Shown: positions 1 to 64,000 of the stretch, piece after piece
How the letters are laid out: each line of letters begins with the position of its first letter
Position numbering within the stretch: position 1 is the first letter of the stretch
NCBI RefSeq assembly: GCF_020035535.1
Contig: NZ_CP083349.1
Span: 2,480,001-2,544,000 of the forward strand
DNA: 64,000 nt
Source of the DNA: Ensifer adhaerens
GTDB lineage: Bacteria > Pseudomonadota > Alphaproteobacteria > Rhizobiales > Rhizobiaceae
Direction of reading: 5' to 3'
Program-made: the position numbers and the translations under genes
The notes under the pieces: model-generated
What the model was told of the DNA's origin: nothing
What the model saw: only the letters and a program-made list of their open reading frames with translations
Databases searched by the model: none

Positions 1-367
1 TCTTCAACAGCTTGGCGACCTTCTGCACGCCCGCCGCTATTCTCTCCTTCGAAGACCGCGTCGCCGTCAGCGGGCTGGCGATATTGTCGAAGGCGCTCAT
101 GTGCGGGAACAGCGCGAAGTTCTGGAAGGCCATGCCGACACCGCGATGTTCGGCATCGACATCGGTCATGTCCTCGCCGCCGATCAGCACCCTGCCCTCG
201 TCCGGCTCGATGACGCCGGCAACCAGCCGGAGCAGCACGGTCTTGCCGGCGCCGGAGGGGCCGAAGAGCACCAGCCGCTCGCCATCGGCGACATCAAGCG
301 TGAGATCGTCGAGAACCGTGTGGCTCTTGTAGCGCTTGACGATGTTCTGCAGTTGCAACGTGGTCAT
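1..367 (-). CDS. ABC transporter ATP-binding protein (sugar type), 5' part only
   Basis: The N-terminal 122 residues of an ATPase are visible; the rest runs off the left edge. It starts at the ATG at 367, three bases after the stop of the permease gene at 371, so it is the last seen gene of this operon. Walker A reads GPSGAGKT (about residues 36-43) and the Q-loop region reads AFQNFALFPHMS, so this is a MalK/UgpC-type importer ATPase of the carbohydrate ABC class. It would power the permease pair encoded just upstream. The signature motif, Walker B and any C-terminal regulatory domain lie outside the window. Family is clear; substrate is not. Confidence 0.9.
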   Translation of the reverse strand, partial: MTTLQLQNIVKRYKSHTVLDDLTLDVADGERLVLFGPSGAGKTVLLRLVAGVIEPDEGRVLIGGEDMTDVDAEHRGVGMAFQNFALFPHMSAFDNIASPLTATRSSKERIAAGVQKVAKLLK

Positions 368-370
368 GAG

Positions 371-1228
371 TTACCCTTTCACCGCGCCGAGCGACAGGCC
401 TTCGACAAGGTAGCGCTGGGCGTAGAGTGCAAGTGCGAGCGTTGGCGTGACCGAAAGCACGATGGCCGCCGCGATCTGCCCGTATTGGATGCCCGAGGAG
501 GTGACGAAGGCGAGCGCGCCCACCGTCACCGGCTGCTTGTCGGCGGATGCCAGCACCAGCGCGAAGACGAAGTTGTTCCAGGCGAAGATGAAGGCAAGCA
601 GGCCGGCCGCGGCAATGCCCGGTCCTGCAAGCGGCAGGGCGATCTTGCGGAAGGTTGCGAACCAGGAATGGCCCGCGATGCGATAGGCATATTCGACGTC
701 GGCCGAGATATCCTCGAAGTAACCGCGCACGATCCAGAGGATGAGCGGCAGGCAGATCAGCTGGTAGACCCAGATCAGGCCAAAGTAGGTGTTGGAGAGG
801 CCGAGCCACTGGAAATACTGCGTCAGCGGCAGCAGCACCAGCAGCGGCGGCGCGAAGCGGAAGGAGAGCAGCGTGAACGCGATGTCTTCAGAGCCCTTGA
901 ACTTGTGGCGGGCAAAGGCATAGGCAGCCGGCACCCCGAGCACGAGCGCCACGGCAACCGAGGCGACCGACAGGAAGATCGAATTGCCGAGATTGCGCAT
1001 GAAGGCGATGTCGAGCGTGCCGGCCGCCGTCTGCAACTTGCCGGTGATCAGCGCCGCGTAGTTGGAAAGCGTCGGCGAGAACACGACCGACGGCGGGATG
1101 GCGAGGATCGTCTCGTTCGTCTGGAACGACATCAGGAAGATCCAGAAGATCGGGAACATGAAGAAGACGACGACAAGCGTCAGGGCGAGACCGCGCAAGG
1201 TCCGTTCCAGCGGAGACATGGTTTCCAT
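371..1228 (-). CDS. Carbohydrate ABC transporter permease, MalG/UgpE type
   Basis: A 285-residue inner-membrane permease of the carbohydrate uptake class. The ATG at 1228 was chosen because AAGGAGGG lies just upstream; a longer frame to 1321 would run into the neighbouring gene. The first membrane segment is at about residues 12-32, and the EAA-loop-like stretch (AYRIAGHSWFATFRKIALPL) sits in the second half, where the ATPase docks. It lies 11 bases after the other permease gene and 3 bases before the ATPase gene, so translation is probably coupled. Substrate is unknown; the binding protein and SorC-type regulator of the same cluster suggest a sugar, sugar alcohol or sugar acid. Confidence 0.9.
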   Translation of the reverse strand: METMSPLERTLRGLALTLVVVFFMFPIFWIFLMSFQTNETILAIPPSVVFSPTLSNYAALITGKLQTAAGTLDIAFMRNLGNSIFLSVASVAVALVLGVPAAYAFARHKFKGSEDIAFTLLSFRFAPPLLVLLPLTQYFQWLGLSNTYFGLIWVYQLICLPLILWIVRGYFEDISADVEYAYRIAGHSWFATFRKIALPLAGPGIAAAGLLAFIFAWNNFVFALVLASADKQPVTVGALAFVTSSGIQYGQIAAAIVLSVTPTLALALYAQRYLVEGLSLGAVKG

Positions 1229-1239
1229 GGGTCCCTCCT

Positions 1240-2163
1240 TTAAGCTTCGCCGCGCGCGCGTTCGCGCAGCCGCAGCCAGTTCTTGATGAAGACGTTGGAG
1301 AGCGTGTAGGTGATCGCCCACAGGATGATCAGCAGCGCTGCCGAACGGCCGACATTGGTCGACTGGAAGAAGTTGAGATAGGCCTCGACCTGGAAGACGG
1401 TGAGCGTGTTGCCGGGTCCGCCTTGGGTCATCGCGTAGATGATGTCGAACTGCTGGATACTGTCCAGCAACCGGAAGAGCGTCGCCGTCAGGATGTAGGG
1501 CGTCAGCATCGGAAGCGTGATGCGGAAGAAGACGAAGCTGCGCGGCACGCCGTCGAGTGCGGCCGCCTCGAAGGGCTGCGTCGGCAGCGAGCGCAGACCG
1601 GCCAGAAGCAGGATCATGATGAAGGGCGTATAGACCCAGATATCGACGAGCACGACGGTCAGCAGCGCGGTATCCGGCGAGGATGCCCAGCGGAAATCAT
1701 GCAGGCCGATCAGGCTTGCGAGGTAGCTGAGGATACCGAAGCTCGGATTGGTCATCAGCTTCCACATCAGCGCGGCGAGCGCCGGCGCGATCATCAGCGG
1801 CAGGAGCAGCATGATCGAGATGAAGTTGTTGACCGCAGAGCGCCGCTGCAGAAGCAGCGCGATACCGAGACCGAGCAGCAGTTCCAGCGTCACGGTGAGG
1901 CCGGCATAGAGCAGCGATACCTTGAGCGTGTTCCAGAAGGCCGGATCGGTGAAGAAGTTGAGGTAGTTTTCGCCCCAGTTGAACTGGCGCGCCCAAGGCT
2001 GGCTCAGCCGGTAGCGCTGGAAGGAATAGATGACCGCCGTGAAGAACGGGATGAGGATGCCGATGCAGACGAGCAGCGCCGGCAGGCTCAGCACATAGGG
2101 AAGCATCTTCCTGCTGATCCTGAAACCGGAGGTCGGTCTGCGGAGGGTTTCTGTTGAAGCCAT
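1240..2163 (-). CDS. Carbohydrate ABC transporter permease, MalF/UgpA type
   Basis: A 307-residue inner-membrane protein that pairs with the MalG-type permease downstream. The first membrane helix follows the basic start (about residues 22-45). An EAA-type loop is visible near residues 200-220 (AALDGVPRSFVFFRITLPML), followed by the TQGGP motif common in this permease class. It starts at ATG 2163, after a 182-base spacer from the binding-protein gene that holds a strong stem-loop. Family assignment is firm; the substrate is inferred only as a carbohydrate. Confidence 0.9.
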   Translation of the reverse strand: MASTETLRRPTSGFRISRKMLPYVLSLPALLVCIGILIPFFTAVIYSFQRYRLSQPWARQFNWGENYLNFFTDPAFWNTLKVSLLYAGLTVTLELLLGLGIALLLQRRSAVNNFISIMLLLPLMIAPALAALMWKLMTNPSFGILSYLASLIGLHDFRWASSPDTALLTVVLVDIWVYTPFIMILLLAGLRSLPTQPFEAAALDGVPRSFVFFRITLPMLTPYILTATLFRLLDSIQQFDIIYAMTQGGPGNTLTVFQVEAYLNFFQSTNVGRSAALLIILWAITYTLSNVFIKNWLRLRERARGEA

Positions 2164-2301
2164 GTCGAGCTCCGTTCCTGAAGTCTTGAAAGAGCACGCG
2201 GCGCGCGGAAGCTCGAGCCCGCGCCAGTCCTCGGCATCTCAGGTTGTTTTCGGTACGACCTCAAACGGATCGCCACAGACCGGCCATTGCCGGCATCTCG
2301 G

Positions 2302-2331
2302 GATGCCCGGCACTCGCAAGCGCCGGGCATC
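2302..2331 (-). other. Stem-loop between binding-protein and permease genes
   Basis: GATGCCCGGC (2302-2311) and GCCGGGCATC (2322-2331) form a perfect 10-bp stem with a 10-base loop, inside the 182-base spacer between the binding-protein stop and the permease start. In ABC operons such a structure usually protects the upstream mRNA or lets only part of transcription pass, giving more binding protein than permease. No T-run follows, so it is not a plain terminator. Confidence 0.6.
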
Positions 2332-2345
2332 GCTTGGGAGGCCTA

Positions 2346-3788
2346 TCAGCCGAGACCCGCCTCTTGGAGCTGGCGGTTGATGCTTTCGACGAGCTGGTCG
2401 AGACCCTCATCGACCGGCACTTGCTTGGCGACCATCTTCTGCAGCGTCGATGCCCATTCGGTGGTGACGTCGAAGAACAGCGGCTGCGGCGTGAACTTGA
2501 TGGAGGCGCCGGCGGCCGAGGCGTCGAACATTTCGACATAGCCCGGATACTTGCCGTTCAGCTTCTCGCGGAAGATCTCGTCCTTCCAGATCGACTGGCG
2601 AACCGGATCGACGAAGTCCATCTTGGTGGCGCCGAACAGCGCGTGCTCCGGACCGGAAGCCCACTGCAGGAAGTACCAGGTGGCGTCCTTGTCCTTGGAG
2701 AAGTTGGACATGGCGAGCGACCAGATCCAGATGTTCGGCGTCGAGGCGGTCGCTTCCGGGTTGGCGGCAAAGGCGGCATAGCCGAGCTTGCCGGCCATCT
2801 TGTTGTCGCCGCCGTTCATGAAGTAACCCAGGCAATCGGCGTCGAAGATCATCGCCGAGGCGCCGGCGCCAAGGTCGGTGCCCACCTGATACCAGGTGTA
2901 GGTCGACCAGTCCTTCGGGCCGCTTTCCTGGATCATCTGCACGAACTTGGCGTGGTAGGCCTTGGATTCCGCCGTGCCCATCGCTGCCGACAGCTTGCCG
3001 TCGGCCGAGACGTTCAGGTCCTTCTGGTTGAAGTTGGCATAGCCCGACAGGAAGCCCGGATGGATGGTTGCCCAGGAGCGCGAACCGCGGACGCCGATAC
3101 CGTAGATGCCGCCGATGTCCTTCTGCAGCTTGGCCGCAACCGCAATCATGTCGTCGAGGTTCTTCGGCAGCTCGACGCCGGCCTTGTCGAACATCTCGCG
3201 GTTATAGGTGATGTTGTTCTGCTCGAACGCCCACGGAATGCACCACTGCTTGGCGTCTTCCGAACCGAGCGCCCCACCCGGCTGGCCGTTCCAGGCGCAG
3301 GAGTTCTTCACGCCCGCGAGGAAATCATCCCAGTTGTAGTTGGGGTTGGTCTTGGTCGGATCCTTGATCCATTCGTTGAGGTCGGCGATCCATCCGGCCG
3401 GACCATAGGTCCAGGTCATGTAGGCGCCGGTCATGAAGGCATCGTATTCGGCCGAGCCCGAAGACAGCGCCGCCGTCACCTTGTCGAAATAGACGTCTTC
3501 CGGGAACACGTCATAGGTAACGTCGATGCCGGTCAGGTCCTTGAAGGCCTGAAGGTTGGCGATCATAGCATCGGCGTAAGGGTGCTTGTTCAAAAGCAGT
3601 TTCAACTTCTTGCCGGAATGCGCCTTCCAGTCGAAATCGGCGGCGAGCGCCTGCGTCGACATCATGTTGAACAACGTGCCGGCCGTGCCGGCTGCCAGGC
3701 CTGCGGCACCCAATCCCTTGAGCATGCCGCGGCGGTCCACCTCCCCACGCAGGAATGCGCTGATGAGGTCCTTCTCCTTCTCGTACAT
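2346..3788 (-). CDS. Extracellular solute-binding protein, carbohydrate type, Tat-like signal
   Basis: A 480-residue periplasmic binding protein (SBP family 1, maltose-binding fold), first gene of the sugar ABC operon. The N-terminus has an acidic lead of about 18 residues, a twin-arginine-like DRRGMLKG and a hydrophobic alanine/glycine stretch ending near ALAA (about residue 50), so Tat export is possible. The mature part begins with the usual LKLLLNKHPYADA-type strand. It would capture the substrate and deliver it to the two permeases downstream. The length is somewhat above the 410-450 usual for the family, mainly because of the long N-terminal lead. Substrate is not recognisable by eye. 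Confidence 0.88.
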   Translation of the reverse strand: MYEKEKDLISAFLRGEVDRRGMLKGLGAAGLAAGTAGTLFNMMSTQALAADFDWKAHSGKKLKLLLNKHPYADAMIANLQAFKDLTGIDVTYDVFPEDVYFDKVTAALSSGSAEYDAFMTGAYMTWTYGPAGWIADLNEWIKDPTKTNPNYNWDDFLAGVKNSCAWNGQPGGALGSEDAKQWCIPWAFEQNNITYNREMFDKAGVELPKNLDDMIAVAAKLQKDIGGIYGIGVRGSRSWATIHPGFLSGYANFNQKDLNVSADGKLSAAMGTAESKAYHAKFVQMIQESGPKDWSTYTWYQVGTDLGAGASAMIFDADCLGYFMNGGDNKMAGKLGYAAFAANPEATASTPNIWIWSLAMSNFSKDKDATWYFLQWASGPEHALFGATKMDFVDPVRQSIWKDEIFREKLNGKYPGYVEMFDASAAGASIKFTPQPLFFDVTTEWASTLQKMVAKQVPVDEGLDQLVESINRQLQEAGLG

Positions 3789-3905
3789 TCGTCTTCTCCT
3801 CCGTTGCGGGTATGATTGCGACTGCCGGCTACCCCACCGGTATTCCTCCCTTTAAGACCGCGGGCAGATCCTCCCTGCCCTCATGGCCTCGAATGTCTCA
3901 GCGCC

Positions 3906-4874
3906 TCATGCGCCGTGGGCGGCCAGCGCCCGTGCGGTCCGCTCGTCGGTAATGAGGCCGCTCAAGTGGCCGCTTGCGAGAACGGCGCGAATGGCGGGCA
4001 CCTTGATCTTGCCGCCGGCCACAGCCACCGTGCGGCGGTTCTTCAGGTCCTCACGGCCAAGCGTAAACGTGCGGTCTGAAAGCGCGGTCTCGACCGGTTT
4101 GCCGTCCGCGTCGAAGAAGTGGCCGAGCAATTCCCCCATCGCCCCGCCCTTCTGGATCTCCTCGATCTCGCTCATCTCGATCATGCCGGTCGAAACCAGC
4201 GACGCCTCGCGCTCGACCGTGCCGATGCCGACCATCAGGAGATCGGCGGTCTTGGCGAGATCGAAGACCTCACGCACGCCGCGCTGGCTGAAGAGCACGT
4301 CGCGATCCTCGACCGTGTTGGCGAAGAACGGCACCGGCATGACATAGGCCTCTGCGCCGGTCCGCTCGGCGAGCCGGTGGATCACGTCATGCGGGTTGGC
4401 CGAAAACTTGCGGGTGAGCCCGCCAAGCAGCGAGACGAAGCGGGTGTTACCGTTTGCGATCCGCGGCAGGTACTCGACGCAGGCGGCAAGCGTCCGGCCG
4501 TGGCCGACGCCGACCAGCGCGGTCTCGCCGCGCTCGATCTCGCGCTTCAGGAACTGTGCCCCGGAAATACCGAGCGCCTTCAGCGGCAGATCGTCGGAAT
4601 CGAAGTCCGGCACCACCTCGCAGTAGTCGAGGCCGTAGCGCGCCGAAAGCGCCTGCTCCAGTTCGACGCATTCGGAAACTTCGCCGTCGATATAGACCTT
4701 CACCAGCCCTTCCTGGTTGGCCTTCATGATCAGCCGGTGGGCCTTGAGCGAGGTGAGACCCAGACGCTTGGCGACCTCCGCCTGGGTCAGGCCGCCGGCA
4801 TAGTGCAGCCAGGCGGCCCGCGTCGCCATGCTGGTCTCGTCGTCCCGAATACCTGCCCCACCGATGACCGTCAT
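3906..4874 (-). CDS. SorC-family transcriptional regulator
   Basis: A 322-residue DNA-binding regulator with an N-terminal helix-turn-helix (GLTQAEVAKRLGLTSLKAHR, about residues 28-47) and a C-terminal sugar-binding SorC/DeoR-type domain (GVGHGRTLAA, SLLGG and a late DERTARAL). The ATG at 4874 is preceded by GGTGGAG; an ATG at 4904 has no ribosome site. It lies upstream of, and in the same direction as, the sugar ABC genes, separated by 31-117 bases, and probably controls them in response to a phosphorylated sugar. The AT-rich region upstream holds direct and inverted repeats that may be its operator. Confidence 0.88.
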   Translation of the reverse strand: MTVIGGAGIRDDETSMATRAAWLHYAGGLTQAEVAKRLGLTSLKAHRLIMKANQEGLVKVYIDGEVSECVELEQALSARYGLDYCEVVPDFDSDDLPLKALGISGAQFLKREIERGETALVGVGHGRTLAACVEYLPRIANGNTRFVSLLGGLTRKFSANPHDVIHRLAERTGAEAYVMPVPFFANTVEDRDVLFSQRGVREVFDLAKTADLLMVGIGTVEREASLVSTGMIEMSEIEEIQKGGAMGELLGHFFDADGKPVETALSDRTFTLGREDLKNRRTVAVAGGKIKVPAIRAVLASGHLSGLITDERTARALAAHGA

Positions 4875-4903
4875 TGTCTCCACCCGCGTTTTGTTGCGCT
4901 GCA

Positions 4904-4956
4904 TGATATTTTTTGCACCGCGTGATATTTTTATCCGCTGATGAAAGAAATTTCAT
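4904..4956 (-). promoter_or_regulatory. Candidate operator/promoter region of the SorC-type gene
   Basis: An AT-rich patch in otherwise GC-rich DNA. TGATATTTTT occurs at 4904-4913 and again at 4923-4932 (19-base repeat distance), and ATGAAA (4941-4946) faces TTTCAT (4951-4956) across four bases. These sit just upstream of the regulator start and fit autoregulation. Binding is inferred only. The rest of 4957-5149 shows nothing else clear. Confidence 0.4.
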
Positions 4957-5149
4957 GGCGTGAAAAAAATGTCAATAGCGCCTGACAAATGAGCGGTCAT
5001 GTTTGTGAAGAGGTGGTTGAGCGGTCGCGACGGCTGCACGCGAAGGCGGCGGTCGCGGGACGCAACGAATACCCTGAGTTTTTTGGGAAGCGGGGAAGGC
5101 GACGCTCGGCAGGTAATCAACCGACCACCGGCGGCACACGGGGACCGGA

Positions 5150-5953
5150 CTATTGACCGAGGTTTCTCAGATACAGCGACAGCAATTGCGTCTGCGAGGA
5201 GATCCCGAGCTTGCGGTAGACGTTGCGGCGATGAACCTTCACCGTGCCGGTGGAGATGCCGAGCCGGAGACCGATCGATTCCGACGAATGGCCCTGCAGC
5301 ACCAGTTCAATGATCGAGGATTCCCGCTCCGTCAGATTGAGATGCTGCCAGACGCCATCGGCCGGCGGATGCGTCGCCTTGCGACGGCTGCGGCCGGTTT
5401 TGGCCAGCGCCGCATCGAACCGGCGGCCGAGATCGGCCCAATGATGGCGCACCAGGCCGGAGACCAGCGGCTCTACCTTTTTCAGAAGCGCGAACTCCGC
5501 AGCACTGAAAGTCCCCGTCGCCTCGCGCCGCATCAGGGAGAGAACAACGGTAATCTGCTCGTCGAGCGGTACGAAGAAGCCGACCTCTTCGGCCAGTCCC
5601 GTCTGCACGTAATAGGTGCGATAGTATTCCGAGGAGAAGAACCGATCCGGCGCGAGCTCGCGCATCCGCCAGACGCCCGGCTTGCCCTGCGACGCCGCGT
5701 GATAGAACGGATCGAGCAGATAGGGCCCCGCCTGATAGAGGCTGACGAAGAGCACATGATCCTTGGCATTGAAGGTGCTGTAGAGATCGATCGGCCGTTC
5801 CTTGCCGCGATAGGCAAAGACGACCACGTAGTCGAAGGTCATCAGCTTTGACATCAACCGTCGATAGGTGGAACCGACGGTTTCGTCCTCCATCGCCGTG
5901 CCCGCCACCAGCGGCGCCATGACCTGAAAAAGTCCTTCGAGATCGACGCTCAA
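5150..5953 (-). CDS. LuxR-family transcriptional regulator
   Basis: A 267-residue regulator. The C-terminal 60 residues form a LuxR/GerE HTH (LTERESSIIELVLQGHSSESIG, then GTVKVHRRNVYRKLGI). The N-terminal 180 residues resemble the sensor half of orphan LuxR proteins in rhizobial uptake clusters and lack recognisable autoinducer-binding or receiver motifs. It is transcribed away from the PotABCD-type operon at 6140, with a 186-base shared promoter region carrying two GGGGTATA elements. It most likely controls that transporter operon and itself in response to an amine or amino-acid-derived ligand. The ligand is not identifiable. Confidence 0.85.
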   Translation of the reverse strand: MSVDLEGLFQVMAPLVAGTAMEDETVGSTYRRLMSKLMTFDYVVVFAYRGKERPIDLYSTFNAKDHVLFVSLYQAGPYLLDPFYHAASQGKPGVWRMRELAPDRFFSSEYYRTYYVQTGLAEEVGFFVPLDEQITVVLSLMRREATGTFSAAEFALLKKVEPLVSGLVRHHWADLGRRFDAALAKTGRSRRKATHPPADGVWQHLNLTERESSIIELVLQGHSSESIGLRLGISTGTVKVHRRNVYRKLGISSQTQLLSLYLRNLGQ

Positions 5954-5983
5954 ACCGCCCTCCCGGCCGATGTTTCTTGCTCC

Positions 5984-6042
5984 GGGGTATACTCCTCACA
6001 CAGAGCAATCCGCGTTGAAATACCTCTCTCGGGGTATATACC
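5984..6042. promoter_or_regulatory. Paired GGGGTATA elements in the divergent promoter
   Basis: GGGGTATACTCC (5984-5995) and GGGGTATATACC (6031-6042) are near-palindromes in the same orientation, 47 bases apart, between the LuxR-type gene and the transporter operon. Each has the dyad form GG-n-GTATA-nn-CC. They are the best candidates for the LuxR-type regulator's binding sites. Seen in sequence; function inferred. Confidence 0.5.
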
Positions 6043-6139
6043 GGCAGGGCACGTGGTGACTAGGCTGCGTGTCAATGACGGTGGAGCGCCAGGGCGGGAG
6101 ATTCCTGGCGACATCCGATAACGACCGCAGGGAACAGAC

Positions 6140-7222
6140 GTGACATCCGCTTCGACGAACGACATCGAGTTCCGTTCGGTCGCCAAACGTTATGGCGCCG
6201 TGACGGCCGTTTCCGACATCAATCTCGAGGTGCCGCGCGGCGCCTTCATGGCGCTGCTTGGGCCCTCCGGCTGCGGCAAGACCACGTGCCTGCGCATGAT
6301 CGGCGGCTTCGAGCAGCCGAGCGAAGGCACGGTCTTCATCAGCGGCGAGCCGATGAATGGCGTTGCCGCCTATCGTCGCCCGGTCAATATGGTGTTCCAG
6401 CACTATGCGCTGTTCCCCCATCTCGACGTCGAGCAGAACGTCTCCTACGGACTGAAGCAGATGCGGCCGCGCATCGCCGGCGCCGAGATTTCGCGCCGCG
6501 CCCAGGAGGCGCTGGAGATGGTGCGGCTCGGCGGCTTCGGCAAACGCCGTATCCACGAAATGTCCGGCGGCCAGCAGCAGCGCGTGGCGCTCGCCCGCGC
6601 CATCGTCAACAAGCCGAAGGTGCTGCTGCTCGACGAGCCCCTCGCCGCCCTCGACAAGAAGCTGCGCACCGCCATGCAGATCGAACTGCAGACGCTGCAG
6701 CGCGAACTCGGCATTACCTTCGTGCTCGTCACCCACGACCAGGAGGAAGCGTTGTCGATGAGCGATTTCGTCTGCGTCATGAATGCCGGCCGCATCGTCC
6801 AGGTCGGCCCGCCGCAGGAAATCTACGACCGGCCCGCAAGCCTCTTCGTCGCCGATTTCGTCGGCAAGACCAACCGCATTTCGGCGACCGTCGACGGCAA
6901 CGCCTCGATCGAGCTTGCCAACGGCACCCGCTTTGCCGCCCCCGCAATCAACGGCACAAGGGGCGCTGCCATGGTGGCGCTCCGGCCCGAGGCGATCCGC
7001 CTGACGCGCAACGGTGCCGTCAGCACGTCGGCGTTGGCGGGCACGGTCACGCACCGGATCTTCTTGGGGTCGGCGGTCGAATACTCGGTCGCGGTCGATG
7101 GTCTCGGCGATTTCCTGGTCACGGCCGACCGTCGCACGCTCGGCGACAGCGAGCTCGTCGAACCCGGCGAAAAGGTCGGCCTCGCCTTCGACCCGAACGC
7201 ACTGCACGTCTTTCCAGCCTGA
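6140..7222 (+). CDS. Polyamine/betaine-type ABC transporter ATP-binding protein (PotA-like)
   Basis: A 360-residue ATPase. Walker A is GPSGCGKTT (about residues 40-48), the signature is MSGGQQQRVALARA, Walker B is LLLDEPLAALD, and the H-loop is VTHDQEEALSM. A C-terminal TOBE-type domain follows from about residue 270. The GTG at 6140 is the start, with AGGGA eight bases upstream. It is the first gene of a five-gene set (ATPase, binding protein, two permeases, SDR). The set is of the spermidine/putrescine class, which also includes importers for other cationic amines and betaines. Substrate is inferred only from context, next to a predicted ergothioneine catabolic operon. Confidence 0.92.
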   Translation: MTSASTNDIEFRSVAKRYGAVTAVSDINLEVPRGAFMALLGPSGCGKTTCLRMIGGFEQPSEGTVFISGEPMNGVAAYRRPVNMVFQHYALFPHLDVEQNVSYGLKQMRPRIAGAEISRRAQEALEMVRLGGFGKRRIHEMSGGQQQRVALARAIVNKPKVLLLDEPLAALDKKLRTAMQIELQTLQRELGITFVLVTHDQEEALSMSDFVCVMNAGRIVQVGPPQEIYDRPASLFVADFVGKTNRISATVDGNASIELANGTRFAAPAINGTRGAAMVALRPEAIRLTRNGAVSTSALAGTVTHRIFLGSAVEYSVAVDGLGDFLVTADRRTLGDSELVEPGEKVGLAFDPNALHVFPA

Positions 7223-7291
7223 AATCTCCCGGCCTCACCAAGCCGGTTCTACCACCTCGCATGAACGTCAAACGATAAAGGGAACAGCGTC

Positions 7292-8452
7292 ATGAGCAAA
7301 TGGTACAGAGAAAATGCCCCGATCACCGCCGATCAGCTCGCCGACGAACTGATGCGCCTGAAGCGCGGCTCGGTCACCCGCCGTCACTTCCTCGGCGTCA
7401 CCGGTCTCGGTCTTGCAACCGCCGTGCTTGCGCGCCAGCCGGGCCTCTTCAATTCCACCGCCTTTGCCGGCGATCTCGGCACGCAGATGTCGATCGCCAC
7501 CTGGCCGAACTACCACGACCCGGCGACCTTCGAAGCCTTCCAGGCGGCGACCGGCGTTGCCGTCGAGGTCAACGTCTTCGGCTCCAACGAGGAGATGCTG
7601 GCCAAGCTCCAGGCCGGCGGCACCGGCTGGGACCTCTTCGTTCCCACCAATTACACGATCTCGACCTATGTGAAGCTTGGCCTCATCGACGAACTCGATC
7701 TCTCGAAGGTTCCGAACTACGACGCCTCCACCGAGACGGCTCGCTTCACCAAGGAAGGGACCGTCGACGGCAAGACCTATGCCGTGCCGAAGAACTGGGG
7801 CACGACCGGCATTGCGGTCAATTCGAGCAAGATCAAGAAGCCGGTGACCAGCTGGAAGGAATTCTTCGAGATCGCCATGACCGACGGCGACGGCCGCGCC
7901 ATGGTGCACGACTACCAGCTCACCACCATCGGCAACGCGCTGGTGTCTCTCGGCTACTCCTTCAACTCGATCAAGCCGGATGAACTCGCCAAGGCCGAGG
8001 AACTCTTGATCAAGGTGAAGCCGCATCTCTACGCCATCAACAGCGACTACCAGCCGTCGATGCGCGCGACCGATGCCTGGATGACCATGTGCTGGACCAA
8101 TGACGGCGCCCAGCTCAACCGCGACATGCCGGAAATCCTGTTCACGCTCGGCAAGGACGGCGGCGAGATCTGGTCGGACTTCTACGCGATCCCGAAGAGT
8201 GCGGCCAACAAAGCGGCCGGCTATGCGCTGCTCAACTACCTGATGGCACCGGAAAACGCCATGAAGGAGCACATCGCCAACGGCGCACCGACCACCGACA
8301 GCCGCGTCCTGAAGCTGCTGCCGGCCGACGTGACCGGCAACAAGATCGTCTATCCGGACGAGGCATCGCTGACGCCACTCGAATTCGGCGCCGCCGTAAC
8401 GCTCACCGACCCCGGCCGCGCCGAACTGATGGCACGTTTCAAGTCGGCCTGA
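7292..8452 (+). CDS. Spermidine/putrescine-type solute-binding protein (PotD/F-like), Tat signal
   Basis: A 386-residue periplasmic binding protein. TRRHFLGVTGLGLA (about residues 29-42) is a good twin-arginine signal after a 28-residue lead, with cleavage expected near AFAGD. The mature protein starts with MSIATWPNYHD, the common first strand of PotD/PotF proteins. WDLFVPTNY and GTTGIAVNS match conserved ligand-cleft segments of the family. The first gene of the operon is the ATPase, 69 bases upstream. It would bind the cationic or zwitterionic substrate in the periplasm. Whether this is a polyamine or a betaine such as ergothioneine cannot be read from the sequence. Confidence 0.88.
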   Translation: MSKWYRENAPITADQLADELMRLKRGSVTRRHFLGVTGLGLATAVLARQPGLFNSTAFAGDLGTQMSIATWPNYHDPATFEAFQAATGVAVEVNVFGSNEEMLAKLQAGGTGWDLFVPTNYTISTYVKLGLIDELDLSKVPNYDASTETARFTKEGTVDGKTYAVPKNWGTTGIAVNSSKIKKPVTSWKEFFEIAMTDGDGRAMVHDYQLTTIGNALVSLGYSFNSIKPDELAKAEELLIKVKPHLYAINSDYQPSMRATDAWMTMCWTNDGAQLNRDMPEILFTLGKDGGEIWSDFYAIPKSAANKAAGYALLNYLMAPENAMKEHIANGAPTTDSRVLKLLPADVTGNKIVYPDEASLTPLEFGAAVTLTDPGRAELMARFKSA

Positions 8453-8480
8453 TCGGACCGGTTCGAACACTGATTAGCCG

Positions 8481-8646
8481 CCCCTCTTCCGCCTGCCGGC
8501 ATCTTCTCCCCGTTCTGACGGGGAGAAGGGACAAGCCGAGAGCTCCCTGCCCTCGCTTCTGTCGGAACAGAGGGACCGGGCGGGCGCCACAGGTCCCCTT
8601 CGCCCCGCAAGCGGGGAGAAGGTGGCCGGCAGGCCGGATGAGGGGC
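8481..8646. repeat. RIME-like intergenic palindromic element, copy 1
   Basis: It fills most of the 252-base gap between binding-protein and permease genes. Its outer ends are imperfect inverted repeats (CCCCTCTTCCGCCTGCCGGC at 8481-8500 against GCCGGCAGGCCGGATGAGGGG at 8626-8645). Inside are hairpins built on TTCTCCCCG/CGGGGAGAA and CCCCGC/GCGGGG. Similar units recur at 14056, 50232, 60703 and 62717. This is the pattern of Rhizobium intergenic mosaic elements. Confidence 0.75.
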
Positions 8647-8704
8647 AGCCTCTCACCCCGCTCAAGACGGCCCGGATTACATCGAACACAACGGACCAAA
8701 CCTT

Positions 8705-9571
8705 ATGACCGCGGCAACGAACACGAAGAGAAACCTGGTGACGGCGGCGCTGGTGGCGCCGGCCGCCGCCTGGCTGATGATCTTCCTCGTGCTGCCCTTC
8801 ATCGCCATGCTGGTCTTCGCCTTCGGCGAGCGCGCACCGGAAGGCGGCTACCAGGCAGCCTTCACCTTTGCGCAATTCGCCAATCTGCCGACGCGGGCAG
8901 CGGCCTTCTGGAATACGCTGATCCTCGCGCCGATCGGCGCGCTCGCCTGCCTGCTGATTGCCTATCCGGTCGCCTATTACCTCGCGGTCAAGGCGAACCC
9001 GCGCTACCGGCTGATCCTCGTGTCGCTCGTCGTCGTGCCCTTCTGGACAAGCCTGCTCGTGCGCACCTATGCCTGGATGTACATCCTCGGCTCGCGCGGC
9101 ATTCCGAACCTCTTGTCGATGATCGGCATCGAGGATGTCAGGATGCTGAACACGCCGGGCGCGGTCCTGCTCGGCATCGTCTACGGCTATCTGCCGTTGA
9201 TGATCATGCCGATCTATGTGAGCCTTGAAAAACTCGACCGCCGCCTGCTCGAGGCCTCCGCCGATCTAGGCGGAAGGCCGGTATCGACCTTCTTCGGCGT
9301 AACCCTGCCGCTCTCCTTGCCCGGTGTCATGACCGGCGTCGCGCTGGTGACGATCCTGCTGCTCGGCGAATATCTGATCCCGCAGCTGCTCGGCGGCGGC
9401 AAGGTCTTCTTCATCGGCAATGCGCTGGTCGATCTATTCCTGCAGTCGCGCAACTGGCCCTTCGGCTCGGCGATTGCCGTCACGCTGGTCGCCGTCGTCG
9501 TGGTGATCCTGATGGTGGCGATGCGCATCGCCTTCCGCGTTGCCGGCACAAGACAGGTGGATCTCGTCTGA
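8705..9571 (+). CDS. Polyamine/betaine-type ABC permease (PotB-like)
   Basis: A 288-residue inner-membrane permease with a first helix at about residues 12-38. The EAA-loop-like segment (LEASADLGGRPVSTFFGVTL) lies near residues 182-201, as in PotB/PotH. It is separated from the binding-protein gene by a RIME-like repeat and overlaps the next permease gene by one base (TGATG), so the two are translationally coupled. It forms half of the channel for the 6140-10389 importer. Confidence 0.9.
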   Translation: MTAATNTKRNLVTAALVAPAAAWLMIFLVLPFIAMLVFAFGERAPEGGYQAAFTFAQFANLPTRAAAFWNTLILAPIGALACLLIAYPVAYYLAVKANPRYRLILVSLVVVPFWTSLLVRTYAWMYILGSRGIPNLLSMIGIEDVRMLNTPGAVLLGIVYGYLPLMIMPIYVSLEKLDRRLLEASADLGGRPVSTFFGVTLPLSLPGVMTGVALVTILLLGEYLIPQLLGGGKVFFIGNALVDLFLQSRNWPFGSAIAVTLVAVVVVILMVAMRIAFRVAGTRQVDLV

Positions 9572-10389
9572 TGCGCGCCTTCATCTCCTCCGTCTATCTC
9601 TTCCTCTATGCGCCGATCGCGCTCGTCGTGCTGTTCTCCTTCAATGCGGGGCGCAATGCCAGCGAGTTCACCGGGTTTTCGACCGCCTGGTACGGCAAGG
9701 CGCTAGGCAACACCTTCCTGGTCTCGGCCCTCCAGAACAGCCTGATGATCGCCTTTACCAGCGCCACGCTTGCCGCGATCTTCGGCACCATGGCAGCCCT
9801 TGGCATGGAGCGGCTGGCGCCGCGCAACCGGGCGATCTTCGATGCGCTCTTTGCCGCCGCCATCGTCGTTCCCGGCGTCGTCATCGGCATCGCGACGCTG
9901 GTTGCCCTCGTCGCCGTCTTCTCCTTCGTCAATCCGGCGCTGGCAACGATCTGGCCCGGCGACCAGCCGCCGCAGCTCGGCCTTGGCTACGGCTCGATCA
10001 TCGCCGCCCACGGCCTGTTTTCCATGGCGCTGGTGACGATGATCGTGAAGGCCCGCATCGCCAGCCTTGGCCGCGATATCGTCGAGGCATCTGGTGATCT
10101 CTACGCGACGCCGCTCACCACCTTCCGGCTGATCGTGCTGCCGCAGATCCTGCCCTCGATTCTTGCCGGCTTCCTGCTCGCCTTCACCTTCTCCTTCGAC
10201 GATTTCATCATCGCCTTCTTCGTCGCAGGCTCGAAGACTACGCTGCCGATCTACGTCTTCGCCTCGATCCGCCGCGGCGTGACGCCGGAGATCAACGCGA
10301 TCGCGACGCTGGTGCTCGTCGCCTCGCTGCTTCTGATCCTGACCGCCCGCGTCCTGATGCGGGAAAAGAAAACGAAATCCGGGGAGTGA
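9571..10389 (+). CDS. Polyamine/betaine-type ABC permease (PotC-like)
   Basis: A 272-residue inner-membrane permease, partner of the PotB-like protein. An EAA-type loop (VEASGDLYATPLTTFRLIVL) lies near residues 171-190, followed by the SFDDFIIAFF segment that is strongly conserved in PotC/PotI. Its start overlaps the preceding stop. The SDR gene follows after four bases, so the operon continues. The family is firm; the substrate is open. Confidence 0.9.
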   Translation: MRAFISSVYLFLYAPIALVVLFSFNAGRNASEFTGFSTAWYGKALGNTFLVSALQNSLMIAFTSATLAAIFGTMAALGMERLAPRNRAIFDALFAAAIVVPGVVIGIATLVALVAVFSFVNPALATIWPGDQPPQLGLGYGSIIAAHGLFSMALVTMIVKARIASLGRDIVEASGDLYATPLTTFRLIVLPQILPSILAGFLLAFTFSFDDFIIAFFVAGSKTTLPIYVFASIRRGVTPEINAIATLVLVASLLLILTARVLMREKKTKSGE

Positions 10390-10393
10390 AACC

Positions 10394-11155
10394 ATGATCC
10401 TGAAAAACCGGGTCGCGATCGTGACCGGAGCGGGCTCCGGGATCGGTCAGGCGGGTGCAGCCATCATGGCGCGCGAAGGCGCCCATGTCGTCGTCGTCGA
10501 CCGCAGCCTTGCGGCAGCGGTGACCGCCGTGGAAGAGATCGCCGCCAAGGGCGGCAGCGCCGAGGCGCTCGCAATCGACGTCACCGACGACGCGGCCCTT
10601 TCCGACGGCATTGCCGATATCGTCTATCGCCACGGCCGCATCGACATCCTGCACAACCATGCCGGCGCCCAGGTTGCGGGCGATCTGGAAGAGGTCGAGG
10701 TCGCGGGCTTCGACCGCTCCTGGAACCTCAATGTCCGCGCCCATTTCATGGCCGCACGGCTGGTCATGCCGTCGATGCGCGCCGCCGGCCGCGGCGTCAT
10801 CCTCAACACCTCCTCTTCCTCAGGCGTGCTCTACGACCGCGAGATGATCGCCTATACGACGACCAAACACGCCGTCATCGCCATGACCAAACAGATGGCC
10901 GGCGACTACGCCCGCCACGGCATCCGCGTCAACGCGCTCTGCCCCGGCTGGGTCGACACCCCCTTCAACGAGCCCTTCATCGCCCAGATGGGCGGCCGCG
11001 GCGCAATCGAATCCTATATCCGTGAAAAGGTGCCACTCGGGCGCTGGGCCAGCGTCGATGAGATCGCCGAATCGATCCTCTTCCTCGTCTCCGACCGCTC
11101 CTCCTACATGACCGGCCAGATCCTCGTGGTGGATGGCGGCGAGACGGTGGTGTGA
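10394..11155 (+). CDS. Short-chain dehydrogenase/reductase (SDR)
   Basis: A 253-residue classical SDR. The cofactor motif TGAGSGIG (residues 11-18) and following VVVVD suggest NAD(H) preference. The usual NNAG appears as HNHAG. The catalytic set is Ser in NTSSSSG, and Tyr and Lys in YTTTK. The C-terminus has the usual YMTGQILVVDGG. It is the last gene of the transporter operon (4-base gap), so it probably oxidises or reduces the imported compound or a product of it. The substrate cannot be predicted from sequence. Confidence 0.88.
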   Translation: MILKNRVAIVTGAGSGIGQAGAAIMAREGAHVVVVDRSLAAAVTAVEEIAAKGGSAEALAIDVTDDAALSDGIADIVYRHGRIDILHNHAGAQVAGDLEEVEVAGFDRSWNLNVRAHFMAARLVMPSMRAAGRGVILNTSSSSGVLYDREMIAYTTTKHAVIAMTKQMAGDYARHGIRVNALCPGWVDTPFNEPFIAQMGGRGAIESYIREKVPLGRWASVDEIAESILFLVSDRSSYMTGQILVVDGGETVV

Positions 11156-11223
11156 TGGGCGCGCACTGAGGTCGTTTCCTCCCCTCCCTATTCCTATGGT
11201 GCCCGGAGCATAGCCTCTTCATC

Positions 11224-11254
11224 CCTCGTTCCTGTGCTTGTCACAGGAATGAGG
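11224..11254. repeat. Short palindromic repeat with CTTGT loop, copy 1
   Basis: CCTCGTTCCTGTG (11224-11236), loop CTTGT, then CACAGGAATGAGG (11242-11254): a 13-bp stem with one mismatch. A near-identical palindrome occurs in the same orientation at 12176, and the two flank the methyltransferase gene. It lies between convergent genes here, so it could also act as a transcription stop. It is a different family from the RIME-like units. Confidence 0.6.
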
Positions 11255-11274
11255 CAGGCGAATGCGAAGCCCTG

Positions 11275-12081
11275 TCACGCCTTCGGAACGATACCCCGAC
11301 ACGCCCAAGCGACCGCCGCAAAGGATCGCGGCCCGTCCGGCTGGCCGGCTTCGTAGGCAGCGCGAATGGCCGCGTCGACCTTCGCCCGCTGGTCCGCGTC
11401 GAGCCCGGCGACGTATTTGCCGAGCGGTCCCTCGCCCGCGGCGATCGGCTCCCAGAAATCGGCGAACGACAGATAGTCCATCCGGATCAGGAGCGAAGTC
11501 TGCCGGACGTCCGTAAGGCCATTCGCGACGAAGCTCTGCATCATCTCGCCCGGCCGCATCATCGGCTGGAAACAATAGCGGCTGCGCACCCGATCGGCGT
11601 TGCCATCGAGCACCGCCGCCGTATCGAGCACCATTCTCATCCCCGGCATGCCGCCGAGATGATCCCAGACTGCCGCGGCGACGACACCGCCCGGTCGCAC
11701 GACACGGCGCATTTCGGCAACGGCCTTTCCCGCCTCCGGCACGAAATGCAGCACCAGCAGCGCCAGCGCCCGATCGAAGGAACCATCTGCAAAAGGAAGC
11801 GCGCAGGCATCGGCCTGTTGGACCTTGATCCTCGGGTCGGTATTGCCCCGCATCGTCGCCTCGACAAACACAGGCGAGAAGTCGATCGCGGTAATCTCAC
11901 TGACATTGGCCGCGTGCGGCAACGCAAAGGTCAGGCTTCCGGTACCGCAGCCGACCTCCAGCACCCGTTCGCCGTCGGCAAGCCCCGCAAAGTCGATGAA
12001 AGGCGGCGCCAGCTGGCGGCTCCACCGGCCCATCAGTTGCTCGTAGCCGGCCGCACTCTGCACATTGAAGCTCGATGTCAT
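11275..12081 (-). CDS. Class I SAM-dependent methyltransferase
   Basis: A 268-residue cytosolic methyltransferase of the UbiE/Methyltransf_11 type. The SAM-binding motif I is VLEVGCGTGSL (about residues 40-50), followed by the acidic ITAIDFS and post-motif ADACALPFADGSFD. The ATG at 12081 is preceded by GGAGGCGATC; the longer frame to 12237 runs through the flanking palindrome and is not believed. It is downstream of the urocanase-like gene on the same strand, 163 bases away. The substrate is unknown. S-methylation of a thiol or thione intermediate is an attractive idea because the operon has an S-methylthiohydantoin desulfurase-family protein, but small housekeeping roles are equally possible. 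Confidence 0.8.
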   Translation of the reverse strand: MTSSFNVQSAAGYEQLMGRWSRQLAPPFIDFAGLADGERVLEVGCGTGSLTFALPHAANVSEITAIDFSPVFVEATMRGNTDPRIKVQQADACALPFADGSFDRALALLVLHFVPEAGKAVAEMRRVVRPGGVVAAAVWDHLGGMPGMRMVLDTAAVLDGNADRVRSRYCFQPMMRPGEMMQSFVANGLTDVRQTSLLIRMDYLSFADFWEPIAAGEGPLGKYVAGLDADQRAKVDAAIRAAYEAGQPDGPRSFAAVAWACRGIVPKA

Positions 12082-12175
12082 GATCGCCTCCGGCAGCAAA
12101 GACGGCATTCTAGCGCTTGGCCCGCCGTGCACCAAGGCATTCGCGTCGAGAGGGGGCCCGGAGCGCGCCTCCTCT

Positions 12176-12208
12176 CCCTCATTTCTGTGCTTGTCACAGA
12201 GATGAGGG
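12176..12208. repeat. Short palindromic repeat with CTTGT loop, copy 2
   Basis: CCCTCATTTCTGTG (12176-12189), loop CTTGT, then CACAGAGATGAGGG (12195-12208): a 14-bp stem with one mismatch. It is the second copy of the palindrome at 11224, in the same orientation. It sits between the urocanase-like and methyltransferase genes and may attenuate read-through into the latter. Confidence 0.6.
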
Positions 12209-12244
12209 AAGCCCGTGCGGGGGCCTCCCACTCTCACGCGAAGC

Positions 12245-13903
12245 CTACACCTTCACGTGCCCGATGCCCTTGGCGGCGATCTCCTCGAAACTCTCGTCAT
12301 AGCCGGCATCGGCATAGCGGATGACACCGAGCGAGGTGTCGTTGGTAAGCGCATGGTCCAGCCGCTCGTCCGCTTCCACCGTGCCGTCGGCAATGACCGT
12401 CACGCCGCAACTCGTCATGTAGCCGGCATAGCCGCCACCGCCGGAATGCACGACAACGAGATCGGCCATCGAGGAGCAGAGCAGCATGGCGTCGAGTAGC
12501 GGCCAGTCGGCGATCGCATCCGATCCATCCTTCATCCGCTCGGTCATGATGTTCGGATGCGCCATGGCGCCAGCATCGAGGTGGTCGCGGGAAAATGCGA
12601 TCGGCCCCTTGAGCTCGCCGGATGCCACCAGTTCGTTGACGCGCCGAGCCAGGGCCGTGCGCTCGCCGTGGCCGAGCCAGGCGATGCGGGCGGGTAGGCC
12701 TTCGAAGGGGATATGCTCGCGCGCGAGCCTGATCCAGTTGGTGATGATCTTGTTGTCGGGGAACATGTCGAGCAGCAGATCGTCGATCCGGGCAATATCG
12801 CTCTCCTCGCCCGAAAGTGCCATCCAGCGGAACGGGCCGATGGCGCGAGCAAAGAGCGGGCGCAGATAGGCTTCGGTGAAGATCGGAATGTCGAAGGCAT
12901 TGGCGACGCCGCCCTCGCGCGCCTGGGTGCGGATGAGGTTGCCGTTGTCGAAGACCTCAGCGCCCTTTTTCTGGAAGTCGAGCATCGCCGTGACGTGTTC
13001 GACGATCGAGGCGCGGCTTGCCGCCATCAACTGCCCCTGGCCGTCGTCGCGCAGCGATTTCACCTGGTCGGGGCTCATGCCCTTCGGCACGTATCCATAG
13101 ACGAGGTCATGCGCCGAGGTCTGGTCGGTCACCACGTCGGGCACGATGCCGCGCCGAGCGATCTCCGGATAGATTTCCGCCGCATTACCGACAAGGCCGA
13201 CGGAGAGCGCCCGCTTCTCCTTCACCGCCGCGTCGATCATCGCAAGTGCCACGTCAAGATTGGGGGCGATCTCCTGCAGGTAGCCGATCTCTCGCCGCTT
13301 CTTCGCCCGCTCCGCATCGATGTCGACGCAGAGGATCGCCGCACCCGCCATGCGGCCGGCGAGCGGCTGCGCCCCGCCCATGCCGCCAAGACCGGCGGTC
13401 AGCACGAAACGGCCCGCGAGATCGCCGCCGAAGCGACGCTCGGCGATGCGCATGAAGATCTCGTAGGTGCCCTGGATCACACCCTGGCTGCCGATATATT
13501 GCCAGGCGCCGGCCGTCAGCCCGCCCCAGCAGATCAGCCCTTTCCGCTGCAAGTCGTAGAAAACCTCTGCCTTCGCCCATTGGCCGACGATGTTGCAATT
13601 GGCCATGATGACCAGCGGCGCCTTGGCGTGAGTCTTGAGCAGGCCGACGGGCTTGCCCGACTGAATGATGAGCGTCTGGTCCTCGTCCATTTCGATGAGT
13701 GTCTTGACGATGGCGCGGTGCGCCGGCCAGTTGCGCGCCGCCTTGCCGAGCGCGGCATAGACGACCAGATTGTCCGGATCCTCGCCGACCGAAAGCACGT
13801 TTTCAAGCAGCCGCAGCAGCGCCTCCTGCCGCCAGCCCTTGGCGCGCAGCTCCGGCCCACCGGGGATCGGAAAACCGGGATGACGGGGATTGGCCTTGGG
13901 CAT
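12245..13903 (-). CDS. Urocanase-family hydratase lacking the catalytic Cys; probable thiourocanate hydratase
   Basis: A 552-residue urocanase-fold protein. Conserved parts include QSGKPVGLLKTH (residues 81-92), GLTAGAWQYIGSQGVIQGTYE (128-148), the NAD-binding GGMGGAQPLAG (173-183), GPFRW and DWPLLDAML. Two functional differences stand out. Canonical urocanases have ARICW at the catalytic Cys (Cys410 in P. putida); this protein has ARIAW (Ala408). The canonical HHGGGVGMGFSQH segment is HSGGGGYAGYMTS here. It would still use NAD+ to add water across a urocanate-like side chain, but probably not on plain urocanate. Its neighbours point to thiourocanate. Start is ATG 13903 with AGAGGA upstream. 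Reduced or no activity with this Ala remains possible. Confidence 0.85.
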   Translation of the reverse strand: MPKANPRHPGFPIPGGPELRAKGWRQEALLRLLENVLSVGEDPDNLVVYAALGKAARNWPAHRAIVKTLIEMDEDQTLIIQSGKPVGLLKTHAKAPLVIMANCNIVGQWAKAEVFYDLQRKGLICWGGLTAGAWQYIGSQGVIQGTYEIFMRIAERRFGGDLAGRFVLTAGLGGMGGAQPLAGRMAGAAILCVDIDAERAKKRREIGYLQEIAPNLDVALAMIDAAVKEKRALSVGLVGNAAEIYPEIARRGIVPDVVTDQTSAHDLVYGYVPKGMSPDQVKSLRDDGQGQLMAASRASIVEHVTAMLDFQKKGAEVFDNGNLIRTQAREGGVANAFDIPIFTEAYLRPLFARAIGPFRWMALSGEESDIARIDDLLLDMFPDNKIITNWIRLAREHIPFEGLPARIAWLGHGERTALARRVNELVASGELKGPIAFSRDHLDAGAMAHPNIMTERMKDGSDAIADWPLLDAMLLCSSMADLVVVHSGGGGYAGYMTSCGVTVIADGTVEADERLDHALTNDTSLGVIRYADAGYDESFEEIAAKGIGHVKV

Positions 13904-14055
13904 CGTCTCGTTCCTCTTTGATATCTCGGTGGGGGCAGACGCCCTCCCGTCTACGTCAGTGGGGTCGTGCCCCTCTCATCCATGGTGGCGGGAGGTCACT
14001 GCCTCCTCACGTTCGCAGGTCGCGGCCCCTCACGTTTGTGGCGACGGATGGCGAC

Positions 14056-14110
14056 GGCCCCTCACCCTAGCCCTCTCCCCGCCTGCGGGGAGAGGGTCAG
14101 GTGAGGGGCC
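14056..14110. repeat. RIME-like palindrome, copy 2 (short form)
   Basis: GGCCCCTCACC (14056-14066) and GGTGAGGGGCC (14100-14110) are the outer arms, with GCCCTCTCCCCGC/GCGGGGAGAGGG as inner arms around a two-base centre. It fills part of the 270-base gap between the TfoX-like and urocanase-like genes. This is a single near-perfect hairpin rather than the composite longer elements elsewhere. The rest of the gap shows only the urocanase-like gene's ribosome site. Confidence 0.75.
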
Positions 14111-14173
14111 AACGCGAACAATTACTTGTAGCGCAACCCTCTAACACTCTCGGACAGCGCAAGCCGTCAACTC

Positions 14174-14503
14174 TCACTTGGGCGGCAATGTCTCGACGAA
14201 CGCGATCGCGCCATCGAGCAGCCGCTTGCGCAGCGCATCGTCGCCATAGGCGTCCGCCCCTGCCCGCACCCACCCGTGCATCGCCCGCCCGTTCATCACC
14301 ATCAGTTCGATACCCGGCAGATCAAGCGCCCAGCGATCATTGCCCTTGCCGAGCCGCACCAGCAGCGAACCCTCGCGCGCACCCAGAAGCAGGTTGCCAT
14401 GAAGCAGATAGGCCCAGCCGCCGAACATCGCCTTTTCCGAGAGCCCGGCGCGCTCGCCGAGTTCTTCTCGGATCAGCTCTTCCAGTCCCGCATCGCGCGC
14501 CAT
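14174..14503 (-). CDS. TfoX N-terminal domain protein
   Basis: A 109-residue cytosolic protein with the TfoX N-terminal fold: SEKAMFGGWAYLLHGNLLLGA (about residues 21-41), then a basic strand and GRAMHGWVRA near residue 75. ATG 14503 follows GGAGCAGGATC. It begins 13 bases after the DUF917 stop, so it belongs to the operon. Stand-alone TfoX_N proteins of this size have no established biochemical role, and a DNA-competence function is unlikely here. Its conservation within this catabolic operon would be worth testing. Confidence 0.8.
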   Translation of the reverse strand: MARDAGLEELIREELGERAGLSEKAMFGGWAYLLHGNLLLGAREGSLLVRLGKGNDRWALDLPGIELMVMNGRAMHGWVRAGADAYGDDALRKRLLDGAIAFVETLPPK

Positions 14504-14516
14504 GATCCTGCTCCCG

Positions 14517-15626
14517 TTACCTTCCGGAAAGGGCGTAACGAGCAAGCTCGATGCCCATCGCCTTTTCGACCGATGGATAGACCGTCGGGTCGAGCACGCT
14601 TGAAGACAGCGGGATCACCGTCTTCGGCACATGCAGCACGAAAATCTTCATGCCCACCTGAAGCTGGCCGACGCTCAAAGGTTCGCCCCCAGGCGACAGC
14701 GTGGTGATGACGTCGGGGAAGGTCGCAAGCCGCGTGCCTTCCGCAGAGTCAACCGCCATGTACTCGTTCATCACGTGCAATACCGTGGAGTCAGCGCCCC
14801 TCCCCAGCGTCCCCTTTTCCAGTGTCACGGTGCCGATGTCGAAGGCTTCCTTGGTATAGACGACGGATTTGTCGGTGATCGTGCCTTCCGAGAGGATCGC
14901 GCCGTTGGTCGTCTTGACGATGGCATCGATCACCGCGCTGCCGCCCTTCGCTTCCGCCGCGATGATCGCCTCGCCAAGCGCCAGCGCCAGCGAAATGCCC
15001 CCGAGCGCCGCATTGGCTTTCACATAGGATGCCCTGACCGGATTGCGGCAGGAGGCAATGAAGCCGCCGGACATGTCGGAGGCGGTGCGCAGGATCGGCG
15101 AGACCTTGGCGGTGGCGCCGCGCACCACCAGCTCGATGTAGCGGTTCTCCTCGCGGTTTCCCCCGACCGCCGTCTGGATCATCGGCTCGGGCGAGCCGGC
15201 AAGGCCGATCGAGCCCATGTCGCCGGTCGGATGGGCGCGGATATCACCGACGGCGTCCACTACCTTGGTGCCGAGGATCGCCGAGGGCAGCCAGCCGTTC
15301 AGCGTCGAGGACTTGCCGTTCTGGCCGATGATCAACCCCGAGAGCTTTTCGCCGAGCGCCTCCTGCAGGAGTTGCACGGCCTTGACGTAATCGACCCCGC
15401 GCATCTCCCAGGGCGTAGTCGAGGCCGGTGCGCCGATGGCGGCTGCGGTCGCCACCCAGTCCTGTGCGTCGAGTTCGTCGATCGAGACGAGCTCCGGCTT
15501 GCCGATGGACACCGCGGCATAACCGAGCATGCGGCCATGATCGGCCCAGCCGCCGCCGCCGGCCGCATAGACGGAACCGCCCTTGACCGCCGCCTCGACG
15601 TCCTTTTCCTTCAGTATCCGGCCCAT
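14517..15626 (-). CDS. DUF917 / S-methylthiohydantoin desulfurase-family protein
   Basis: A 369-residue cytosolic protein of the DUF917 family (Pfam PF06032, since renamed for S-methylthiohydantoin desulfurase, as I recall). Recognisable parts are GGSVYAAGGGGWADHGRML (about residues 15-33), DELDAQDWVATAAAIGAP, QNGKSSTLNGWLPSAILG and the C-terminal hydantoinase-like small domain. It lies between the carbamoylase gene (1-base gap) and the TfoX-like gene (13-base gap). Inferred reaction: hydrolytic removal of sulfur from a 2-thioxo- or 2-methylthio-imidazolone propionate, giving hydantoin-5-propionate. This is the step needed between a thiourocanate hydratase and a hydantoinase. Many family members are uncharacterised, so the exact substrate is inference. 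Confidence 0.8.
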   Translation of the reverse strand: MGRILKEKDVEAAVKGGSVYAAGGGGWADHGRMLGYAAVSIGKPELVSIDELDAQDWVATAAAIGAPASTTPWEMRGVDYVKAVQLLQEALGEKLSGLIIGQNGKSSTLNGWLPSAILGTKVVDAVGDIRAHPTGDMGSIGLAGSPEPMIQTAVGGNREENRYIELVVRGATAKVSPILRTASDMSGGFIASCRNPVRASYVKANAALGGISLALALGEAIIAAEAKGGSAVIDAIVKTTNGAILSEGTITDKSVVYTKEAFDIGTVTLEKGTLGRGADSTVLHVMNEYMAVDSAEGTRLATFPDVITTLSPGGEPLSVGQLQVGMKIFVLHVPKTVIPLSSSVLDPTVYPSVEKAMGIELARYALSGR

Positions 15627-15627
15627 C

Positions 15628-16908
15628 TCACACCTTCTCCTGCAATTTATTGTCGAGCCGCTTCACCGCATCGAAGAGAACGGCGGCGCCGAGCGCGATG
15701 TCGTCGTTTTCGGCCCACTCCTCCGGCGAATGCGAGCGTCCGCCGAGGCAGGGAATGAAGATCATCGCCGAACGGGTGATGCGCCCCATCCAGGCCGTGT
15801 CGTGGCCGGCGCCCGATGCCATGCGCCGATGCTTGGCGCCGATCGCATCGCAGCTGTCTTCGAGCGTCGAAAGCAGCAGCGGATCGCCCGGCGTCGGATG
15901 GTTGTCCGAGATCACATTGGCGGGCGCAATCGTCACGCCCGATGCCTCGGCGACACCCTGGCAAAGGGAGCCGAGCGTTGCCAGGAACCGCTCCATCTGC
16001 GGCCGCAGCTCGGCACGGGCATCGATCAGCAGCCGGACGCGAGACGGCACGACATTGGCTGCATTCGGCTCGATCGAAAACTCGCCGACCGTCGCGGTGA
16101 AATGCCCGTCGCCGTGAGAGAACTCCGTCGCCAGCCGCTCGATCTCCAGCACCAGCCGGGAGGCCACAACCAGCGCATCGCGCCGATGCCCCATCGGCGT
16201 CGTGCCGGCATGGTCCGCCTGTCCCTCGACGATGATCTCGATGCGGGTGATACCGGAAATGGCGGTAACGACCCCGACATCGAGCCGCCCGGTTTCGAGT
16301 ACCGGCCCCTGCTCGATGTGCAGTTCCAGGAACGCCTTGATATCCGAGCGCTTTGAGCCCGAGAGCCTGGAGGGATCACCGCCCACCTCGACGATGCCTT
16401 GCCAGAGGCTCAGGTCCCCTTGCGTGCGGTTCAGCCAGCCATCCGGCAGCACACCCGCCATGCCGCGGCTGCCGACGCAGGAGACGCCGAAGATCGACAC
16501 TTCCTCCGCCAGAAAGTCCACGATCTCCAGATCGTGGTCGAGCTCGATGCCGTTGTCGGAAAGCGCCCGCGCCACTTCGAGCGCCGCCGCTACCCCGGCG
16601 ATGCCGTCGAAGCGCCCGCCATCCGGCACCGTGTCGGAATGGGAGCCAAGAAGGATGGTGCCGAGTGCCGACTTTTTCCCCTTGCGCCGGCCGATCAGGT
16701 TGCCGGCAGCGTCGATCCGGGTTTCGAGCCCGGCCGCACGAAAACGCCGGTCGAGAAAGGCCCGACCTTCGAGGAAAAGCGGCGTGAAGGCGCGGCGCGT
16801 ATACGGCCGGTCCGGCTCGGTGATACCAGCCAAGCCGTTGACGATGCCGGCAATGCGGCTCGCATTGACGGGCAGATTGGCCGGAACCTTATGGGCGGTG
16901 TTGCTCAT
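15628..16908 (-). CDS. N-carbamoyl amino acid amidohydrolase (M20/AllC family), probable N-carbamoyl-L-glutamate hydrolase
   Basis: A 426-residue M20-fold metalloenzyme of the allantoate amidohydrolase/L-carbamoylase group. Metal and catalytic motifs are GSHSDTVPDGGRFDG (about residues 95-109), DFLAEE (about 132-137), LELHIEQGP (near 196), GAGHDTAWMG (near 373) and RSHSPEEW near the C-terminus. The start overlaps the hydantoinase stop by 4 bases (ATGA), so the two are coupled. Reaction class: hydrolysis of an N-carbamoyl group to amino acid, CO2 and ammonia. In this operon the natural substrate is likely N-carbamoyl-L-glutamate. Allantoate amidohydrolase is the main alternative, but no other purine catabolic gene is present. 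Confidence 0.88.
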   Translation of the reverse strand: MSNTAHKVPANLPVNASRIAGIVNGLAGITEPDRPYTRRAFTPLFLEGRAFLDRRFRAAGLETRIDAAGNLIGRRKGKKSALGTILLGSHSDTVPDGGRFDGIAGVAAALEVARALSDNGIELDHDLEIVDFLAEEVSIFGVSCVGSRGMAGVLPDGWLNRTQGDLSLWQGIVEVGGDPSRLSGSKRSDIKAFLELHIEQGPVLETGRLDVGVVTAISGITRIEIIVEGQADHAGTTPMGHRRDALVVASRLVLEIERLATEFSHGDGHFTATVGEFSIEPNAANVVPSRVRLLIDARAELRPQMERFLATLGSLCQGVAEASGVTIAPANVISDNHPTPGDPLLLSTLEDSCDAIGAKHRRMASGAGHDTAWMGRITRSAMIFIPCLGGRSHSPEEWAENDDIALGAAVLFDAVKRLDNKLQEKV

Positions 16909-18284
16909 CTCGCCTCCTGCAGGGTCAAGGTCGGCAGCGGCCGGACGAACTGCCCGACGCCGGGCTCGGAGAGAACCTGTCGGCCATCGAAGGCGAGCTT
17001 GCCACGCAGATAGGTCGCAGCCACCCGCCAGGGCAGCTTGATGCCATTATAGGGCGACCAGCCGACGACGTTGTGACCGCTCTCGGCCGCATCATAGACA
17101 TAGGGCTCCGGCGTCATGACGATGATGTCGGCATCCTTGCCGGCCTCCAGCGCGCCCTTTTTATGGTCGAGGCGGAAATGCCGTGCCGGGTTCAACGTCA
17201 TCAGCTCCGCTGCCCGCGTCAGCGGGATGCCGCGTTCGAGCGCCCCTTTGACGAAGAGCGGCACCATGACTTCGAGCCCTGGCACGCCCGACGCATTCGC
17301 CAGCATGTCCGGATTGGTCTTGCGATCCTCCGACCAACTGACGTGATCGGTCGAAACCATCGTCACCGTACCGTCGGCGATGTGCCGCCAGAGCTTTTCT
17401 ACCTCGGCGCGCGGCCGGATCGGCGGGTTGATCTTGGCCTTGCCGCCGAGACGGCGGACGTCGGTTTCTTCGTCGAGCGTCAGGTAGTGGATGCAGCACT
17501 CGATCGTCGCCTTGTAGCCCTGGGCGCGATAGGCGGCGGCAATCTGATAGCCGCGGCCGAGCGAGCAATGCACCACATGCGCCGGGCAGCCGGTGGCAGC
17601 GCCCGTTTCATAGATCTGGTTGGTGGCAAGCAGTTCCGTCAGCGACGGGCGCGACAGCCCATGGGCCCGGTAGTCGGTAATGCCTGCTGCCTTGACCTTC
17701 TCGATCGCCGCACGCACCGCCTCGTCATCCTCGTTGTGTACGCCGGCCGACAGCCCGGTTGGCGCGATCGCGCGGAAACAGTCTTCGAGCAATGCTGCCG
17801 GAATGCGGGGAAAACGTTTCGGATCAGTGCCAAAGGTCGAAAACTTGAAGGCAGCAACACCGCCCTCCACCATTTCGAGAATACGCGCCGGTCCCTCCTC
17901 CGGATCGATAGTGCCATAGAGCGCGAAATCGACGCGCGCCTGCGGTCCCGCATGGTCGATCTTGCGGCGCAATGCCTCGGCCGAACAAACGAGATTGCCC
18001 TCGTCATAGGGCATATCGACGATGGTGGTGACGCCGCCGGCCGCCGCCGAGCGGGTCGACCAGATGAAATCTTCCTGGTTCCTCTGCGACAGCGAATGCA
18101 CCTGCGCATCGACGGCGCCCGGCAGGATCAGCGCGTTGCCGAGATCATGCCGCTCGCGCGCGGCAGGTGCAGCACCCTGCCCGACATGCACCACCTTGCC
18201 GTCGCGCACCGCCACGTGGCCGCCCTCGACGATCCTTTCGGGGAGAACAACGGTGCCTTTCAGAACGAGATCGAAGTCGGACAT
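16905..18284 (-). CDS. Cyclic amidohydrolase (hydantoinase/allantoinase family), probable hydantoin-5-propionate hydrolase
   Basis: A 459-residue TIM-barrel amidohydrolase. Expected metal ligands are seen at His63 (in PGAVDAQVHS), Lys147 (in AAFKFSTFG, the carbamylated lysine), His183 (GVHNED), His239 (VVHCS) and Asp313 (STDHVSW). The usual DxHxH motif reads DAQVH, so the first His is Gln61. It lies 18 bases after the lyase gene and overlaps the carbamoylase gene by 4 bases. Reaction class: ring opening of a cyclic ureide. With its neighbours, hydantoin-5-propionate to N-carbamoylglutamate fits best. Dihydropyrimidinase or allantoinase are alternatives without local support. Confidence 0.87.
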   Translation of the reverse strand: MSDFDLVLKGTVVLPERIVEGGHVAVRDGKVVHVGQGAAPAARERHDLGNALILPGAVDAQVHSLSQRNQEDFIWSTRSAAAGGVTTIVDMPYDEGNLVCSAEALRRKIDHAGPQARVDFALYGTIDPEEGPARILEMVEGGVAAFKFSTFGTDPKRFPRIPAALLEDCFRAIAPTGLSAGVHNEDDEAVRAAIEKVKAAGITDYRAHGLSRPSLTELLATNQIYETGAATGCPAHVVHCSLGRGYQIAAAYRAQGYKATIECCIHYLTLDEETDVRRLGGKAKINPPIRPRAEVEKLWRHIADGTVTMVSTDHVSWSEDRKTNPDMLANASGVPGLEVMVPLFVKGALERGIPLTRAAELMTLNPARHFRLDHKKGALEAGKDADIIVMTPEPYVYDAAESGHNVVGWSPYNGIKLPWRVAATYLRGKLAFDGRQVLSEPGVGQFVRPLPTLTLQEAR

Positions 18285-18302
18285 GCTGCTCTCCCAATCG
18301 GA

Positions 18303-19841
18303 TTATTTGTCGAGCGCGAAGAAGTCGTCGAACTCCGGCATGGGCGCGGAAGCGACGAAGGAGCGCAGGAGATCGTGGCAGGTGAAGGCATCCTGCAGCG
18401 CCTCGATCTCCTTCGAAAGCGGCCGATCCTTCAGATAGATCGCGCTGACGGAGCGGGTCTGGTCATAGGCCCGTTTGACGATCCCTTGCGGTTGGTCGCC
18501 GACGAGGTCGATCGCCTGCGCCGACAGCATCGCCTCGATCGCCGCCAGCTGGCGCAGATCGCGCACCTGCGTTTCCATGCGCTCGACGATCAACGGCAGG
18601 AAGGTCGCCTCCTCTTCGAGACCGCCGGCCACCACGATCGACTGCGCCGAAAGCGGCACGGCGAGCGACTGCACGCGCATATAGAGTTCGACCGCAAGCT
18701 TCATCAGCGGCCCGAGCCCGGTTGCGACCTCCCCTGGCGCCACCAGATTGACCGAGAGATTGCGGCGGCCGCCATTCGCGAGAAGGATGCAGCGGTTCAG
18801 CACGTTGCGCGCCGCATGCGAAAAGGCGATCTGCGCCGCCTCGATGTAGAGCGTCGTTGTGAGCGGCAGCGAAGCGCCGGAGGAATGGACCTGCCCGCCG
18901 ATGACAACAGGATTGTCGTCGGAGAGATAGGTCTGCTCCACCAGCCGGCCGGCCGCAACCAGCAGCGTATCGACCACCGCGCCGAAGACCTGGGCGGTCA
19001 TGCGCAGGCTCAAGGGATCGTGGATCGCCGTCGGCACCGGCCAGTCGGAGATGCCGGACTGGCCATAGAGCCAGGAACCGACCACCGCCTCGCCGCGGGT
19101 CGAGAGCGTCGCCGCCACTCGCCAGGGATCGGCAGACGCCCCGAGCGCTTGGGACGACATGACCCCGGTGACGAGCAGCACGCGGATGGCGGAGGCTGCC
19201 TCGCGCAGCACATTGGCCGCAGCCGAAAAGGCGATGGCGTTAACGCTGAGGGCTGCCAGCGCGTCGCGCGGCTGCATCACGAAAGGCTCCAGGCCGGCTT
19301 CGGCAAGGGCCGTCTCGGCCGAGACGAGCCGTCCCTGGTAGTAGGCCTCGCCGACGCCCGTCAGCACGGAGGCGATCTGGCCCATCAGGCCGATATCGGC
19401 GCAGCCCATGGAGCCGTGGCGGCGTACCGCCGGAATGATGTCGTGTTCGGTGAGCGCCAGAAACGCCCGGATCAGATCCGGGCTGCAGCCCGTGTGGCCG
19501 CGCATGGCCGTGTTGACACGGATGGCGATCGCCATGCGCACGATCGCCGGCGCGAAGAACTCGCCGGTACCGAAGTGGTGCGCCCTGACCAGCGAGTTGT
19601 TGAATTCTGCCAGATCACCAGCGGTCCAGAGCCGGTCCTTCATGGAGCCGACGCCGGTGTTGGAGCCGTAGACCGGCAGTCCCATTGCGATGCGGTCGGC
19701 GATCACCTTGTGGGCGGCAGCAACGCGCTCCATGCCGCTATCATCCGCCACTGGTCGGCCCCTTCCCGCGCCGATCTCCTGGAGCGTCGCGAAATCGAGC
19801 GGTTTCCCGCAGAGAACGATGGTTTTGACCTGTTGCAGCAT
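18303..19841 (-). CDS. Aromatic amino acid lyase homologue without MIO triad; probable ergothionase
   Basis: A 512-residue protein of the histidine/phenylalanine ammonia-lyase fold and the first gene of the operon. Family marks are PVYGSNTGVG with the catalytic-loop Tyr58, NNSLVRAHHFGTGE, HDPLSLRMTAQVFG (the conserved Arg) and DDNPVV. The Ala-Ser-Gly triad that cyclises to the MIO cofactor is absent: the segment reads GSMGCADIGLM (residues 143-153), with Cys-Ala-Asp in its place. Ergothionase, which eliminates trimethylamine from ergothioneine, is reported to work without MIO because its leaving group is already cationic. This fits the desulfurase, hydantoinase and carbamoylase genes downstream. 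ATG 19841 follows GGAAAGG; a longer frame to 20015 would use up the divergent promoter. Hercynine or another betaine could be the substrate instead. Confidence 0.82.
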   Translation of the reverse strand: MLQQVKTIVLCGKPLDFATLQEIGAGRGRPVADDSGMERVAAAHKVIADRIAMGLPVYGSNTGVGSMKDRLWTAGDLAEFNNSLVRAHHFGTGEFFAPAIVRMAIAIRVNTAMRGHTGCSPDLIRAFLALTEHDIIPAVRRHGSMGCADIGLMGQIASVLTGVGEAYYQGRLVSAETALAEAGLEPFVMQPRDALAALSVNAIAFSAAANVLREAASAIRVLLVTGVMSSQALGASADPWRVAATLSTRGEAVVGSWLYGQSGISDWPVPTAIHDPLSLRMTAQVFGAVVDTLLVAAGRLVEQTYLSDDNPVVIGGQVHSSGASLPLTTTLYIEAAQIAFSHAARNVLNRCILLANGGRRNLSVNLVAPGEVATGLGPLMKLAVELYMRVQSLAVPLSAQSIVVAGGLEEEATFLPLIVERMETQVRDLRQLAAIEAMLSAQAIDLVGDQPQGIVKRAYDQTRSVSAIYLKDRPLSKEIEALQDAFTCHDLLRSFVASAPMPEFDDFFALDK

Positions 19842-20118
19842 GCCGATACGAACCTTTCCGCGTGGCGCGCCTCGCCATCGAGACTGCACGCGGATGCCTG
19901 GATTTTCACGCAACCGCCGCTCGTAAACGCCCGGATGCCTGCTGCATGCTATGCGCTTATCGCCCGCACGTGCTATATCCCAAATCTGGAACGGGCGATG
20001 CCAGATATCGAACATACCTTGGGCGCACGCGGCCTGTCGTGATCGATTCTAAAATTAATGCGGAATGCGGGTGAAAACCACGCACACTGTTCCCACCCCG
20101 CTCCGAAAGGACCGTTGA
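19842..20118. promoter_or_regulatory. Divergent promoter region with LysR-type dyad and direct repeats
   Basis: This 277-base region separates the lyase operon from the LysR-type gene. It holds ATCTGG (19984-19989) and CCAGAT (20001-20006), a perfect dyad with an 11-base centre, the layout expected for a LysR-type recognition site. CGGATGCCTG occurs twice in the same orientation (19891-19900 and 19932-19941), 41 bases apart, close to four helical turns. Both fit control of the operon by the adjacent regulator. No clear -35/-10 pair was identified. Confidence 0.5.
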
Positions 20119-21342
20119 ATGGATTTGGCAACGATCGTGATTGTCGATGCGGTGCTCCGCGAGGGCGGCATCCGCGCCGCTGCCGCCGTTTGCGGGCGGG
20201 CACCGTCAAGCGTCAGCGCCGCGGTCAAGCGCTTCGAGCAGGCCGTCTCGATGCCGCTCTTCCGGCGGGAGGGAACCGTTGTCGTGCTGACATTGGAAGC
20301 CCGTGCCCGCACATCCGATATCCGCGAGGCAACTGCGAAGATCGCCGCGATCCTGGAGGCGGCAGGAAAGGAGCCCGCCGCCCCTGTTCCGCCGATCGGC
20401 CTCGTCGCGCTTGACCGTTTCGTTCGGATCGCCCGCACCGGCAGCATCCGCGCCACCGCAAAGGCGCTCGCATTGGGCCAACCGCAGCTGACGCGGCAGA
20501 CCGCGGATCTCGAGCGCCATTTGAGCATCAGACTGTTCGAGCGCTCGCATGGCGGCATCCTCTGCACGGCAACCGCGGAGCGGATTATCCCGCTTGCCGA
20601 AACGTTGCTCGACATCTGGGCACGGCTGACCCACGCCTCTGCCGACCGCTTTCGCCGCGACGTCGCCACCTGGCGGCTCGGCGCCGTCATGCCGCTGGGT
20701 CCGGAAAGCGAGATCGCCCGCATGCTCGCGAGCCTGACGGCCAACTGGCACCGCACGCGCCCGCGTCAACCGCTGTTCATCTCCAGCACCACCGCCGACG
20801 ACCTGCTGGCCGGGCTCCGCAGCCGCCGCTTCGATGCCGCCTTGCTCGACGTCGCCGAGATCCCCGCGGATTGCGATGGCCGGCTGGTCTCGCAAACGCC
20901 ACTGGTGCTGGCCGGCCCGGCCGCCGCCCTTTCGGAACTCGGCGCCAACCTGCCGCGGCTGCTCGCCACCTGCCCGATCGCCGTGCCGAGCGTCAGGAGC
21001 GGCCTGCGCCGCGAGGCCGCCCGCTTCCTGGATGATACGCTCAGTGAAGCCGAACGGCGGCGCATCACCCTCGTCGAGGTCGATTCCATCCCCGTGATCA
21101 TCAACCTCGTTCGCCAGCACGGCTATCTCTCGGTGTTGCCGGAATCCTCACTCGCCCGCGTGCACCTCCCACCGGCGATGATCCGTCTCGGCCCGGCCTA
21201 TCGGCAGTCGCTGACGCTCGTCTGGCCACGCGGAACGCTTGCCGGCGAGATCGGCGAGCTGATGGTTGCGATGATGAAGATGAGCGCCGAGACCAGGCCG
21301 GCATCGGATTCAATTCCTGATCATCCCCCGACAAGCGCCTGA
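20119..21342 (+). CDS. LysR-type regulator with two tandem N-terminal HTH domains
   Basis: A 407-residue regulator, about 100 longer than a usual LysR protein. A first LysR-like winged helix-turn-helix spans residues 3-62 (REGGIRAAAAVCGRAPSSVS, then KRFEQAVSMPLFRR). After a linker a second spans 95-155 (LDRFVRIARTGSIRATAKAL, then LERHLSIRLFERS). The effector-binding domain follows from about residue 175 (WRLGAVMPLG ... LVEVDSIPVIINLV). It is divergent from the lyase operon and is the obvious candidate to control it. The first HTH has a less canonical recognition helix, so it may bind weakly or serve in dimerisation. ATG 20119 follows GAAAGGACC. Confidence 0.88.
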   Translation: MDLATIVIVDAVLREGGIRAAAAVCGRAPSSVSAAVKRFEQAVSMPLFRREGTVVVLTLEARARTSDIREATAKIAAILEAAGKEPAAPVPPIGLVALDRFVRIARTGSIRATAKALALGQPQLTRQTADLERHLSIRLFERSHGGILCTATAERIIPLAETLLDIWARLTHASADRFRRDVATWRLGAVMPLGPESEIARMLASLTANWHRTRPRQPLFISSTTADDLLAGLRSRRFDAALLDVAEIPADCDGRLVSQTPLVLAGPAAALSELGANLPRLLATCPIAVPSVRSGLRREAARFLDDTLSEAERRRITLVEVDSIPVIINLVRQHGYLSVLPESSLARVHLPPAMIRLGPAYRQSLTLVWPRGTLAGEIGELMVAMMKMSAETRPASDSIPDHPPTSA

Positions 21343-21386
21343 AACGACTCTGACTTTCCCGCTTGAATCAGCACTTGAAGAGGCGC

Positions 21387-22358
21387 TCAGCTTTTCAGCT
21401 TCAGACGTCTGCGCGTCTCGCTCGGGCTTTCGCGGTAATGCGCCCGGTAGCTTCGCGAGAAGGAAGACGACGAGTTGAAGCCCGAGATCGCGGCGATGTC
21501 TGCAAATTCCAGCCGTGTCTCGATCACCTTGCGCCGCGCCGCATTGAGGCGCAGCGCCAGATAATGCTCATGCGGGGCAACGCCCATTGTGTCGCGAAAA
21601 AGATCCTGCAGGTGGCGGGTACTGACGCCGATGCGGCGGGCGAGCCTTGCGAGCGTTAGCGGCGCCTCCACCGTCTCCTCCATCAGCTTGACGGCAGCAC
21701 CCACGCGCGGATCGAGGATGCGCATGTTGCCGATCGCGGGCATCTGCAGGAGATCGCCGCGGGTGCGCTCCTGTTCGTAGATGAAGAGCCGCGAGACTTC
21801 GAGCGCCAGCGAATAGCCATGCGCCCGGCGGATCAGCTCCAGCATCAGGTCGAGCGTCGGCAGCGAGCCGCCAGTCGTAATGCGCTTGCCGTCGATGACG
21901 AAGCGCTCGCGCACCATCGTCACCTGCGGATAGCTGGTGGTGAAATCCTCGAAGTCCTCCCAGTGCGTGGTCGCCTTGAAATTGTCGAGCAGGCTGGTCT
22001 CGGCAAGCAGCCAGGAACCGGATTCGATGCCGGCCATCAGGTCGCGGTGCCGGGCGGTCTGCGAGAGCAGCATCTTCAGCTGCGAGGTGGCGCTGCGCTG
22101 CCAGTTGTAGCTTGAGAGGATGAAGAGCGGCGACGTCTCGCGCTGCGGACGGAAGATGCCGGAGACCGGAATGGGAATGCCACTCTTCGTTTCGATCGGC
22201 GCGCCGTCGGGGCTGTAGATCGTCCAGTCGTAGAGCGGTCGCCCGGCAATGCGGTTGGCCGCGCGCATCGGCTCGATGACGGAGGCAACCAGGATCAGAT
22301 TGGTCTCCGGCAGCACCAGGATATCGACATGCTGCACCTGCGAAACGTCCTGATCCAT
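21387..22358 (-). CDS. cdhR: GlxA-family AraC-type regulator, probable carnitine regulator (CdhR-like)
   Basis: A 323-residue regulator with an N-terminal DJ-1/PfpI-like domain (HVDILVLPETNL ... IESGSWLLAE) and a C-terminal AraC HTH pair (LARLARRIGVSTRHLQDLFR, then ADIAAISGFNSSSSFSRSYR). The start is ATG 22358 with GGAG upstream; a GTG at 22382 is possible. It is divergent from the carnitine genes, the arrangement known for CdhR in Pseudomonas, where the regulator senses carnitine. It lies convergent with, and 45 bases from, the LysR-type gene. Name by family and context, not by direct proof. Confidence 0.82.
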   Translation of the reverse strand: MDQDVSQVQHVDILVLPETNLILVASVIEPMRAANRIAGRPLYDWTIYSPDGAPIETKSGIPIPVSGIFRPQRETSPLFILSSYNWQRSATSQLKMLLSQTARHRDLMAGIESGSWLLAETSLLDNFKATTHWEDFEDFTTSYPQVTMVRERFVIDGKRITTGGSLPTLDLMLELIRRAHGYSLALEVSRLFIYEQERTRGDLLQMPAIGNMRILDPRVGAAVKLMEETVEAPLTLARLARRIGVSTRHLQDLFRDTMGVAPHEHYLALRLNAARRKVIETRLEFADIAAISGFNSSSSFSRSYRAHYRESPSETRRRLKLKS

Positions 22359-22381
22359 GCCCAAACTTCTCCGCGTTGTCA

Positions 22382-22411
22382 CCGATAATGTATAGGATGG
22401 ATCCGATAATG
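22382..22411 (+). promoter_or_regulatory. CCGATAATG direct repeat in carnitine promoter region
   Basis: CCGATAATG occurs at 22382-22390 and 22403-22411, same orientation, 21 bases apart (two helical turns), between the GlxA-type regulator and the beta-keto acid cleavage gene. Two in-phase direct half-sites are typical of AraC-family targets, so this is the best candidate operator for the carnitine genes. Confidence 0.5.
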
Positions 22412-22466
22412 AAAAGCAGAACGACCCTTCTTGGCTCGTAATGGGGTCAATAAAAGGGAGACAGCA

Positions 22467-23369
22467 ATGCCGCTCAGCATGAACCGCGAGGTATTCGTCA
22501 CCTGTGCCGTCACCGGCTCGGGAGACACCGTTTCAAAGTCCAGCCATGTTCCGATCACTCCGAAACAGATCGCCGAAGCGGCGGTCGAGGCGGCCAAGGC
22601 CGGCGCTGCCGTGGTCCACTGCCACGTCCGCGATCCGGAGACCGGAGCCCCTGCCCGCAGGCTCGATCTCTACAAGGAAGTAACCGACCGTATCCGCTCT
22701 GCCGATGTCGACATGGTGCTGAACCTGACCGCCGGCATGGGCGGCGACCTCATCTTCGGCAACGTCGAAAGTCCGCTCCCGCTCAACGAGAAAGGCACCG
22801 ACATGGCCGGCGCCACCGAGCGTGTCGCGCATGTGGCCGAATGCCTGCCGGAAATCTGCACGCTCGACTGCGGCACCATGAACTTCTCGCTTGGCGATTA
22901 TGTCATGACCAACACGCCGTCGATGCTGCGCGAAATGGCCCGCCAGATGACCGCGCTCGGCGTCCGTCCCGAAATCGAGGCTTTCGACACCGGCCATCTC
23001 TGGTTTGCCAAGCAGCTCGTCGAGGAAGGCCTGATCGAGGATCCGGTCCTGATCCAGCTCTGCATGGGCATCCCGTGGGGCGCGCCTGACGACCTCAACA
23101 CCTTCATGGCCATGGTCAACAACGTGCCTGCCAACTGGACCTTCTCGGCCTTTTCCATCGGTCGCAATGCGCTTGCCTATCCGGCGGCAGCGGTCCTTGC
23201 CGGCGGCAACGTTCGCGTCGGCCTTGAGGACAACCTCTATATCGGCAAGGGCCAGCTCGCGACCAACGGCCAGCTCGTCGAAAAGGCCGTCGGCGTCATC
23301 GAGGGCATGGGCGCCAAGATCATAGGGCCGAAGGAGGTCCGCGAGAAACTGAAGCTGACGAAGCGCTGA
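22467..23369 (+). CDS. cdhC: 3-dehydrocarnitine cleavage enzyme (BKACE family)
   Basis: A 300-residue TIM-barrel zinc enzyme of the beta-keto acid cleavage (DUF849) family. The metal motif is VHCHVRD (about residues 48-54), and later marks are GDYVMTN, EAFDTGHLW, MGIPWGAP and VRVGLEDN. ATG 22467 follows AAGGGAG. It sits 17 bases before the carnitine dehydrogenase-thioesterase gene. Known pathway in Pseudomonas and Sinorhizobium: 3-dehydrocarnitine plus acetyl-CoA gives betainyl-CoA plus acetoacetate. The neighbour then cleaves the thioester to glycine betaine. Family and context agree well. Confidence 0.88.
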   Translation: MPLSMNREVFVTCAVTGSGDTVSKSSHVPITPKQIAEAAVEAAKAGAAVVHCHVRDPETGAPARRLDLYKEVTDRIRSADVDMVLNLTAGMGGDLIFGNVESPLPLNEKGTDMAGATERVAHVAECLPEICTLDCGTMNFSLGDYVMTNTPSMLREMARQMTALGVRPEIEAFDTGHLWFAKQLVEEGLIEDPVLIQLCMGIPWGAPDDLNTFMAMVNNVPANWTFSAFSIGRNALAYPAAAVLAGGNVRVGLEDNLYIGKGQLATNGQLVEKAVGVIEGMGAKIIGPKEVREKLKLTKR

Positions 23370-23386
23370 GCAGGGACAGAACAATC

Positions 23387-24880
23387 ATGAGCTTTATCAC
23401 CAAAGCAGCTTGTGTCGGCGGCGGCGTCATCGGTGGCGCCTGGGTGGCGCGTTTCGCGCTTGCCGGCATCGACGTGAAGATCTTCGATCCGCATCCGGAA
23501 GCCGAGCGCATCATCGGCGAAGTCATGGCCAATGCCGAGCGCGCCTATGCGATGCTGACGATGGCGCCGCTGCCGCCGAAGGGCAAACTGACCTTCTGCA
23601 AGAGCATTGAGGAAGCCGTACAGGACGCTGATTGGATTCAGGAAAGCGTGCCGGAACGGCTGGAGCTGAAGCGCGGCGTCATCACCAAGATCGATGCGGC
23701 GGCGCGCCCCGATGCGCTGATCGGCTCCTCCACCTCGGGCCTGCTGCCCTCCGATCTCCAGGCCGAGATGCACCACCCGGAACGCATGTTCGTGGCGCAT
23801 CCCTATAACCCCGTCTACCTGCTGCCGCTCGTCGAGCTCGTCGGCGGCAAGAAGACGACCAAGGCGACGATCGAACGCGCCATGCAGGGCGTCGAGCAGA
23901 TCGGCATGAAGGGCGTTGTCATCGCCAAGGAGATCGAGGCTTTCGTCGGCGACCGCCTGCTCGAAGCGCTCTGGCGCGAGGCTCTGTGGCTGATCCAGGA
24001 CGACATCTGCGATACCGAAACGCTCGACAACGTCATGCGTTACTCCTTCGGCATGCGCTGGGCGCAGATGGGCCTGTTCGAGACCTATCGTATCGCCGGC
24101 GGCGAGGCCGGCATGCGCCACTTCCTCGCCCAGTTCGGCCCCTGCCTGAAATGGCCCTGGACGAAGTTCACCGACGTCGTCGACCTCGACGATGCACTGG
24201 TCGAAAAGATCGGCGCCCAGTCGGACGCGCAGGCCGCCGGCCGCTCGATCCGCGAGCTCGAACGCATCCGCGACGAAAACCTCGTCGGCATCATGCATGC
24301 GCTGAAATCCGGCAACGGCGGCGAAGGCTGGGGGGCCGGCAAGCTGCTCGCCGACTTCGAGGCCAAGCTCTGGGCAAACGCCAAGAAGCCGGAAGCCGAT
24401 CTCGGCGACGTCAAGCCGCTGCACATCCTCGACACCAAGGTCAGTGCTGCCTGGGTCGATTACAACGGCCACATGACCGAGCACCGCTATCTGCAGGTCT
24501 TCGGCGACACCTCCGACGGCGTGCTGCGCCTGATCGGCGTCGACCTCGAATATGTCCGCGACGGTCACAGCTACTACACGGTCGAGACCCACATCCGGAA
24601 CCTTGGCGAAGCCAAGCTCGGCGAGGCGCTCTATTCGACCTGCCAGATCCTGTCATCGGACGAAAAGCGCCTGCACATCTTCTCGACGATCTACAACGCC
24701 GCGACCAACGAGGCCGTCGCCACTGCCGAGCAGATGATGCTGCATGTCGACAGCAAGGCCGGCAAGTCGGTCGCCGCGCCTGAGAAGGTGCTGAGCAAGC
24801 TCCGCGCGATCACCGAAGCCCATGCAAAGCTGCCGACGCCAGAAGGCGCTGGCCGCTTCGTCGGCCAGAAGCGCGCCTGA
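23387..24880 (+). CDS. lcdH: L-carnitine dehydrogenase fused to betainyl-CoA thioesterase
   Basis: A 497-residue two-domain enzyme. Residues 1-320 are a 3-hydroxyacyl-CoA dehydrogenase-type fold: an NAD-binding CVGGGVIGGAW near residue 10, then SSTSGLLPSDLQ and HPYNPVYLLPLVELVGG. From about residue 345 a hot-dog thioesterase follows (WVDYNGHMTEHRYLQVF). In Pseudomonas these are separate genes; in rhizobia such as S. meliloti the fusion is the known form. Reactions: L-carnitine to 3-dehydrocarnitine, and betainyl-CoA to glycine betaine. It acts just before and just after the BKACE enzyme encoded 17 bases upstream. Confidence 0.92.
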   Translation: MSFITKAACVGGGVIGGAWVARFALAGIDVKIFDPHPEAERIIGEVMANAERAYAMLTMAPLPPKGKLTFCKSIEEAVQDADWIQESVPERLELKRGVITKIDAAARPDALIGSSTSGLLPSDLQAEMHHPERMFVAHPYNPVYLLPLVELVGGKKTTKATIERAMQGVEQIGMKGVVIAKEIEAFVGDRLLEALWREALWLIQDDICDTETLDNVMRYSFGMRWAQMGLFETYRIAGGEAGMRHFLAQFGPCLKWPWTKFTDVVDLDDALVEKIGAQSDAQAAGRSIRELERIRDENLVGIMHALKSGNGGEGWGAGKLLADFEAKLWANAKKPEADLGDVKPLHILDTKVSAAWVDYNGHMTEHRYLQVFGDTSDGVLRLIGVDLEYVRDGHSYYTVETHIRNLGEAKLGEALYSTCQILSSDEKRLHIFSTIYNAATNEAVATAEQMMLHVDSKAGKSVAAPEKVLSKLRAITEAHAKLPTPEGAGRFVGQKRA

Positions 24881-25019
24881 CCGCAACAATAGCAGGCCAG
24901 CGACAACAGGCAGCTTCGCCCTTCGGCGGAGCCGCAAACCGCAGCTGAAGGACGCTTGAGGAGGCGGCCATCGTTTGCGGCACCGCCGTCAGCGGCGCGA
25001 AAACGAGGGGAACAACACA

Positions 25020-26180
25020 ATGAATTTCGCACTGACCGAAGAACAGCAGATGATCGTCGATACGGTCAGGAGCTTCGTCGAAACGGAAATCTATCCGCAC
25101 GAGGACGAGGTCGAGCGCACCGGCGTGGTGCCGCGCGAGCTCGGCCAGGAAATCGCCCGCAAATGCAAGGAGATCGGCTTCTTCGGCTGCAACTTCCCGG
25201 AGGAAGTCGGCGGCGCCGGCCTCGACCACACTTCATTCACGCTGGTCGAGCGCGAGCTCGGCCGTGGCTCCATGGGCCTGACGGTATTCTTCGGCCGCCC
25301 CTCGGGCATCCTGATGGCCTGCAACGCCGAGCAGCGCGAGAAATATCTGCTGCCGGCCGTCAAAGGTGACAAGTTCGATGCGCTGGCGATGACCGAGCCG
25401 GATGCCGGCTCCGACGTGCGCGGCATGAAGTGCTTTGCCCGCAAGGACGGCGACGACTGGATCGTCAACGGCACCAAGCATTTCATCAGCCATGCCGACA
25501 TTGCCGATTTCGTCATCGTCTTCATCGCGACCGGCGAAGAGGATACGCCGCGCGGCCCGAAGAAAAAAATCACCTGTTTCCTCGTCGACCGCGGCACGCC
25601 CGGCTTCGAGATCCGCAAGGGCTATAGCTCCGTCTCGCACCGCGGCTACAACAACTGCATCCTGACGTTCGACGATTGCCGCCTGCCCTCTGCCCAGATC
25701 CTCGGCGAAGTGCACAAGGGTTTCGACGTCGCCAACGACTGGCTTTTCGCTACGCGCCTGACAGTGGCGGCGACCTCGGTCGGCCGCGCCCGTCGCGCCT
25801 TCGACTACGCGCTGAATTACGCCGCCGAGCGCAAGCAGTTCGGCAAGCCGATCGGCGCCAACCAGGGCGTCTCCTTCAAGCTCGCCGACATGATCACCGA
25901 GATCGACGCCGCCGACCTCCTGACGCTGTCGGCCGCCTGGCGGCTCGACAACGGCCTGCCGTCGAACCGCGAGATCGCGTCGGCCAAGGTCTATGCCACA
26001 GAAATGCTTGCCCGTGTCACCGACGAGGCGATCCAGATCTTCGGCGGCATGGGCCTGATGGACGACCTGCCGCTCGCCCGCTTCTGGCGCGACGCTCGCG
26101 TCGAGCGCATCTGGGACGGCACGTCCGAAATCCAGCGCCACATCATCAGCCGCGACCTGCTGCGGCCGCTGGGGGCGTGA
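25020..26180 (+). CDS. Acyl-CoA dehydrogenase, probable gamma-butyrobetainyl-CoA dehydrogenase
   Basis: A 386-residue flavoenzyme of the acyl-CoA dehydrogenase family: MTEPDAGSD (FAD/substrate region, about residue 124), ERKQFGKPI, and QIFGGMGL near 341. At the usual catalytic Glu position (YEGTSE in short- and medium-chain enzymes) it has WDGTSE, with Asp366. ATG 25020 follows GAGGGG. It is followed after 4 bases by an ADP-forming acyl-CoA synthetase gene and then an enoyl-CoA hydratase gene, and lies just after the carnitine genes. The set fits conversion of gamma-butyrobetaine to carnitine through CoA esters. Other short or branched acyl-CoAs are possible. Confidence 0.85.
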   Translation: MNFALTEEQQMIVDTVRSFVETEIYPHEDEVERTGVVPRELGQEIARKCKEIGFFGCNFPEEVGGAGLDHTSFTLVERELGRGSMGLTVFFGRPSGILMACNAEQREKYLLPAVKGDKFDALAMTEPDAGSDVRGMKCFARKDGDDWIVNGTKHFISHADIADFVIVFIATGEEDTPRGPKKKITCFLVDRGTPGFEIRKGYSSVSHRGYNNCILTFDDCRLPSAQILGEVHKGFDVANDWLFATRLTVAATSVGRARRAFDYALNYAAERKQFGKPIGANQGVSFKLADMITEIDAADLLTLSAAWRLDNGLPSNREIASAKVYATEMLARVTDEAIQIFGGMGLMDDLPLARFWRDARVERIWDGTSEIQRHIISRDLLRPLGA

Positions 26181-26184
26181 CGGG

Positions 26185-28248
26185 ATGGCCACTCCCCGCT
26201 CCCTCGACCGCCTCATCCGCCCGCGCACCATCGCCGTCTTCGGCGGCAAGGAGGCCCGGCGCGTCATCGAACAATGCGACAAGATGGGTTTTACCGGCGA
26301 GATCTGGCCGGTGCACCCGCGTGAGGCCGAGATCCTCGGCCGCAAGTGCTACCGCTCGGTGACGGAACTGCCGGGCGCACCGGATGCCTCCTTCGTCGGC
26401 GTCAACCGTCAGCTGACGATCGATATCATCCGCGATCTCGCGGCCCGCGGCTCGGGGGGCGCCGTCTGCTACGCCTCGGGTTTCCGCGAGGCGGCAAGCG
26501 AGCTCGACGACGGCAACGACATGCAGGAGGCGCTGGTCGCTGCTGCCGGCGACATGCCGATCGTCGGGCCCAATTGCTACGGCTTCATCAACATGCTGGA
26601 CGGCGCCCTGCTCTGGCCGGACCAGCACGGCATGCAACGCGTCGAAAAGGGCGTCGCCATCCTGACGCAGTCCTCCAACATCGCCTGCAACATCTCGATG
26701 CAGACGCGCGGCCTGCCGCTCGCCTATATCATGACCGCCGGCAACCAGGCGCAGACGGGCTTGTCCGATATCGCCTGCGCCGTGCTCGAAGATCCGCGCG
26801 TCACCGCCGTGGGCCTGCATATCGAAGGCTTCGACAGTATGGCAGCGCTGGAGCGACTGGCGACCCGCGCCCGTGAACTCGGCAAATCGGTCGTGACGCT
26901 GAAGATCGGCAAGTCGGAGGCGGCACAGCTTGCGACCGTGTCGCACACCGCCTCGCTCGCCGGCAACGACCGCGTCTCCTCGGCACTTCTTGCCCGCCTC
27001 GGCATCGGGCGCGTCGATACGCTGCCGGCGCTTCTGGAAACGCTGAAGCTCCTGCATGTGGCAGGCCCGCTTGCCAGCCGAGACATCTCCTCGATGAGCT
27101 GCTCCGGTGGCGAGGCCTCGCTGATGGCCGACGCCGGCGAACGTTACCGGGTGAACTACCGACCCTTGCGCGACGAGCAGAAGAAGCCGCTCAAGGACGC
27201 GCTCGGCGAGATGGTGACGATCGCCAACCCGCTCGACTACCACACCTTCGTCTGGGGCAACCGCGAGAAGCAGACGACCGCCTTTACCGCCATGATGAAG
27301 GGCGGCTACGCGATCAATCTGCTCGTGCTCGACTTCCCCCGTCTCGACCGCTGCGACCCGGCCGACTGGGAAACAACCTGCCACGCGGTGATCGACGCGG
27401 CGAGAGCGGCCGGCGCCCGCGCCGGCATCGTCGCCAGCCTCGGCGAGAACATGCCGGAAGCGACCGCCCTCTTTCTGATGAAGGCCGGCATCGTGCCCTT
27501 CTTCGGCATCGAGGAGGCGCTGGCGGCGATCGAGACCGCTGCTGACATCGGCGCTGCCTGGGCAAAGCCCGCCCCGCCTCGCCTGCTCGACGGCATTGGG
27601 GTCGATGATGGTGAAGCCGTCACCCTCAGCGAACATGAGGCAAAGGTGGAGCTTGCTGCCGCCGGCCTCACCGTGCCGAAGGGCAAGACCGCGGCAAGCG
27701 CTGAAGAGGCAGCCAACGCCGCCGAGGCACTCGGTTTCCCCGTCGTGCTCAAGGGCCTCGGCGTCGCCCACAAGACCGAGGCGGGTGCTGTGAAGCTCAA
27801 TCTCGCGAGCCGCGATGAGGTCTTTATCGCGGCAAAGGCCATGGCCGGGGTCGCCTCCGGCTACCTCGTCGAAAAGATGGTGGGCAAGCCCGTCGCCGAG
27901 CTGATCATCGGCGCCATGCGTGACCCCGTCGCTGGTCCTGTCCTGACCATCGGTGCCGGCGGTATCCTTGTGGAACTGCTCGATGATTCCGCCATCCTGA
28001 CGCTGCCGACGACACCCGAAGCGATCCGCGAGGCGATCGGCGGGCTGAAGATCCGCAAGCTGCTCGACGGCTATCGCGGCGCGCCTGCCGCTGATTTTGC
28101 CGCTTTGACCGACGCTGTCGCCGCAGCGGCATCCTATGTCGTTGCAAACGCTTCGAAACTCGAAGAACTCGATATCAATCCATTGATGGTGTTGCCGAAC
28201 GGCCAGGGTGCCGTTGCCGCCGACGCTCTCATTCGCCGGAGGAACTGA
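26185..28248 (+). CDS. ADP-forming acyl-CoA synthetase (single-chain), probable betaine-CoA ligase
   Basis: A 687-residue enzyme of the acetate-CoA ligase (ADP-forming)/Pat-like superfamily. It contains a CoA-binding Rossmann domain (residues 8-130), a succinyl-CoA-ligase-like domain with the phospho-His loop SHTASLAGND (near 254), and a C-terminal ATP-grasp domain from about 490 (GFPVVLKGLG ... EKMVGKPVAELIIGAM ... ELDINPLMV). No acetyltransferase domain is present. Four bases separate it from the acyl-CoA dehydrogenase gene and five from the hydratase gene. The likely role is to activate gamma-butyrobetaine (or crotonobetaine/carnitine) to its CoA ester. The substrate is inferred from neighbours only. 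Confidence 0.85.
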   Translation: MATPRSLDRLIRPRTIAVFGGKEARRVIEQCDKMGFTGEIWPVHPREAEILGRKCYRSVTELPGAPDASFVGVNRQLTIDIIRDLAARGSGGAVCYASGFREAASELDDGNDMQEALVAAAGDMPIVGPNCYGFINMLDGALLWPDQHGMQRVEKGVAILTQSSNIACNISMQTRGLPLAYIMTAGNQAQTGLSDIACAVLEDPRVTAVGLHIEGFDSMAALERLATRARELGKSVVTLKIGKSEAAQLATVSHTASLAGNDRVSSALLARLGIGRVDTLPALLETLKLLHVAGPLASRDISSMSCSGGEASLMADAGERYRVNYRPLRDEQKKPLKDALGEMVTIANPLDYHTFVWGNREKQTTAFTAMMKGGYAINLLVLDFPRLDRCDPADWETTCHAVIDAARAAGARAGIVASLGENMPEATALFLMKAGIVPFFGIEEALAAIETAADIGAAWAKPAPPRLLDGIGVDDGEAVTLSEHEAKVELAAAGLTVPKGKTAASAEEAANAAEALGFPVVLKGLGVAHKTEAGAVKLNLASRDEVFIAAKAMAGVASGYLVEKMVGKPVAELIIGAMRDPVAGPVLTIGAGGILVELLDDSAILTLPTTPEAIREAIGGLKIRKLLDGYRGAPAADFAALTDAVAAAASYVVANASKLEELDINPLMVLPNGQGAVAADALIRRRN

Positions 28249-28253
28249 CCCTC

Positions 28254-29036
28254 ATGACCGGACCGATCCTCACGCGCCGCGAAGGCGGCATCCTCGAAGT
28301 CACGATCGACCGGCCGAAGGCCAATGCCATCGACCTGAAAACCAGCCGTGTCATGGGCGAGATCTTCCGCGACTTCCGCGACGACGATACGCTCAGGGTT
28401 GCGATCATCACCGGCGCGGGCGAAAAATTCTTCTGTCCGGGATGGGACCTGAAGGCGGCGGCTGATGGCGACGCGGTCGATGGCGACTATGGCGTCGGCG
28501 GCTTCGGTGGCATGCAGGAGTTGCGCGACCTCAACAAGCCGATCATAGCAGCCGTCAACGGCATCTGCTGCGGCGGCGGCCTCGAGATCGCGCTTTCGAC
28601 CGACCTGATCCTGGCGGCAGAACACGCCACCTTCGCGCTCCCCGAGATCCGCTCCGGCACGGTCGCCGACGCCGCCTCGATCAAGCTGCCGAAGCGCATC
28701 CCCTATCACATCGCCATGGACATGCTGCTCACCGGCCGCTGGCTCGACGTGGCGGAAGCCCACCGCTGGGGCTTCGTCAACGAAATCCTGCCGGCGAGCA
28801 GATTGATGGAGCGGGCCTGGGAGCTTGCTCGCCTGCTCGAAAGCGGCCCGCCGCTCGTCTATGCCGCGATCAAGGAAGTGGTGCGCGCCGCCGAGGGCGA
28901 GGCCTTCCAGACGACCATGAACAAGATCACCCAACGCCAGTTCAAGACCGTCGACATTCTCTATTCGAGCGAAGACCAGCTGGAGGGCGCGCGCGCCTTC
29001 GCCGAGAAGCGCGACCCCGTCTGGAAGGGTCGCTAA
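28254..29036 (+). CDS. Enoyl-CoA hydratase, probable crotonobetainyl-CoA hydratase (CaiD-like)
   Basis: A 260-residue crotonase-fold protein with the oxyanion-hole segments FFCPGWDLKA (about residues 59-68) and CCGGGLEIALSTD (near 104-116), and ALPEIRSGTVADAA (about 128-141), where one acid/base Glu is expected. It is last in a tight three-gene set. With the ligase and dehydrogenase it would hydrate crotonobetainyl-CoA to L-carnitinyl-CoA, feeding the carnitine genes upstream. A generic short-chain hydratase role is the alternative. Confidence 0.84.
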   Translation: MTGPILTRREGGILEVTIDRPKANAIDLKTSRVMGEIFRDFRDDDTLRVAIITGAGEKFFCPGWDLKAAADGDAVDGDYGVGGFGGMQELRDLNKPIIAAVNGICCGGGLEIALSTDLILAAEHATFALPEIRSGTVADAASIKLPKRIPYHIAMDMLLTGRWLDVAEAHRWGFVNEILPASRLMERAWELARLLESGPPLVYAAIKEVVRAAEGEAFQTTMNKITQRQFKTVDILYSSEDQLEGARAFAEKRDPVWKGR

Positions 29037-29435
29037 AGCGGGAGCGAAATGAGGAAAAATGTGGGCGGTTTTCCGCCCGCAGCCCGCCCCGGTCAGACGC
29101 CGCCAGGCTTGGCGGCGCAGGGAACAGAGCCGGGCGACCGGCATGATGACGTGACGAGACGCGCGAGGCAAACCTGCGCGCCATCAAACACGCACCCATA
29201 AGCCAAGCTTATGGAAATAAATTGTAATTTAGGGCGTTACAAGAAGAGTTCCAGCGATTACGTTTATCGATCTGAGCGAAAGACGCCCCCGGCTGGGGAA
29301 GGAGAACAGGCACTCGAACCAACAACAAGCGGCCGATCCGGGCCGATCCGAAGCCATCTGATACAATGGCTGTGCGCAGCAATCTCTACCAACCACAACG
29401 AACGGCGAATGCCGACAACAGAAGGGAACAGGGGA
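29037..29435 (+). promoter_or_regulatory. 399-base intergenic region with a hairpin and a palindrome
   Basis: GGGCGG (29063-29068) and CCGCCC (29073-29078) with a TTTT loop make a short hairpin after the hydratase gene, a possible weak terminator. CCATAAGC (29196-29203) and GCTTATGG (29207-29214) form a perfect 8-bp inverted repeat around CAA, followed by an AT-rich stretch (about 29215-29235). This is the best candidate operator/promoter zone for the peptide-type ABC operon starting at 29436. The remainder shows nothing I can name. Confidence 0.4.
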
Positions 29436-31025
29436 ATGAGCGATTACAAGGATTACCTCACACGACAGGTCATGCTCGGCAAGATGAACCGCCGCGAGTT
29501 TCTCGGCCGCGCAGCCGCTGCCGGCATTCTCGGCTCGACGGCAGGCACGCTGTTTGCCACCAGTGCAGCAGCACAAGAGCCGAAGCGCGGCGGTCACCTG
29601 AAGCTCGGTCTCGAAGGGGCGGCTGCAACCGATTCGAAGGATCCGGCCAAGGCGCTTTCGCAGTTCATGTTCGTCGTCGGCCGCAACTGGGGCGACATGC
29701 TTGTCGAAAGCCACCCGACGACCGGCGCGCCGGTGCCGGCGCTTGCCGAATCCTGGGAACCGTCGGCAGACGCCTCCACCTGGACCTTCGCCATCCGCAA
29801 GGGCGTGAAGTTCCATGACGGCAAGGAACTGACCCTCGACGACGTCATCAAGACTCTGCAGCGCCACACCGACGAAAAGTCGGAATCCGGCGCGCTCGGC
29901 GTGATGAAGTCAATCAAGGAAATCAAGGCCGATGGCGACAAGCTGGTGCTGGTGCTGACGGAAGGCAATGCCGACCTGCCGCTGCTGCTGTCCGACTACC
30001 ACCTTATCATTCAGCCGAATGGCGGCATCGACAAACCGGACGCCATGATCGGCACCGGGCCCTTCAAGGTGACGAGTTTCGAGGCGGGCGTTCGCGCCAC
30101 CTTCGAGAAGAATGCCGACGACTGGCGCACCGACCGCGGCTACGTGGATTCGGTCGAGCTGATCGCCATGAACGATGCGACGGCCCGCATCGCAGCACTG
30201 TCCTCCGGCCAGGTGCATTTCATCAACCGTGTCGACCCGAAGACGGTCAACCTTCTGAAGAAGGCCCCGACGGTCGAGATCCTGAACACCTCCGGCCGCG
30301 GCCACTACGTGTTCATCATGCATTGCAACACCGCACCCTTCGACAACAACGACCTGCGCATGGCGCTGAAGTATTCGATGGACCGCGAAACCATGGTCCA
30401 GCGCATCCTTGGCGGCTACGGCAAGGTCGGCAACGACTTCCCGATCAACGACACCTATGCCCTCTTCCCCGAAGGCATCGAGCAGCGCGCCTATGATCCG
30501 GACAAGGCGGCCTTCCACTACAAGAAGTCCGGCCACAGCGGTCCGGTACTGCTGCGCACCTCCGACGTCGCCTTCCCGGGCGCGGTCGATGCGGCCGTGC
30601 TCTACCAGGAAAGCGCCAAGAAGGCGGGCATCGAGATCGAGGTCAAGCGCGAGCCGGGCGACGGCTACTGGACGAACGTCTGGAACGTGCAGCCCTTCTC
30701 CACCTCCTACTGGGGCGGCCGTCCGACCCAGGACCAGATGTACTCCACCGCCTACCTGTCGACCGCCGACTGGAACGACACCCGCTTCAAGCGTCCGGAT
30801 TTCGACAAGATCCTGCTGGAGGCCCGCTCGGAACTCGACGAGGCCAAGCGCAAGGACATGTACCGCACCATGGCCATGATGGTGCGTGACGAAGGCGGCC
30901 TGATCCTGCCGATGTTCAACGACTTCGTGAACGCCTCCACCAAGCAGGTGAAGGGCTATGTGCACGATATCGGCAACGACATGTCGAACGGCTATGTCGC
31001 AACCCGGGTGTGGCTGGACGCATGA
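29436..31025 (+). CDS. Dipeptide/oligopeptide-type ABC binding protein (SBP family 5), copy 1
   Basis: A 529-residue periplasmic binding protein of the DppA/OppA class. A 16-residue lead precedes the twin-arginine MNRREFLGRAAAAG, and cleavage is expected after AAAQ. The mature start EPKRGGHLKLG and the EILNTSGRG and YDPDKAAFH segments are typical. ATG 29436 follows GAAGGGAACAGGGGA. Its stop overlaps the permease start by 4 bases. A second protein of identical length at 37973 shares about three quarters of its residues by eye. Members of this family also bind glycosides, opines and betaine-like compounds, so a peptide substrate is not certain. Confidence 0.9.
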   Translation: MSDYKDYLTRQVMLGKMNRREFLGRAAAAGILGSTAGTLFATSAAAQEPKRGGHLKLGLEGAAATDSKDPAKALSQFMFVVGRNWGDMLVESHPTTGAPVPALAESWEPSADASTWTFAIRKGVKFHDGKELTLDDVIKTLQRHTDEKSESGALGVMKSIKEIKADGDKLVLVLTEGNADLPLLLSDYHLIIQPNGGIDKPDAMIGTGPFKVTSFEAGVRATFEKNADDWRTDRGYVDSVELIAMNDATARIAALSSGQVHFINRVDPKTVNLLKKAPTVEILNTSGRGHYVFIMHCNTAPFDNNDLRMALKYSMDRETMVQRILGGYGKVGNDFPINDTYALFPEGIEQRAYDPDKAAFHYKKSGHSGPVLLRTSDVAFPGAVDAAVLYQESAKKAGIEIEVKREPGDGYWTNVWNVQPFSTSYWGGRPTQDQMYSTAYLSTADWNDTRFKRPDFDKILLEARSELDEAKRKDMYRTMAMMVRDEGGLILPMFNDFVNASTKQVKGYVHDIGNDMSNGYVATRVWLDA

Positions 31026-32137
31026 TGATGGAAAGCGGACCGCTTACTGGTCCGGTTCCGACGGATGGGACCGCGGATGCAACGCATCCGCGGCCTGCCG
31101 AACTTTCCGGAGTACCAGCAAAACCCAATCCTGCCACCGATGGCGAAATCGGCGGCACCTTCTGGCGGCGCTTCACCTTCCGCCGCCCTCTCGCGGCGCT
31201 CGTCCTGCAGCGCCTCGGCTTGAGCGTCGGCCTGCTCTTCGCCGTGTCGCTGATGATCTTCGGCGGCATCGAAGCGCTTCCCGGCGACTTCGCCACCACC
31301 TATCTCGGCCAGTCGGCAACGCCCCAGGCGGTCGAAAACATCCGCAAGGATCTCGGCCTCGACAGGCCCTGGACCGAACGCTACCTCTCCTGGCTCGGCG
31401 GTGCGGTACAAGGCGATTTCGGCACCTCCTGGGCGAGCAAGAATTCCGTCGGCGAACAGATCAGCAAGCGCCTCGGCAATTCGCTGTTCCTTGCCTTCTT
31501 CGCAGCACTCGTTTCCGTGCCGCTCGCCGTCGGCCTCGGCATGCTGGCGGTGCAGTTCCGCAACCGGCTGCCCGACAAGATCATCAACGTCGTCTCGCTG
31601 GCGGCGATCTCGCTGCCGGAGTTCTTCGTCGGCTATCTCTTGATCATGTTCTTTGCCGTGAAGTACGGCGTCGCGACCTTCCCCGCGACCGTCTATGACA
31701 GCATGAGCTTCACCGAACGTCTCTCGGCGATCGCGCTTCCGGTCGCGACCCTCGTTCTCGTCGTTCTTGCCCACATGATGCGCATGACCCGCGCGGCGAT
31801 CCTCAACGTCATGTCTTCGGCCTATGTCGAGACGGCGGAACTGAAGGGTCTCAGCATGTTCCGCATCATCGCGCGCCATGCCGCCCCCAATGCGGTGGCG
31901 CCGGTGATCAACGTGATTGCGCTCAACCTCGCCTATCTCGTTGTCGGCGTGGTCGTGGTCGAGGTGGTCTTCGTCTACCCGGGCATGGGCCAATACATGG
32001 TGGACGCGGTGACCGTGCGCGATATGCCGGTCGTTCAGGCCTGCGGTCTGATCTTTGCCGCCTTCTACATCTTCCTGAACATGGCGGCCGACATTCTCGC
32101 GATCATCGCCAACCCGAGACTGAGGCATCCGCGATGA
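31022..32137 (+). CDS. Dpp/Opp-type ABC permease, DppB-like, with long N-terminal extension
   Basis: A 371-residue inner-membrane permease. DppB proteins are usually about 310-340 residues; here a polar extension of about 55 residues precedes the first helix (LVLQRLGLSVGLLFAVSLMIF). The family marks are DLGLDRPW, GDFGTSW and the EAA-type loop (YVETAELKGLSMFRIIARHA). It starts at the ATG overlapping the binding-protein stop and itself overlaps the next permease gene by 4 bases. The extension contains the run SGPLTGPVPTDGTADATHP and has no recognisable domain; a start further inside is possible. Confidence 0.88.
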   Translation: MMMESGPLTGPVPTDGTADATHPRPAELSGVPAKPNPATDGEIGGTFWRRFTFRRPLAALVLQRLGLSVGLLFAVSLMIFGGIEALPGDFATTYLGQSATPQAVENIRKDLGLDRPWTERYLSWLGGAVQGDFGTSWASKNSVGEQISKRLGNSLFLAFFAALVSVPLAVGLGMLAVQFRNRLPDKIINVVSLAAISLPEFFVGYLLIMFFAVKYGVATFPATVYDSMSFTERLSAIALPVATLVLVVLAHMMRMTRAAILNVMSSAYVETAELKGLSMFRIIARHAAPNAVAPVINVIALNLAYLVVGVVVVEVVFVYPGMGQYMVDAVTVRDMPVVQACGLIFAAFYIFLNMAADILAIIANPRLRHPR

Positions 32138-32961
32138 ACCTGAGATCCATCCCCATCAGCGCCTGGATCGGCATCGCCGGCATTGCGATTGCGATCTTCT
32201 GCGCCGTCTTCGCACCGGTCATCGCTCCCTTCGGCGAACGCGACGTCGTCGGCGACGTCTGGCTTCCGGCCGGCGGCGACTTCCTGCTCGGCACCGACAA
32301 TCTCGGCCGCGACCTGCTCTCGCGTCTGATCTACGGCGCCCGCACCACCATCTTCGTGGCGCTGGCGGCAACCGTGCTCTCCTTCTCGCTGGGCATGCTC
32401 CTGAGCTTCACGGCCGCCGTCGTCGGTGGCCTCACCGATCAGCTCTTCTCCCGCTTCAACGACCTGATGATGGCGATCCCGACGCTGATCTTCGCCCTCG
32501 TCGTCCTTGCCGTGCTGCCGCAACATCTGTGGATCCTGATCCTCGTCATGGCGGTACTCGACTCGACCCGCGTGTTTCGCATCGGTCGCGCCGTCGCACT
32601 CGATGTCGCGGTCATGGAGTTCGTCGAAGCGGCGAGGCTGCGCGGCGAAGGTTCGCTCTGGATCATCTTTCGCGAGATCCTGCCGAACACGCTGTCGCCG
32701 CTCTTGGCCGAATTCGGCCTGCGCTTCGCCTTCTCCATCCTGTTTCTCTCCACCCTCTCCTTCCTCGGCCTCGGCATCCAGCCGCCGGCTGCCGACTGGG
32801 GCGGCATGGTCAAGGACAACAAGGACGGCATCATCTTCGGCATCTCGGCGGCACTGATCCCGGGTGCGGCGATCGCCACGCTCGCGATCTGCGTCAACCT
32901 CGTGGTCGACTGGCTGATGAAGAGAACCTCCAGCCTCAAGGGAGGACGTGGCGATGCCTGA
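32134..32961 (+). CDS. Dpp/Opp-type ABC permease, DppC-like
   Basis: A 275-residue inner-membrane permease with a first helix at residues 8-30, LLGTDNLGRDLLSRLIYGAR (the conserved periplasmic motif of DppC/OppC) near residue 50, and an EAA-type loop (FVEAARLRGEGSLWIIFREI) near 165-184. It is joined to the DppB-like gene by an ATGA overlap and overlaps the ATPase gene by 8 bases. It is the second half of the translocation channel. Confidence 0.92.
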   Translation: MNLRSIPISAWIGIAGIAIAIFCAVFAPVIAPFGERDVVGDVWLPAGGDFLLGTDNLGRDLLSRLIYGARTTIFVALAATVLSFSLGMLLSFTAAVVGGLTDQLFSRFNDLMMAIPTLIFALVVLAVLPQHLWILILVMAVLDSTRVFRIGRAVALDVAVMEFVEAARLRGEGSLWIIFREILPNTLSPLLAEFGLRFAFSILFLSTLSFLGLGIQPPAADWGGMVKDNKDGIIFGISAALIPGAAIATLAICVNLVVDWLMKRTSSLKGGRGDA

Positions 32962-34585
32962 GATGCTTTCCGTCAAGAACCTCAAGATCGAAGCGACCAG
33001 TTACCCGCCGGGCGAGCCGCCCAAGGTTGTCACCCTTGTCGAGGGCGTCTCCTTTGACGTGCAGAAGGGCAAGGTACTCGGGCTCATCGGGGAATCCGGC
33101 GCCGGCAAGTCGACGATCGGCCTATCGGCCCTTGCCTATGGCCGCGGCGGCGTGCGCATCACCGGCGGCCAGGTCCTACTCGACGGCAAGGATCTCCTGA
33201 CACTCGACAAGAACGGCATCCGCTCGATCCGCGGCGCCCGCGTCTGCTATGTCGCACAGTCGGCCGCTGCCGCCTTCAACCCGGCGCACAGGCTCGGTGA
33301 CCAGGTGATCGAGGCGTCGCTGCGCCACGGCATCATGAGCCGCGACGAAGCGAAGAAGCGGGCGCTCTATCTTTTCCGCGTGCTGGGCCTGCCCAATCCG
33401 GAAACCTTCGGCGAACGCTATCCGCATCAGGTCTCCGGCGGGCAACTGCAGCGCGCCATGACCGCCATGGCGCTCTGCCCCAATCCGGAACTGATCGTCT
33501 TCGACGAGCCGACGACAGCGCTCGACGTCACCACCCAGATCGACGTTCTTGCCGCGATCAAGCATGCGATCGAAGAGACGCACACGGCGGCGCTCTACAT
33601 CACCCACGATCTCGCCGTGGTCGCCCAGATCTCCGACGACATCATGGTGCTGCGCCACGGCAAGACGGTGGAATACGGCGCTACCCAGCAGATCATCGAA
33701 GCGCCGCGGGAGGATTACACCCGCGCGCTCGTCAGCGTCCGCCAGACCAAGCGCGACGAGGCGCCCGACCAGACGGGTGCGCAGCTGAAGATCGAGCATA
33801 TCAGCGCTGGCTATGGCAATGGCTTCAAGGTGCTGCACGATGTCTCGATGCATCTGCCGAAGGGCCAGACGCTGGCGATCGTCGGCGAGAGCGGCTCGGG
33901 CAAATCCACCCTTGCCCGCGTCATCACCGGCCTTCTGCCGCCGAGCGAGGGCCGCATCACCTTCGAGGGCAAGGAATTGCCGCGGGCCTTGAAGGGCCGC
34001 AGCAACGACGAACTCCGCCGCATCCAGATGATCTACCAGATGGCGGATACGGCGATGAACCCGCGCCAGACGGTGCGCGACATCGTCGGGCGTCCGCTCT
34101 CCTTCTACTTCGGCCTGCACGGCCAGAAGAAGACGGAGCGGGTGAACGAGCTCCTCGACCAGATCGAGATGGGCAGCCGCTTCCTTGATCGCTATCCGGC
34201 GGAACTCTCCGGCGGGCAAAAGCAGCGCGTGGCGATCGCACGCGCCCTGGCGGCCAAGCCGGAGCTGATCCTCTGCGACGAACCGACCTCCGCACTCGAC
34301 CCGCTGGTGGCCGAAGGCATCCTGAATCTGCTTTTGAAGCTTCAGGAGGAAACCGCTGTTTCCTATGTCTTTATCACCCACGACATCGCCATCGTGCGGG
34401 CAATCGCCGACAGCGTCGCGGTCATGCATCGCGGCCGCCTCGTGCGGTTCGGGCCGAAGTCGAAGGTGCTGTCACCGCCCTTCGACGATTATACCGACCT
34501 CTTGTTCAAGTCGGTTCCGGAAATGGAGATCGGCTGGCTGGAGCGTGTCTTGAAGACCCGGCGCATGGAAAGCGCCGGCAACTGA
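32954..34585 (+). CDS. Dpp/Opp-type ABC ATPase with two fused nucleotide-binding domains
   Basis: A 543-residue protein that joins DppD and DppF equivalents. Domain 1: Walker A GESGAGKST (near residue 42), signature VSGGQLQRAMTAMA, Walker B LIVFDEPTTALD. Domain 2, from about residue 278: Walker A GESGSGKST, signature LSGGQKQRVAIARA, Walker B LILCDEPTSALD. ATG 32954 was chosen because GGAGG lies 8 bases upstream; the GTG at 32948 is too close to it. The second Q-loop reads QMIYQMADTAMNPRQT, a small departure from the usual QDP-type form. It ends just before a strong terminator. Confidence 0.92.
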   Translation: MPEMLSVKNLKIEATSYPPGEPPKVVTLVEGVSFDVQKGKVLGLIGESGAGKSTIGLSALAYGRGGVRITGGQVLLDGKDLLTLDKNGIRSIRGARVCYVAQSAAAAFNPAHRLGDQVIEASLRHGIMSRDEAKKRALYLFRVLGLPNPETFGERYPHQVSGGQLQRAMTAMALCPNPELIVFDEPTTALDVTTQIDVLAAIKHAIEETHTAALYITHDLAVVAQISDDIMVLRHGKTVEYGATQQIIEAPREDYTRALVSVRQTKRDEAPDQTGAQLKIEHISAGYGNGFKVLHDVSMHLPKGQTLAIVGESGSGKSTLARVITGLLPPSEGRITFEGKELPRALKGRSNDELRRIQMIYQMADTAMNPRQTVRDIVGRPLSFYFGLHGQKKTERVNELLDQIEMGSRFLDRYPAELSGGQKQRVAIARALAAKPELILCDEPTSALDPLVAEGILNLLLKLQEETAVSYVFITHDIAIVRAIADSVAVMHRGRLVRFGPKSKVLSPPFDDYTDLLFKSVPEMEIGWLERVLKTRRMESAGN

Positions 34586-34609
34586 AACCATCGAAATGAT
34601 CTGAAAGGG

Positions 34610-34642
34610 AAGCCGACCGCCGCCCAGGCGGTCGGCTTTTCT
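34610..34642 (+). terminator. Rho-independent terminator of the peptide-type ABC operon
   Basis: AAGCCGACCGCC (34610-34621), loop GCCCA, GGCGGTCGGCTT (34627-34638): a perfect 12-bp stem, followed by TTCT. It lies 25 bases after the ATPase stop. Confidence 0.9.
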
Positions 34643-34751
34643 GCCCCCAGCATTCCGCACGGCGCAACTCTGCGAGCCTGTGACGCCGCATCGCACGCTG
34701 TCACGACATGGCGAAAGACTTCGCTGTTTACCCCTTTGATGCGGACCAGCC

Positions 34752-35009
34752 TCAATGCTGCCAGAAGGGCTTCTTGACCTCGGTGTCGACCTGCTTTTCC
34801 GTCAGGCCGATATCATCGATCAGTTCCGGCGCGTCGGCTGCCATATGGGCAAGCTGATCGCGGTAGTGCTGACGATCGTCCCACATGGCAAAGAGGCGCT
34901 TGGGGTGAAACCACTTGGTGATGCGGCTATCGCCGGGCTCCGCCGTCTGATCGACGTCCTCGGATACGGAGTGGTAGAAGTCGGACATGCCTGACAGAAA
35001 CTTGCTCAT
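34752..35009 (-). CDS. Small DUF1127-like protein
   Basis: An 85-residue soluble protein starting at ATG 35009 after GGGAGGACGACC, a strong ribosome site. The C-terminal part (ELIDDIGLTEKQVDTEVKKPFW) matches the pattern at the end of YjiS/DUF1127 proteins, which ends in DIGLT followed by KPFW. The N-terminal 45 residues are acidic then aromatic and are not part of that domain. DUF1127 proteins in alphaproteobacteria are linked to RNA metabolism and phosphate or carbon responses, but no function can be claimed here. It is divergent from the LuxR-TPR gene. Confidence 0.72.
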   Translation of the reverse strand: MSKFLSGMSDFYHSVSEDVDQTAEPGDSRITKWFHPKRLFAMWDDRQHYRDQLAHMAADAPELIDDIGLTEKQVDTEVKKPFWQH

Positions 35010-35156
35010 GGTCGTCCTCCCGCGTGATGTTCAGTGCAACTCTAGCCTCATAGAGCTATGCGGCAATCGCGCATGTGCGGTGTTTTGCGTCCAGCATTTG
35101 TAGTATTTTGCTGGAGCCGCAGCAGAGTGAACGAGAGGAACGACAAGGAGGCAGGT

Positions 35157-36587
35157 ATGGCCCGCATCCTGACGCGTCGCTTTGTGCCTGCGCTCCTGTC
35201 GGATCGCGAGCGCGCAGTCGCCGAACGCTTTGCTGCTGGCCTGACCTATCGCCAGATCGGCGAAGCGCTCTGCATCGCGCCATCGACGGTGCGCAGCCAT
35301 CTCGCGACCATCTATGGCAAGCTCGGCGTTCGCAACAAGATCGAGCTCGCGTCGGAGATAGCCGGGCCCACGGACGCAACGGCCGCGGCCGTGGTGGAGG
35401 AAGGACCACCGGTGCTCGCCCTGTTCCCAATCGAAAGCCTCAACGAGGAGCAGCGTTGGCGCCGTTTCGCCGACGGCCTCTCGTCGGATATCTGCGTCGA
35501 TCTCGCGCGCTACGCCGATCTGCCCGTCGTCGCCTTTCACACCATGAAGCTGCTCGGCAACCGTCCGGAAAGCTACGATGACCATGTCCAGGCGGTCGGC
35601 GCGACCTATGCGGTTACCGGCCAGGTGCGCGCCGACGACCGTCAGGTACGGCTGACGATCCAGCTCTCGGAAACACGCTCCGGCATGACGCTGTGGAGCG
35701 AACGCTACGACCGGCCGATCGGAGACATCCTTGCGCTTCAGGACAATCTGACGGAGTGCGTCGTCAACGCGCTGGCCGGCTGCTTCGGCAAGCTGGCCGC
35801 ACTCGGGCGCAATGCCAGCCGCAACAAGGCGCCCTCGAACCTGCATTCCTACGATTACTATCTGCTCGGAGCCGAGCAGCTCAACCGGTTCAGCGCGGAG
35901 GGAAACGCCGCGGCGATCCGCCTCCTCACGCGGTCGCTGGAACTGGACCCGGCGCGGGTAAAGGCGTGGATCGAACTGGCCTATGCCTACTCCGCTCAGG
36001 CCTGCAACGGTTATGGCATTGACCTTGGAACGAGCATCGGCAACTGGCAGTCGGCAGTCGAACAGGCCCTGCGGCTCGATCCGACGAACCCGTTCGCCCA
36101 CACCTGCCTTGGCGACCTCAAGGCATGCATGGGAGACCTCAAGGGCGCCGCCGACGCCCAGGTACTCGCGTTCCAGCACGGCAAGCACAATGCAGACACG
36201 CTGGCGCTTCTGGCCGGAAGCAAGGCTTTGGTCGCCGGAGATCCGGACGAAGCGATCGTGTTGATCGAAAAGGCGCTGTCCCTCAATCCATTGGCGCCGC
36301 CCTGGTACTACGGCATGCTCGGCCGCGTCCTCTTCGTCACCGGACGCCATGCGGAGGCCCTTTCGGCGCTGGGGCGCAGTTCGCAGGAGGCGCCGAACAC
36401 CCTCATGTTCCAGGCGATGGCGCAGGCGTTTGTCGGGCAATCGTCGGAAGCGGCAAGCACCGCGCTGAGGCTCAAGGCCGAGTTCCCGCTGTTCTCGGTC
36501 GACCGGTTCATCGCCGGCTACCCGGTCACCAACCCTCCGGCGCTGCAAGCGGTCCAGGAAGGATGCCGGCTGGCCATGTTCGACTAA
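35157..36587 (+). CDS. LuxR-type HTH protein with C-terminal TPR region
   Basis: A 476-residue regulator. Residues 8-65 form a LuxR HTH placed at the N-terminus (LSDRERAVAERFAAGLTYRQ, then APSTVRSHLATIYGKLGV). Residues 85-210 resemble the TolB-like/CadC-type sensor segment seen before TPR domains (FPIESLNEEQRWRRFADGLS ... YAVTGQVR ... WSERYDRPIGDILALQDNLT). Residues 225-470 are helical TPR-like repeats (RSLELDPARVKAWIELAYAY). ATG 35157 follows AAGGAGGCAGGT. An N-terminal LuxR HTH on this cyclase-associated TPR architecture is less common than a winged-helix or C-terminal HTH. Its target is unknown; the divergent DUF1127 gene is nearest. Confidence 0.82.
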   Translation: MARILTRRFVPALLSDRERAVAERFAAGLTYRQIGEALCIAPSTVRSHLATIYGKLGVRNKIELASEIAGPTDATAAAVVEEGPPVLALFPIESLNEEQRWRRFADGLSSDICVDLARYADLPVVAFHTMKLLGNRPESYDDHVQAVGATYAVTGQVRADDRQVRLTIQLSETRSGMTLWSERYDRPIGDILALQDNLTECVVNALAGCFGKLAALGRNASRNKAPSNLHSYDYYLLGAEQLNRFSAEGNAAAIRLLTRSLELDPARVKAWIELAYAYSAQACNGYGIDLGTSIGNWQSAVEQALRLDPTNPFAHTCLGDLKACMGDLKGAADAQVLAFQHGKHNADTLALLAGSKALVAGDPDEAIVLIEKALSLNPLAPPWYYGMLGRVLFVTGRHAEALSALGRSSQEAPNTLMFQAMAQAFVGQSSEAASTALRLKAEFPLFSVDRFIAGYPVTNPPALQAVQEGCRLAMFD

Positions 36588-36617
36588 GGCAGAGGTGCGG
36601 CTCCGGCCAAACAGCGT

Positions 36618-36959
36618 CTACTTTTGCCGGCAGTCGACGTCGCCCACCCTCTGGGCCGCCTCGCCTTCAAAGGTCACCGTCGCCTCGCCCCTCGCCGAGC
36701 AATCGCCCTTGGCGCCGCTGCCGGCACGGAAATGCACGACCGGCTGCCCCTCGATCATGATGCTCGGCACCACCTCGTAAAGTTCCGGCGGGCAATTGGC
36801 GACGTCGGAGAGCCTGAGCGCCGGCTGGCCGCCGATCATGACGCTGGAGGCGCCCGAAAGTGCGCAGGACGGAATCGGCGCACGCGCCTCCTCGGCCATT
36901 GCCGGTGGCATCGGCCATGCGATGCAAAGGCAGGCGATAACGGCCGGTGCGGATTTCAT
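36618..36959 (-). CDS. Secreted small protein with PAAR-like repeats
   Basis: A 113-residue protein with a signal peptide (MKSAPAVIACLCIAWPMPPAMA, about residues 1-22). The mature part repeats the PAAR pattern of a short strand then G-[QE]-P/A-A-x-R-x-x-D: SSVMIGGQPALRLSDVA, SIMIEGQPVVHFRAG and TVTFEGEAAQRVGDVDC. Four or more Cys suggest disulfides. PAAR proteins normally cap type VI secretion spikes and lack a Sec signal, and no type VI gene is present here. A periplasmic structural or binding role is more likely. Assignment rests on pattern only. Confidence 0.65.
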   Translation of the reverse strand: MKSAPAVIACLCIAWPMPPAMAEEARAPIPSCALSGASSVMIGGQPALRLSDVANCPPELYEVVPSIMIEGQPVVHFRAGSGAKGDCSARGEATVTFEGEAAQRVGDVDCRQK

Positions 36960-37017
36960 GGTCGCCTCTTCGATATACCCGTTTCGTCGAAACCTATCAC
37001 ATGGCCAAGGCCCCGCC

Positions 37018-37812
37018 TCAATATTCGGTCGGCACGGTCAGAAGCTCGGCATCGGGCGTATCGAGGAAGGCGCGGACCGTCTGCGGCATCAGCCGTGAAC
37101 CGAAGGAAAGCACACCGCAGCGCGAGAGCATCTGCCGCAGATCCGGCTGCTGACCGAGATAGCGCCAGATCATCCGGGACGCATAGGGCAGGTTTTCCTT
37201 GCGCCAGGAGACCCCCATGGTGGTGCCGCGCAGATAGACCCGCTGATGCACTTCGAAAGGCAGAAGGATCGTCTGCGCCAGCATCGGCTCCCGCCCGATG
37301 CTGCGCTCGGCGATGAAGATGCGGTTTCGCCAGAAGGTGACGAGCCCGACATATTTCGAGAACTGCTGGATCTCGTTGACGGGATCGCGGATGCGCTCGA
37401 TCGACTTCACCCGGATCGACCCCGCTTCCTCGTGGATCCGCGCGCAGGAGCAGACGACGAGCCCCGGCCAGGACGGGGAGACGTGATAGGTCTGGTAGTA
37501 GCCGATATGGCGCCGGAGACCGGTGATGTCACCGGGAAACCCCTCGAGCAGCAGCCCCGCCTCCGACCGGTCGCGATCCGGCCGCATCATCCGCGCCTCG
37601 AACTGTTTCGCCGGCAGCGAAAAATCCTCGGCCGCCAATCCGAAGAAGCGGGCGATGCGCGCGACATTGTGCGGCGATGGCCGCGCCTCGCCGCCGATAT
37701 AGCGGTTGAACTGTTGCCGGTTGATGCCGATTTCACGGCAGATCTGCGAGATCGACCGCCGTGTCGCGCAGGCAAACCGCAAATTCGCGGCAAAGATTTC
37801 GATGTTCTGCAC
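37018..37812 (-). CDS. XRE-family transcriptional regulator
   Basis: A 264-residue regulator with an N-terminal Cro/CI-type HTH (residues 8-65; SISQICREIGINRQQFNRYI, then PSPHNVARIARFFGL). The C-terminal 190 residues are a conserved but unnamed sensor-like region of rhizobial XRE proteins, rich in Arg and Trp. It is divergent from the second binding-protein gene, and the 160-base spacer contains repeats suited to its binding. It probably represses or activates the binding-protein/hydrolase pair. Confidence 0.85.
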   Translation of the reverse strand: MQNIEIFAANLRFACATRRSISQICREIGINRQQFNRYIGGEARPSPHNVARIARFFGLAAEDFSLPAKQFEARMMRPDRDRSEAGLLLEGFPGDITGLRRHIGYYQTYHVSPSWPGLVVCSCARIHEEAGSIRVKSIERIRDPVNEIQQFSKYVGLVTFWRNRIFIAERSIGREPMLAQTILLPFEVHQRVYLRGTTMGVSWRKENLPYASRMIWRYLGQQPDLRQMLSRCGVLSFGSRLMPQTVRAFLDTPDAELLTVPTEY

Positions 37813-37834
37813 GGTGCTTTCCGAACCTCACTCA

Positions 37835-37871
37835 AACGACGCCTGCGCTCAGTCGAAGCGCAGGCGTCGTT
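37835..37871. promoter_or_regulatory. Perfect 15-bp inverted repeat near the XRE gene start
   Basis: AACGACGCCTGCGCT (37835-37849), seven-base centre, AGCGCAGGCGTCGTT (37857-37871): a perfect 15-bp dyad 23 bases upstream of the XRE start. It could be an operator or a leader hairpin of the XRE mRNA. Confidence 0.6.
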
Positions 37872-37873
37872 GT

Positions 37874-37900
37874 AGCGTAAAAGAGCGTAAGGAAGCGTCA
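37874..37900 (+). promoter_or_regulatory. Three AGCGT(A/C)A repeats exactly 10 bases apart
   Basis: AGCGTAA at 37874-37880 and 37884-37890, then AGCGTCA at 37894-37900, all in the same orientation with a 10-base period, so they lie on one face of the helix. They lie between the divergent XRE-type and second binding-protein genes. This layout suits cooperative binding of the regulator. Confidence 0.55.
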
Positions 37901-37972
37901 AGTCGCGAAATTGTGTGCGGCCTGCCAGACGATAGGTTTTGCTCAGAAGCATCACACAAAGGGAACCTGGAA

Positions 37973-39562
37973 ATGACCGAATTCACGAAGCGACCCGACG
38001 GCCTTCTCGTCCCGGCCGGCCTCAGCCGGCGCGGCTTTCTGGCCGGCACTGCGGCGCTTGGTCTTGCCGCCGGACTGGGCGGTACTTTGACGGCAACGGG
38101 CGCAAGGGCTCAGGAGCCGAAGCGCGGCGGCCATCTGAAGCTCGGCCTCAAGGGCGGTGCGACAACCGATTCGCTCGACCCTGCCGCCTATAGCGGCTCC
38201 GTCTCCTTCGTCATCGGTCACCTCTGGGGCGACACGCTGGTCGAATCCGACCCGAAGACCGGCGCGCCGCTGCCGGCGCTCGCCGAATCCTGGGAGCCTT
38301 CCGCCGATGCGTCGGAGTGGACCTTCAAGATCCGCAGCGATGTCAACTTCCACGACGGTAGCAAGTTGACGGTGGCCGACGTCGTCGCGACGCTGAAGCG
38401 CCATGCGGACGAAGGCTCCAAGTCCGGCGCGCTCGGGCTGATGCGCTCGATCAAGACGATCGAGGAGAAGGCCGGCAGCCTGGTGCTGACGCTCACCGAA
38501 GGCAATGCCGACCTGCCGCTGCTTCTGACCGACTATCACCTGATCATCCAGCCGAAGGGCGGCATCGACAATCCGGCTTCGCCCATCGGCACCGGCCCCT
38601 ACAAGCTCTCGAGCTATGAGGCGGGTCTGCGCGCCACCTTCGAAAAGAACGCCGACGACTGGCGCTCCGACCGCGGCTTCGTCGACAGTGTCGAGATCAT
38701 CGTGATGAACGACACGACAGCGCGCATCGCGGCCCTTTCCTCCGGCCAGGTCCACTTCATCAACAACATCGATCCGAAAACCGTGCCGCTCTTGAAGCGC
38801 GCCCCGCGCGTCGAGATCCTGCGGACCTCCGGCAAGGGCTTCTACAGCTTCCTGATGCATTGCGACACCGCCCCCTTCGACAACAACGACCTGAGGCTGG
38901 CGCTGAAATATGCGGTCGACCGCCAGGCGATCCTCGACCGGGTGCTCGGCGGCTTCGGCACGCTCGGCAACGACTATCCGGTCAACGGCAACTACGCGCT
39001 GGCCCCCGAAGGCATCGAGCAGCGGGCCTATGACCCGGACAAGGCAGCCTTTCACTTCAAGAAGTCCGGCCACGACCGACCGATCCTGTTGCGCACGTCC
39101 GACGCCGCCTTCCCCGGCGCTGCCGACGCCGCCGTGCTGTTCCAGGAAAGCGCCAAGAAGGCGGGCATCGAGATCGAAGTGCGGCGCGAGCCGGAGGACG
39201 GCTACTGGACCAATGTCTGGAACGTGCAGCCCTTCTGTGCCTCCTACTGGGGCGGCCGTCCGACGCAGGATTCGCGCTACTCGACCTCCTATCTCTCCAC
39301 CGCCGAGTGGAACGACACGCGTTTCAAGCGCGAGGACTTCGACAACCTTCTGCTCCAGGCCCGCTCCGAGCTTGACGAGACCAAGCGCAAGGAGATGTAT
39401 CACACCATGGCGATGACGGTGCGTGACGAAGGCGGCCTGATCCTGCCCGTCTTCAACGACTACGTGAACGCCGCCTCGGCCTCGCTGAAGGGCTTCGTCG
39501 ATGACATCGGCAACGACCTGTCCAACGGCTACGTCGCAAGCCGCGTCTGGTTCGACAGCTAA
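37973..39562 (+). CDS. Dipeptide/oligopeptide-type ABC binding protein (SBP family 5), copy 2
   Basis: A 529-residue periplasmic protein, same length as the one at 29436 and alike along the whole length (about three quarters identical by eye). The differences concentrate in the first 70 mature residues and in scattered loop positions. The signal is Tat-type: LSRRGFLAGTAALGLAAG, with cleavage near GARAQ. ATG 37973 follows AAAGGGAACCTGG. No permease or ATPase gene accompanies it; it very likely delivers to the permeases at 31022-32961. It is followed by a CocE/NonD hydrolase gene, suggesting uptake plus hydrolysis of an ester, amide or peptide. Confidence 0.9.
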   Translation: MTEFTKRPDGLLVPAGLSRRGFLAGTAALGLAAGLGGTLTATGARAQEPKRGGHLKLGLKGGATTDSLDPAAYSGSVSFVIGHLWGDTLVESDPKTGAPLPALAESWEPSADASEWTFKIRSDVNFHDGSKLTVADVVATLKRHADEGSKSGALGLMRSIKTIEEKAGSLVLTLTEGNADLPLLLTDYHLIIQPKGGIDNPASPIGTGPYKLSSYEAGLRATFEKNADDWRSDRGFVDSVEIIVMNDTTARIAALSSGQVHFINNIDPKTVPLLKRAPRVEILRTSGKGFYSFLMHCDTAPFDNNDLRLALKYAVDRQAILDRVLGGFGTLGNDYPVNGNYALAPEGIEQRAYDPDKAAFHFKKSGHDRPILLRTSDAAFPGAADAAVLFQESAKKAGIEIEVRREPEDGYWTNVWNVQPFCASYWGGRPTQDSRYSTSYLSTAEWNDTRFKREDFDNLLLQARSELDETKRKEMYHTMAMTVRDEGGLILPVFNDYVNAASASLKGFVDDIGNDLSNGYVASRVWFDS

Positions 39563-39578
39563 ACTGTTCCAACGAAAG

Positions 39579-39600
39579 CCGGACGCGGTTTCGCGTCCGG
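39579..39600 (+). other. Stem-loop between second binding protein and hydrolase
   Basis: CCGGACGCG (39579-39587), loop GTTT, CGCGTCCGG (39592-39600): a perfect 9-bp stem just after the binding-protein stop, with no T-run. It probably limits expression of the hydrolase relative to the binding protein or stabilises the upstream message. Confidence 0.6.
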
Positions 39601-39636
39601 AATTGCCCGAGCGAACGAAGAGATAGTTAGAACGAC

Positions 39637-41631
39637 ATGTCCGAACGCGAATTCACTGTCATCGAAAACGAATGGATCCGGCTGAAGGACGGCACCGAGC
39701 TTGCCGCCCGTATCTGGATGCCCGCCGGCACGCAAGCCGATCCGGTTCCGGCGGTGCTGGAATACCTTCCCTATCGCAAGCAGGGCGGCACGAGCTTGCG
39801 TGACGAGTCCACCTACCCGGTCTTTGCCGCCGCCGGCATTGCCGGCGTGCGCGTCGATATCCGCGGCTCCGGCGAGAGCGAAGGCGTCATCGACGGCGAG
39901 TATACGCCCCGCGAGCTTTCCGACGGCTGCGAGATCGTCGAATGGATCGCCGCACAGCCCTGGTCCAACGGCAAGGTCGGCATGATGGGCATTTCCTGGG
40001 GCGGCTTCAACTGCCTGCAGGTCGCAGCCTTGAGGCCGCCGGCGCTGAAAGCCGTGATCTCCATTGCCTCCACGGTCGACCGCTACAACGACGACATCCA
40101 CTACAAGAACGGCTGCCACCTCTCGGCCCAACTGTCCTGGGCAGCGACCATGCTCGGCTACCAGGCGCGCTCGCCGGATCCGGCGATCGTCGGCGACCGC
40201 TGGAAGGAAATGTGGCTGAAGCGGCTGGAGAACGAGCCCTTCTTCATGGAGGAGTGGCTGGAGCACCAGCGTCGCGACGAATTCTGGCAGCACGGATCGA
40301 TCTGCGAAGATTTCGACAGGGTTGGGATCCCGGCGCTGGTCATCGCCGGCTGGGCCGACGGCTACCGCAACACGCCCTTGAAGGCGGTCGAAGGCCTTGG
40401 CGACAAGGCCAAGGCGCTGATCGGCCCCTGGGTGCACAAGTACCCGCATTTCGCCTTTCCGAAGCCGCGTGCCGATTTCCATGGCGAGGCGATCCGCTGG
40501 TGGAACCGCTGGCTGCGCGACGAAGAGAACGGCGCCGAGAAAGGACCGCAGGTGCGCGCCTATATTCTCGATGGTCCGCGCCCGTCGCTCCGGCGCGACA
40601 GCGACCCCGGGCGCTGGGTGGCGAAAGACGCCTGGGCTGCGCCGGAAATGCAGCTCTTCGGCGTTTCCCATGACGGCCGGTTGACGCCGTCCGCCGGCGG
40701 CACCGGCATCGGCGAGATCTATCTGAAATCGCCGCTCGATACCGGCACGGCATCCGGCGAATATTTCACGCTGAAGCCCGATGCCGAAATGGCCGGCGAC
40801 CAGCGCATCGATGATGCCGGCTCGCTTGTCTTCGAGACGGCACCGCTGCTGGAAGCCGCCGACTATTTGGGCCAGCCGACGCTGACCGTCGACGTCACCT
40901 GCCAGGCGGCAACGGCCAATCTCGCCGTCCGTCTCGTCGACGTGCATCCGGATGGCACCGCCACCCGGGTCGCTTTCGGCGTGCTCAACCTGGCGCACCG
41001 CGATGGCAACGCCCAGCCGCGCGCCATGGAGCCCGGTCGCAAGACGCGGATCACGCTGGCGCTCGACGCTTGCGGCTACCGTTTCCGCACCGGAAACCGC
41101 ATTCGCGTCTCGCTGTCGACCTCCTACTGGCCGCTGATCCTGCCGTCGCCCACCGACCCGGGCCTGACGATCGACACGGCAAGCCTGTCGCTGGCACTTC
41201 CGCTCCTCGGCGCCCATCGGGAAATCGCGGTGCCCGAGCCGGAAAACCCGGATCCGCTGCCGAAATATCGCGAACTTGCACGCGGCATCACCAGCCGTAC
41301 CGTCGAGCGCGACATGACGCACGGCATGACCCACTACCGGATCTACGAGGACACCGGCCTCTCCGAACATCCTGAGACCGGCCTTGCCACCCAGGACATC
41401 CGCGACGAAACCTGGTCGATCGCACCCGGCGATCCGCTGTCGATGATCGGAACCTCGACCTGGACCTGCGTCGCCAAGCGTGACGGCTGGTCCGTGCGCA
41501 CCGTGGCAACATCGACGCTCCACTGCACCGAAAGCGCGTGGGTCACGGAGGGTGAGGTCGTCGCCTACGAGGGCGAGACGCAGATCTTCGAGAAGCACTT
41601 CAAGAAGCGGATTCCCCGCGACCTGATGTGA
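39637..41631 (+). CDS. CocE/NonD-family alpha/beta hydrolase (peptidase S15-like)
   Basis: A 664-residue hydrolase without a signal peptide. The N-terminal alpha/beta fold has the nucleophile elbow GISWGG (Ser near residue 118), an acid in GWADGYRN (about 249) and a His in GPWVHKYPH (about 270). The C-terminal half is the jelly-roll X-Pro dipeptidyl-peptidase C domain (VRLVDVHPDGTATRVAFGVL, then GNRIRVSLSTSYWP). The family includes cocaine esterase, glutaryl acylases and X-Pro peptidases. A cytosolic position after a dedicated binding protein suggests cleavage of an imported ester, amide or proline-containing peptide. Substrate unknown. Confidence 0.86.
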   Translation: MSEREFTVIENEWIRLKDGTELAARIWMPAGTQADPVPAVLEYLPYRKQGGTSLRDESTYPVFAAAGIAGVRVDIRGSGESEGVIDGEYTPRELSDGCEIVEWIAAQPWSNGKVGMMGISWGGFNCLQVAALRPPALKAVISIASTVDRYNDDIHYKNGCHLSAQLSWAATMLGYQARSPDPAIVGDRWKEMWLKRLENEPFFMEEWLEHQRRDEFWQHGSICEDFDRVGIPALVIAGWADGYRNTPLKAVEGLGDKAKALIGPWVHKYPHFAFPKPRADFHGEAIRWWNRWLRDEENGAEKGPQVRAYILDGPRPSLRRDSDPGRWVAKDAWAAPEMQLFGVSHDGRLTPSAGGTGIGEIYLKSPLDTGTASGEYFTLKPDAEMAGDQRIDDAGSLVFETAPLLEAADYLGQPTLTVDVTCQAATANLAVRLVDVHPDGTATRVAFGVLNLAHRDGNAQPRAMEPGRKTRITLALDACGYRFRTGNRIRVSLSTSYWPLILPSPTDPGLTIDTASLSLALPLLGAHREIAVPEPENPDPLPKYRELARGITSRTVERDMTHGMTHYRIYEDTGLSEHPETGLATQDIRDETWSIAPGDPLSMIGTSTWTCVAKRDGWSVRTVATSTLHCTESAWVTEGEVVAYEGETQIFEKHFKKRIPRDLM

Positions 41632-41638
41632 TCGGAAC

Positions 41639-41666
41639 GGGGCGGCAAGCTCTTGGGTGCCGCCCC
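41639..41666 (+). terminator. Likely terminator hairpin after the hydrolase gene
   Basis: GGGGCGGCA (41639-41647), 10-base loop, TGCCGCCCC (41658-41666), eight bases after the stop. The 9-bp stem is perfect, but the tail is C-rich rather than a T-run, so termination may be incomplete. Confidence 0.6.
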
Positions 41667-41681
41667 CTTCCCCATCCCGCA

Positions 41682-41739
41682 TTGACATCTCGCGCCAGCC
41701 ATTGTACCAATCGGTAAAGAGTTTACTGATTGGTACAAT
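41682..41739 (+). promoter_or_regulatory. Promoter with 39-bp operator palindrome upstream of HPP-tetR
   Basis: TTGACA (41682-41687) and TACCAA (41705-41710) are spaced by 17 bases. Overlapping the -10 is a large dyad: ATTGTACCAATCGGTAAA (41701-41718), GAG, TTTACTGATTGGTACAAT (41722-41739). The two 18-base arms match at 17 positions. The ATG at 41741 follows directly, so the transcript has a very short leader. The TetR-type protein encoded in the same operon is the obvious binder. Confidence 0.78.
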
Positions 41740-41740
41740 A

Positions 41741-42235
41741 ATGCGCCATTTCTTCTCGCGTCATCAGCCTCCCATTCACATCTCTCGCGGGCTCATCGCC
41801 GGCGTCGGTGGCCTCGTGGCCATCGCCGCCGTCGGCGCGCTCACCAATCTCGTCGGCCATCCCATGTTGATGGCTCCCTTCGGGGCAAGCTGCGTGCTGA
41901 TCTTCTCGGTGGCCGCCAGTCCGCTGTCGCAGCCGGCCAATGTGGTCGGCGGCCACTTCGTCGCCACCCTCGTGGGCCTGGTCCTCAGAACCATCTTTCC
42001 AAACGAATGGTGGGCGGTGGCGATCGCGGTCGGCGCGGCAATCGCGCTGATGGCGGCGCTGCGCATCACCCACCCGCCGGCCGGCGCCAATCCGCTTGTC
42101 GTCTTTGCAGGCGATCCCGGTTTCGAGTTCCTGCTCTTTCCAGTGCTGACCGGCTCGCTGATACTCGTTACCGTTGGCGCGCTGTTCCATCGCTTCGCCA
42201 AGGTCGAGTATCCGCTTGTGAGGAAGCCGGCATGA
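41741..42235 (+). CDS. HPP-family integral membrane protein
   Basis: A 164-residue membrane protein with four predicted helices (about 23-43, 50-66, 74-95 and 125-145). It carries the family motif HPPAGANPL and the preceding MAPFGASCVLIFS. HPP proteins occur in bacteria and plant plastids, and some are linked to nitrite transport. ATG 41741 abuts the operator palindrome and no ribosome site is seen, so translation may be near-leaderless. Its stop overlaps the tetR start by 4 bases. Confidence 0.82.
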   Translation: MRHFFSRHQPPIHISRGLIAGVGGLVAIAAVGALTNLVGHPMLMAPFGASCVLIFSVAASPLSQPANVVGGHFVATLVGLVLRTIFPNEWWAVAIAVGAAIALMAALRITHPPAGANPLVVFAGDPGFEFLLFPVLTGSLILVTVGALFHRFAKVEYPLVRKPA

Positions 42236-42798
42236 GCCGCGTCGTCACTGAGCGAAAGGACGTGATCGCCATGCTTGCGGAGATCTTCCGCGAGCACGGT
42301 TACGATGGCACAAGCCTCAGCCTGATCACCGAGAAGACCGGCCTCGGCAAGGGCAGCCTCTACCACTTCTTTCCCGGCGGCAAAGAAGAGATGGCCGAGG
42401 CGGTGCTCGGCGATATCTCCGCCTGGTTCCGGACCCATATCTTTGACGTGCTGCGCGGCACGACGGACGCGGAAAAAGCGCTCGACCAGATGTTTACCGG
42501 CGTCGACGGCTATTTCCGCCAGGGTCGTCGCCTCTGCCTGATGGGCGTGATCGCAGCGAGCGGGGCACACGACCGCTTTGCGCGCGAACTCAACAGCTAC
42601 TTCTCCGACTGGCGCTCCGACCTCGCGGTCACACTCGTACGCAGCGGTACGGAGAAGGCAGAAAGCGCTGCTCTTGCCGAAGAAATCGTCGGCGGCATCC
42701 AGGGGGCGTTGATCCTCGCCCGCAGCCTCGACGACCCCAGCGTCTTCGGCCGGGTCCTCGCTCGCCTTAAGGCAAGGTGCCTGCCCGTACCGTCGTGA
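42232..42798 (+). CDS. TetR-family transcriptional regulator
   Basis: A 188-residue repressor-type protein. Residues 8-55 form the TetR HTH (MLAEIFREHGYDGTSLSLIT, then GLGKGSLYHFFPGGKEEM). The ligand-binding helices follow, with a Cys at RLCLMGV. It starts in an ATGA overlap with the HPP gene, after AGGAAG. It probably represses its own operon by binding the 39-bp palindrome at 41701-41739. The inducer is unknown. Confidence 0.87.
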   Translation: MSRVVTERKDVIAMLAEIFREHGYDGTSLSLITEKTGLGKGSLYHFFPGGKEEMAEAVLGDISAWFRTHIFDVLRGTTDAEKALDQMFTGVDGYFRQGRRLCLMGVIAASGAHDRFARELNSYFSDWRSDLAVTLVRSGTEKAESAALAEEIVGGIQGALILARSLDDPSVFGRVLARLKARCLPVPS

Positions 42799-42882
42799 AG
42801 GGCGCACCATGAGGGGAAGCCGCGCCGGCCGTCCTGCCTCAGCCCCAAGTTGACAAAAATCAGATCGCCGCTCGAGCACTCC

Positions 42883-42940
42883 TTGACAACCACCTCTGCG
42901 CGCAGATATTAACCGATGAGTTAAATAACTCTACGGTTAA
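42883..42940 (+). promoter_or_regulatory. Promoter with ArsR-type inverted repeat upstream of the AHSA1/MFS pair
   Basis: TTGACA (42883-42888) and TATTAA (42907-42912) form a promoter with an 18-base spacer. It is overlapped by TTAACCGATGAGTTA (42909-42923), AA, TAACTCTACGGTTAA (42926-42940), a dyad matching at 13 of 15 positions. AT-rich TTAAC/GTTAA dyads of this kind are typical ArsR-family operators, yet no arsR gene is next to it. The remaining part of 42799-42977 shows nothing else. Confidence 0.6.
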
Positions 42941-42977
42941 GGACTGGGCGCATTGGGGCGCCCATGGAGGAGGCTTC

Positions 42978-43442
42978 ATGACAGCGGCGACCGCCAACGC
43001 AACGCGCAAGGATATCAGCCTGGAAATCGTGCGCGACTTCGAAGCGCCGGTAAGCCTCGTCTTCAAGGTCTGGTCGACGCCCGAACACCTGCTGCGCTGG
43101 TGGGGGCCGCGTGACTTCACCCCGCATTCGGTCAACGTGGACTTCCGCCCGGGCGGCGCCTGGCGCGCTTGCATCCGCTCGCCCGAAGGGCAGGACTACT
43201 GGATGAGCGGCCTCTATCGCGAAGTGCGCGAGCCCGAGAAGCTGGTGTTCACCTTCGCCTGGGACGAAGACGGCCAGCCCGGCAGCGATACGCTGGTGAC
43301 CGTTTCCTTTGCCGACATCGGCGGCAAGACCCGGCTTGTCTTCCAGCAAACACCATTCGAGACCGTCGAAGAGCGCGACTCGCACCAGGATGGCTGGGGC
43401 GAGTGCCTCGAGCGGCTCAGGGATTATGTCGGCCATGTCTGA
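42978..43442 (+). CDS. SRPBCC (AHSA1-type) domain protein
   Basis: A 154-residue cytosolic START-like fold protein: FEAPVSLVFKVWSTPEHLLRWW near residue 20, DFRPGGAW near 55, and a C-terminal helix HQDGWGECLERLRDYV. These proteins bind hydrophobic ligands and often sit with an ArsR regulator and a transporter. Here the MFS gene overlaps its end by 8 bases, so the two are co-translated. Start at ATG 42978 after GGAGGAGGCTTC. No ArsR gene is present. Exact role unknown. Confidence 0.84.
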   Translation: MTAATANATRKDISLEIVRDFEAPVSLVFKVWSTPEHLLRWWGPRDFTPHSVNVDFRPGGAWRACIRSPEGQDYWMSGLYREVREPEKLVFTFAWDEDGQPGSDTLVTVSFADIGGKTRLVFQQTPFETVEERDSHQDGWGECLERLRDYVGHV

Positions 43443-45033
43443 GATCGCAAATCTGCAAAACGAAAACGCGCCCGGTCCGAAGGCGACCCGGCGTGAATGG
43501 ATCGGGCTCGCCGTGCTGGCCCTACCCTGCATGCTCTATTCCATGGACCTGACGGTGCTGAACCTCGCGGTCCCGCAGTTGACCGAGGAACTGAAACCTT
43601 CCGCCGGCCAGCTTCTCTGGATCATCGATATCTACGGCTTCATGGTCGCCGGATCGCTGATCACCATGGGCACGCTCGGCGACCGCATCGGCCGCCGGCG
43701 CCTACTGATGATCGGCTCGGTCGCCTTCGGCATCGCCTCGATCTTCGCTGCCTTTGCATGGAATGCCGAGACGCTGATCATCGCGCGTGCCGTGCTCGGC
43801 GTGGCGGCGGCGACGCTTGCGCCCTCCACCCTCTCGCTCATCCGCAACATGTTCCTCGACGACCGCCAACGCACGTTTGCGATCGGGGTGTGGATTGCCA
43901 GCTTCTCGGCCGGCGGCGCCATCGGCCCCGTGGTCGGCGGGCTGATGCTGTCGCAGTTCTGGTGGGGCTCGGTCTTCCTGCTCGCGGTGCCGGTCATGGT
44001 GCTGATCCTCATCCTCGGACCGATCCTGCTGCCGGAATTCCGTGACCCCGAGGCCGGCCGGATCGACCTCATCAGCGCCGCCCAGTCGCTCGTCGCCGTG
44101 CTTTCGGTGATCTACGGCATGAAGCACATCGCCGAGGCCGGGTTCGATACGATCGCAGTCTTTTTCATCCTGCTCGGTATCGTCGTCGCCATCCTGTTTG
44201 CGCGACGCCAGCGCCGTCTCGCCGACCCGCTGATCGATCTGGCGCTGTTCAGGACGCCGGCCTTCAGCGCCGCCCTTGGCGTCAACATTCTCGGCCTCTT
44301 CGTCGGCTTCGGCGCCTTCCTGTTCGTGGCGCAGTACCTGCAACTGGTGCTCGGGCTCACACCCTTCGTCGCCGGTCTCTGGTCGGTGCCAACTGGCGTG
44401 GCGATGATCGTCGCCTCGATGACGATACCGCTGCTTGCCACACGCTTTGCCGCTTCCAACCTGATAGCAGCGGGCTTCGTGCTGACGGCGATCGGCTTTG
44501 CCATCTGCACCCAGGTCGGCACCGCAAGCAGCCCGCTGCTCGTCACCACCGGCCTCGTCGTGCTTTGCCTCGGCTTTGCCCCTGTCGGCACGCTGACGAC
44601 GGACATGATCGTCGGCTCTGCCCCGCCGGAACGCGCCGGTGCCGCCTCGGCGATCTCCGAAACCAGCTTCGAATTCGGCGGTGCGCTCGGCATTGCCGTG
44701 CTCGGCAGCTTCTTGACCTCGGCCTATCGCGGCCGCATGGACGAACTGGTCGTCAGCGGCTTGCCGGAGGAAACGGTTGCGGCCGCGCGCCAGACGCTCG
44801 GCGGCGCCGTCGCGGTTGCGTCCAACCTGCCCGCAGCGGATGCCGAACGACTGCTGACGGCGGCGCGCGGCGTCTTCACCCAGTCCTTCGCCTTCACCGC
44901 CTCGATCTGCGTGTTCTTGTCGCTTGCCACCGCGCTCATGGCTTTCGTGCTCCTGCGCAAGGCGAGCGATGGCGATACCGGCGGCGACCCAGGGCTGCTC
45001 GATAAGGCAGCGCCGTCCGGCAACGTCGGATAG
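43435..45033 (+). CDS. MFS drug/solvent efflux permease, 14-TM DHA2 type
   Basis: A 532-residue inner-membrane antiporter of the EmrB/QacA/SmvA group. MDLTVLNLAVPQL is the helix-1 motif, GDRIGRRRLLMIG is motif A, and APSTLSLIRN lies in the helix-4 region. Fourteen hydrophobic segments can be counted. The start ATG 43435 lies inside the end of the AHSA1 gene. It probably exports a cationic or lipophilic toxic compound, with the AHSA1 partner. SmvA-type proteins are known for export of quaternary ammonium compounds, which fits the window's theme but is not proof. Confidence 0.87.
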   Translation: MSEIANLQNENAPGPKATRREWIGLAVLALPCMLYSMDLTVLNLAVPQLTEELKPSAGQLLWIIDIYGFMVAGSLITMGTLGDRIGRRRLLMIGSVAFGIASIFAAFAWNAETLIIARAVLGVAAATLAPSTLSLIRNMFLDDRQRTFAIGVWIASFSAGGAIGPVVGGLMLSQFWWGSVFLLAVPVMVLILILGPILLPEFRDPEAGRIDLISAAQSLVAVLSVIYGMKHIAEAGFDTIAVFFILLGIVVAILFARRQRRLADPLIDLALFRTPAFSAALGVNILGLFVGFGAFLFVAQYLQLVLGLTPFVAGLWSVPTGVAMIVASMTIPLLATRFAASNLIAAGFVLTAIGFAICTQVGTASSPLLVTTGLVVLCLGFAPVGTLTTDMIVGSAPPERAGAASAISETSFEFGGALGIAVLGSFLTSAYRGRMDELVVSGLPEETVAAARQTLGGAVAVASNLPAADAERLLTAARGVFTQSFAFTASICVFLSLATALMAFVLLRKASDGDTGGDPGLLDKAAPSGNVG

Positions 45034-45138
45034 CGCCAGTGGCGGAAGTCGCCGCGGCATCAACGCACGCCGCACCCGGCAACGTCGACCATACGGTCGG
45101 CGAACGCTGATCTACGCCTGAAATCAGGGAGGAAACCA

Positions 45139-45558
45139 ATGAAGAAGCTCTATCGCGGCAGCTGCCATTGCAAGGCCGTCACCTTCGAAGGCCAGCTCGA
45201 TCTTGCCGAGGGCATCCGCCGCTGCAACTGCTCCTTCTGCGCCAAGACGCGGATGCAGAAGGCCTTTGCGCTGCGCGAGGAATTCGAGATCACCTCGGGC
45301 AAGGAGAGGCTGACGAGTTACCGGGCCGACAATTCGAGCTGGATCGAAGGCGACGTCGATCATTATTTCTGCAGCCGCTGCGGTGTCCGGCCCTTTTCGC
45401 GCGGCTACCACAAGGATTTCATCGGCCATTTCTACGCGGTCAATGTCGCCTGCCTCGATGGCGTCAGCGACGCGGAACTGGCCGAGGCGCCGATCATCTA
45501 CGAAAACGGCCGCGACGACGACCACTTCAACACGCCCGCAGACACGCGCTTCATGTAA
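45139..45558 (+). CDS. GFA-family zinc protein (glutathione-dependent formaldehyde-activating-like)
   Basis: A 139-residue cytosolic zinc-binding protein. The Cys ligands are seen in GSCHCKAV (residues 7-14), RRCNCSFC (about 32-39) and FCSRCGVRPF (about 79-88), as in Gfa/CENP-V proteins. The reference enzyme joins formaldehyde to glutathione, but most homologues are uncharacterised. Several demethylation genes in this window would release formaldehyde, so a link is possible. ATG 45139 follows GGGAGGAAACCA. It is not clearly in an operon. Confidence 0.82.
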   Translation: MKKLYRGSCHCKAVTFEGQLDLAEGIRRCNCSFCAKTRMQKAFALREEFEITSGKERLTSYRADNSSWIEGDVDHYFCSRCGVRPFSRGYHKDFIGHFYAVNVACLDGVSDAELAEAPIIYENGRDDDHFNTPADTRFM

Positions 45559-45567
45559 GCGCCGCAG

Positions 45568-45969
45568 TCAGGCGATGGTCAGCGCCCGGAGCGCGTCGAG
45601 CGCCCGTTCGGCATCGGCTTCCGGCACGAAGATGTGGTCGTGGTAATAGGCGGCGATCACATTGGCGCTGATGCCCTCGCGCGTCAGCGCCGCCGAGACC
45701 GCCGCGGTCAGACCAACGGCCTCCAGCGCTGAATGTACATTGAGCGTGATGCGACGCAGCAGCGGACCGTAGTCGAGCCCCGCCTCGTCCGCAGCGTTGC
45801 GGGCAAGGACCAGGGTCAGCCCCTCATCCTCGCGATAGGTGGCGAGCGGCTCCAGCATCTGGTAGCGCGCGGCATCGCGATAGGCGACCGTGCAATAGAC
45901 ATAGGTCTGCGGAAACAGCACCGGGTTCATCGTCGCCAGGAGCTTCGCGAGATCCGTTTCTCCGGCCAT
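45568..45969 (-). CDS. ACT domain protein
   Basis: A 133-residue cytosolic protein made of two ACT-like halves: LAKLLATMNPVLFPQTYVYCTV at the N-terminus, and RRITLNVHSALEAVGLTAAV then SANVIAAYYHDHIFV in the second half. ACT domains bind amino acids and regulate enzymes. This small stand-alone form is widespread in proteobacteria with no proven function. It is convergent with the GFA gene, 9 bases from its stop. Confidence 0.8.
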   Translation of the reverse strand: MAGETDLAKLLATMNPVLFPQTYVYCTVAYRDAARYQMLEPLATYREDEGLTLVLARNAADEAGLDYGPLLRRITLNVHSALEAVGLTAAVSAALTREGISANVIAAYYHDHIFVPEADAERALDALRALTIA

Positions 45970-46092
45970 GTCATTTTCCCTGCGTTGAGACTCTTCTTCA
46001 CGTGAACTGGTAGCGGATCGTCACGTTGGCGTGAAGCACGCGATCGCGATTTGACCATTGTCATTCCCATGAAAACATGAGGTCATCGGAGC

Positions 46093-46109
46093 CCGGACAT
46101 CATGTCCGG
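46093..46109. promoter_or_regulatory. Short palindrome upstream of msrA
   Basis: CCGGACAT (46093-46100), C, ATGTCCGG (46102-46109): a perfect 8-bp dyad 15 bases before the msrA start. It may be an operator or a 5' leader hairpin. The rest of 45970-46124 shows no clear promoter. Confidence 0.4.
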
Positions 46110-46124
46110 CGATGGGAGGAAGCG

Positions 46125-46847
46125 ATGGCGCGCAGCAGCAAGTCGGCACATGTCTCGGGCAGACCCGTCCTCACCTTGTCGATCGCCTTCGCCGCGCTGC
46201 TGGCGTCAACACCGATTGCTGCAGCCCAGGAACCGGCCGTTGTCATCCCACCGCCATCGCTCGACGAGAAGGCAGCCGTGTCGACGGAGATTGCCGTCTT
46301 CGCCGGCGGCTGCTTCTGGGGCGTACAGGGCGTATTCCAACATGTGAAAGGGGTCAGCAAGGCCGTTTCCGGTTATTCCGGCGGCACAGCGGCAACGGCC
46401 GATTATGAGACGGTGAGCGGCGGCAAGACCGGCCACGCGGAATCGGTGGAGGTGACCTACGATCCGCGTGAAGTGACCTATGGGCAGCTGTTGCAGGTCT
46501 TCTTCTCCGTCGCCCACAATCCGACACAGATGAACTATCAGGGGCCGGATCACGGTACCCAGTATCGATCGGCCGTTTTTGCAGTGACCTCCGAGCAGAA
46601 GCGCATCACCGATGCCTATGTGACCCAGCTCGGCAAATCAGGCGCTTACCCGACAGCGATCGTCACGGAGGTCTCGCCGTTCAAGGGCTTTTACGCTGCC
46701 GAGGACTATCACCAGGATTTCCTGACGCGAAACCCGACCCATCCCTATATCGTCTACAATGACCTGCCCAAGATCGAGAACCTCCGGGCGCTCTTCCCGC
46801 AGGCTTTCCGGGCGAACCCGGTGCTCGTCTTCAAGGCGAAGAGCTAA
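46125..46847 (+). CDS. msrA: Periplasmic peptide methionine sulfoxide reductase A
   Basis: A 240-residue MsrA with an N-terminal signal (helix about residues 15-35, ending AAAQ). The catalytic motif is FAGGCFWGVQG, with Cys near residue 63. Substrate-pocket segments GYSGG, GHAESVEVTYDP and YYAAEDYHQDF-like (here FYAAEDYHQDF) follow. ATG 46125 follows GGGAGGAAGCG. It reduces methionine-S-sulfoxide in proteins. Export to the periplasm would protect envelope proteins. No msrB gene lies nearby, and no recycling Cys pair typical of thioredoxin coupling is obvious near the C-terminus. Confidence 0.92.
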   Translation: MARSSKSAHVSGRPVLTLSIAFAALLASTPIAAAQEPAVVIPPPSLDEKAAVSTEIAVFAGGCFWGVQGVFQHVKGVSKAVSGYSGGTAATADYETVSGGKTGHAESVEVTYDPREVTYGQLLQVFFSVAHNPTQMNYQGPDHGTQYRSAVFAVTSEQKRITDAYVTQLGKSGAYPTAIVTEVSPFKGFYAAEDYHQDFLTRNPTHPYIVYNDLPKIENLRALFPQAFRANPVLVFKAKS

Positions 46848-46880
46848 GTCCGCTTTTGGCAGACCTCGCCGCATCGTGCG

Positions 46881-47804
46881 TCAACGGGTACCGGCGAGAA
46901 CCGCCACCCCTTCCGCCAACCGCCGAAACCCTTCACGCGCGCCCTCGCTCATGTGTCGGGCCCGAAGCCAGGCATGGATCATCTGCGGTTCTTCGCGGAA
47001 GGTGACGTTGACGCCGGTACTCGCAAGACGCGCCGCATAGGTGCGGGCGTCGTCGCGCAAGGGATCAAAGAAGGCACCGGTGATGTAGCTCGGCGGCAAG
47101 CCGGAAAGATCCTTCTCCGCCAGAGGTGCGGCGAAGGGATTGTCGGCGGGCGCTTGCAGGATCTTGCGATAATAGCTGGTGTCGGCGGTCGTCAGCCCCG
47201 GTGCCTCGGCCATTTCTTCATAGGAGCCCGAGACCAGATCGCCACCAAGGCCCGGATAGATCAGCACCTGGCCGACAATGCCCTTGAGCCCTTCCGCGCG
47301 GGCCTTGAGCACGATGCCCGCCGTGAGGTTGCCGCCGGCGCTATCGCCGGTAACGACGACGGGACGGCCGTCGGACAGAAGCGCCTGGAGCACCGCGTAG
47401 CAATCATCGAAGGCCGCGGGCCAGACATGCTCCGGCGCCAGCCGGTAGTCGACCGACACCAGTTCGGCTTCGGCAATATCCGCAAGCTCGGCGCAGATCG
47501 CGTCATGGCTGTTAAGCGAGCCGACGACAAAGCCGCCGCCGTGGATGTAGTAGATGCGGGTGTTCGTCGAAACCGTCGCCGGCCGGTAGCGCCGGACCTT
47601 GATGCGGCCGTCGACGAGCGCATCCTCGCGGGTGAGTCCTTCCGGGCTCGGCGCATCGAATTCGGCGCAGAGCGCATCGTACCATTTGCGCTGCTGCTCG
47701 ATCGACGCATCAACCGCATCGGCCGGATAGAACGCTTCGCAGCGCCGGTGAAAGGCAAGGATCCCCTCCTCCGTCGGCATCGGCCGCTTGGTCATCTGGT
47801 CCAC
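46881..47804 (-). CDS. Alpha/beta hydrolase, hormone-sensitive lipase (HSL) family esterase
   Basis: A 307-residue esterase. The oxyanion motif is YIHGGGFVVGS, the nucleophile motif is GDSAGGNL, the acid is in FFDPLRDDA and the His in MIHAW. The GTG at 47804 (GGGAGGATTGAC upstream) is preferred; an ATG lies three codons later at 47795. It is divergent from a LysR-type regulator gene, which probably controls it. The substrate is likely a short-chain ester; nothing more specific is visible. Confidence 0.87.
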   Translation of the reverse strand: MDQMTKRPMPTEEGILAFHRRCEAFYPADAVDASIEQQRKWYDALCAEFDAPSPEGLTREDALVDGRIKVRRYRPATVSTNTRIYYIHGGGFVVGSLNSHDAICAELADIAEAELVSVDYRLAPEHVWPAAFDDCYAVLQALLSDGRPVVVTGDSAGGNLTAGIVLKARAEGLKGIVGQVLIYPGLGGDLVSGSYEEMAEAPGLTTADTSYYRKILQAPADNPFAAPLAEKDLSGLPPSYITGAFFDPLRDDARTYAARLASTGVNVTFREEPQMIHAWLRARHMSEGAREGFRRLAEGVAVLAGTR

Positions 47805-47954
47805 GTCAATCCTCCCGCTGCTCCGCTCCGCTCGCAGCTTAGCATCGGCAATCCCGCTCCCTGTCCGAAAACCGACATAAGAGGAAAAAATCAGCGTCGA
47901 TCCGCTAGCGTTTCGGCGCTTGCCAGCCGCGCCTCGCACCTATTAACTCGCGCT

Positions 47955-48863
47955 ATGGCCTTCACATTTCGACAGTTGCAATATTTCGTCGCCGTCGCCG
48001 AACAGGGGTCGATCACCCGTGCGGCGCAGAACCTGTCGATCTCGCAATCCTCGATCACCGAGGCGATCAAGGAGCTCGAGGGCGATCTCGGCGTCGAACT
48101 CTTCGACCGCCATCCGCGCGGCCTGTCGATCACCCATAATGGCCACCAGTTCCTGCGTCATGCGACGAAAATCCTCGCCAATGTCTCGGACGCCCGCCGC
48201 AGCTTTTCCGACAGCCGCGAGGAGACTGGCGGCAAGCTCAATCTCGGCGTTACCTCGCTGGTGGCCGGCTACGTGCTCTCCGATTTGCTCGCGCGATACC
48301 GCCGCGCCTGCCCCGGCGTCGAGGTCAGCGCCATCGAGGACAACGGCTCCTACCTCGAACATCTCCTGATCGGCGGCGAACTCGACGTCGCCGTCATGGT
48401 CATCTCCAACCTGCGCGACCGCATGGCGCTGCAGGCGGAGATCCTCGAAACCTCGCCCTATCGCCTGTGGCTGCCGATCGGCCATCCCTTGGTCAGCGCC
48501 GACATCATCTCCGTCAGCGATATCGCCAAGGAGCCGCTGATCATGCTGACGGTCGATGAAATCGAGGAGAACACCGGCAAGCTCCTGACCGCACTCGGCG
48601 CCCGCCCGCACGTGGCCTTCCGAACCCGCTCGGTGGAAGCGGTGCGCAGCCTCGTCGCAACCGGCGCCGGCATCGCGCTTCTGCCCGATCTCGTCTACCG
48701 CCCCTGGTCGCTGGAAGGCGACCGTATCGAGAGCCGCGACGTCTCGGGCGCCCTTCCCGTCGTGCAGGTCGGCATGGTCTGGCGCAAGGGTTCCGGCCTG
48801 CCACAATCGGCGCGCGATTTCGTCGGCATCGCCGAGGCTCTCCGAAGCGCCAGACCGCGCTAA
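47955..48863 (+). CDS. LysR-family transcriptional regulator
   Basis: A 302-residue regulator of standard LysR form: HTH at residues 3-62 (LQYFVAVAEQGSITRAAQNL, then LEGDLGVELFDRHPRG) and effector domain from about 92 (LNLGVTSLVAGYVL). ATG 47955. Its 150-base divergent spacer with the esterase gene contains an AT-rich patch (47876-47891) near the esterase side. It probably controls the esterase gene, and perhaps the polyamine-type operon that follows 183 bases downstream. Confidence 0.88.
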   Translation: MAFTFRQLQYFVAVAEQGSITRAAQNLSISQSSITEAIKELEGDLGVELFDRHPRGLSITHNGHQFLRHATKILANVSDARRSFSDSREETGGKLNLGVTSLVAGYVLSDLLARYRRACPGVEVSAIEDNGSYLEHLLIGGELDVAVMVISNLRDRMALQAEILETSPYRLWLPIGHPLVSADIISVSDIAKEPLIMLTVDEIEENTGKLLTALGARPHVAFRTRSVEAVRSLVATGAGIALLPDLVYRPWSLEGDRIESRDVSGALPVVQVGMVWRKGSGLPQSARDFVGIAEALRSARPR

Positions 48864-49046
48864 CCACCTGGATTTATTAGTTTTCCCCCGCCACCGACCA
48901 CGCCCTTGGCGTGCCTCCGGACAATAGATATCGGAAAAACCGAAAGCGACATTCTGTTTAATGAATTTGCGAATACGGTGAAAGCAAGGCACGCTTCATA
49001 TTGGGAACGAAGCCGCAAAACGCGGCTCAAAACTGGGAGAATTCAG

Positions 49047-50207
49047 ATGAAGCAGATGCTCAAATCCTGCACGGCATTGACCCTGTCGCTCGGCCTTGTC
49101 GCCCCGGCATTCGCGCAGGAGCCGCTGAAGGAACTCGGCAAGGGTGAAGGCGAACTTTCCATCGTCGCCTGGGCCGGCTACATCGAGCGCGGCGAGACCG
49201 ACAAGAACTACGACTGGGTCACGGATTTCGAAAAGCAGACCGGCTGCAAGGTCTCGGTCAAGACCGCCGCCACCTCCGACGAAATGGTGGCGCTGATGAA
49301 CGAAGGCGGCTTCGATCTCGTCACCGCCTCGGGCGACGCCTCGCTGCGCCTCGTCGCCGGCAAGCGCGTCCAACCGATCAACACCGACCTCATCCCCAGC
49401 TGGAAGACGATCGACGAGCGCATGCAGAATGCGCCCTGGTTTACGGTCAACGGCGTGCACTACGGCACCCCTTACGTCTGGGGCCCGAACGTCTTGATGT
49501 ACAACAAGGATGCGTTCAAGGGTGAGGCACCGAAGAGCTGGAACGTCGTCTTCGAGGAAATGAACCTGCCCGATGGCAAGTCCAACAAGGGCCGCGTCCA
49601 GGCCTATGACGGCCCGATCCATGTAGCCGATGCCGCCAACTACCTGATGGCGCACAAGCCGGACCTCGGCATCAAGGACCCCTACGAGCTCAATGAAGAC
49701 CAGTACAAGGCAGCCCTCGAATTGCTGCGCGGCCAGCGCAAGCTGGTCGGCCGCTACTGGCACGACGCGATGATCCAGATCGACGACTTCAAGAACGAAG
49801 GCGTCGTCGCCTCCGGTTCCTGGCCGTTCCAGGTGAACCTGATGGAAGCCGAAAAGCTGCCGATCGCCTCCACCATTCCGGAGGAAGGCGTGACCGGATG
49901 GGCCGATACCACCATGCTGCATGCCGATAGCCAGCATCCGAACTGCGCCTACATGTGGATGGAACACTCGCTGTCCCCGAAGGTCCAGGGCGACGTCTCG
50001 GCCTGGTTCGGCGCCAACCCGTCGGTCGGTGCCGCCTGCAAGGGCAACGAGTTGCTCACCGACGCCGGCTGCAAGACCAACGGCTACGAGGACTTCGAGA
50101 AGGTCAAGTTCTGGAAGACGCCGGTGACGAAGTGCGCAAGCCAGGGCGAATGCGTTCCCTATCACCGCTGGGTCTCCGACTACATCGGCGTGATCGGCGG
50201 CCGCTGA
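49047..50207 (+). CDS. ydcS: Polyamine-type ABC binding protein (YdcS-like)
   Basis: A 386-residue periplasmic binding protein with an ordinary Sec signal (MKQMLKSCTALTLSLGLVAP, then AFAQ), unlike the Tat-type signals of the other binding proteins here. The mature start ELSIVAWAGYIERG and the TPYVWGPNVLMYN segment are typical of PotD/YdcS proteins. ATG 49047 follows GGGAGA. The four following genes (ATPase, two permeases, aldehyde dehydrogenase) match the order of E. coli ydcTUVW. Putrescine or another diamine is the likely substrate. Confidence 0.88.
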   Translation: MKQMLKSCTALTLSLGLVAPAFAQEPLKELGKGEGELSIVAWAGYIERGETDKNYDWVTDFEKQTGCKVSVKTAATSDEMVALMNEGGFDLVTASGDASLRLVAGKRVQPINTDLIPSWKTIDERMQNAPWFTVNGVHYGTPYVWGPNVLMYNKDAFKGEAPKSWNVVFEEMNLPDGKSNKGRVQAYDGPIHVADAANYLMAHKPDLGIKDPYELNEDQYKAALELLRGQRKLVGRYWHDAMIQIDDFKNEGVVASGSWPFQVNLMEAEKLPIASTIPEEGVTGWADTTMLHADSQHPNCAYMWMEHSLSPKVQGDVSAWFGANPSVGAACKGNELLTDAGCKTNGYEDFEKVKFWKTPVTKCASQGECVPYHRWVSDYIGVIGGR

Positions 50208-50231
50208 ACCGCGACCACAGAGCAAGCATTT

Positions 50232-50408
50232 GCCCCTCAACCTTGGGCCCTCTCCCCGCACGCGGGGAGAGGGAACGCCTCCGGCCAAACCAACGGACGG
50301 CTTGAGGCAAAGCGCCCGCCTAGGGTCCCCTTCGCCCCGCTTGCGGGGAGAAGGTGCCCGGCAGCGCGGATGAGGGGCACTTCCCTTCCCCCGCGGGGAT
50401 GAGGGGCT
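50232..50408. repeat. RIME-like intergenic palindromic element, copy 3
   Basis: It fills the gap between binding-protein and ATPase genes. Hairpins are CCCTCTCCCCGC/GCGGGGAGAGGG (about 50248-50272) and CCCCTTCGCCCCGC/GCGGGGAGAAGG (about 50322-50352), with outer GCCCCTC and GAGGGGC ends. The position between the first and second genes of a transporter operon mirrors copy 1. Confidence 0.75.
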
Positions 50409-50428
50409 AAACTTTCCGGAGCAATTCA

Positions 50429-51427
50429 ATGACGACCGCCGTTCTCTTCGACAATGTTTCCCGCCACTTCGGCGCCGTGCGCGCCGTCGATGGCGTGAAC
50501 CTCGAGGTTGCCGAGGGCGAATTCTTCGCCATGCTCGGCCCATCCGGTTCGGGCAAGACCACGTGTCTGCGCCTGATGGCCGGCTTCGAGCAACCGACCG
50601 GCGGCCATATCGAAATCTTCGGCGAAACCGCCGAGGGCGTGCCGCCCTATCGCCGCAGCGTCAACACCGTCTTTCAGGATTACGCCCTCTTCCCGCATCT
50701 CTCGATCCTCGACAACGTCGCCTACGGGCTGATGGTCAAGGGTGTCGGCCGCGAGGAACGCCGCAAGGCGGCAGAAGACGCGCTCGCCATGGTCAAGCTG
50801 CCGGGCTATGGCACCCGCCGCCCCGGCCAGCTTTCCGGCGGCCAGCGCCAGCGCGTGGCGCTCGCCCGGGCGCTGGTCAACAAGCCCAAGGTGCTGCTCC
50901 TCGACGAGCCGCTCGGCGCGCTCGATCTGAAGCTGCGCGAGCAGATGCAGGAGGAACTCAAAAGCCTGCAGAAGTCGCTCGGCATCACCTTCGTCTTCGT
51001 CACCCACGACCAGGGCGAAGCGCTCTCGATGGCCGACCGCATCGCCGTCTTCAACGATGGCCGCATCCAGCAGCTCGGCCGTCCGGAAGATGTCTACAAG
51101 CAGCCGAAGACGCGGTTCGTCGCCGATTTCGTCGGCTCGTCCAACGTGCTGCCGCAAAAGCTTTGCCAGCGGCTCGGCCTGAAGGCGCCCTCCGCCAGCC
51201 TACGCCCTGAGGCGATCTCCATTTCCAAACCGTGGGACGGCGCACTCAGCCTCTCCGGCACCGTCTCGGCCCATAGTTTCCTCGGCGCTGTCAACCGCAT
51301 CGTCGTCGATGTCGATGGCGCCCGCGTCGCCGTTGCCAGCCCCGCCGCGCTGACCGTGCCTGCGGTCGGCAGCCCCGTCACCATCAGCTTCGCCGCCGAC
51401 GAGCTGCACCCGATGGAGGACGCATGA
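50429..51427 (+). CDS. ydcT: Polyamine-type ABC ATP-binding protein (YdcT-like)
   Basis: A 332-residue ATPase: Walker A GPSGSGKTT (near residue 37), signature LSGGQRQRVALARA, Walker B LLLDEPLGALD, switch His in VTHDQGEALSM. The C-terminal TOBE-type region is shorter than in PotA. ATG 50429 follows CCGGAGCAATTCA. Its stop overlaps the first permease start by 4 bases. Confidence 0.93.
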   Translation: MTTAVLFDNVSRHFGAVRAVDGVNLEVAEGEFFAMLGPSGSGKTTCLRLMAGFEQPTGGHIEIFGETAEGVPPYRRSVNTVFQDYALFPHLSILDNVAYGLMVKGVGREERRKAAEDALAMVKLPGYGTRRPGQLSGGQRQRVALARALVNKPKVLLLDEPLGALDLKLREQMQEELKSLQKSLGITFVFVTHDQGEALSMADRIAVFNDGRIQQLGRPEDVYKQPKTRFVADFVGSSNVLPQKLCQRLGLKAPSASLRPEAISISKPWDGALSLSGTVSAHSFLGAVNRIVVDVDGARVAVASPAALTVPAVGSPVTISFAADELHPMEDA

Positions 51428-52374
51428 CCGCCTTTGCCGAACCCCTCGTGTTGCCCGAACGCCGCGGCCCCGCCGGCCGCCTGTCGGACTTCTTCTGGCG
51501 CCATCCGCACCTGCTGTTGACGCTGATGCTCGCGCCGCCGCTGCTCTGGCTCGGCGTCGTCTATCTCGGTTCGTTGTTCGCACTGCTGCTGCAGAGCTTC
51601 TTCTCGATCGACGATTTCTCAGGCCTGATCAACTACGAGTTCACGTTCGCGACCTATCGCCAGCTCCTCAGCGAGACCAATCTCGACATCATCCTGCGCA
51701 CCGTGCTGATGGCCGCGACGGTCACCGTCGCCTCCGCCATCATCGCCTTTCCTATCGCCTATTACGCGGCACGCTATGCGCAGGGAAAATGGAAGGTGCT
51801 CTTTTATCTCGGCGTCATGCTGCCGCTCTGGTCCAGCTATCTGGTCAAGATCTACGCCTGGAAGCTGATCCTCGCCAAGGAAGGCATCCTCACCTGGATC
51901 TTCGACAAGCTGCACCTGCTCTGGCTGCTCGATGGCTGGTTGGCGCTGCCCGTCGTCGGCGGAAACTCGCTCTCCGTCAGCTACACCGGTACGTTTATCG
52001 TCTTCGTCTATGTCTGGCTGCCGTTCATGATCCTGCCGATCCAGGCGGCACTGGAGCGGGTACAGGGAAACCTGATCGAGGCCTCCTCCGACCTCGGCGG
52101 TACGCCGGCGCAGACCTTCCGCTACGTGCTGTTCCCGCTGGCGCTGCCCGGCATCGTCGCGGGTTCGATCTTCACTTTCTCGCTGACGCTCGGCGATTAC
52201 ATCATTCCGCAGATCGTCGGCTCGTCGCGGCTCTTCATCGGCCAGGCGGTTTACGCCCAGCAGGGCACTGCCGGCAACATCCCGCTCGCCGCCGCCTTCA
52301 CCGTGGTGCCGATCGTGATCATGGGCGCCTACCTCTACGTGGCCAAACGCATGGGGGCCTTCGATGCGCTCTGA
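51424..52374 (+). CDS. ydcU: Polyamine-type ABC permease (YdcU/PotB-like)
   Basis: A 316-residue inner-membrane permease. After a 35-residue cytoplasmic lead the first helix begins at about 36. The EAA-type loop is [20 protein letters not shown] (near 218-237), followed by [12 protein letters not shown], a well-conserved segment of PotB-type proteins. It is coupled to both neighbours by overlaps (4 bases upstream, 11 bases downstream). Confidence 0.92.
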
Positions 52375-53179
52375 TCGCCTCAACCGCTCGCCGATAGGCT
52401 TGAAGATCGCGGCCGCCGCCGGCCTCGCCTTCCTGCACCTGCCGATCCTCCTGATCTTCCTCTACGCGTTTACGACCGAGGAGAAGAGCTACCAGTTCCC
52501 GCCGCCGGGGCTGACGACGCAATGGTTCGCGGTTGCCTGGAACCGGCCGGACGTCTGGGCGGCGCTGACGCTGTCGGTCAAGGTCGCCTCGATCGCAACC
52601 TCGGTCGCGCTCGTGCTCGGCACGCTCTGCGCCGCCGCGGTCAGCCAGACCCGCTTCTTCGGCCGGGAGACGATTTCGCTGCTTGTCATCCTGCCGATAG
52701 CACTGCCCGGCATTATCACCGGCATTGCCCTTCGCTCCGCCTTCTCGATGGCCGATATCCCCTTCTCCTTCTGGACCATCGTGCTCGGCCACGCGACCTT
52801 CTGCATCGTCGTCGTCTACAACAATGCGGTTGCCCGCTTCCGACGGATTTCCGGCTCGCTGATCGAGGCCTCGATGGATCTCGGCGCCGACGGCTTCCAG
52901 ACCTTCCGCTACATCATCCTGCCGAACATCGGCACGGCGCTGCTCGCCGGCGGCATGCTCGCCTTCGCGCTGTCTTTCGACGAGGTGATCGTCACGACGT
53001 TTACGGCCGGCCAGCAATCGACGCTTCCGATCTGGATGCTCGAAGAACTGATCCGCCCGCGCCAGCGCCCGGTGACCAACGTGGTTGCCATGGTCGTGGT
53101 GCTCGTCACCTTCCTGCCGATCCTCGGCGCCTACTACCTCACCCGCGACGGCGACCAGATCGCCGGCGCCGGCAAATAA
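52364..53179 (+). CDS. ydcV: Polyamine-type ABC permease (YdcV/PotC-like)
   Basis: A 271-residue inner-membrane permease with a first helix at about residues 13-33, an EAA-type loop [20 protein letters not shown] (near 166-185) and [15 protein letters not shown], the PotC-type signature. It overlaps the YdcU-type gene by 11 bases and is followed after 24 bases by the aldehyde dehydrogenase gene. Confidence 0.92.
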
Positions 53180-53203
53180 CTCGACTATCAAGGGAGAACA
53201 GAC

Positions 53204-54631
53204 ATGGACACCCAACTGCTGATCGGATCGCGCTTCGAGGCCGGCACCGAGGCCGACGAACACATCCTGAACCCGCGGACGGGCGGCAAGATCGTCGATC
53301 TGCCGGAAGCCTCGCATGCCCAGGTCGAGGCGGCTGTCGACGCCGCCGAACAGGCCTTCACCACCTGGTCGCAGACGACGCCGGCCGAGCGCTCGAACTA
53401 TCTCCTGAAGATTGCCGACGCGATCGAGAAGGATGCCGATGGCTTTGCAGCGCTTGAGGCGCTCAACTGCGGCAAGCCGATCAATGCGGTCAGGAACGAC
53501 GAACTGCCGGCGATCGTTGACTGCTGGCGCTTCTTTGCGGGTGCCGTGCGCAACCTGCATGCGCCGACCGCAGGCGAATACCTGCCCGGCCATACCTCGA
53601 TGATCCGCCGCGACCCGATCGGCATCGTCGGCTCGATCGCGCCTTGGAACTATCCGCTGATGATGATGGCCTGGAAGCTGGCACCGGCGATCGCCGGCGG
53701 CAACACCGTCGTCTTCAAGCCGTCCGAACAGACGCCGCTGACGGCGCTGAAGCTTGCCCGCGTGCTCGCCGACATCCTGCCGGAAGGCGTGGTCAATGTT
53801 GTGAGCGGCCGCGGTGAAACCGTCGGCAACGCACTGATCAACCACCCGAAGATCTCGATGGTCTCGATCACCGGCGACATCGCCACCGGCAAGAAGGTGC
53901 TGGCGGCCGCCGCCAAGACCGTCAAGCGCACGCATCTGGAACTCGGCGGCAAGGCCCCGGTCATCGTCTATGACGACGCCGACCTCGAAGCGGTGGTCAA
54001 CGGCATCCGAACCTTCGGCTATTACAATGCCGGCCAGGACTGCACCGCCGCCTGCCGCATCTATGCCGAAGCGGGCATCTACGAGAAGCTGGTCGCCGAC
54101 CTCACCTCCGCCGTCTCGACCATCCGCTACAATCTCGCCGACGACACGGAAAACGAGATCGGCCCGCTGATCTCGCGCCGCCAGCGCGACCGTGTCGCAA
54201 GTTTCGTCGAGCGCGCCGCCGACCAGAAACACATCGAGATCACCACCGGCGGCAGTGCCGGCAGCTCGGACGGCTTTTTCTTCCAGCCGACCGTGGTCGC
54301 CGGTGCGACCCAGGAAGACGAGATCGTCCGGCGCGAGGTCTTCGGCCCCGTCGTCTCCGTCACCCGCTTCACCGGCAACGACGATGCGGTCGCCTGGGCG
54401 AATGACAGCGATTATGGCCTCGCCTCCTCCGTCTGGACCAAGGATATTTCCAGGGCGATGAAGGCGGCTTCTCGCCTGCAGTATGGCTGCACCTGGATCA
54501 ACACCCACTTCATGCTGACCAACGAGATGCCGCATGGCGGCGTCAAGCAGTCGGGCTACGGCAAGGACATGTCGGTCTATGCGCTCGAGGACTACACCGC
54601 CGTCCGCCACATCATGATCAATCACGGCTGA
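53204..54631 (+). CDS. patD: Gamma-aminobutyraldehyde dehydrogenase
   Basis: A 475-residue NAD-dependent aldehyde dehydrogenase, close in length and motifs to E. coli PatD (YdcW, 474 residues). Marks are [35 protein letters not shown], the catalytic Glu in LELGGKAP, the catalytic Cys in [16 protein letters not shown], and NTHFM ... EMPHGG at the C-terminus. It oxidises 4-aminobutyraldehyde, from putrescine transamination or oxidation, to GABA. Position directly after the importer supports a putrescine uptake-and-use operon. Related betaine-aldehyde dehydrogenases use trimethylated analogues, so activity on 4-trimethylaminobutyraldehyde is worth considering. Confidence 0.9.
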
Positions 54632-54691
54632 GGCTCACCGCCCCGGCCCGGACAACGCATGCAAACGAACAACAAACGGGAGGAGTTTGCG

Positions 54692-55183
54692 ATGTACCGT
54701 CGTCAATTGCTTGTTGCTGCAGGCGCGCTCGGCTTGAGCGCCCTTGTGCTGACGCCAGCGGCCTTTGCCGCCGACGCGGCGCCGGACGTGGTCGCGGCCT
54801 ATGTCGCGGCCTGGAACGCTCATGACTCGGCCAAGGCCGCATCCTATTTCGCCGACGACGTCAGCTACTACGACGCCTCGGTCGGCAAGCCGGTCACTGG
54901 CAAGGATGCCGCCAAGACCGGCGTCATCGACAACTTCCTGAACGCGGTGCCCGACGCGGTCTGGGCCATGAAGGGCGACCCCATCGCTAGCGGCGACAAG
55001 GTGTCCTTCGAGTGGGAATTCTCCGGCACCAATTCCGGAGCCTGGGCCGATGGTACGGCCGCGACCAACAAGAGCTTCAAGTTCACCGGCGCCTCGGTCT
55101 TCACCGTCAAGGATGGCAAGATCGCTGCCCAGAACGACTATTACGACGCCCTCGGCTTCTACAAGCAGCTCGGGTTGATGTAA
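54692..55183 (+). CDS. Exported SnoaL-like (NTF2-fold) protein
   Basis: A 163-residue protein with a signal peptide (MYRRQLLVAAGALGLSALVL, cleavage near AFAA). The mature part is a SnoaL/NTF2 cone: VVAAYVAAWNAHDSAKAASYF, then a C-terminal VFTVKDGKIAAQNDYYD. ATG 54692 follows GGGAGGAG. It lies 60 bases after patD and before a terminator, so it may be the last gene of that operon. SnoaL-like proteins can be small enzymes or ligand carriers; no catalytic set is identifiable. Confidence 0.82.
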   Translation: MYRRQLLVAAGALGLSALVLTPAAFAADAAPDVVAAYVAAWNAHDSAKAASYFADDVSYYDASVGKPVTGKDAAKTGVIDNFLNAVPDAVWAMKGDPIASGDKVSFEWEFSGTNSGAWADGTAATNKSFKFTGASVFTVKDGKIAAQNDYYDALGFYKQLGLM

Positions 55184-55210
55184 CGGGCGTTGCCTCGCCC
55201 TGCGCTTCGA

Positions 55211-55245
55211 AAGCCGCAGGCTCCAGCCTGCGGCTTCCTGCCGCT
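55211..55245 (+). terminator. Terminator hairpin after the SnoaL-like gene
   Basis: AAGCCGCAGGCT (55211-55222), CC, AGCCTGCGGCTT (55225-55236): a perfect 12-bp dyad 28 bases after the stop, with a TTTT about 10 bases further on. It closes the polyamine-type operon. Confidence 0.75.
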
Positions 55246-55268
55246 TTTGTCCGCAAATCATGACTACA

Positions 55269-55328
55269 AAACTCATAAATGACTTGCGTCGATAGAAATC
55301 TTGAGTAACACGATCACCTTATGAGTTT
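55269..55328 (+). promoter_or_regulatory. Iron-responsive promoter region with RirA-type box upstream of fhuF
   Basis: TGA-N9-TCA (the consensus form of the rhizobial RirA iron-responsive operator) lies at 55302-55316 (TGAGTAACACGATCA). It sits between the arms of a 10-bp inverted repeat: AAACTCATAA (55269-55278) and TTATGAGTTT (55319-55328). The region is AT-rich and ends about 90 bases before the fhuF start. Iron control of fhuF by RirA is known in S. meliloti; binding here is inferred. Confidence 0.6.
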
Positions 55329-55420
55329 CTGACCGCGCTCAGAAGGTGTCGCATGCTGGCAGGACGGCGTAGTTTCACGGCTGTATTTCCGATCGGGCGC
55401 GCCCGCGTGCGAGTGGCATC

Positions 55421-56176
55421 ATGACGGCCATTGCCTGCGAACCGGTTGTCGAGATCGGCGGCCCCAAGGCCCTGTCGGCCGCCTTCGCCGGCACCCATGC
55501 CTGGTGCAACGAGAAGATGGTGCTCTCGGACGAGCTTTCCGATGGCATGGCGCTACCCGACTTCTTTTCCTCCGGTGCCTTCGGTCACGCGCTCGATATC
55601 TACACGGCAAAATCCGGCGCCAGCGACCGGCGCGCCGTCGCCTCCATGTGGTCGCTCTATTATTTCTCGGCCCTCACTATCCCCTATCTGGTGGCGCGTG
55701 TGCTCGACCATCAGGTGCTTCCCGTCACCTTCGACCAGATGAAAGTGGCGCTCGGCGAAGACGGCCTTCCCCGAACCTTCGGCGTGGCGACATCGGGCGA
55801 CTGGCAGCAGGCTGACGATACCGACGTGTTCGCAACGCTTGGCCCGCCGATGCACGGGCACCTGCGCGAGGTCGTCGGCTACCTCAAGTCCGTAGGTGGC
55901 ATCGCCCCGAAGCTCGCCTGGAACAACGCGCTCGTCTATATCGACTATGCGCTACGGGCCTCCGGCATCGAGCCGCTGAACGCCCAGGCCGACGCGCTGA
56001 TCGGCAGCAAGTCCCTGCCGGACGGCACGCCCAACCCCTTCTTCGATTGCCTTCGCCACGAAGAAGAAGACGGCGCCCGTGTCTGCCGCCGCAAGATCTG
56101 CTGCCTGCGCTATCTGCTGCCCGGTATCCCGAGCTGCGGCAGCCTCTGCGCCCTCCCCAGCCAAAGGAACCAATAG
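55421..56176 (+). CDS. fhuF: Ferric siderophore reductase FhuF
   Basis: A 251-residue cytosolic iron-sulfur protein. The C-terminal cluster motif fits CC-x10-C-x2-C exactly (CCLRYLLPGIPSCGSLC, near residues 226-242), the atypical [2Fe-2S] binding site of FhuF. The central segment SLYYFSALTIPYLVARVL matches the family. It reduces hydroxamate-bound ferric iron after uptake, freeing ferrous iron. The siderophore-binding-protein gene follows three bases later, an arrangement known in S. meliloti (fhuF-fhuP). No receptor gene lies in the window. Confidence 0.9.
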   Translation: MTAIACEPVVEIGGPKALSAAFAGTHAWCNEKMVLSDELSDGMALPDFFSSGAFGHALDIYTAKSGASDRRAVASMWSLYYFSALTIPYLVARVLDHQVLPVTFDQMKVALGEDGLPRTFGVATSGDWQQADDTDVFATLGPPMHGHLREVVGYLKSVGGIAPKLAWNNALVYIDYALRASGIEPLNAQADALIGSKSLPDGTPNPFFDCLRHEEEDGARVCRRKICCLRYLLPGIPSCGSLCALPSQRNQ

Positions 56177-56179
56177 GTT

Positions 56180-57319
56180 TTGTCGTCCCGCCGCCCCTTC
56201 CAGGCCGCCATTCGGCTGACGCTCGCTCTCGTTGTCGCGCTGCTCTTCGCCTTTTCTGCCCGCGCCGAAGGCAACTGGCCGATGACCGTCACCGATGCGG
56301 TCGGCCGCGAGGTGATGATCCCGGCAAGGCCGAAGGCAATCCTGCTTGGAAGCGGCTTCAACCTTGTCGCTTTGTCGCTGATCCATCCCGATCCCGTCAG
56401 CCTGCTCGTCGGCTGGTCCGGCGACATGAAGGGTGACAATCCCGAGATCTATGAGGCCTTCCGGCGGAAATTCCCTGATATCGCCGACGTGCCGCAGATC
56501 GACGACGGAACCGGCCCCGGCCTTTCCTTCGAAACGCTGCTGACGCTGAAAGCCGACCTCGGCATCCTCGCCAACTGGCAGGCCGATACCGAGCCGGGCA
56601 AGCGCGCGATCGACTATCTGACCGGCATCGGCGTGCCGGTGGTGGTCGTCGATTTCAACAACGACCCGCTGACGAGCACGCCGCGCATGATGCGCCTGCT
56701 TGGCAGGATCCTCGAACGGGACGAGCAGGCCGACGCGTTTGCCCGGTTCTACGAGGACAGGCTGGCGCTGATCCAGGCCCGCATTGCCGCCAAGCCGGAG
56801 CCCCGTCCGCTGGTGCTGATGGATGCCTTCCCCCAGGCAGACCGTTGCTGCTGGGCCTACGGCACCGGCGGTCTCGGCGAATTCCTGACGATCGCCGGCG
56901 GCCGCAACATCGCCGAAGGCGTGCTGCCGCGCCCCGGCGGCACGGTCAATGCCGAAGCGGTCATGGCCGCCAACCCCGATATCTACATCGCCACCTCCTC
57001 GCCCGGCGGCAAATACGGCACGCTCTCGATCGGGCCCGGTGTCAGCCAGGACGAAGCGCGCCAGACGCTCGCCCGCACCATCGAGGCGCCCGCGCTCACG
57101 AGCATGCGCGCCGTTGAGGAAAAGCGGGTCCATGGACTCTGGAACTTCTTCAACGCCATCCCACTCAACATCGTCGCCGCAGAAGCCTTCGCCACCTGGA
57201 TCCGGCCGGATCTCTTTGGTGATCTCGATCCGAAGAAGAGCCTTGACGAAATCAACACCCGTTTCGCTGCGGTCCCGTTCGAAGGCACCTACTGGGTAGA
57301 CCTGAAGCCGACGGAGTAG
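56180..57319 (+). CDS. fhuP: Periplasmic iron-siderophore binding protein (FhuP-like)
   Basis: A 379-residue class III binding protein (FecB/FhuD fold) with a signal peptide (LTLALVVALLFAFSARAEG, about residues 13-31). VTDAVGREVMIPARPKAILL at the mature start is typical of iron-siderophore binders. The start is TTG 56180, the only one that includes the signal peptide, with AAAGGA 12 bases upstream. It follows fhuF by 3 bases. It would carry ferric hydroxamates to the inner-membrane importer, which is encoded elsewhere. Confidence 0.85.
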   Translation: MSSRRPFQAAIRLTLALVVALLFAFSARAEGNWPMTVTDAVGREVMIPARPKAILLGSGFNLVALSLIHPDPVSLLVGWSGDMKGDNPEIYEAFRRKFPDIADVPQIDDGTGPGLSFETLLTLKADLGILANWQADTEPGKRAIDYLTGIGVPVVVVDFNNDPLTSTPRMMRLLGRILERDEQADAFARFYEDRLALIQARIAAKPEPRPLVLMDAFPQADRCCWAYGTGGLGEFLTIAGGRNIAEGVLPRPGGTVNAEAVMAANPDIYIATSSPGGKYGTLSIGPGVSQDEARQTLARTIEAPALTSMRAVEEKRVHGLWNFFNAIPLNIVAAEAFATWIRPDLFGDLDPKKSLDEINTRFAAVPFEGTYWVDLKPTE

Positions 57320-57534
57320 CTCTCCTTCCTCACTTGACCTGTGTCCGTCCCTGGTCGGCCGGGATAGCCACCCGCTGCTTATCGTTGCGTGTTGTCTGCC
57401 GCAAGACGCACTATATAAGTGTCGTCACGGCCTTGTTCCAAGAGGGCAAGGACCGTCTAACGCTTTGATCGGCTGCATGGTTTCCCTCTTGCATCGAATC
57501 CGATTCAAGGAATGATGCGGTGAGGAGGATCTGG
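57320..57534. other. Intergenic region, 215 bases
   Basis: It contains CGGCCTTG (57429-57436) and CAAGGACCG (57447-57455), an imperfect hairpin that may terminate fhuP transcription, and a TATATAA stretch near 57413-57419 that could be a -10 element. Nothing firmer is seen. Confidence 0.35.
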
Positions 57535-58059
57535 ATGCTTTGGTTGATTGCGTTACCGCTGGGTCTTGTCGTTGTGTATCTGGCAGCGCGCTTCAGCCGT
57601 TTTCGCCAATGGGCGGAACCGATCCTCTCGGTCGCCGTAGCGGTCGGCCTGCTCGTCGCCTTCATCATCTGGTTCAGCGATCGCGACGGCCGCAAGCCCG
57701 TAGCACCGGAGCCGGCGCAGACGACGCAACCCGCGGGCCTCACCGCTGCCGACATCGCGTTGGAAGGGCTAACCTTTGAGCAAAGCCAGCCGGAACGAAG
57801 CTTCCGCCTGCGTGGCACGGTGACGAACAGGGGCCAGACTCTGCTCGAATATTTCCGGCTTTCGGTCACGCTGGAAGATTGCCCTGACGATGCCTGCCAG
57901 GCGATCGGCGACGACGCGGCCCTCATCCTCGCCCGGGTGCCGGCCGGCCAGAGCCGGCCGTTCGAAACTTTCCTCACCTTTCCGAACCGCGAGGGCCAGA
58001 GCCTGACGGCCCCAAAATGGACGACCAATATCGTCGAGGTTCGCGGCACAAACCGGTGA
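57535..58059 (+). CDS. Small two-helix membrane-anchored protein, FxLYD-like
   Basis: A 174-residue protein with two N-terminal membrane helices (about residues 1-16 and 29-48), then an external domain. The domain pattern RLRGTVTNRGQTLLEYFRLSVTLEDC resembles FxLYD-type beta-sandwich segments found in secreted or anchored proteins. ATG 57535 was chosen over the GTG at 57520 because GAGGAGG lies at the right distance only for the former. No function can be named. Confidence 0.68.
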   Translation: MLWLIALPLGLVVVYLAARFSRFRQWAEPILSVAVAVGLLVAFIIWFSDRDGRKPVAPEPAQTTQPAGLTAADIALEGLTFEQSQPERSFRLRGTVTNRGQTLLEYFRLSVTLEDCPDDACQAIGDDAALILARVPAGQSRPFETFLTFPNREGQSLTAPKWTTNIVEVRGTNR

Positions 58060-58176
58060 ACAGCGTGCGCAGTGCCCGGAATGCGACACAATTCCGGCGG
58101 AAACCCGCTTCAAAGTTTATCAGGAATCGCTTGTGAACAGCGCGCGCTCGGCGATTCGACAGGAGAGTGGGATATT

Positions 58177-58761
58177 CTAGGCAGCGTCCGGACGGCGTAG
58201 GGCTTCGACGAAAGCAACCGTCGTCGTCACCTCGGCGAATTCGGCGCGCAAGGTCGCGACATGGGCTCGGTGGACGTCCCGTGCCGGGATTTCCGTTCCA
58301 TCTCCATCCGGCTGATCGAAGCAATCGCATGCATCCTCGACGAGGATCATGCGGTAACCGAGATTGGCGCCGACGCGCACCGAGGTGGAGACACACATGT
58401 CGGTGGAAATGCCGAATGCAACGACTGTATCGACGCCGAGACGACGCAGCCTTAGGTCGAGGTCGGTGCCGATGAACGCTGCGTTGACGCTTTTGGTGAC
58501 GAGTGGCTCGCCGGCCTGCGGCTCGAAACCGGGCCGGAAGGCGTTGCCGGATGCACCGGGGGCGAGTGTCGAGCCCGGCATGACGCTATCATGGCGTACG
58601 TGGATCACCGGCCGGCCTGCGGCGCGCCAGGCGGCAAGCAAAGCGAGACCATTCCGGTCGATATCGGCATTCCATCGGCGTGGCCAGGGGGCGCTGTCGA
58701 AAGCCTGCTGCATGTCGATCGGCAGCAGCACGGCATTGTCGGGCACTACGGGTAATTTCAT
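58177..58761 (-). CDS. Cysteine hydrolase, isochorismatase-like family
   Basis: A 194-residue cytosolic hydrolase. The catalytic triad positions are visible: Asp in LLPIDMQQAF (near residue 16), Lys in VTKSVNAAF (near 89) and Cys in GISTDMCVSTSVR (near 123). Such enzymes hydrolyse amides (nicotinamide, N-carbamoylsarcosine) or vinyl ethers. It is divergent from an Lrp-type regulator gene across a perfect operator-like palindrome, so it is probably the regulator's target. N-carbamoylsarcosine or another carbamoyl compound would fit the neighbourhood, but this is a guess. Confidence 0.86.
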   Translation of the reverse strand: MKLPVVPDNAVLLPIDMQQAFDSAPWPRRWNADIDRNGLALLAAWRAAGRPVIHVRHDSVMPGSTLAPGASGNAFRPGFEPQAGEPLVTKSVNAAFIGTDLDLRLRRLGVDTVVAFGISTDMCVSTSVRVGANLGYRMILVEDACDCFDQPDGDGTEIPARDVHRAHVATLRAEFAEVTTTVAFVEALRRPDAA

Positions 58762-58833
58762 GGCAAGGCTCCTTCGTTGCGAGAAGGAAGCTATCTGTCC
58801 TATCGTCCGGTTTCACTGGACAAGATGGCGCCA

Positions 58834-58853
58834 GACCGGACAAATGTCCGGTC
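58834..58853. promoter_or_regulatory. Perfect palindrome between hydrolase and Lrp-type genes
   Basis: GACCGGACA (58834-58842), AA, TGTCCGGTC (58845-58853): a perfect 9-bp dyad 22 bases upstream of the Lrp-type start. Related half-sites (GTCCGG at 58805-58810 and CTGGACA at 58816-58822) lie just upstream at helical spacing. This is the likely autoregulatory site. Confidence 0.65.
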
Positions 58854-58875
58854 TTCGCACGAAAGGAGATACAAT

Positions 58876-59319
58876 TTGACGGAACTCGACGACAAGGATC
58901 GGCTGCTGCTGGCAGCGCTTCGCCAGGATTCTCGCCAGAGCCTGGTGGCGCTCGCCCGACATGCCGGCCTCTCGCGCAGCGGCGTGCACGAGCGCCTGCG
59001 GCGCCTCGAAGCCAAAGGCGTCGTCGCCGGCTACACGATCCGTCTCGGCGTCGAGGACAAGAACCCGACGGTCAGGGCCCTGGTCGCCATCACGTTCCAG
59101 TCCAACAAGAATTGCGATCACATCGTGCCGCATCTTTCCGCCATGCCGCCAGTGGTCACCTGCTGGTCGCTCGCCGGGTCCACCGACCTGATGGTGCTCG
59201 TCGAATGCGCATCCAATGGCGATCTCGACACGATCCGCCGGCAGATTTCCCTGATCCCGGGCATCGCCACAGTGCAGACGCATGTGGCGCTCCGGACGCA
59301 TTTCGATCGAAGAGATTAG
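58876..59319 (+). CDS. Lrp/AsnC-family transcriptional regulator
   Basis: A 147-residue regulator: HTH at residues 3-60 (DDKDRLLLAALRQDSRQSLV, then GLSRSGVHERLRRLEAKGVV) and a RAM/ligand domain from about 70. The start is a TTG at 58876 with a textbook AAAGGAG seven bases upstream. An ATG at 58825 would place the palindromic operator inside the coding region and is rejected. It is divergent from the isochorismatase-like gene and 42 bases convergent with the Rieske gene. Confidence 0.86.
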   Translation: MTELDDKDRLLLAALRQDSRQSLVALARHAGLSRSGVHERLRRLEAKGVVAGYTIRLGVEDKNPTVRALVAITFQSNKNCDHIVPHLSAMPPVVTCWSLAGSTDLMVLVECASNGDLDTIRRQISLIPGIATVQTHVALRTHFDRRD

Positions 59320-59361
59320 GTGGGGCGGCCTTGGCCGATCTCACACATTTGAGGCCCTGCC

Positions 59362-60594
59362 TCAGACCGGCCGGCTGATCTCGTCGAGATACCAATGGAT
59401 GTAGCGCAGCTCGTTCTGCTCCATCGGCGCGATCGGACCCGGCGCGAAATAGTGCGAGCGCACGCCGCGCGAGGTGTGCTCGATGATCGCCTTGTCTTCC
59501 TCGGTCGTCACCTTCCACAGCCACGTCAGCCTTTCTAGATCGTAGTCGCGCCCCTCCTCGGCGCTACCGTCGACGAGCCAGATCAGCTCCATCTCCGAGG
59601 TCTCCGCGGTCTTGGGCACGAAGCGGTAGATCATGCCGTGATCGGGATAGCAGACGAGGAAGGTGGTGCCGCCGAGGTGAATGGAGGTGACGCCGCCGTC
59701 GAAATCGCTGAAGCGCCCCATCAGCGTGCTCAGCGCCTGGCCGTCCTTGCTCCCGGTCTTGGCGCCGTCATAGAGCGGATAACGGAAGGCATGCACCGCC
59801 TCCTTGCCGCCGGCAGACGTCTGCCAGTGGTTGCCGGAGCCAACCTCGATGCCCAGTTCACAAGTACGCGCCTCCATCCGCGCGTTCAGTTCCTCGATCA
59901 TGTGCAGGGGCTGTTCCAGCGCATGCGTCTCGGAATATTCCGGATGCGCCGGACCGCAGTGGTAGCACTCCACATAGTTCTCGACGGCGAGCTTCCAGTT
60001 GGCGTCAACCGGATAGGACTGGCGATGAGCGATCTTCGCCGATCCCCAGCCATACTGCCCGCAGGTCGCGTGCAGCAGATGCTCGACCTCGGAGAAATCG
60101 AGCGGCTCGTCGGCAAAGGAGATGAAGATCAGCCCTTCGGCGACGCGCACATGCAGCTTCTTCAGCCCGTGGTCCTCACGCCTGAAATCCTTGGGCATCA
60201 GCCTTGCTGCCTTCAGCGCCCCGTCATTGCCATAGGTCCAGGCGTGATAGGGGCAGACGAAGGCGCGGGCGTTGCCCTTGTCCTTGGTGCAGACCTCGGC
60301 GCCGCGATGACGGCAGACATTGAGCATCGCGTGGATCTCGCCGTTCGCCGTGCGGGTGACGATCACCTGCTCTGAGGCCATGCGAAAGACCTCGAAATCG
60401 TTGGCGTTCGGGATCGCACTTTCATGCGCCACGCAATGCCAGTGGCGGCGGAAGACCCGTTCGAGGTCGCGTTCATAGATTTCCGGGTCGAGATAGAAGG
60501 CGCGCGCGAGCCCATGGCCGGGTCGATGCGCTGCGACAAGCTGGTCGATCCGGTCGCCGATGGTGGTCGTATTCTTGAGCTCCGAAACGAACAT
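59362..60594 (-). CDS. Rieske-type oxygenase alpha subunit, quaternary-amine demethylase type (GbcA/CntA-like)
   Basis: A 410-residue Rieske non-haem iron oxygenase. The cluster motif fits CxH-x17-CxxH exactly (CRHRGAEVC ... CPYH, near residues 92-114). The mononuclear iron motif reads NYVECYHCGPAH, with Glu in the bridging position where most Rieske oxygenases have Asp. As I recall, bridging Glu is a mark of the carnitine oxygenase CntA. Family members oxidatively demethylate or cleave glycine betaine, carnitine or stachydrine. The reductase partner gene is not in the window. Downstream of the MttB-family and dimethylglycine-type genes on the same strand, it fits glycine betaine or related N-demethylation. 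ATG 60594. Confidence 0.87.
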   Translation of the reverse strand: MFVSELKNTTTIGDRIDQLVAAHRPGHGLARAFYLDPEIYERDLERVFRRHWHCVAHESAIPNANDFEVFRMASEQVIVTRTANGEIHAMLNVCRHRGAEVCTKDKGNARAFVCPYHAWTYGNDGALKAARLMPKDFRREDHGLKKLHVRVAEGLIFISFADEPLDFSEVEHLLHATCGQYGWGSAKIAHRQSYPVDANWKLAVENYVECYHCGPAHPEYSETHALEQPLHMIEELNARMEARTCELGIEVGSGNHWQTSAGGKEAVHAFRYPLYDGAKTGSKDGQALSTLMGRFSDFDGGVTSIHLGGTTFLVCYPDHGMIYRFVPKTAETSEMELIWLVDGSAEEGRDYDLERLTWLWKVTTEEDKAIIEHTSRGVRSHYFAPGPIAPMEQNELRYIHWYLDEISRPV

Positions 60595-60702
60595 GAGGCT
60601 GAACTCCACTAATTGGACCGGAAGGACCGCGTTCCGGCGCGCGTGTATTTTTCGTTTTCCGCGGGGGCTCGTTCGCCCCAAGTTCGTCGCTGGAGCAAAA
60701 AC

Positions 60703-60940
60703 TGCCCCTCACCCTGATCCTCTCCCCGCCTGCGGGCAGAGGGGAAAGTCGCCGTTGGCGCCAACGCCTACCTTTGGCCGGCGGGCACATTAACGTTCCT
60801 CCCTGCCGGCCTGCTCTATTGGAGCGAGACCTCACAGGGCGTCGCCTCTTTGCCTCACCCTGCGGGTGAGGCACGGCAGTTGCCTCGAGTCTCCTTCTCC
60901 CCGCCTGCGGGGAGAAGGTGGCCGGCAGGCCGGATGAGGG
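60703..60940. repeat. RIME-like intergenic palindromic element, copy 4 (composite)
   Basis: It fills the middle of the 526-base gap between MttB-family and Rieske genes. Several hairpins are seen: CCTCTCCCCGCCTGCGGGCAGAGG (about 60720-60742), CCTCACCCTGCGGGTGAGG (about 60853-60871) and CTTCTCCCCGCCTGCGGGGAGAAGG (about 60894-60918), with GCCGGCAGGCCGGATGAGGG at the right end. The rest of the gap (60595-60702, 60941-61120) holds only the Rieske gene's leader and short G/C-rich sequence. Confidence 0.72.
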
Positions 60941-61120
60941 CGCCACCCTCACAGCGCCAGCAACGGACAGCACCAAGCACTTGCGTCATTTAAGGCACGG
61001 GCCATCGCTCGCGAGCTTCGGTTGACACCTTCGCCCGGCGCAATTCCGTGCAATCTGTAGAAGACGAGCGACCTGACCCGGCAGCCCGTTGCCCCGCCCC
61101 GAAACCGGGGCGAGCGAAAC

Positions 61121-62665
61121 TCAGCAGAAGATCTGGAACTTCTCCCGGATCGCCCTGTCGATCTCAGGCGCGATCACCGAAGGCGCCGCCTCGGCCAGTA
61201 TCCGGTTCTTCTTCTCGATCGCCTTTGCCACCAGGTCCGGACGACCGATCTCGACCCATTCCTTCGGGCTCGTGCGGTCGGCGACTGCCGGATAGATATA
61301 CTCCGTCTGCATGAGCCCCAGCGTCTGCGGATGGCCGAGATAGTGGCCGGGTCCCTCGAGGCAGACAGAGCGCATGGTTTCGAGCGAGACCGAATCCTCG
61401 GTCACGTCGATGCCACGGATGCAGCGCTGGACCTGACCCAGGAGATCGTCGCCGAGCACCAGCGACTCCAGGCAGAAGCCGAGCAGCGAAGCGTGCATGC
61501 CGACGGCTTCATAGACCATGTTGAGGCCCGAGAGCCCGGCCATGACGTTGGAGATTGCCTGCTCCCAGCCCGCCTGCATGTCCGGCAGCTTGGCGTCGGC
61601 GATGCCAGCGGCAGCGCCACCGGGCAGGCGGTAGAACTGGTGCATCTGCGCGCAACCGGCCGTCAACAGTGCCTGTTCGCCCGAGCCGCCGGACATTGCG
61701 CCGGTGCGCAGGTCCGAGACGAAGGGCCAGGTGCCGAAGACTGCCGGGTGCCCCGCCGACATGGCGTTGACATAGACGACGCCCGCCAGGCATTCGGCGA
61801 CCGCCTGCACGATCGCGGTTGCAAGCGGCGCCGGCGCGGTGGCGCCCGCCTGGCCGGCCGAGAGAAGCAGGATCGGCATGCCGGCGCGGATGCACTTCTC
61901 CATGGTGATGCAGCTTTCCTCCGCAAATTTCATCGGCGGCACGACGAAGCAGTTCGAGTTGGAAACGAAGGGCCGCGCCCGCCACTTGTCTTCTCCGCCG
62001 GCGATCATGTGGATGAGATCGAAGCAGCCGTCGACATGCGAAGGATCGGAGAAGCTGGTGCCGACATGTTTCGTCGTGCCGGCGCAGCAGGCATAGAGCG
62101 TATTGACGTCCATCAGGAAATTGTCGGCCACATCGCGGCAGACCATGGCGCGCTGGAAGAAGTGCACGTTGTCGAGATGGTGGACGAGCTGCGCGGCATT
62201 GAGCAGGTCCTTGGAGGTCGACTCGCGGTACTCGCGTTTCTCGACGTCGACGATGTGCACCGCCGCACCCGCCGTGCCGTAATAGACGCGGGTACCGCTG
62301 AGCTCGAGATCCTGTTTCGGGTCACGGGCATGAAGCGTGATGTCGCGCGCGGCGATCGCAAGCATGTCCTCGACCAGCGCCCGCGGAAAGCGTATCCGCC
62401 CGTCGTCACCGAGGATGGCGCCGGCGCCGGTCATGATCTCGACGCCGGATTTCGGCGCATTGGCAAGGCCGATCTGTTCCAGCGCATCGAGTGCCGCCTC
62501 GTGGATGCGCTTCACGCCGGCGTCCGTCAGCGGCTTGTACTGGCCGCCGGAAAGACCGGGACGGACCGGCCGGATATTTTCGGCAAGCGGTGCGGCGCGC
62601 AGCGCCACCCGCGCCGCCCGCCCGCCAGACCGTCTCGAAGCCGCAACTGCACAATCGTCAGCCAT
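61121..62665 (-). CDS. mttB: MttB-family methyltransferase, non-pyrrolysine
   Basis: A 514-residue TIM-barrel protein of the trimethylamine methyltransferase superfamily. Marks are DAGVKRIHEAALDALEQIG, GAVHIVDVEKREYR, VCRDVADNFLMDVNTLYAC and GHYLGHPQTL. The frame has no internal amber codon, so it lacks the pyrrolysine of true archaeal MttB and is closer to the glycine-betaine (MtgB-type) branch. It would transfer a methyl group from a quaternary amine to a corrinoid protein, whose gene is not in the window. The third of three consecutive ATGs (62665) has the best spacing from GGGAG. Such genes are common in rhizobia next to betaine catabolic genes. Confidence 0.85.
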   Translation of the reverse strand: MADDCAVAASRRSGGRAARVALRAAPLAENIRPVRPGLSGGQYKPLTDAGVKRIHEAALDALEQIGLANAPKSGVEIMTGAGAILGDDGRIRFPRALVEDMLAIAARDITLHARDPKQDLELSGTRVYYGTAGAAVHIVDVEKREYRESTSKDLLNAAQLVHHLDNVHFFQRAMVCRDVADNFLMDVNTLYACCAGTTKHVGTSFSDPSHVDGCFDLIHMIAGGEDKWRARPFVSNSNCFVVPPMKFAEESCITMEKCIRAGMPILLLSAGQAGATAPAPLATAIVQAVAECLAGVVYVNAMSAGHPAVFGTWPFVSDLRTGAMSGGSGEQALLTAGCAQMHQFYRLPGGAAAGIADAKLPDMQAGWEQAISNVMAGLSGLNMVYEAVGMHASLLGFCLESLVLGDDLLGQVQRCIRGIDVTEDSVSLETMRSVCLEGPGHYLGHPQTLGLMQTEYIYPAVADRTSPKEWVEIGRPDLVAKAIEKKNRILAEAAPSVIAPEIDRAIREKFQIFC

Positions 62666-62716
62666 CATCATCTCCCAATGGGGCTGGTGCCCCCTTAACC
62701 GCGCGGTGAGGGTGTT

Positions 62717-62955
62717 GCCCCTCATCCGCCTGCCGGCACCTTCTCCCCGTTCTGACGGGGAGAAGGGACTTGTTGCTTGCGCTCGTTCCTCTCTCCCCCG
62801 TTCACGGGAACAGATACCCATGTTGGAGCCGGCGCTCGTTTTGTAGTCCGCCGGCCACCCGGCCCCTCGCCTCGTCAAGCGAGGGAACGAGTCCGGCGCC
62901 ACGTGTCCCTTCTCCCTGCCTGCGGAGAGAAGGTGCCGGCAGGCGGATGAGGGGC
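62717..62955. repeat. RIME-like element with perfect 29-bp terminal inverted repeats, copy 5
   Basis: The two ends, 62717-62745 and 62927-62955, are exact reverse complements over 29 bases (beginning GCCCCTCATCCGCCTGCCGG). Inside are hairpins TTCTCCCCG/CGGGGAGAA (about 62741-62764) and a degenerate copy near the right end. At 239 bases with terminal inverted repeats it looks like a non-autonomous miniature element. It fills most of the 340-base gap between the GcvT-domain gene and the MttB-family gene. Confidence 0.82.
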
Positions 62956-63005
62956 AATCGTCAAGCACTGAACACGATGCCCGGCGCGCGCCAAAACCGC
63001 CTGCC

Positions 63006-64000
63006 CTACATCCGCACCCGCTCGGCCCGTGGGTCGTACATCGGTTTCAGAGATGCCTCCGCCTTCACTCGCGTTCCCGCGATCTCGATCTCGAAGCTCG
63101 ACCCGAGCACATCCCGGTCGCTCTCGCCTTCCGACGGCACGTAGCCGAGGCCGATCGCGCCGCCGAGGTGGTGGCCGTAATTGCCTGATGTGATGGTGCC
63201 GACGATCTTGCCGTCGCGAACGATCGCCTCGTTGTGGAAGAGCAGCGGCTCCGGGTCGGCGAGACGGAACTGCACCAGCCGGCGCGACAGCCCGCGATTG
63301 TGCTTGGCAAGCACCGCCTCGCGGCCGATGAAATCGCCCTTGTCGGCTTTCACCGCAAAGCCGAGCCCGGCTTCAAGCACATGATCCTCATCGGTGATGT
63401 CGTGGCCGAAATGGCGGAAGGCCTTTTCGATGCGGCAGCTATCGAGCGTATGAATGCCGCAGAGCTTGAGGCCCAACCCCTCGCCGGCTTCTTCCAATGC
63501 CTCGAACACATGCGCCGTCTGGTCGGTCGGGACATAAAGCTCCCAGCCGAGCTCGCCGACATAGGTGACGCGGTGAGCCCGGGCGAGCCCCATGCCCACT
63601 TCGATCTCGCGCGCCGTGCCGAACGGATGCGCCGCATTGGAAAAATCGTTGGGGCTCACCTTCTGCAAGAGATCGCGCGATTTCGGCCCCATGACGCAGA
63701 GCACGCTTTCGCCGGCGCCGACATCGGTGATGACCACGAATTCGTCGGTCAGATGCTTGCGCAGCCAGGCAAGGTCGCGCTGCAGCGTGGCGCCGGGCAC
63801 GACCAGCAGGAAGGCGGTTTCAGAGAGACGCGTGACCGTCAGGTCGCTCTCGATGCCGCCACGAGCATTCAGCATCTGGGTGTAGACGATACGGCCGGGC
63901 TCGACGTTCATCTCGTTGGCGCAGAGCCGCTGCAGGAAGGAAAGCGCATCGCGCCCCTCGACCCGGATCTTGCCGAAGGAGGTCATGTCGAACAGGCCGA
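63006..64000 (-). CDS. GcvT/aminomethyltransferase-domain part of a dimethylglycine/sarcosine dehydrogenase-like protein, 5' end missing
   Basis: The C-terminal 331 residues are visible; the start is beyond the right edge. The frame reads GLFDMTSFGK at the edge, the sequence that joins the FAD and folate domains of dimethylglycine and sarcosine dehydrogenases, so an N-terminal FAD oxidoreductase domain is expected outside. The folate-domain marks are YTQMLNARGGIESDLTVTRL, GELGWELYVP, GLGFAVKADKGDFIG and SGNYGHHLGGAIGLGYV. It would oxidatively demethylate a secondary or tertiary amine and pass the one-carbon unit to tetrahydrofolate. It is upstream of the MttB-family gene on the same strand, completing a betaine demethylation set. 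Confidence 0.85.
   Translation of the reverse strand, partial: GLFDMTSFGKIRVEGRDALSFLQRLCANEMNVEPGRIVYTQMLNARGGIESDLTVTRLSETAFLLVVPGATLQRDLAWLRKHLTDEFVVITDVGAGESVLCVMGPKSRDLLQKVSPNDFSNAAHPFGTAREIEVGMGLARAHRVTYVGELGWELYVPTDQTAHVFEALEEAGEGLGLKLCGIHTLDSCRIEKAFRHFGHDITDEDHVLEAGLGFAVKADKGDFIGREAVLAKHNRGLSRRLVQFRLADPEPLLFHNEAIVRDGKIVGTITSGNYGHHLGGAIGLGYVPSEGESDRDVLGSSFEIEIAGTRVKAEASLKPMYDPRAERVRM

Follow-up and report, generated by a model that had tools for sequence, protein, structure and literature searches.

A predicted ergothioneine-to-glutamate catabolic operon in Ensifer adhaerens with a divergent MIO-less lyase and a probable LysR/operator switch

Ergothioneine is an antioxidant produced by fungi and some soil bacteria, and a degradation pathway comprising the same five reactions as predicted here was reportedly described by Muramatsu in Burkholderia sp. 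HME13. The ergothionase paper on HME13 is cited in PMC13405746, where BLAST with the Burkholderia enzyme is stated to have given HAL/PAL/TAL-type matches alone and ergothionase is called restricted to few genera. A rhizobial operon of this kind had been called little described in the first-pass annotation, which holds only in part: curated ert families exist, and a pathway for ergothioneine sulfonate has been published from Agrobacterium radiobacter, as cited in PMC13405746. A poorly targeted literature query pairing ergothioneine with rhizobial genera gave no mention of ergothioneine among the matches listed.

Here, we present a computational analysis of a locus in Ensifer adhaerens, studied within a window of 64,000 nucleotides (the whole stretch of DNA analysed). 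The region 12245-19841 is predicted with high confidence to be an ergothioneine-to-glutamate catabolic operon, headed by a divergent MIO-less ergothionase and governed by a probable LysR/operator switch.

Operon layout and predicted pathway

Open reading frames and Pfam place every gene of the operon in frame on the minus strand (Table 1), including the five catabolic genes that had been proposed to share one strand. The operon starts with a lyase that has lost the MIO triad, continues with ErtD, ErtE and thiohydantoin desulfurase, then a TfoX_N-like protein that is optional, and ends with thiourocanate hydratase; the intergenic gaps are 18, -4, 1, ~13 and ~270 nt, so that a single transcription unit is plausible. 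All the enzymes except the lyase (4/5) exceed curated NCBIfam equivalog cut-offs for ergothioneine utilisation; the pathway is therefore already known, and the earlier reading of the genes as an ergothioneine-to-glutamate route is supported by models named for these very steps. ErtE also exceeds NF009531 (685 bits, cut-off 486). The TfoX-like member proposed earlier was recovered, barely within its family, and its frame, listed as 14174-14545, probably starts at 14503 judging by coverage in relatives.

Table 1 Features of the ert locus and its surroundings, in window coordinates
Feature	Position	Strand	Basis
Polyamine-like ABC transporter (ATPase, binding protein, two permeases) and SDR	6140..11155 (ABC set about 6140-10389)	+	
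Class I SAM methyltransferase, optional downstream neighbour	11275..12237	-	Pfam Methyltransf_11; 11/57 loci
Thiourocanate hydratase, urocanase family, Ala-408 replacing HutU Cys	12245..13903	-	NF058530 1056 bits, cut-off 930
TfoX_N-like small protein, optional operon member	14174..14503	-	PF04993 31.9 vs 30.1; 34/57 loci
Thiohydantoin desulfurase, DUF917 / S-Me-THD family	14517..15626	-	NF058529 596 bits, cut-off 440
ErtE, N-carbamyl-L-glutamate amidohydrolase	15628..16908	-	NF058540 599 bits, cut-off 520
ErtD, hydantoin-5-propionate amidohydrolase	16905..18284	-	NF058538 796 bits, cut-off 600
MIO-less lyase, 512 aa; predicted ergothioneine trimethylamine-lyase, separate rhizobial clade	18303..19841	-	Pfam Lyase_aromatic; 6s7j nearest; tree
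Putative operator GTTC-N5-TTGGGATAT (19975-19992) and second GTTC..GCAT unit 21 bp upstream	19975..20014	-	
Divergent LysR-type regulator, two N-terminal HTH; probable ert regulator	20119..21342	+	Two HTH_1 stretches and LysR_substrate
GbdR-like AraC-type regulator beside carnitine genes	21387..22382	-	NF052371 218, under cut-off 480; 56/57 loci
BKACE, adjacent carnitine catabolism	22431-23369	+	PF05853; 56/57 loci
Carnitine 3-dehydrogenase/thioesterase	23387-24880	+	NF005716 913 bits, cut-off 592; 55/57 loci

Such an arrangement far exceeds what chance would give: in 57/57 relatives' loci, which were fetched via the lyase, this enzyme is accompanied by ErtD, ErtE and desulfurase, and the hydratase occurs in 56/57, the contig of the remaining locus (L030) ending before it; some matches are split in three loci (L060, L061, L062). 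Following import, ergothioneine would lose trimethylamine through the lyase to give thiourocanate. Assigned from their curated families, the hydratase would convert thiourocanate to 2-thio-imidazolone/thiohydantoin propionate, the desulfurase would exchange sulfur for oxygen with release of sulfide, ErtD would open the ring of hydantoin-5-propionate, and ErtE would strip the carbamoyl group to yield L-glutamate, CO2 and ammonia.

Ammonia-lyases of this fold use an Ala-Ser-Gly MIO triad. Its loss from the window lyase, which had been noticed at the outset, is borne out by alignment to the HutH of the same genome, GSMGCA-DIG standing against GSVGASGDLA. By sequence as well as by fold the nearest PDB match is 6s7j, the ergothionase of T. 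denticola (28% identity; AF2 model pLDDT 88.7; Foldseek E 1.6e-28, rmsd 2.2), identity to Treponema and Burkholderia-type ergothionases in general being 25-31%, and residues common to the window lyase and those enzymes are seen in the alignment. In a midpoint-rooted tree with some long branches, the 18 rhizobial-type rows come together in a single clade (100/100) and four Burkholderia/Treponema-type rows lie apart from it (81/60), the window lyase not grouping inside the latter. At the pocket position aligned to HAL F329, the rhizobial lyase carries Ser whereas 6s7j and the Burkholderia types carry Phe. The window lyase is thus predicted, on its ergothionase-like features, to be a divergent ergothionase; its N-terminus appears by eye to be without a signal-like stretch, and the enzyme is probably cytoplasmic.

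The hydratase, whose nearest PDB entry is 7ned, had been described as a urocanase homologue without the catalytic Cys, and Ala-408 indeed occupies the position of the HutU Cys, which we take to be the catalytic residue. The aligned position is Ala in 102/102 matches at >=66% identity (some loci overlapping), Cys in 27/27 matches below 52.5%, and C, C, A and G in the four matches between these limits.

Regulator, putative operator and flanking genes

The dual-HTH regulator of the first-pass annotation was confirmed by Pfam, which found two HTH_1 stretches, and both HTH regions align to proteins beside ert clusters in other genera. A literature search on two-HTH LysR proteins returned no description of one, its match concerning an AraC-type regulator. 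Among 151 family genomes the regulator was detected in 13 (E <= 1e-30), 12 of them ert-positive and 10 with the gene adjoining ert.

The element TTGGGATAT was found once per locus in 55/57 relatives' loci. Across 18 whole genomes the consensus GTnC-N5-TTGGGATAT, which includes one off-promoter row (L143, whose promoter site was seen in the per-locus search), gave 16 matches, 11 of them at ert promoters, and the backward control of the pattern gave 0. Four of the five non-ert matches appear, by eye, to lie inside unrelated coding regions or at their margins; the fifth is at G387:C1:168026. The ert promoter was the sole match in the genome of the window, and further regulon members were rejected. 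In Rhizobium sp. SL42, the LysR gene stands between lyase and ErtD, and TTGGGATAT occurs at both promoters.

The ert genes seem to be under one dedicated switch, in which the two-HTH LysR would probably bind the GTTC-N5-TTGGGATAT operator and turn the operon on as an intermediate builds up. Since the regulator is found beside three lyase-less clusters as well (L070, L072 and L074; exact motif at L072 alone), the inducer would most likely be thiourocanate or a later compound.

A nearby importer had also been proposed. A full ABC set is present on the other strand, but it is polyamine-like and no tie to ergothioneine was found: its ATPase lies just over the potA model (356.0 vs 355.6), the first permease falls below PotB, and the binding protein occurs in 16/57 loci and the SDR in 32/57, counts limited by flank length. 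As an ergothioneine importer the set was rejected for want of evidence.

Distribution, alternative readings and import routes

Hydratase and desulfurase were found in the same 16 of 151 family genomes, and the lyase (E <= 1e-80) in 13, all within these 16 (hypergeometric 2.8e-16, relatedness ignored); the strict limits for lyase and regulator leave weaker relatives uncounted. One of the three hydratase genomes without the rhizobial lyase (G480) carries a Burkholderia-type lyase where the rhizobial one would stand, and in P. denitrificans a Burkholderia-type lyase lies downstream of the hydratase. EgtD had no match in the genome of the window, and no family genome holds both ert and EgtD (16 and 10 over cut-off); mutual exclusion was rejected as not significant (P = 0.31). 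TIGR03105 (glutamine synthetase III) had no match above cut-off, which says little on methylamine use.

That lyase and hydratase are merely histidine utilisation paralogues acting on histidine and urocanate is suggested by their membership of the Lyase_aromatic and Urocanase families and by the hydratase exceeding the broad hutU model TIGR01228 (693 vs 375). It is nevertheless extremely improbable, as the lyase is without the MIO triad and reaches only 205 against a cut-off of 539 on the hutH model TIGR01225, the HutU Cys is missing from the hydratase, histidine degradation has no place for the desulfurase, ErtD or ErtE, and the genome possesses a separate hut operon with HutU, HutH, HutG and HutI over cut-offs and a HutH that keeps the triad. 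Scarcely better is the prospect of an operon for S-methyl-ergothioneine, running through S-methyl-thiourocanate and S-methyl-thiohydantoin: the enzyme families are the same and such a cluster exists on Agrobacterium tumefaciens pAt, but the window hydratase and desulfurase fall under the S-methyl cut-offs (NF058531, 743 vs 880; NF058532, 277 vs 450), which the pAt proteins pass (968, 555).

A lyase preferring an oxidised substrate (ergothioneine sulfonate, for example) or a different thiohistidine betaine, and feeding into the same pathway, is unlikely. The separate clade, the Ser at the HAL F329 position and the A. radiobacter pathway cited in PMC13405746 speak for it, as does the Rhizobium rhizogenes lyase (P0089), 55% identical to that of the window. 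Against it, all 13 lyase-bearing genomes of the 151 carry the thiohydantoin desulfurase, suggesting that ring hydration takes place with the sulfur in thione form.

Six ert clusters have no lyase and possibly belong to thiourocanate scavengers; for P. aminophilus, Thalassospira, Neorhizobium and Rhizobium CC-CFT758 the analysis covered the plasmid surroundings of ert, so that a lyase could lie elsewhere. A TRAP carboxylate importer is nearby in 4/6, separated from the hydratase by GntR and aminotransferase genes in L072 and by a UbiD-type gene in L074, and represented in L137 by the binding protein alone. This count omits L076, which has neither hydratase nor TRAP, L077 and L079, whose lyases are of other types, and L149, whose lyase is HutH-like, and its lyase-bearing side excludes the 57 near relatives, none of which has TRAP. 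Rhizobial-type lyases appear to be without signal peptide, and in some lineages their clusters include an OpuAC betaine ABC importer (4/15 loci counted). Burkholderia-type lyases combine a signal-like N-terminus (signal peptides of all lyases were judged by eye) with an MFS carrier nearby in 3/3; cleavage may therefore be periplasmic there, with thiourocanate imported.

Tentatively, and at somewhat less than even chance, ErtD, ErtE, desulfurase and hydratase could form a movable core module with three feeds, namely the rhizobial-type lyase, the Burkholderia-type lyase, or scavenging with no lyase. If so, the rhizobial-lyase and lyase-less forms would both be served by a two-HTH LysR that senses an intermediate further down the pathway, and soil ergothioneine breakdown would be split between cleavers and scavengers; lyase-less clusters make this cross-feeding hypothesis directly testable.

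Comparison with described systems

Where named, members of the rhizobial lyase clade are labelled 'histidine ammonia-lyase' or 'aromatic amino acid lyase'. At 25-31% identity, this lineage would escape BLAST with the Burkholderia ergothionase; the genes for thiourocanate hydratase and desulfurase serve better as markers.

The T. denticola ergothionase (6s7j, 6s7q) resembles the window lyase in lacking the MIO triad, in a loop one residue shorter than that of HAL, and in DPLSxR, DDNP and AGxxE, but it is only 28% identical, stands outside the rhizobial clade (100/100 under midpoint rooting) and has Phe for Ser at the F329 position. Between the thiourocanate hydratase 7ned and that of the window no difference in kind was seen (1022 vs 1056 bits on NF058530), the HutU Cys being replaced by Gly in 7ned and by Ala here. 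The A. tumefaciens pAt S-methyl cluster shares the enzyme families, and it includes a lyase lacking the triad as well as a betaine importer; it differs in its equivalogs, in the 24% identity of its lyase to that of the window, and in having genes for a molybdopterin reductase and a GST among its members. For Burkholderia, the comparison used the B. arboris cluster in place of the HME13 ergothionase (BAM63550), which has relatives of the hydratase (69%), desulfurase (69%), ErtD (47%) and ErtE (45%); its lyase, in contrast, belongs to the other lineage (30-31% identical, signal-like N-terminus, MFS neighbour), the gene order differs, and its LysR has one HTH. Overall, the pathway is a known one, but the locus has a lyase from a second lineage of predicted ergothionases and a conserved motif beside a two-HTH LysR.

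Identity of the operon and its separation from histidine degradation

Six closely spaced open reading frames fill the operon interval, and their Pfam families are Lyase_aromatic, Amidohydro_1, Peptidase_M20, S-Me-THD, TfoX_N (only just over the cut-off) and Urocanase. Four of the six are named at equivalog level by NCBIfam release 20.0, namely ErtD, ErtE, thiohydantoin desulfurase and thiourocanate hydratase, and the operon proteins score under the cut-offs of the S-methyl sister models. These assignments indicate that the proposed pathway is present in the window, its families being already known to curators. The ergothioneine-to-glutamate operon proposed in the first-pass annotation is upheld as an observation and in its core interpretation. 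The genes, their families, their linkage and the conservation of the promoter motif are observed; substrate, reactions, inducer and scavenging are predicted.

A separate hut operon is found in the same genome (8.13 Mb, three contigs), with HutH (705 bits, MIO triad retained), HutU (978), HutG (391) and HutI (432), each scoring above the cut-off of its model. The position of the HutU Cys is occupied by Ala in 102/102 thiourocanate-type matches and by Cys in 27/27 HutU-type matches, the four intermediate matches having C, C, A and G. As judged from sequence, the ert operon is not a histidine pathway. This genome lacks a match to EgtD, the methyltransferase of ergothioneine biosynthesis, so an external source of ergothioneine is expected.

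Features of the operon region and of related loci
Feature	Location	Strand	Remark
ert operon	window 12245-19841	minus	six ORFs
ErtD		minus	hydantoin-5-propionate amidohydrolase; NCBIfam equivalog
ErtE		minus	N-carbamyl-L-glutamate amidohydrolase; NCBIfam equivalog
TfoX_N-like protein	window 14174-14503	minus	no Cys at all
Two-HTH LysR gene	window 20119..21342	plus	277 nt off lyase start
Carnitine catabolism genes	window 21387-24880		adjoin ert operon
Second own-genome lyase	L067:5805-10706 (G000:C1, lyase 3044697-3046097)		GSVGY---L, no MIO triad
Third own-genome lyase	L066:8870-16809 (G000:C2, about 2.10 Mb)		no MIO triad
Triad-bearing lyase	L149:7246-11591 (G086)		Ala-Ser-Gly intact
S-methyl-type cluster	L077:6659-24600 (A. 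tumefaciens Ach5 pAt)		plasmid typed conjugative
LysR gene with stop	G459:C1:579862-581025		one in-frame TAA
Lyase match in two pieces	L141:1987-3693 (G395)		one frame

Linkage and distribution

Among 57 loci from named records, the closest by lyase being Ensifer strains (94-97% identity), the lyase, ErtD, ErtE, desulfurase and two-HTH LysR genes occur in 57/57 and the hydratase in 56/57. Beyond this core come a GbdR-like regulator and BKACE (56/57 each), carnitine dehydrogenase (55/57), a TfoX-like gene (34/57, between desulfurase and hydratase, as also in G413 and G512) and a methyltransferase (11/57). Of the 57 Rhizobiaceae-type loci, 55-56 have the carnitine catabolism genes beside the operon, whereas the Ochrobactrum and Paracoccus ert clusters examined showed none of them. 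Matches to several genes are split at L061, perhaps through sequencing errors, and the two-piece match at L141 suggests an insertion within the gene.

As the 57 loci were retrieved by means of the lyase, a draw of 151 family genomes is the more independent test of linkage. Hydratase and desulfurase pass their cut-offs in the identical 16 genomes, and the 13 genomes with the lyase at E <= 1e-80 all lie within these 16. As to the three remaining genomes, a Burkholderia-type lyase occupies the same position in G480; the ert clusters of G433 and G452 have no lyase, and elsewhere in these genomes the best matches to the Burkholderia type are just 32-33% identical. With the hydratase cut-off passed by 5 of 385 genomes of the class, the own genome included, the trait is patchy.

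Regulator and putative operator

Both HTH regions of the divergent LysR protein can be aligned with counterparts at ert clusters from Paracoccus, Thalassospira, Neorhizobium and other genera, some of these clusters having no lyase. At E <= 1e-30 it is matched in 13 of the 151 family genomes: beside ert in ten, on another contig than ert in G413 and G512, and without ert in G451. The ert-positive G433, G472, G480 and G452 have no match at this threshold.

The LysR-lyase intergenic region carries GTTC-N5-TTGGGATAT; a second unit, GTTC...GCAT, lies 21 bp upstream, chiefly in the Ensifer/Rhizobium/Shinella group. TTGGGATAT occurs exactly once per locus in 55/57 loci and is present in 8 of 19 loci of other lineages (L071, twice; L072, L073, L142, L144, L145, L148; and L143, with two copies, one at the promoter); the exact form is absent from the other 11, among them L068, L070 and L074, though these have the regulator. 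Scanning 18 genomes, 17 of them ert-positive, with GTNCN5TTGGGATAT yielded 16 matches, of which 11 lie at ert promoters (11 genomes) and five elsewhere (five genomes), and the backward control gave zero; since the pattern was derived from ert promoters, its matches at these are in part built in, and the telling point is its scarcity elsewhere. The regulator at L070, L072 and L074 and the motif at L072, all in clusters without a lyase, suggest that the inducer is thiourocanate or a later compound.

Feeding of the pathway, related lyases and known systems

Three recurring arrangements surround one ert core. Rhizobial-type lyases have no visible signal-like N-terminus where the start was readable, and an OpuAC-type betaine ABC importer accompanies 4 of 15 such loci (L068, L140, L146, L147; 4/72 with near relatives included), placed between lyase and ErtD in three of the four; at L146 there is a 4-nt overlap between its last permease and ErtD. 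Burkholderia-type lyases (L073, L075, L139; 3/3) combine a signal-like N-terminus with an MFS carrier in the same locus, that of L139 being nearest to the metabolite/H+ symporter subfamily, under that model's cut-off. TRAP genes occur in 4/6 lyase-less clusters (L072, L074, L137, L138) versus 0/18 lyase-bearing loci counted (one-sided P = 0.0014, from small counts and partly related loci); such clusters may be scavengers of thiourocanate. The L068 binding protein satisfies the OsmF glycine-betaine model and shares about 71% identity with proteins encoded by many Sinorhizobium plasmids, hence is not specific to ert. The importer noted near the operon at the outset could not be tied to ergothioneine, and no importer can be named for this genome.

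The second own-genome lyase neighbours an OpuAC-type binding protein, an ABC ATPase and HutD, a setting that resembles the rhizobial 'hutH2'. This lyase shares 62% identity with that of the pAt S-methyl-type cluster, and possibly acts on a betaine such as hercynine rather than as an ammonia-lyase. Beside the third lie an OpuAC betaine ABC importer and genes encoding a family III CoA-transferase, a 3-hydroxyacyl-CoA dehydrogenase and an enoyl-CoA hydratase, a set that looks like a route for some other betaine via a CoA thioester. The triad-bearing lyase adjoins desulfurase- and thiourocanate-type hydratase genes and may be an ammonia-lyase for 2-thiohistidine. In the pAt cluster, ert-like genes are interspersed with a molybdopterin S/N-oxide reductase and a GST gene.

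No paper describing a rhizobial ert operon was found among the titles and abstracts listed, in a search that was partly poorly targeted; PMC13405746 refers to work on Burkholderia, Treponema and Agrobacterium radiobacter and on gut bacteria. The ert pathway is already known, and what marks the present variant is a lyase lineage of its own, a LysR regulator with two HTH domains together with a conserved motif, and the modular way in which the pathway is fed.
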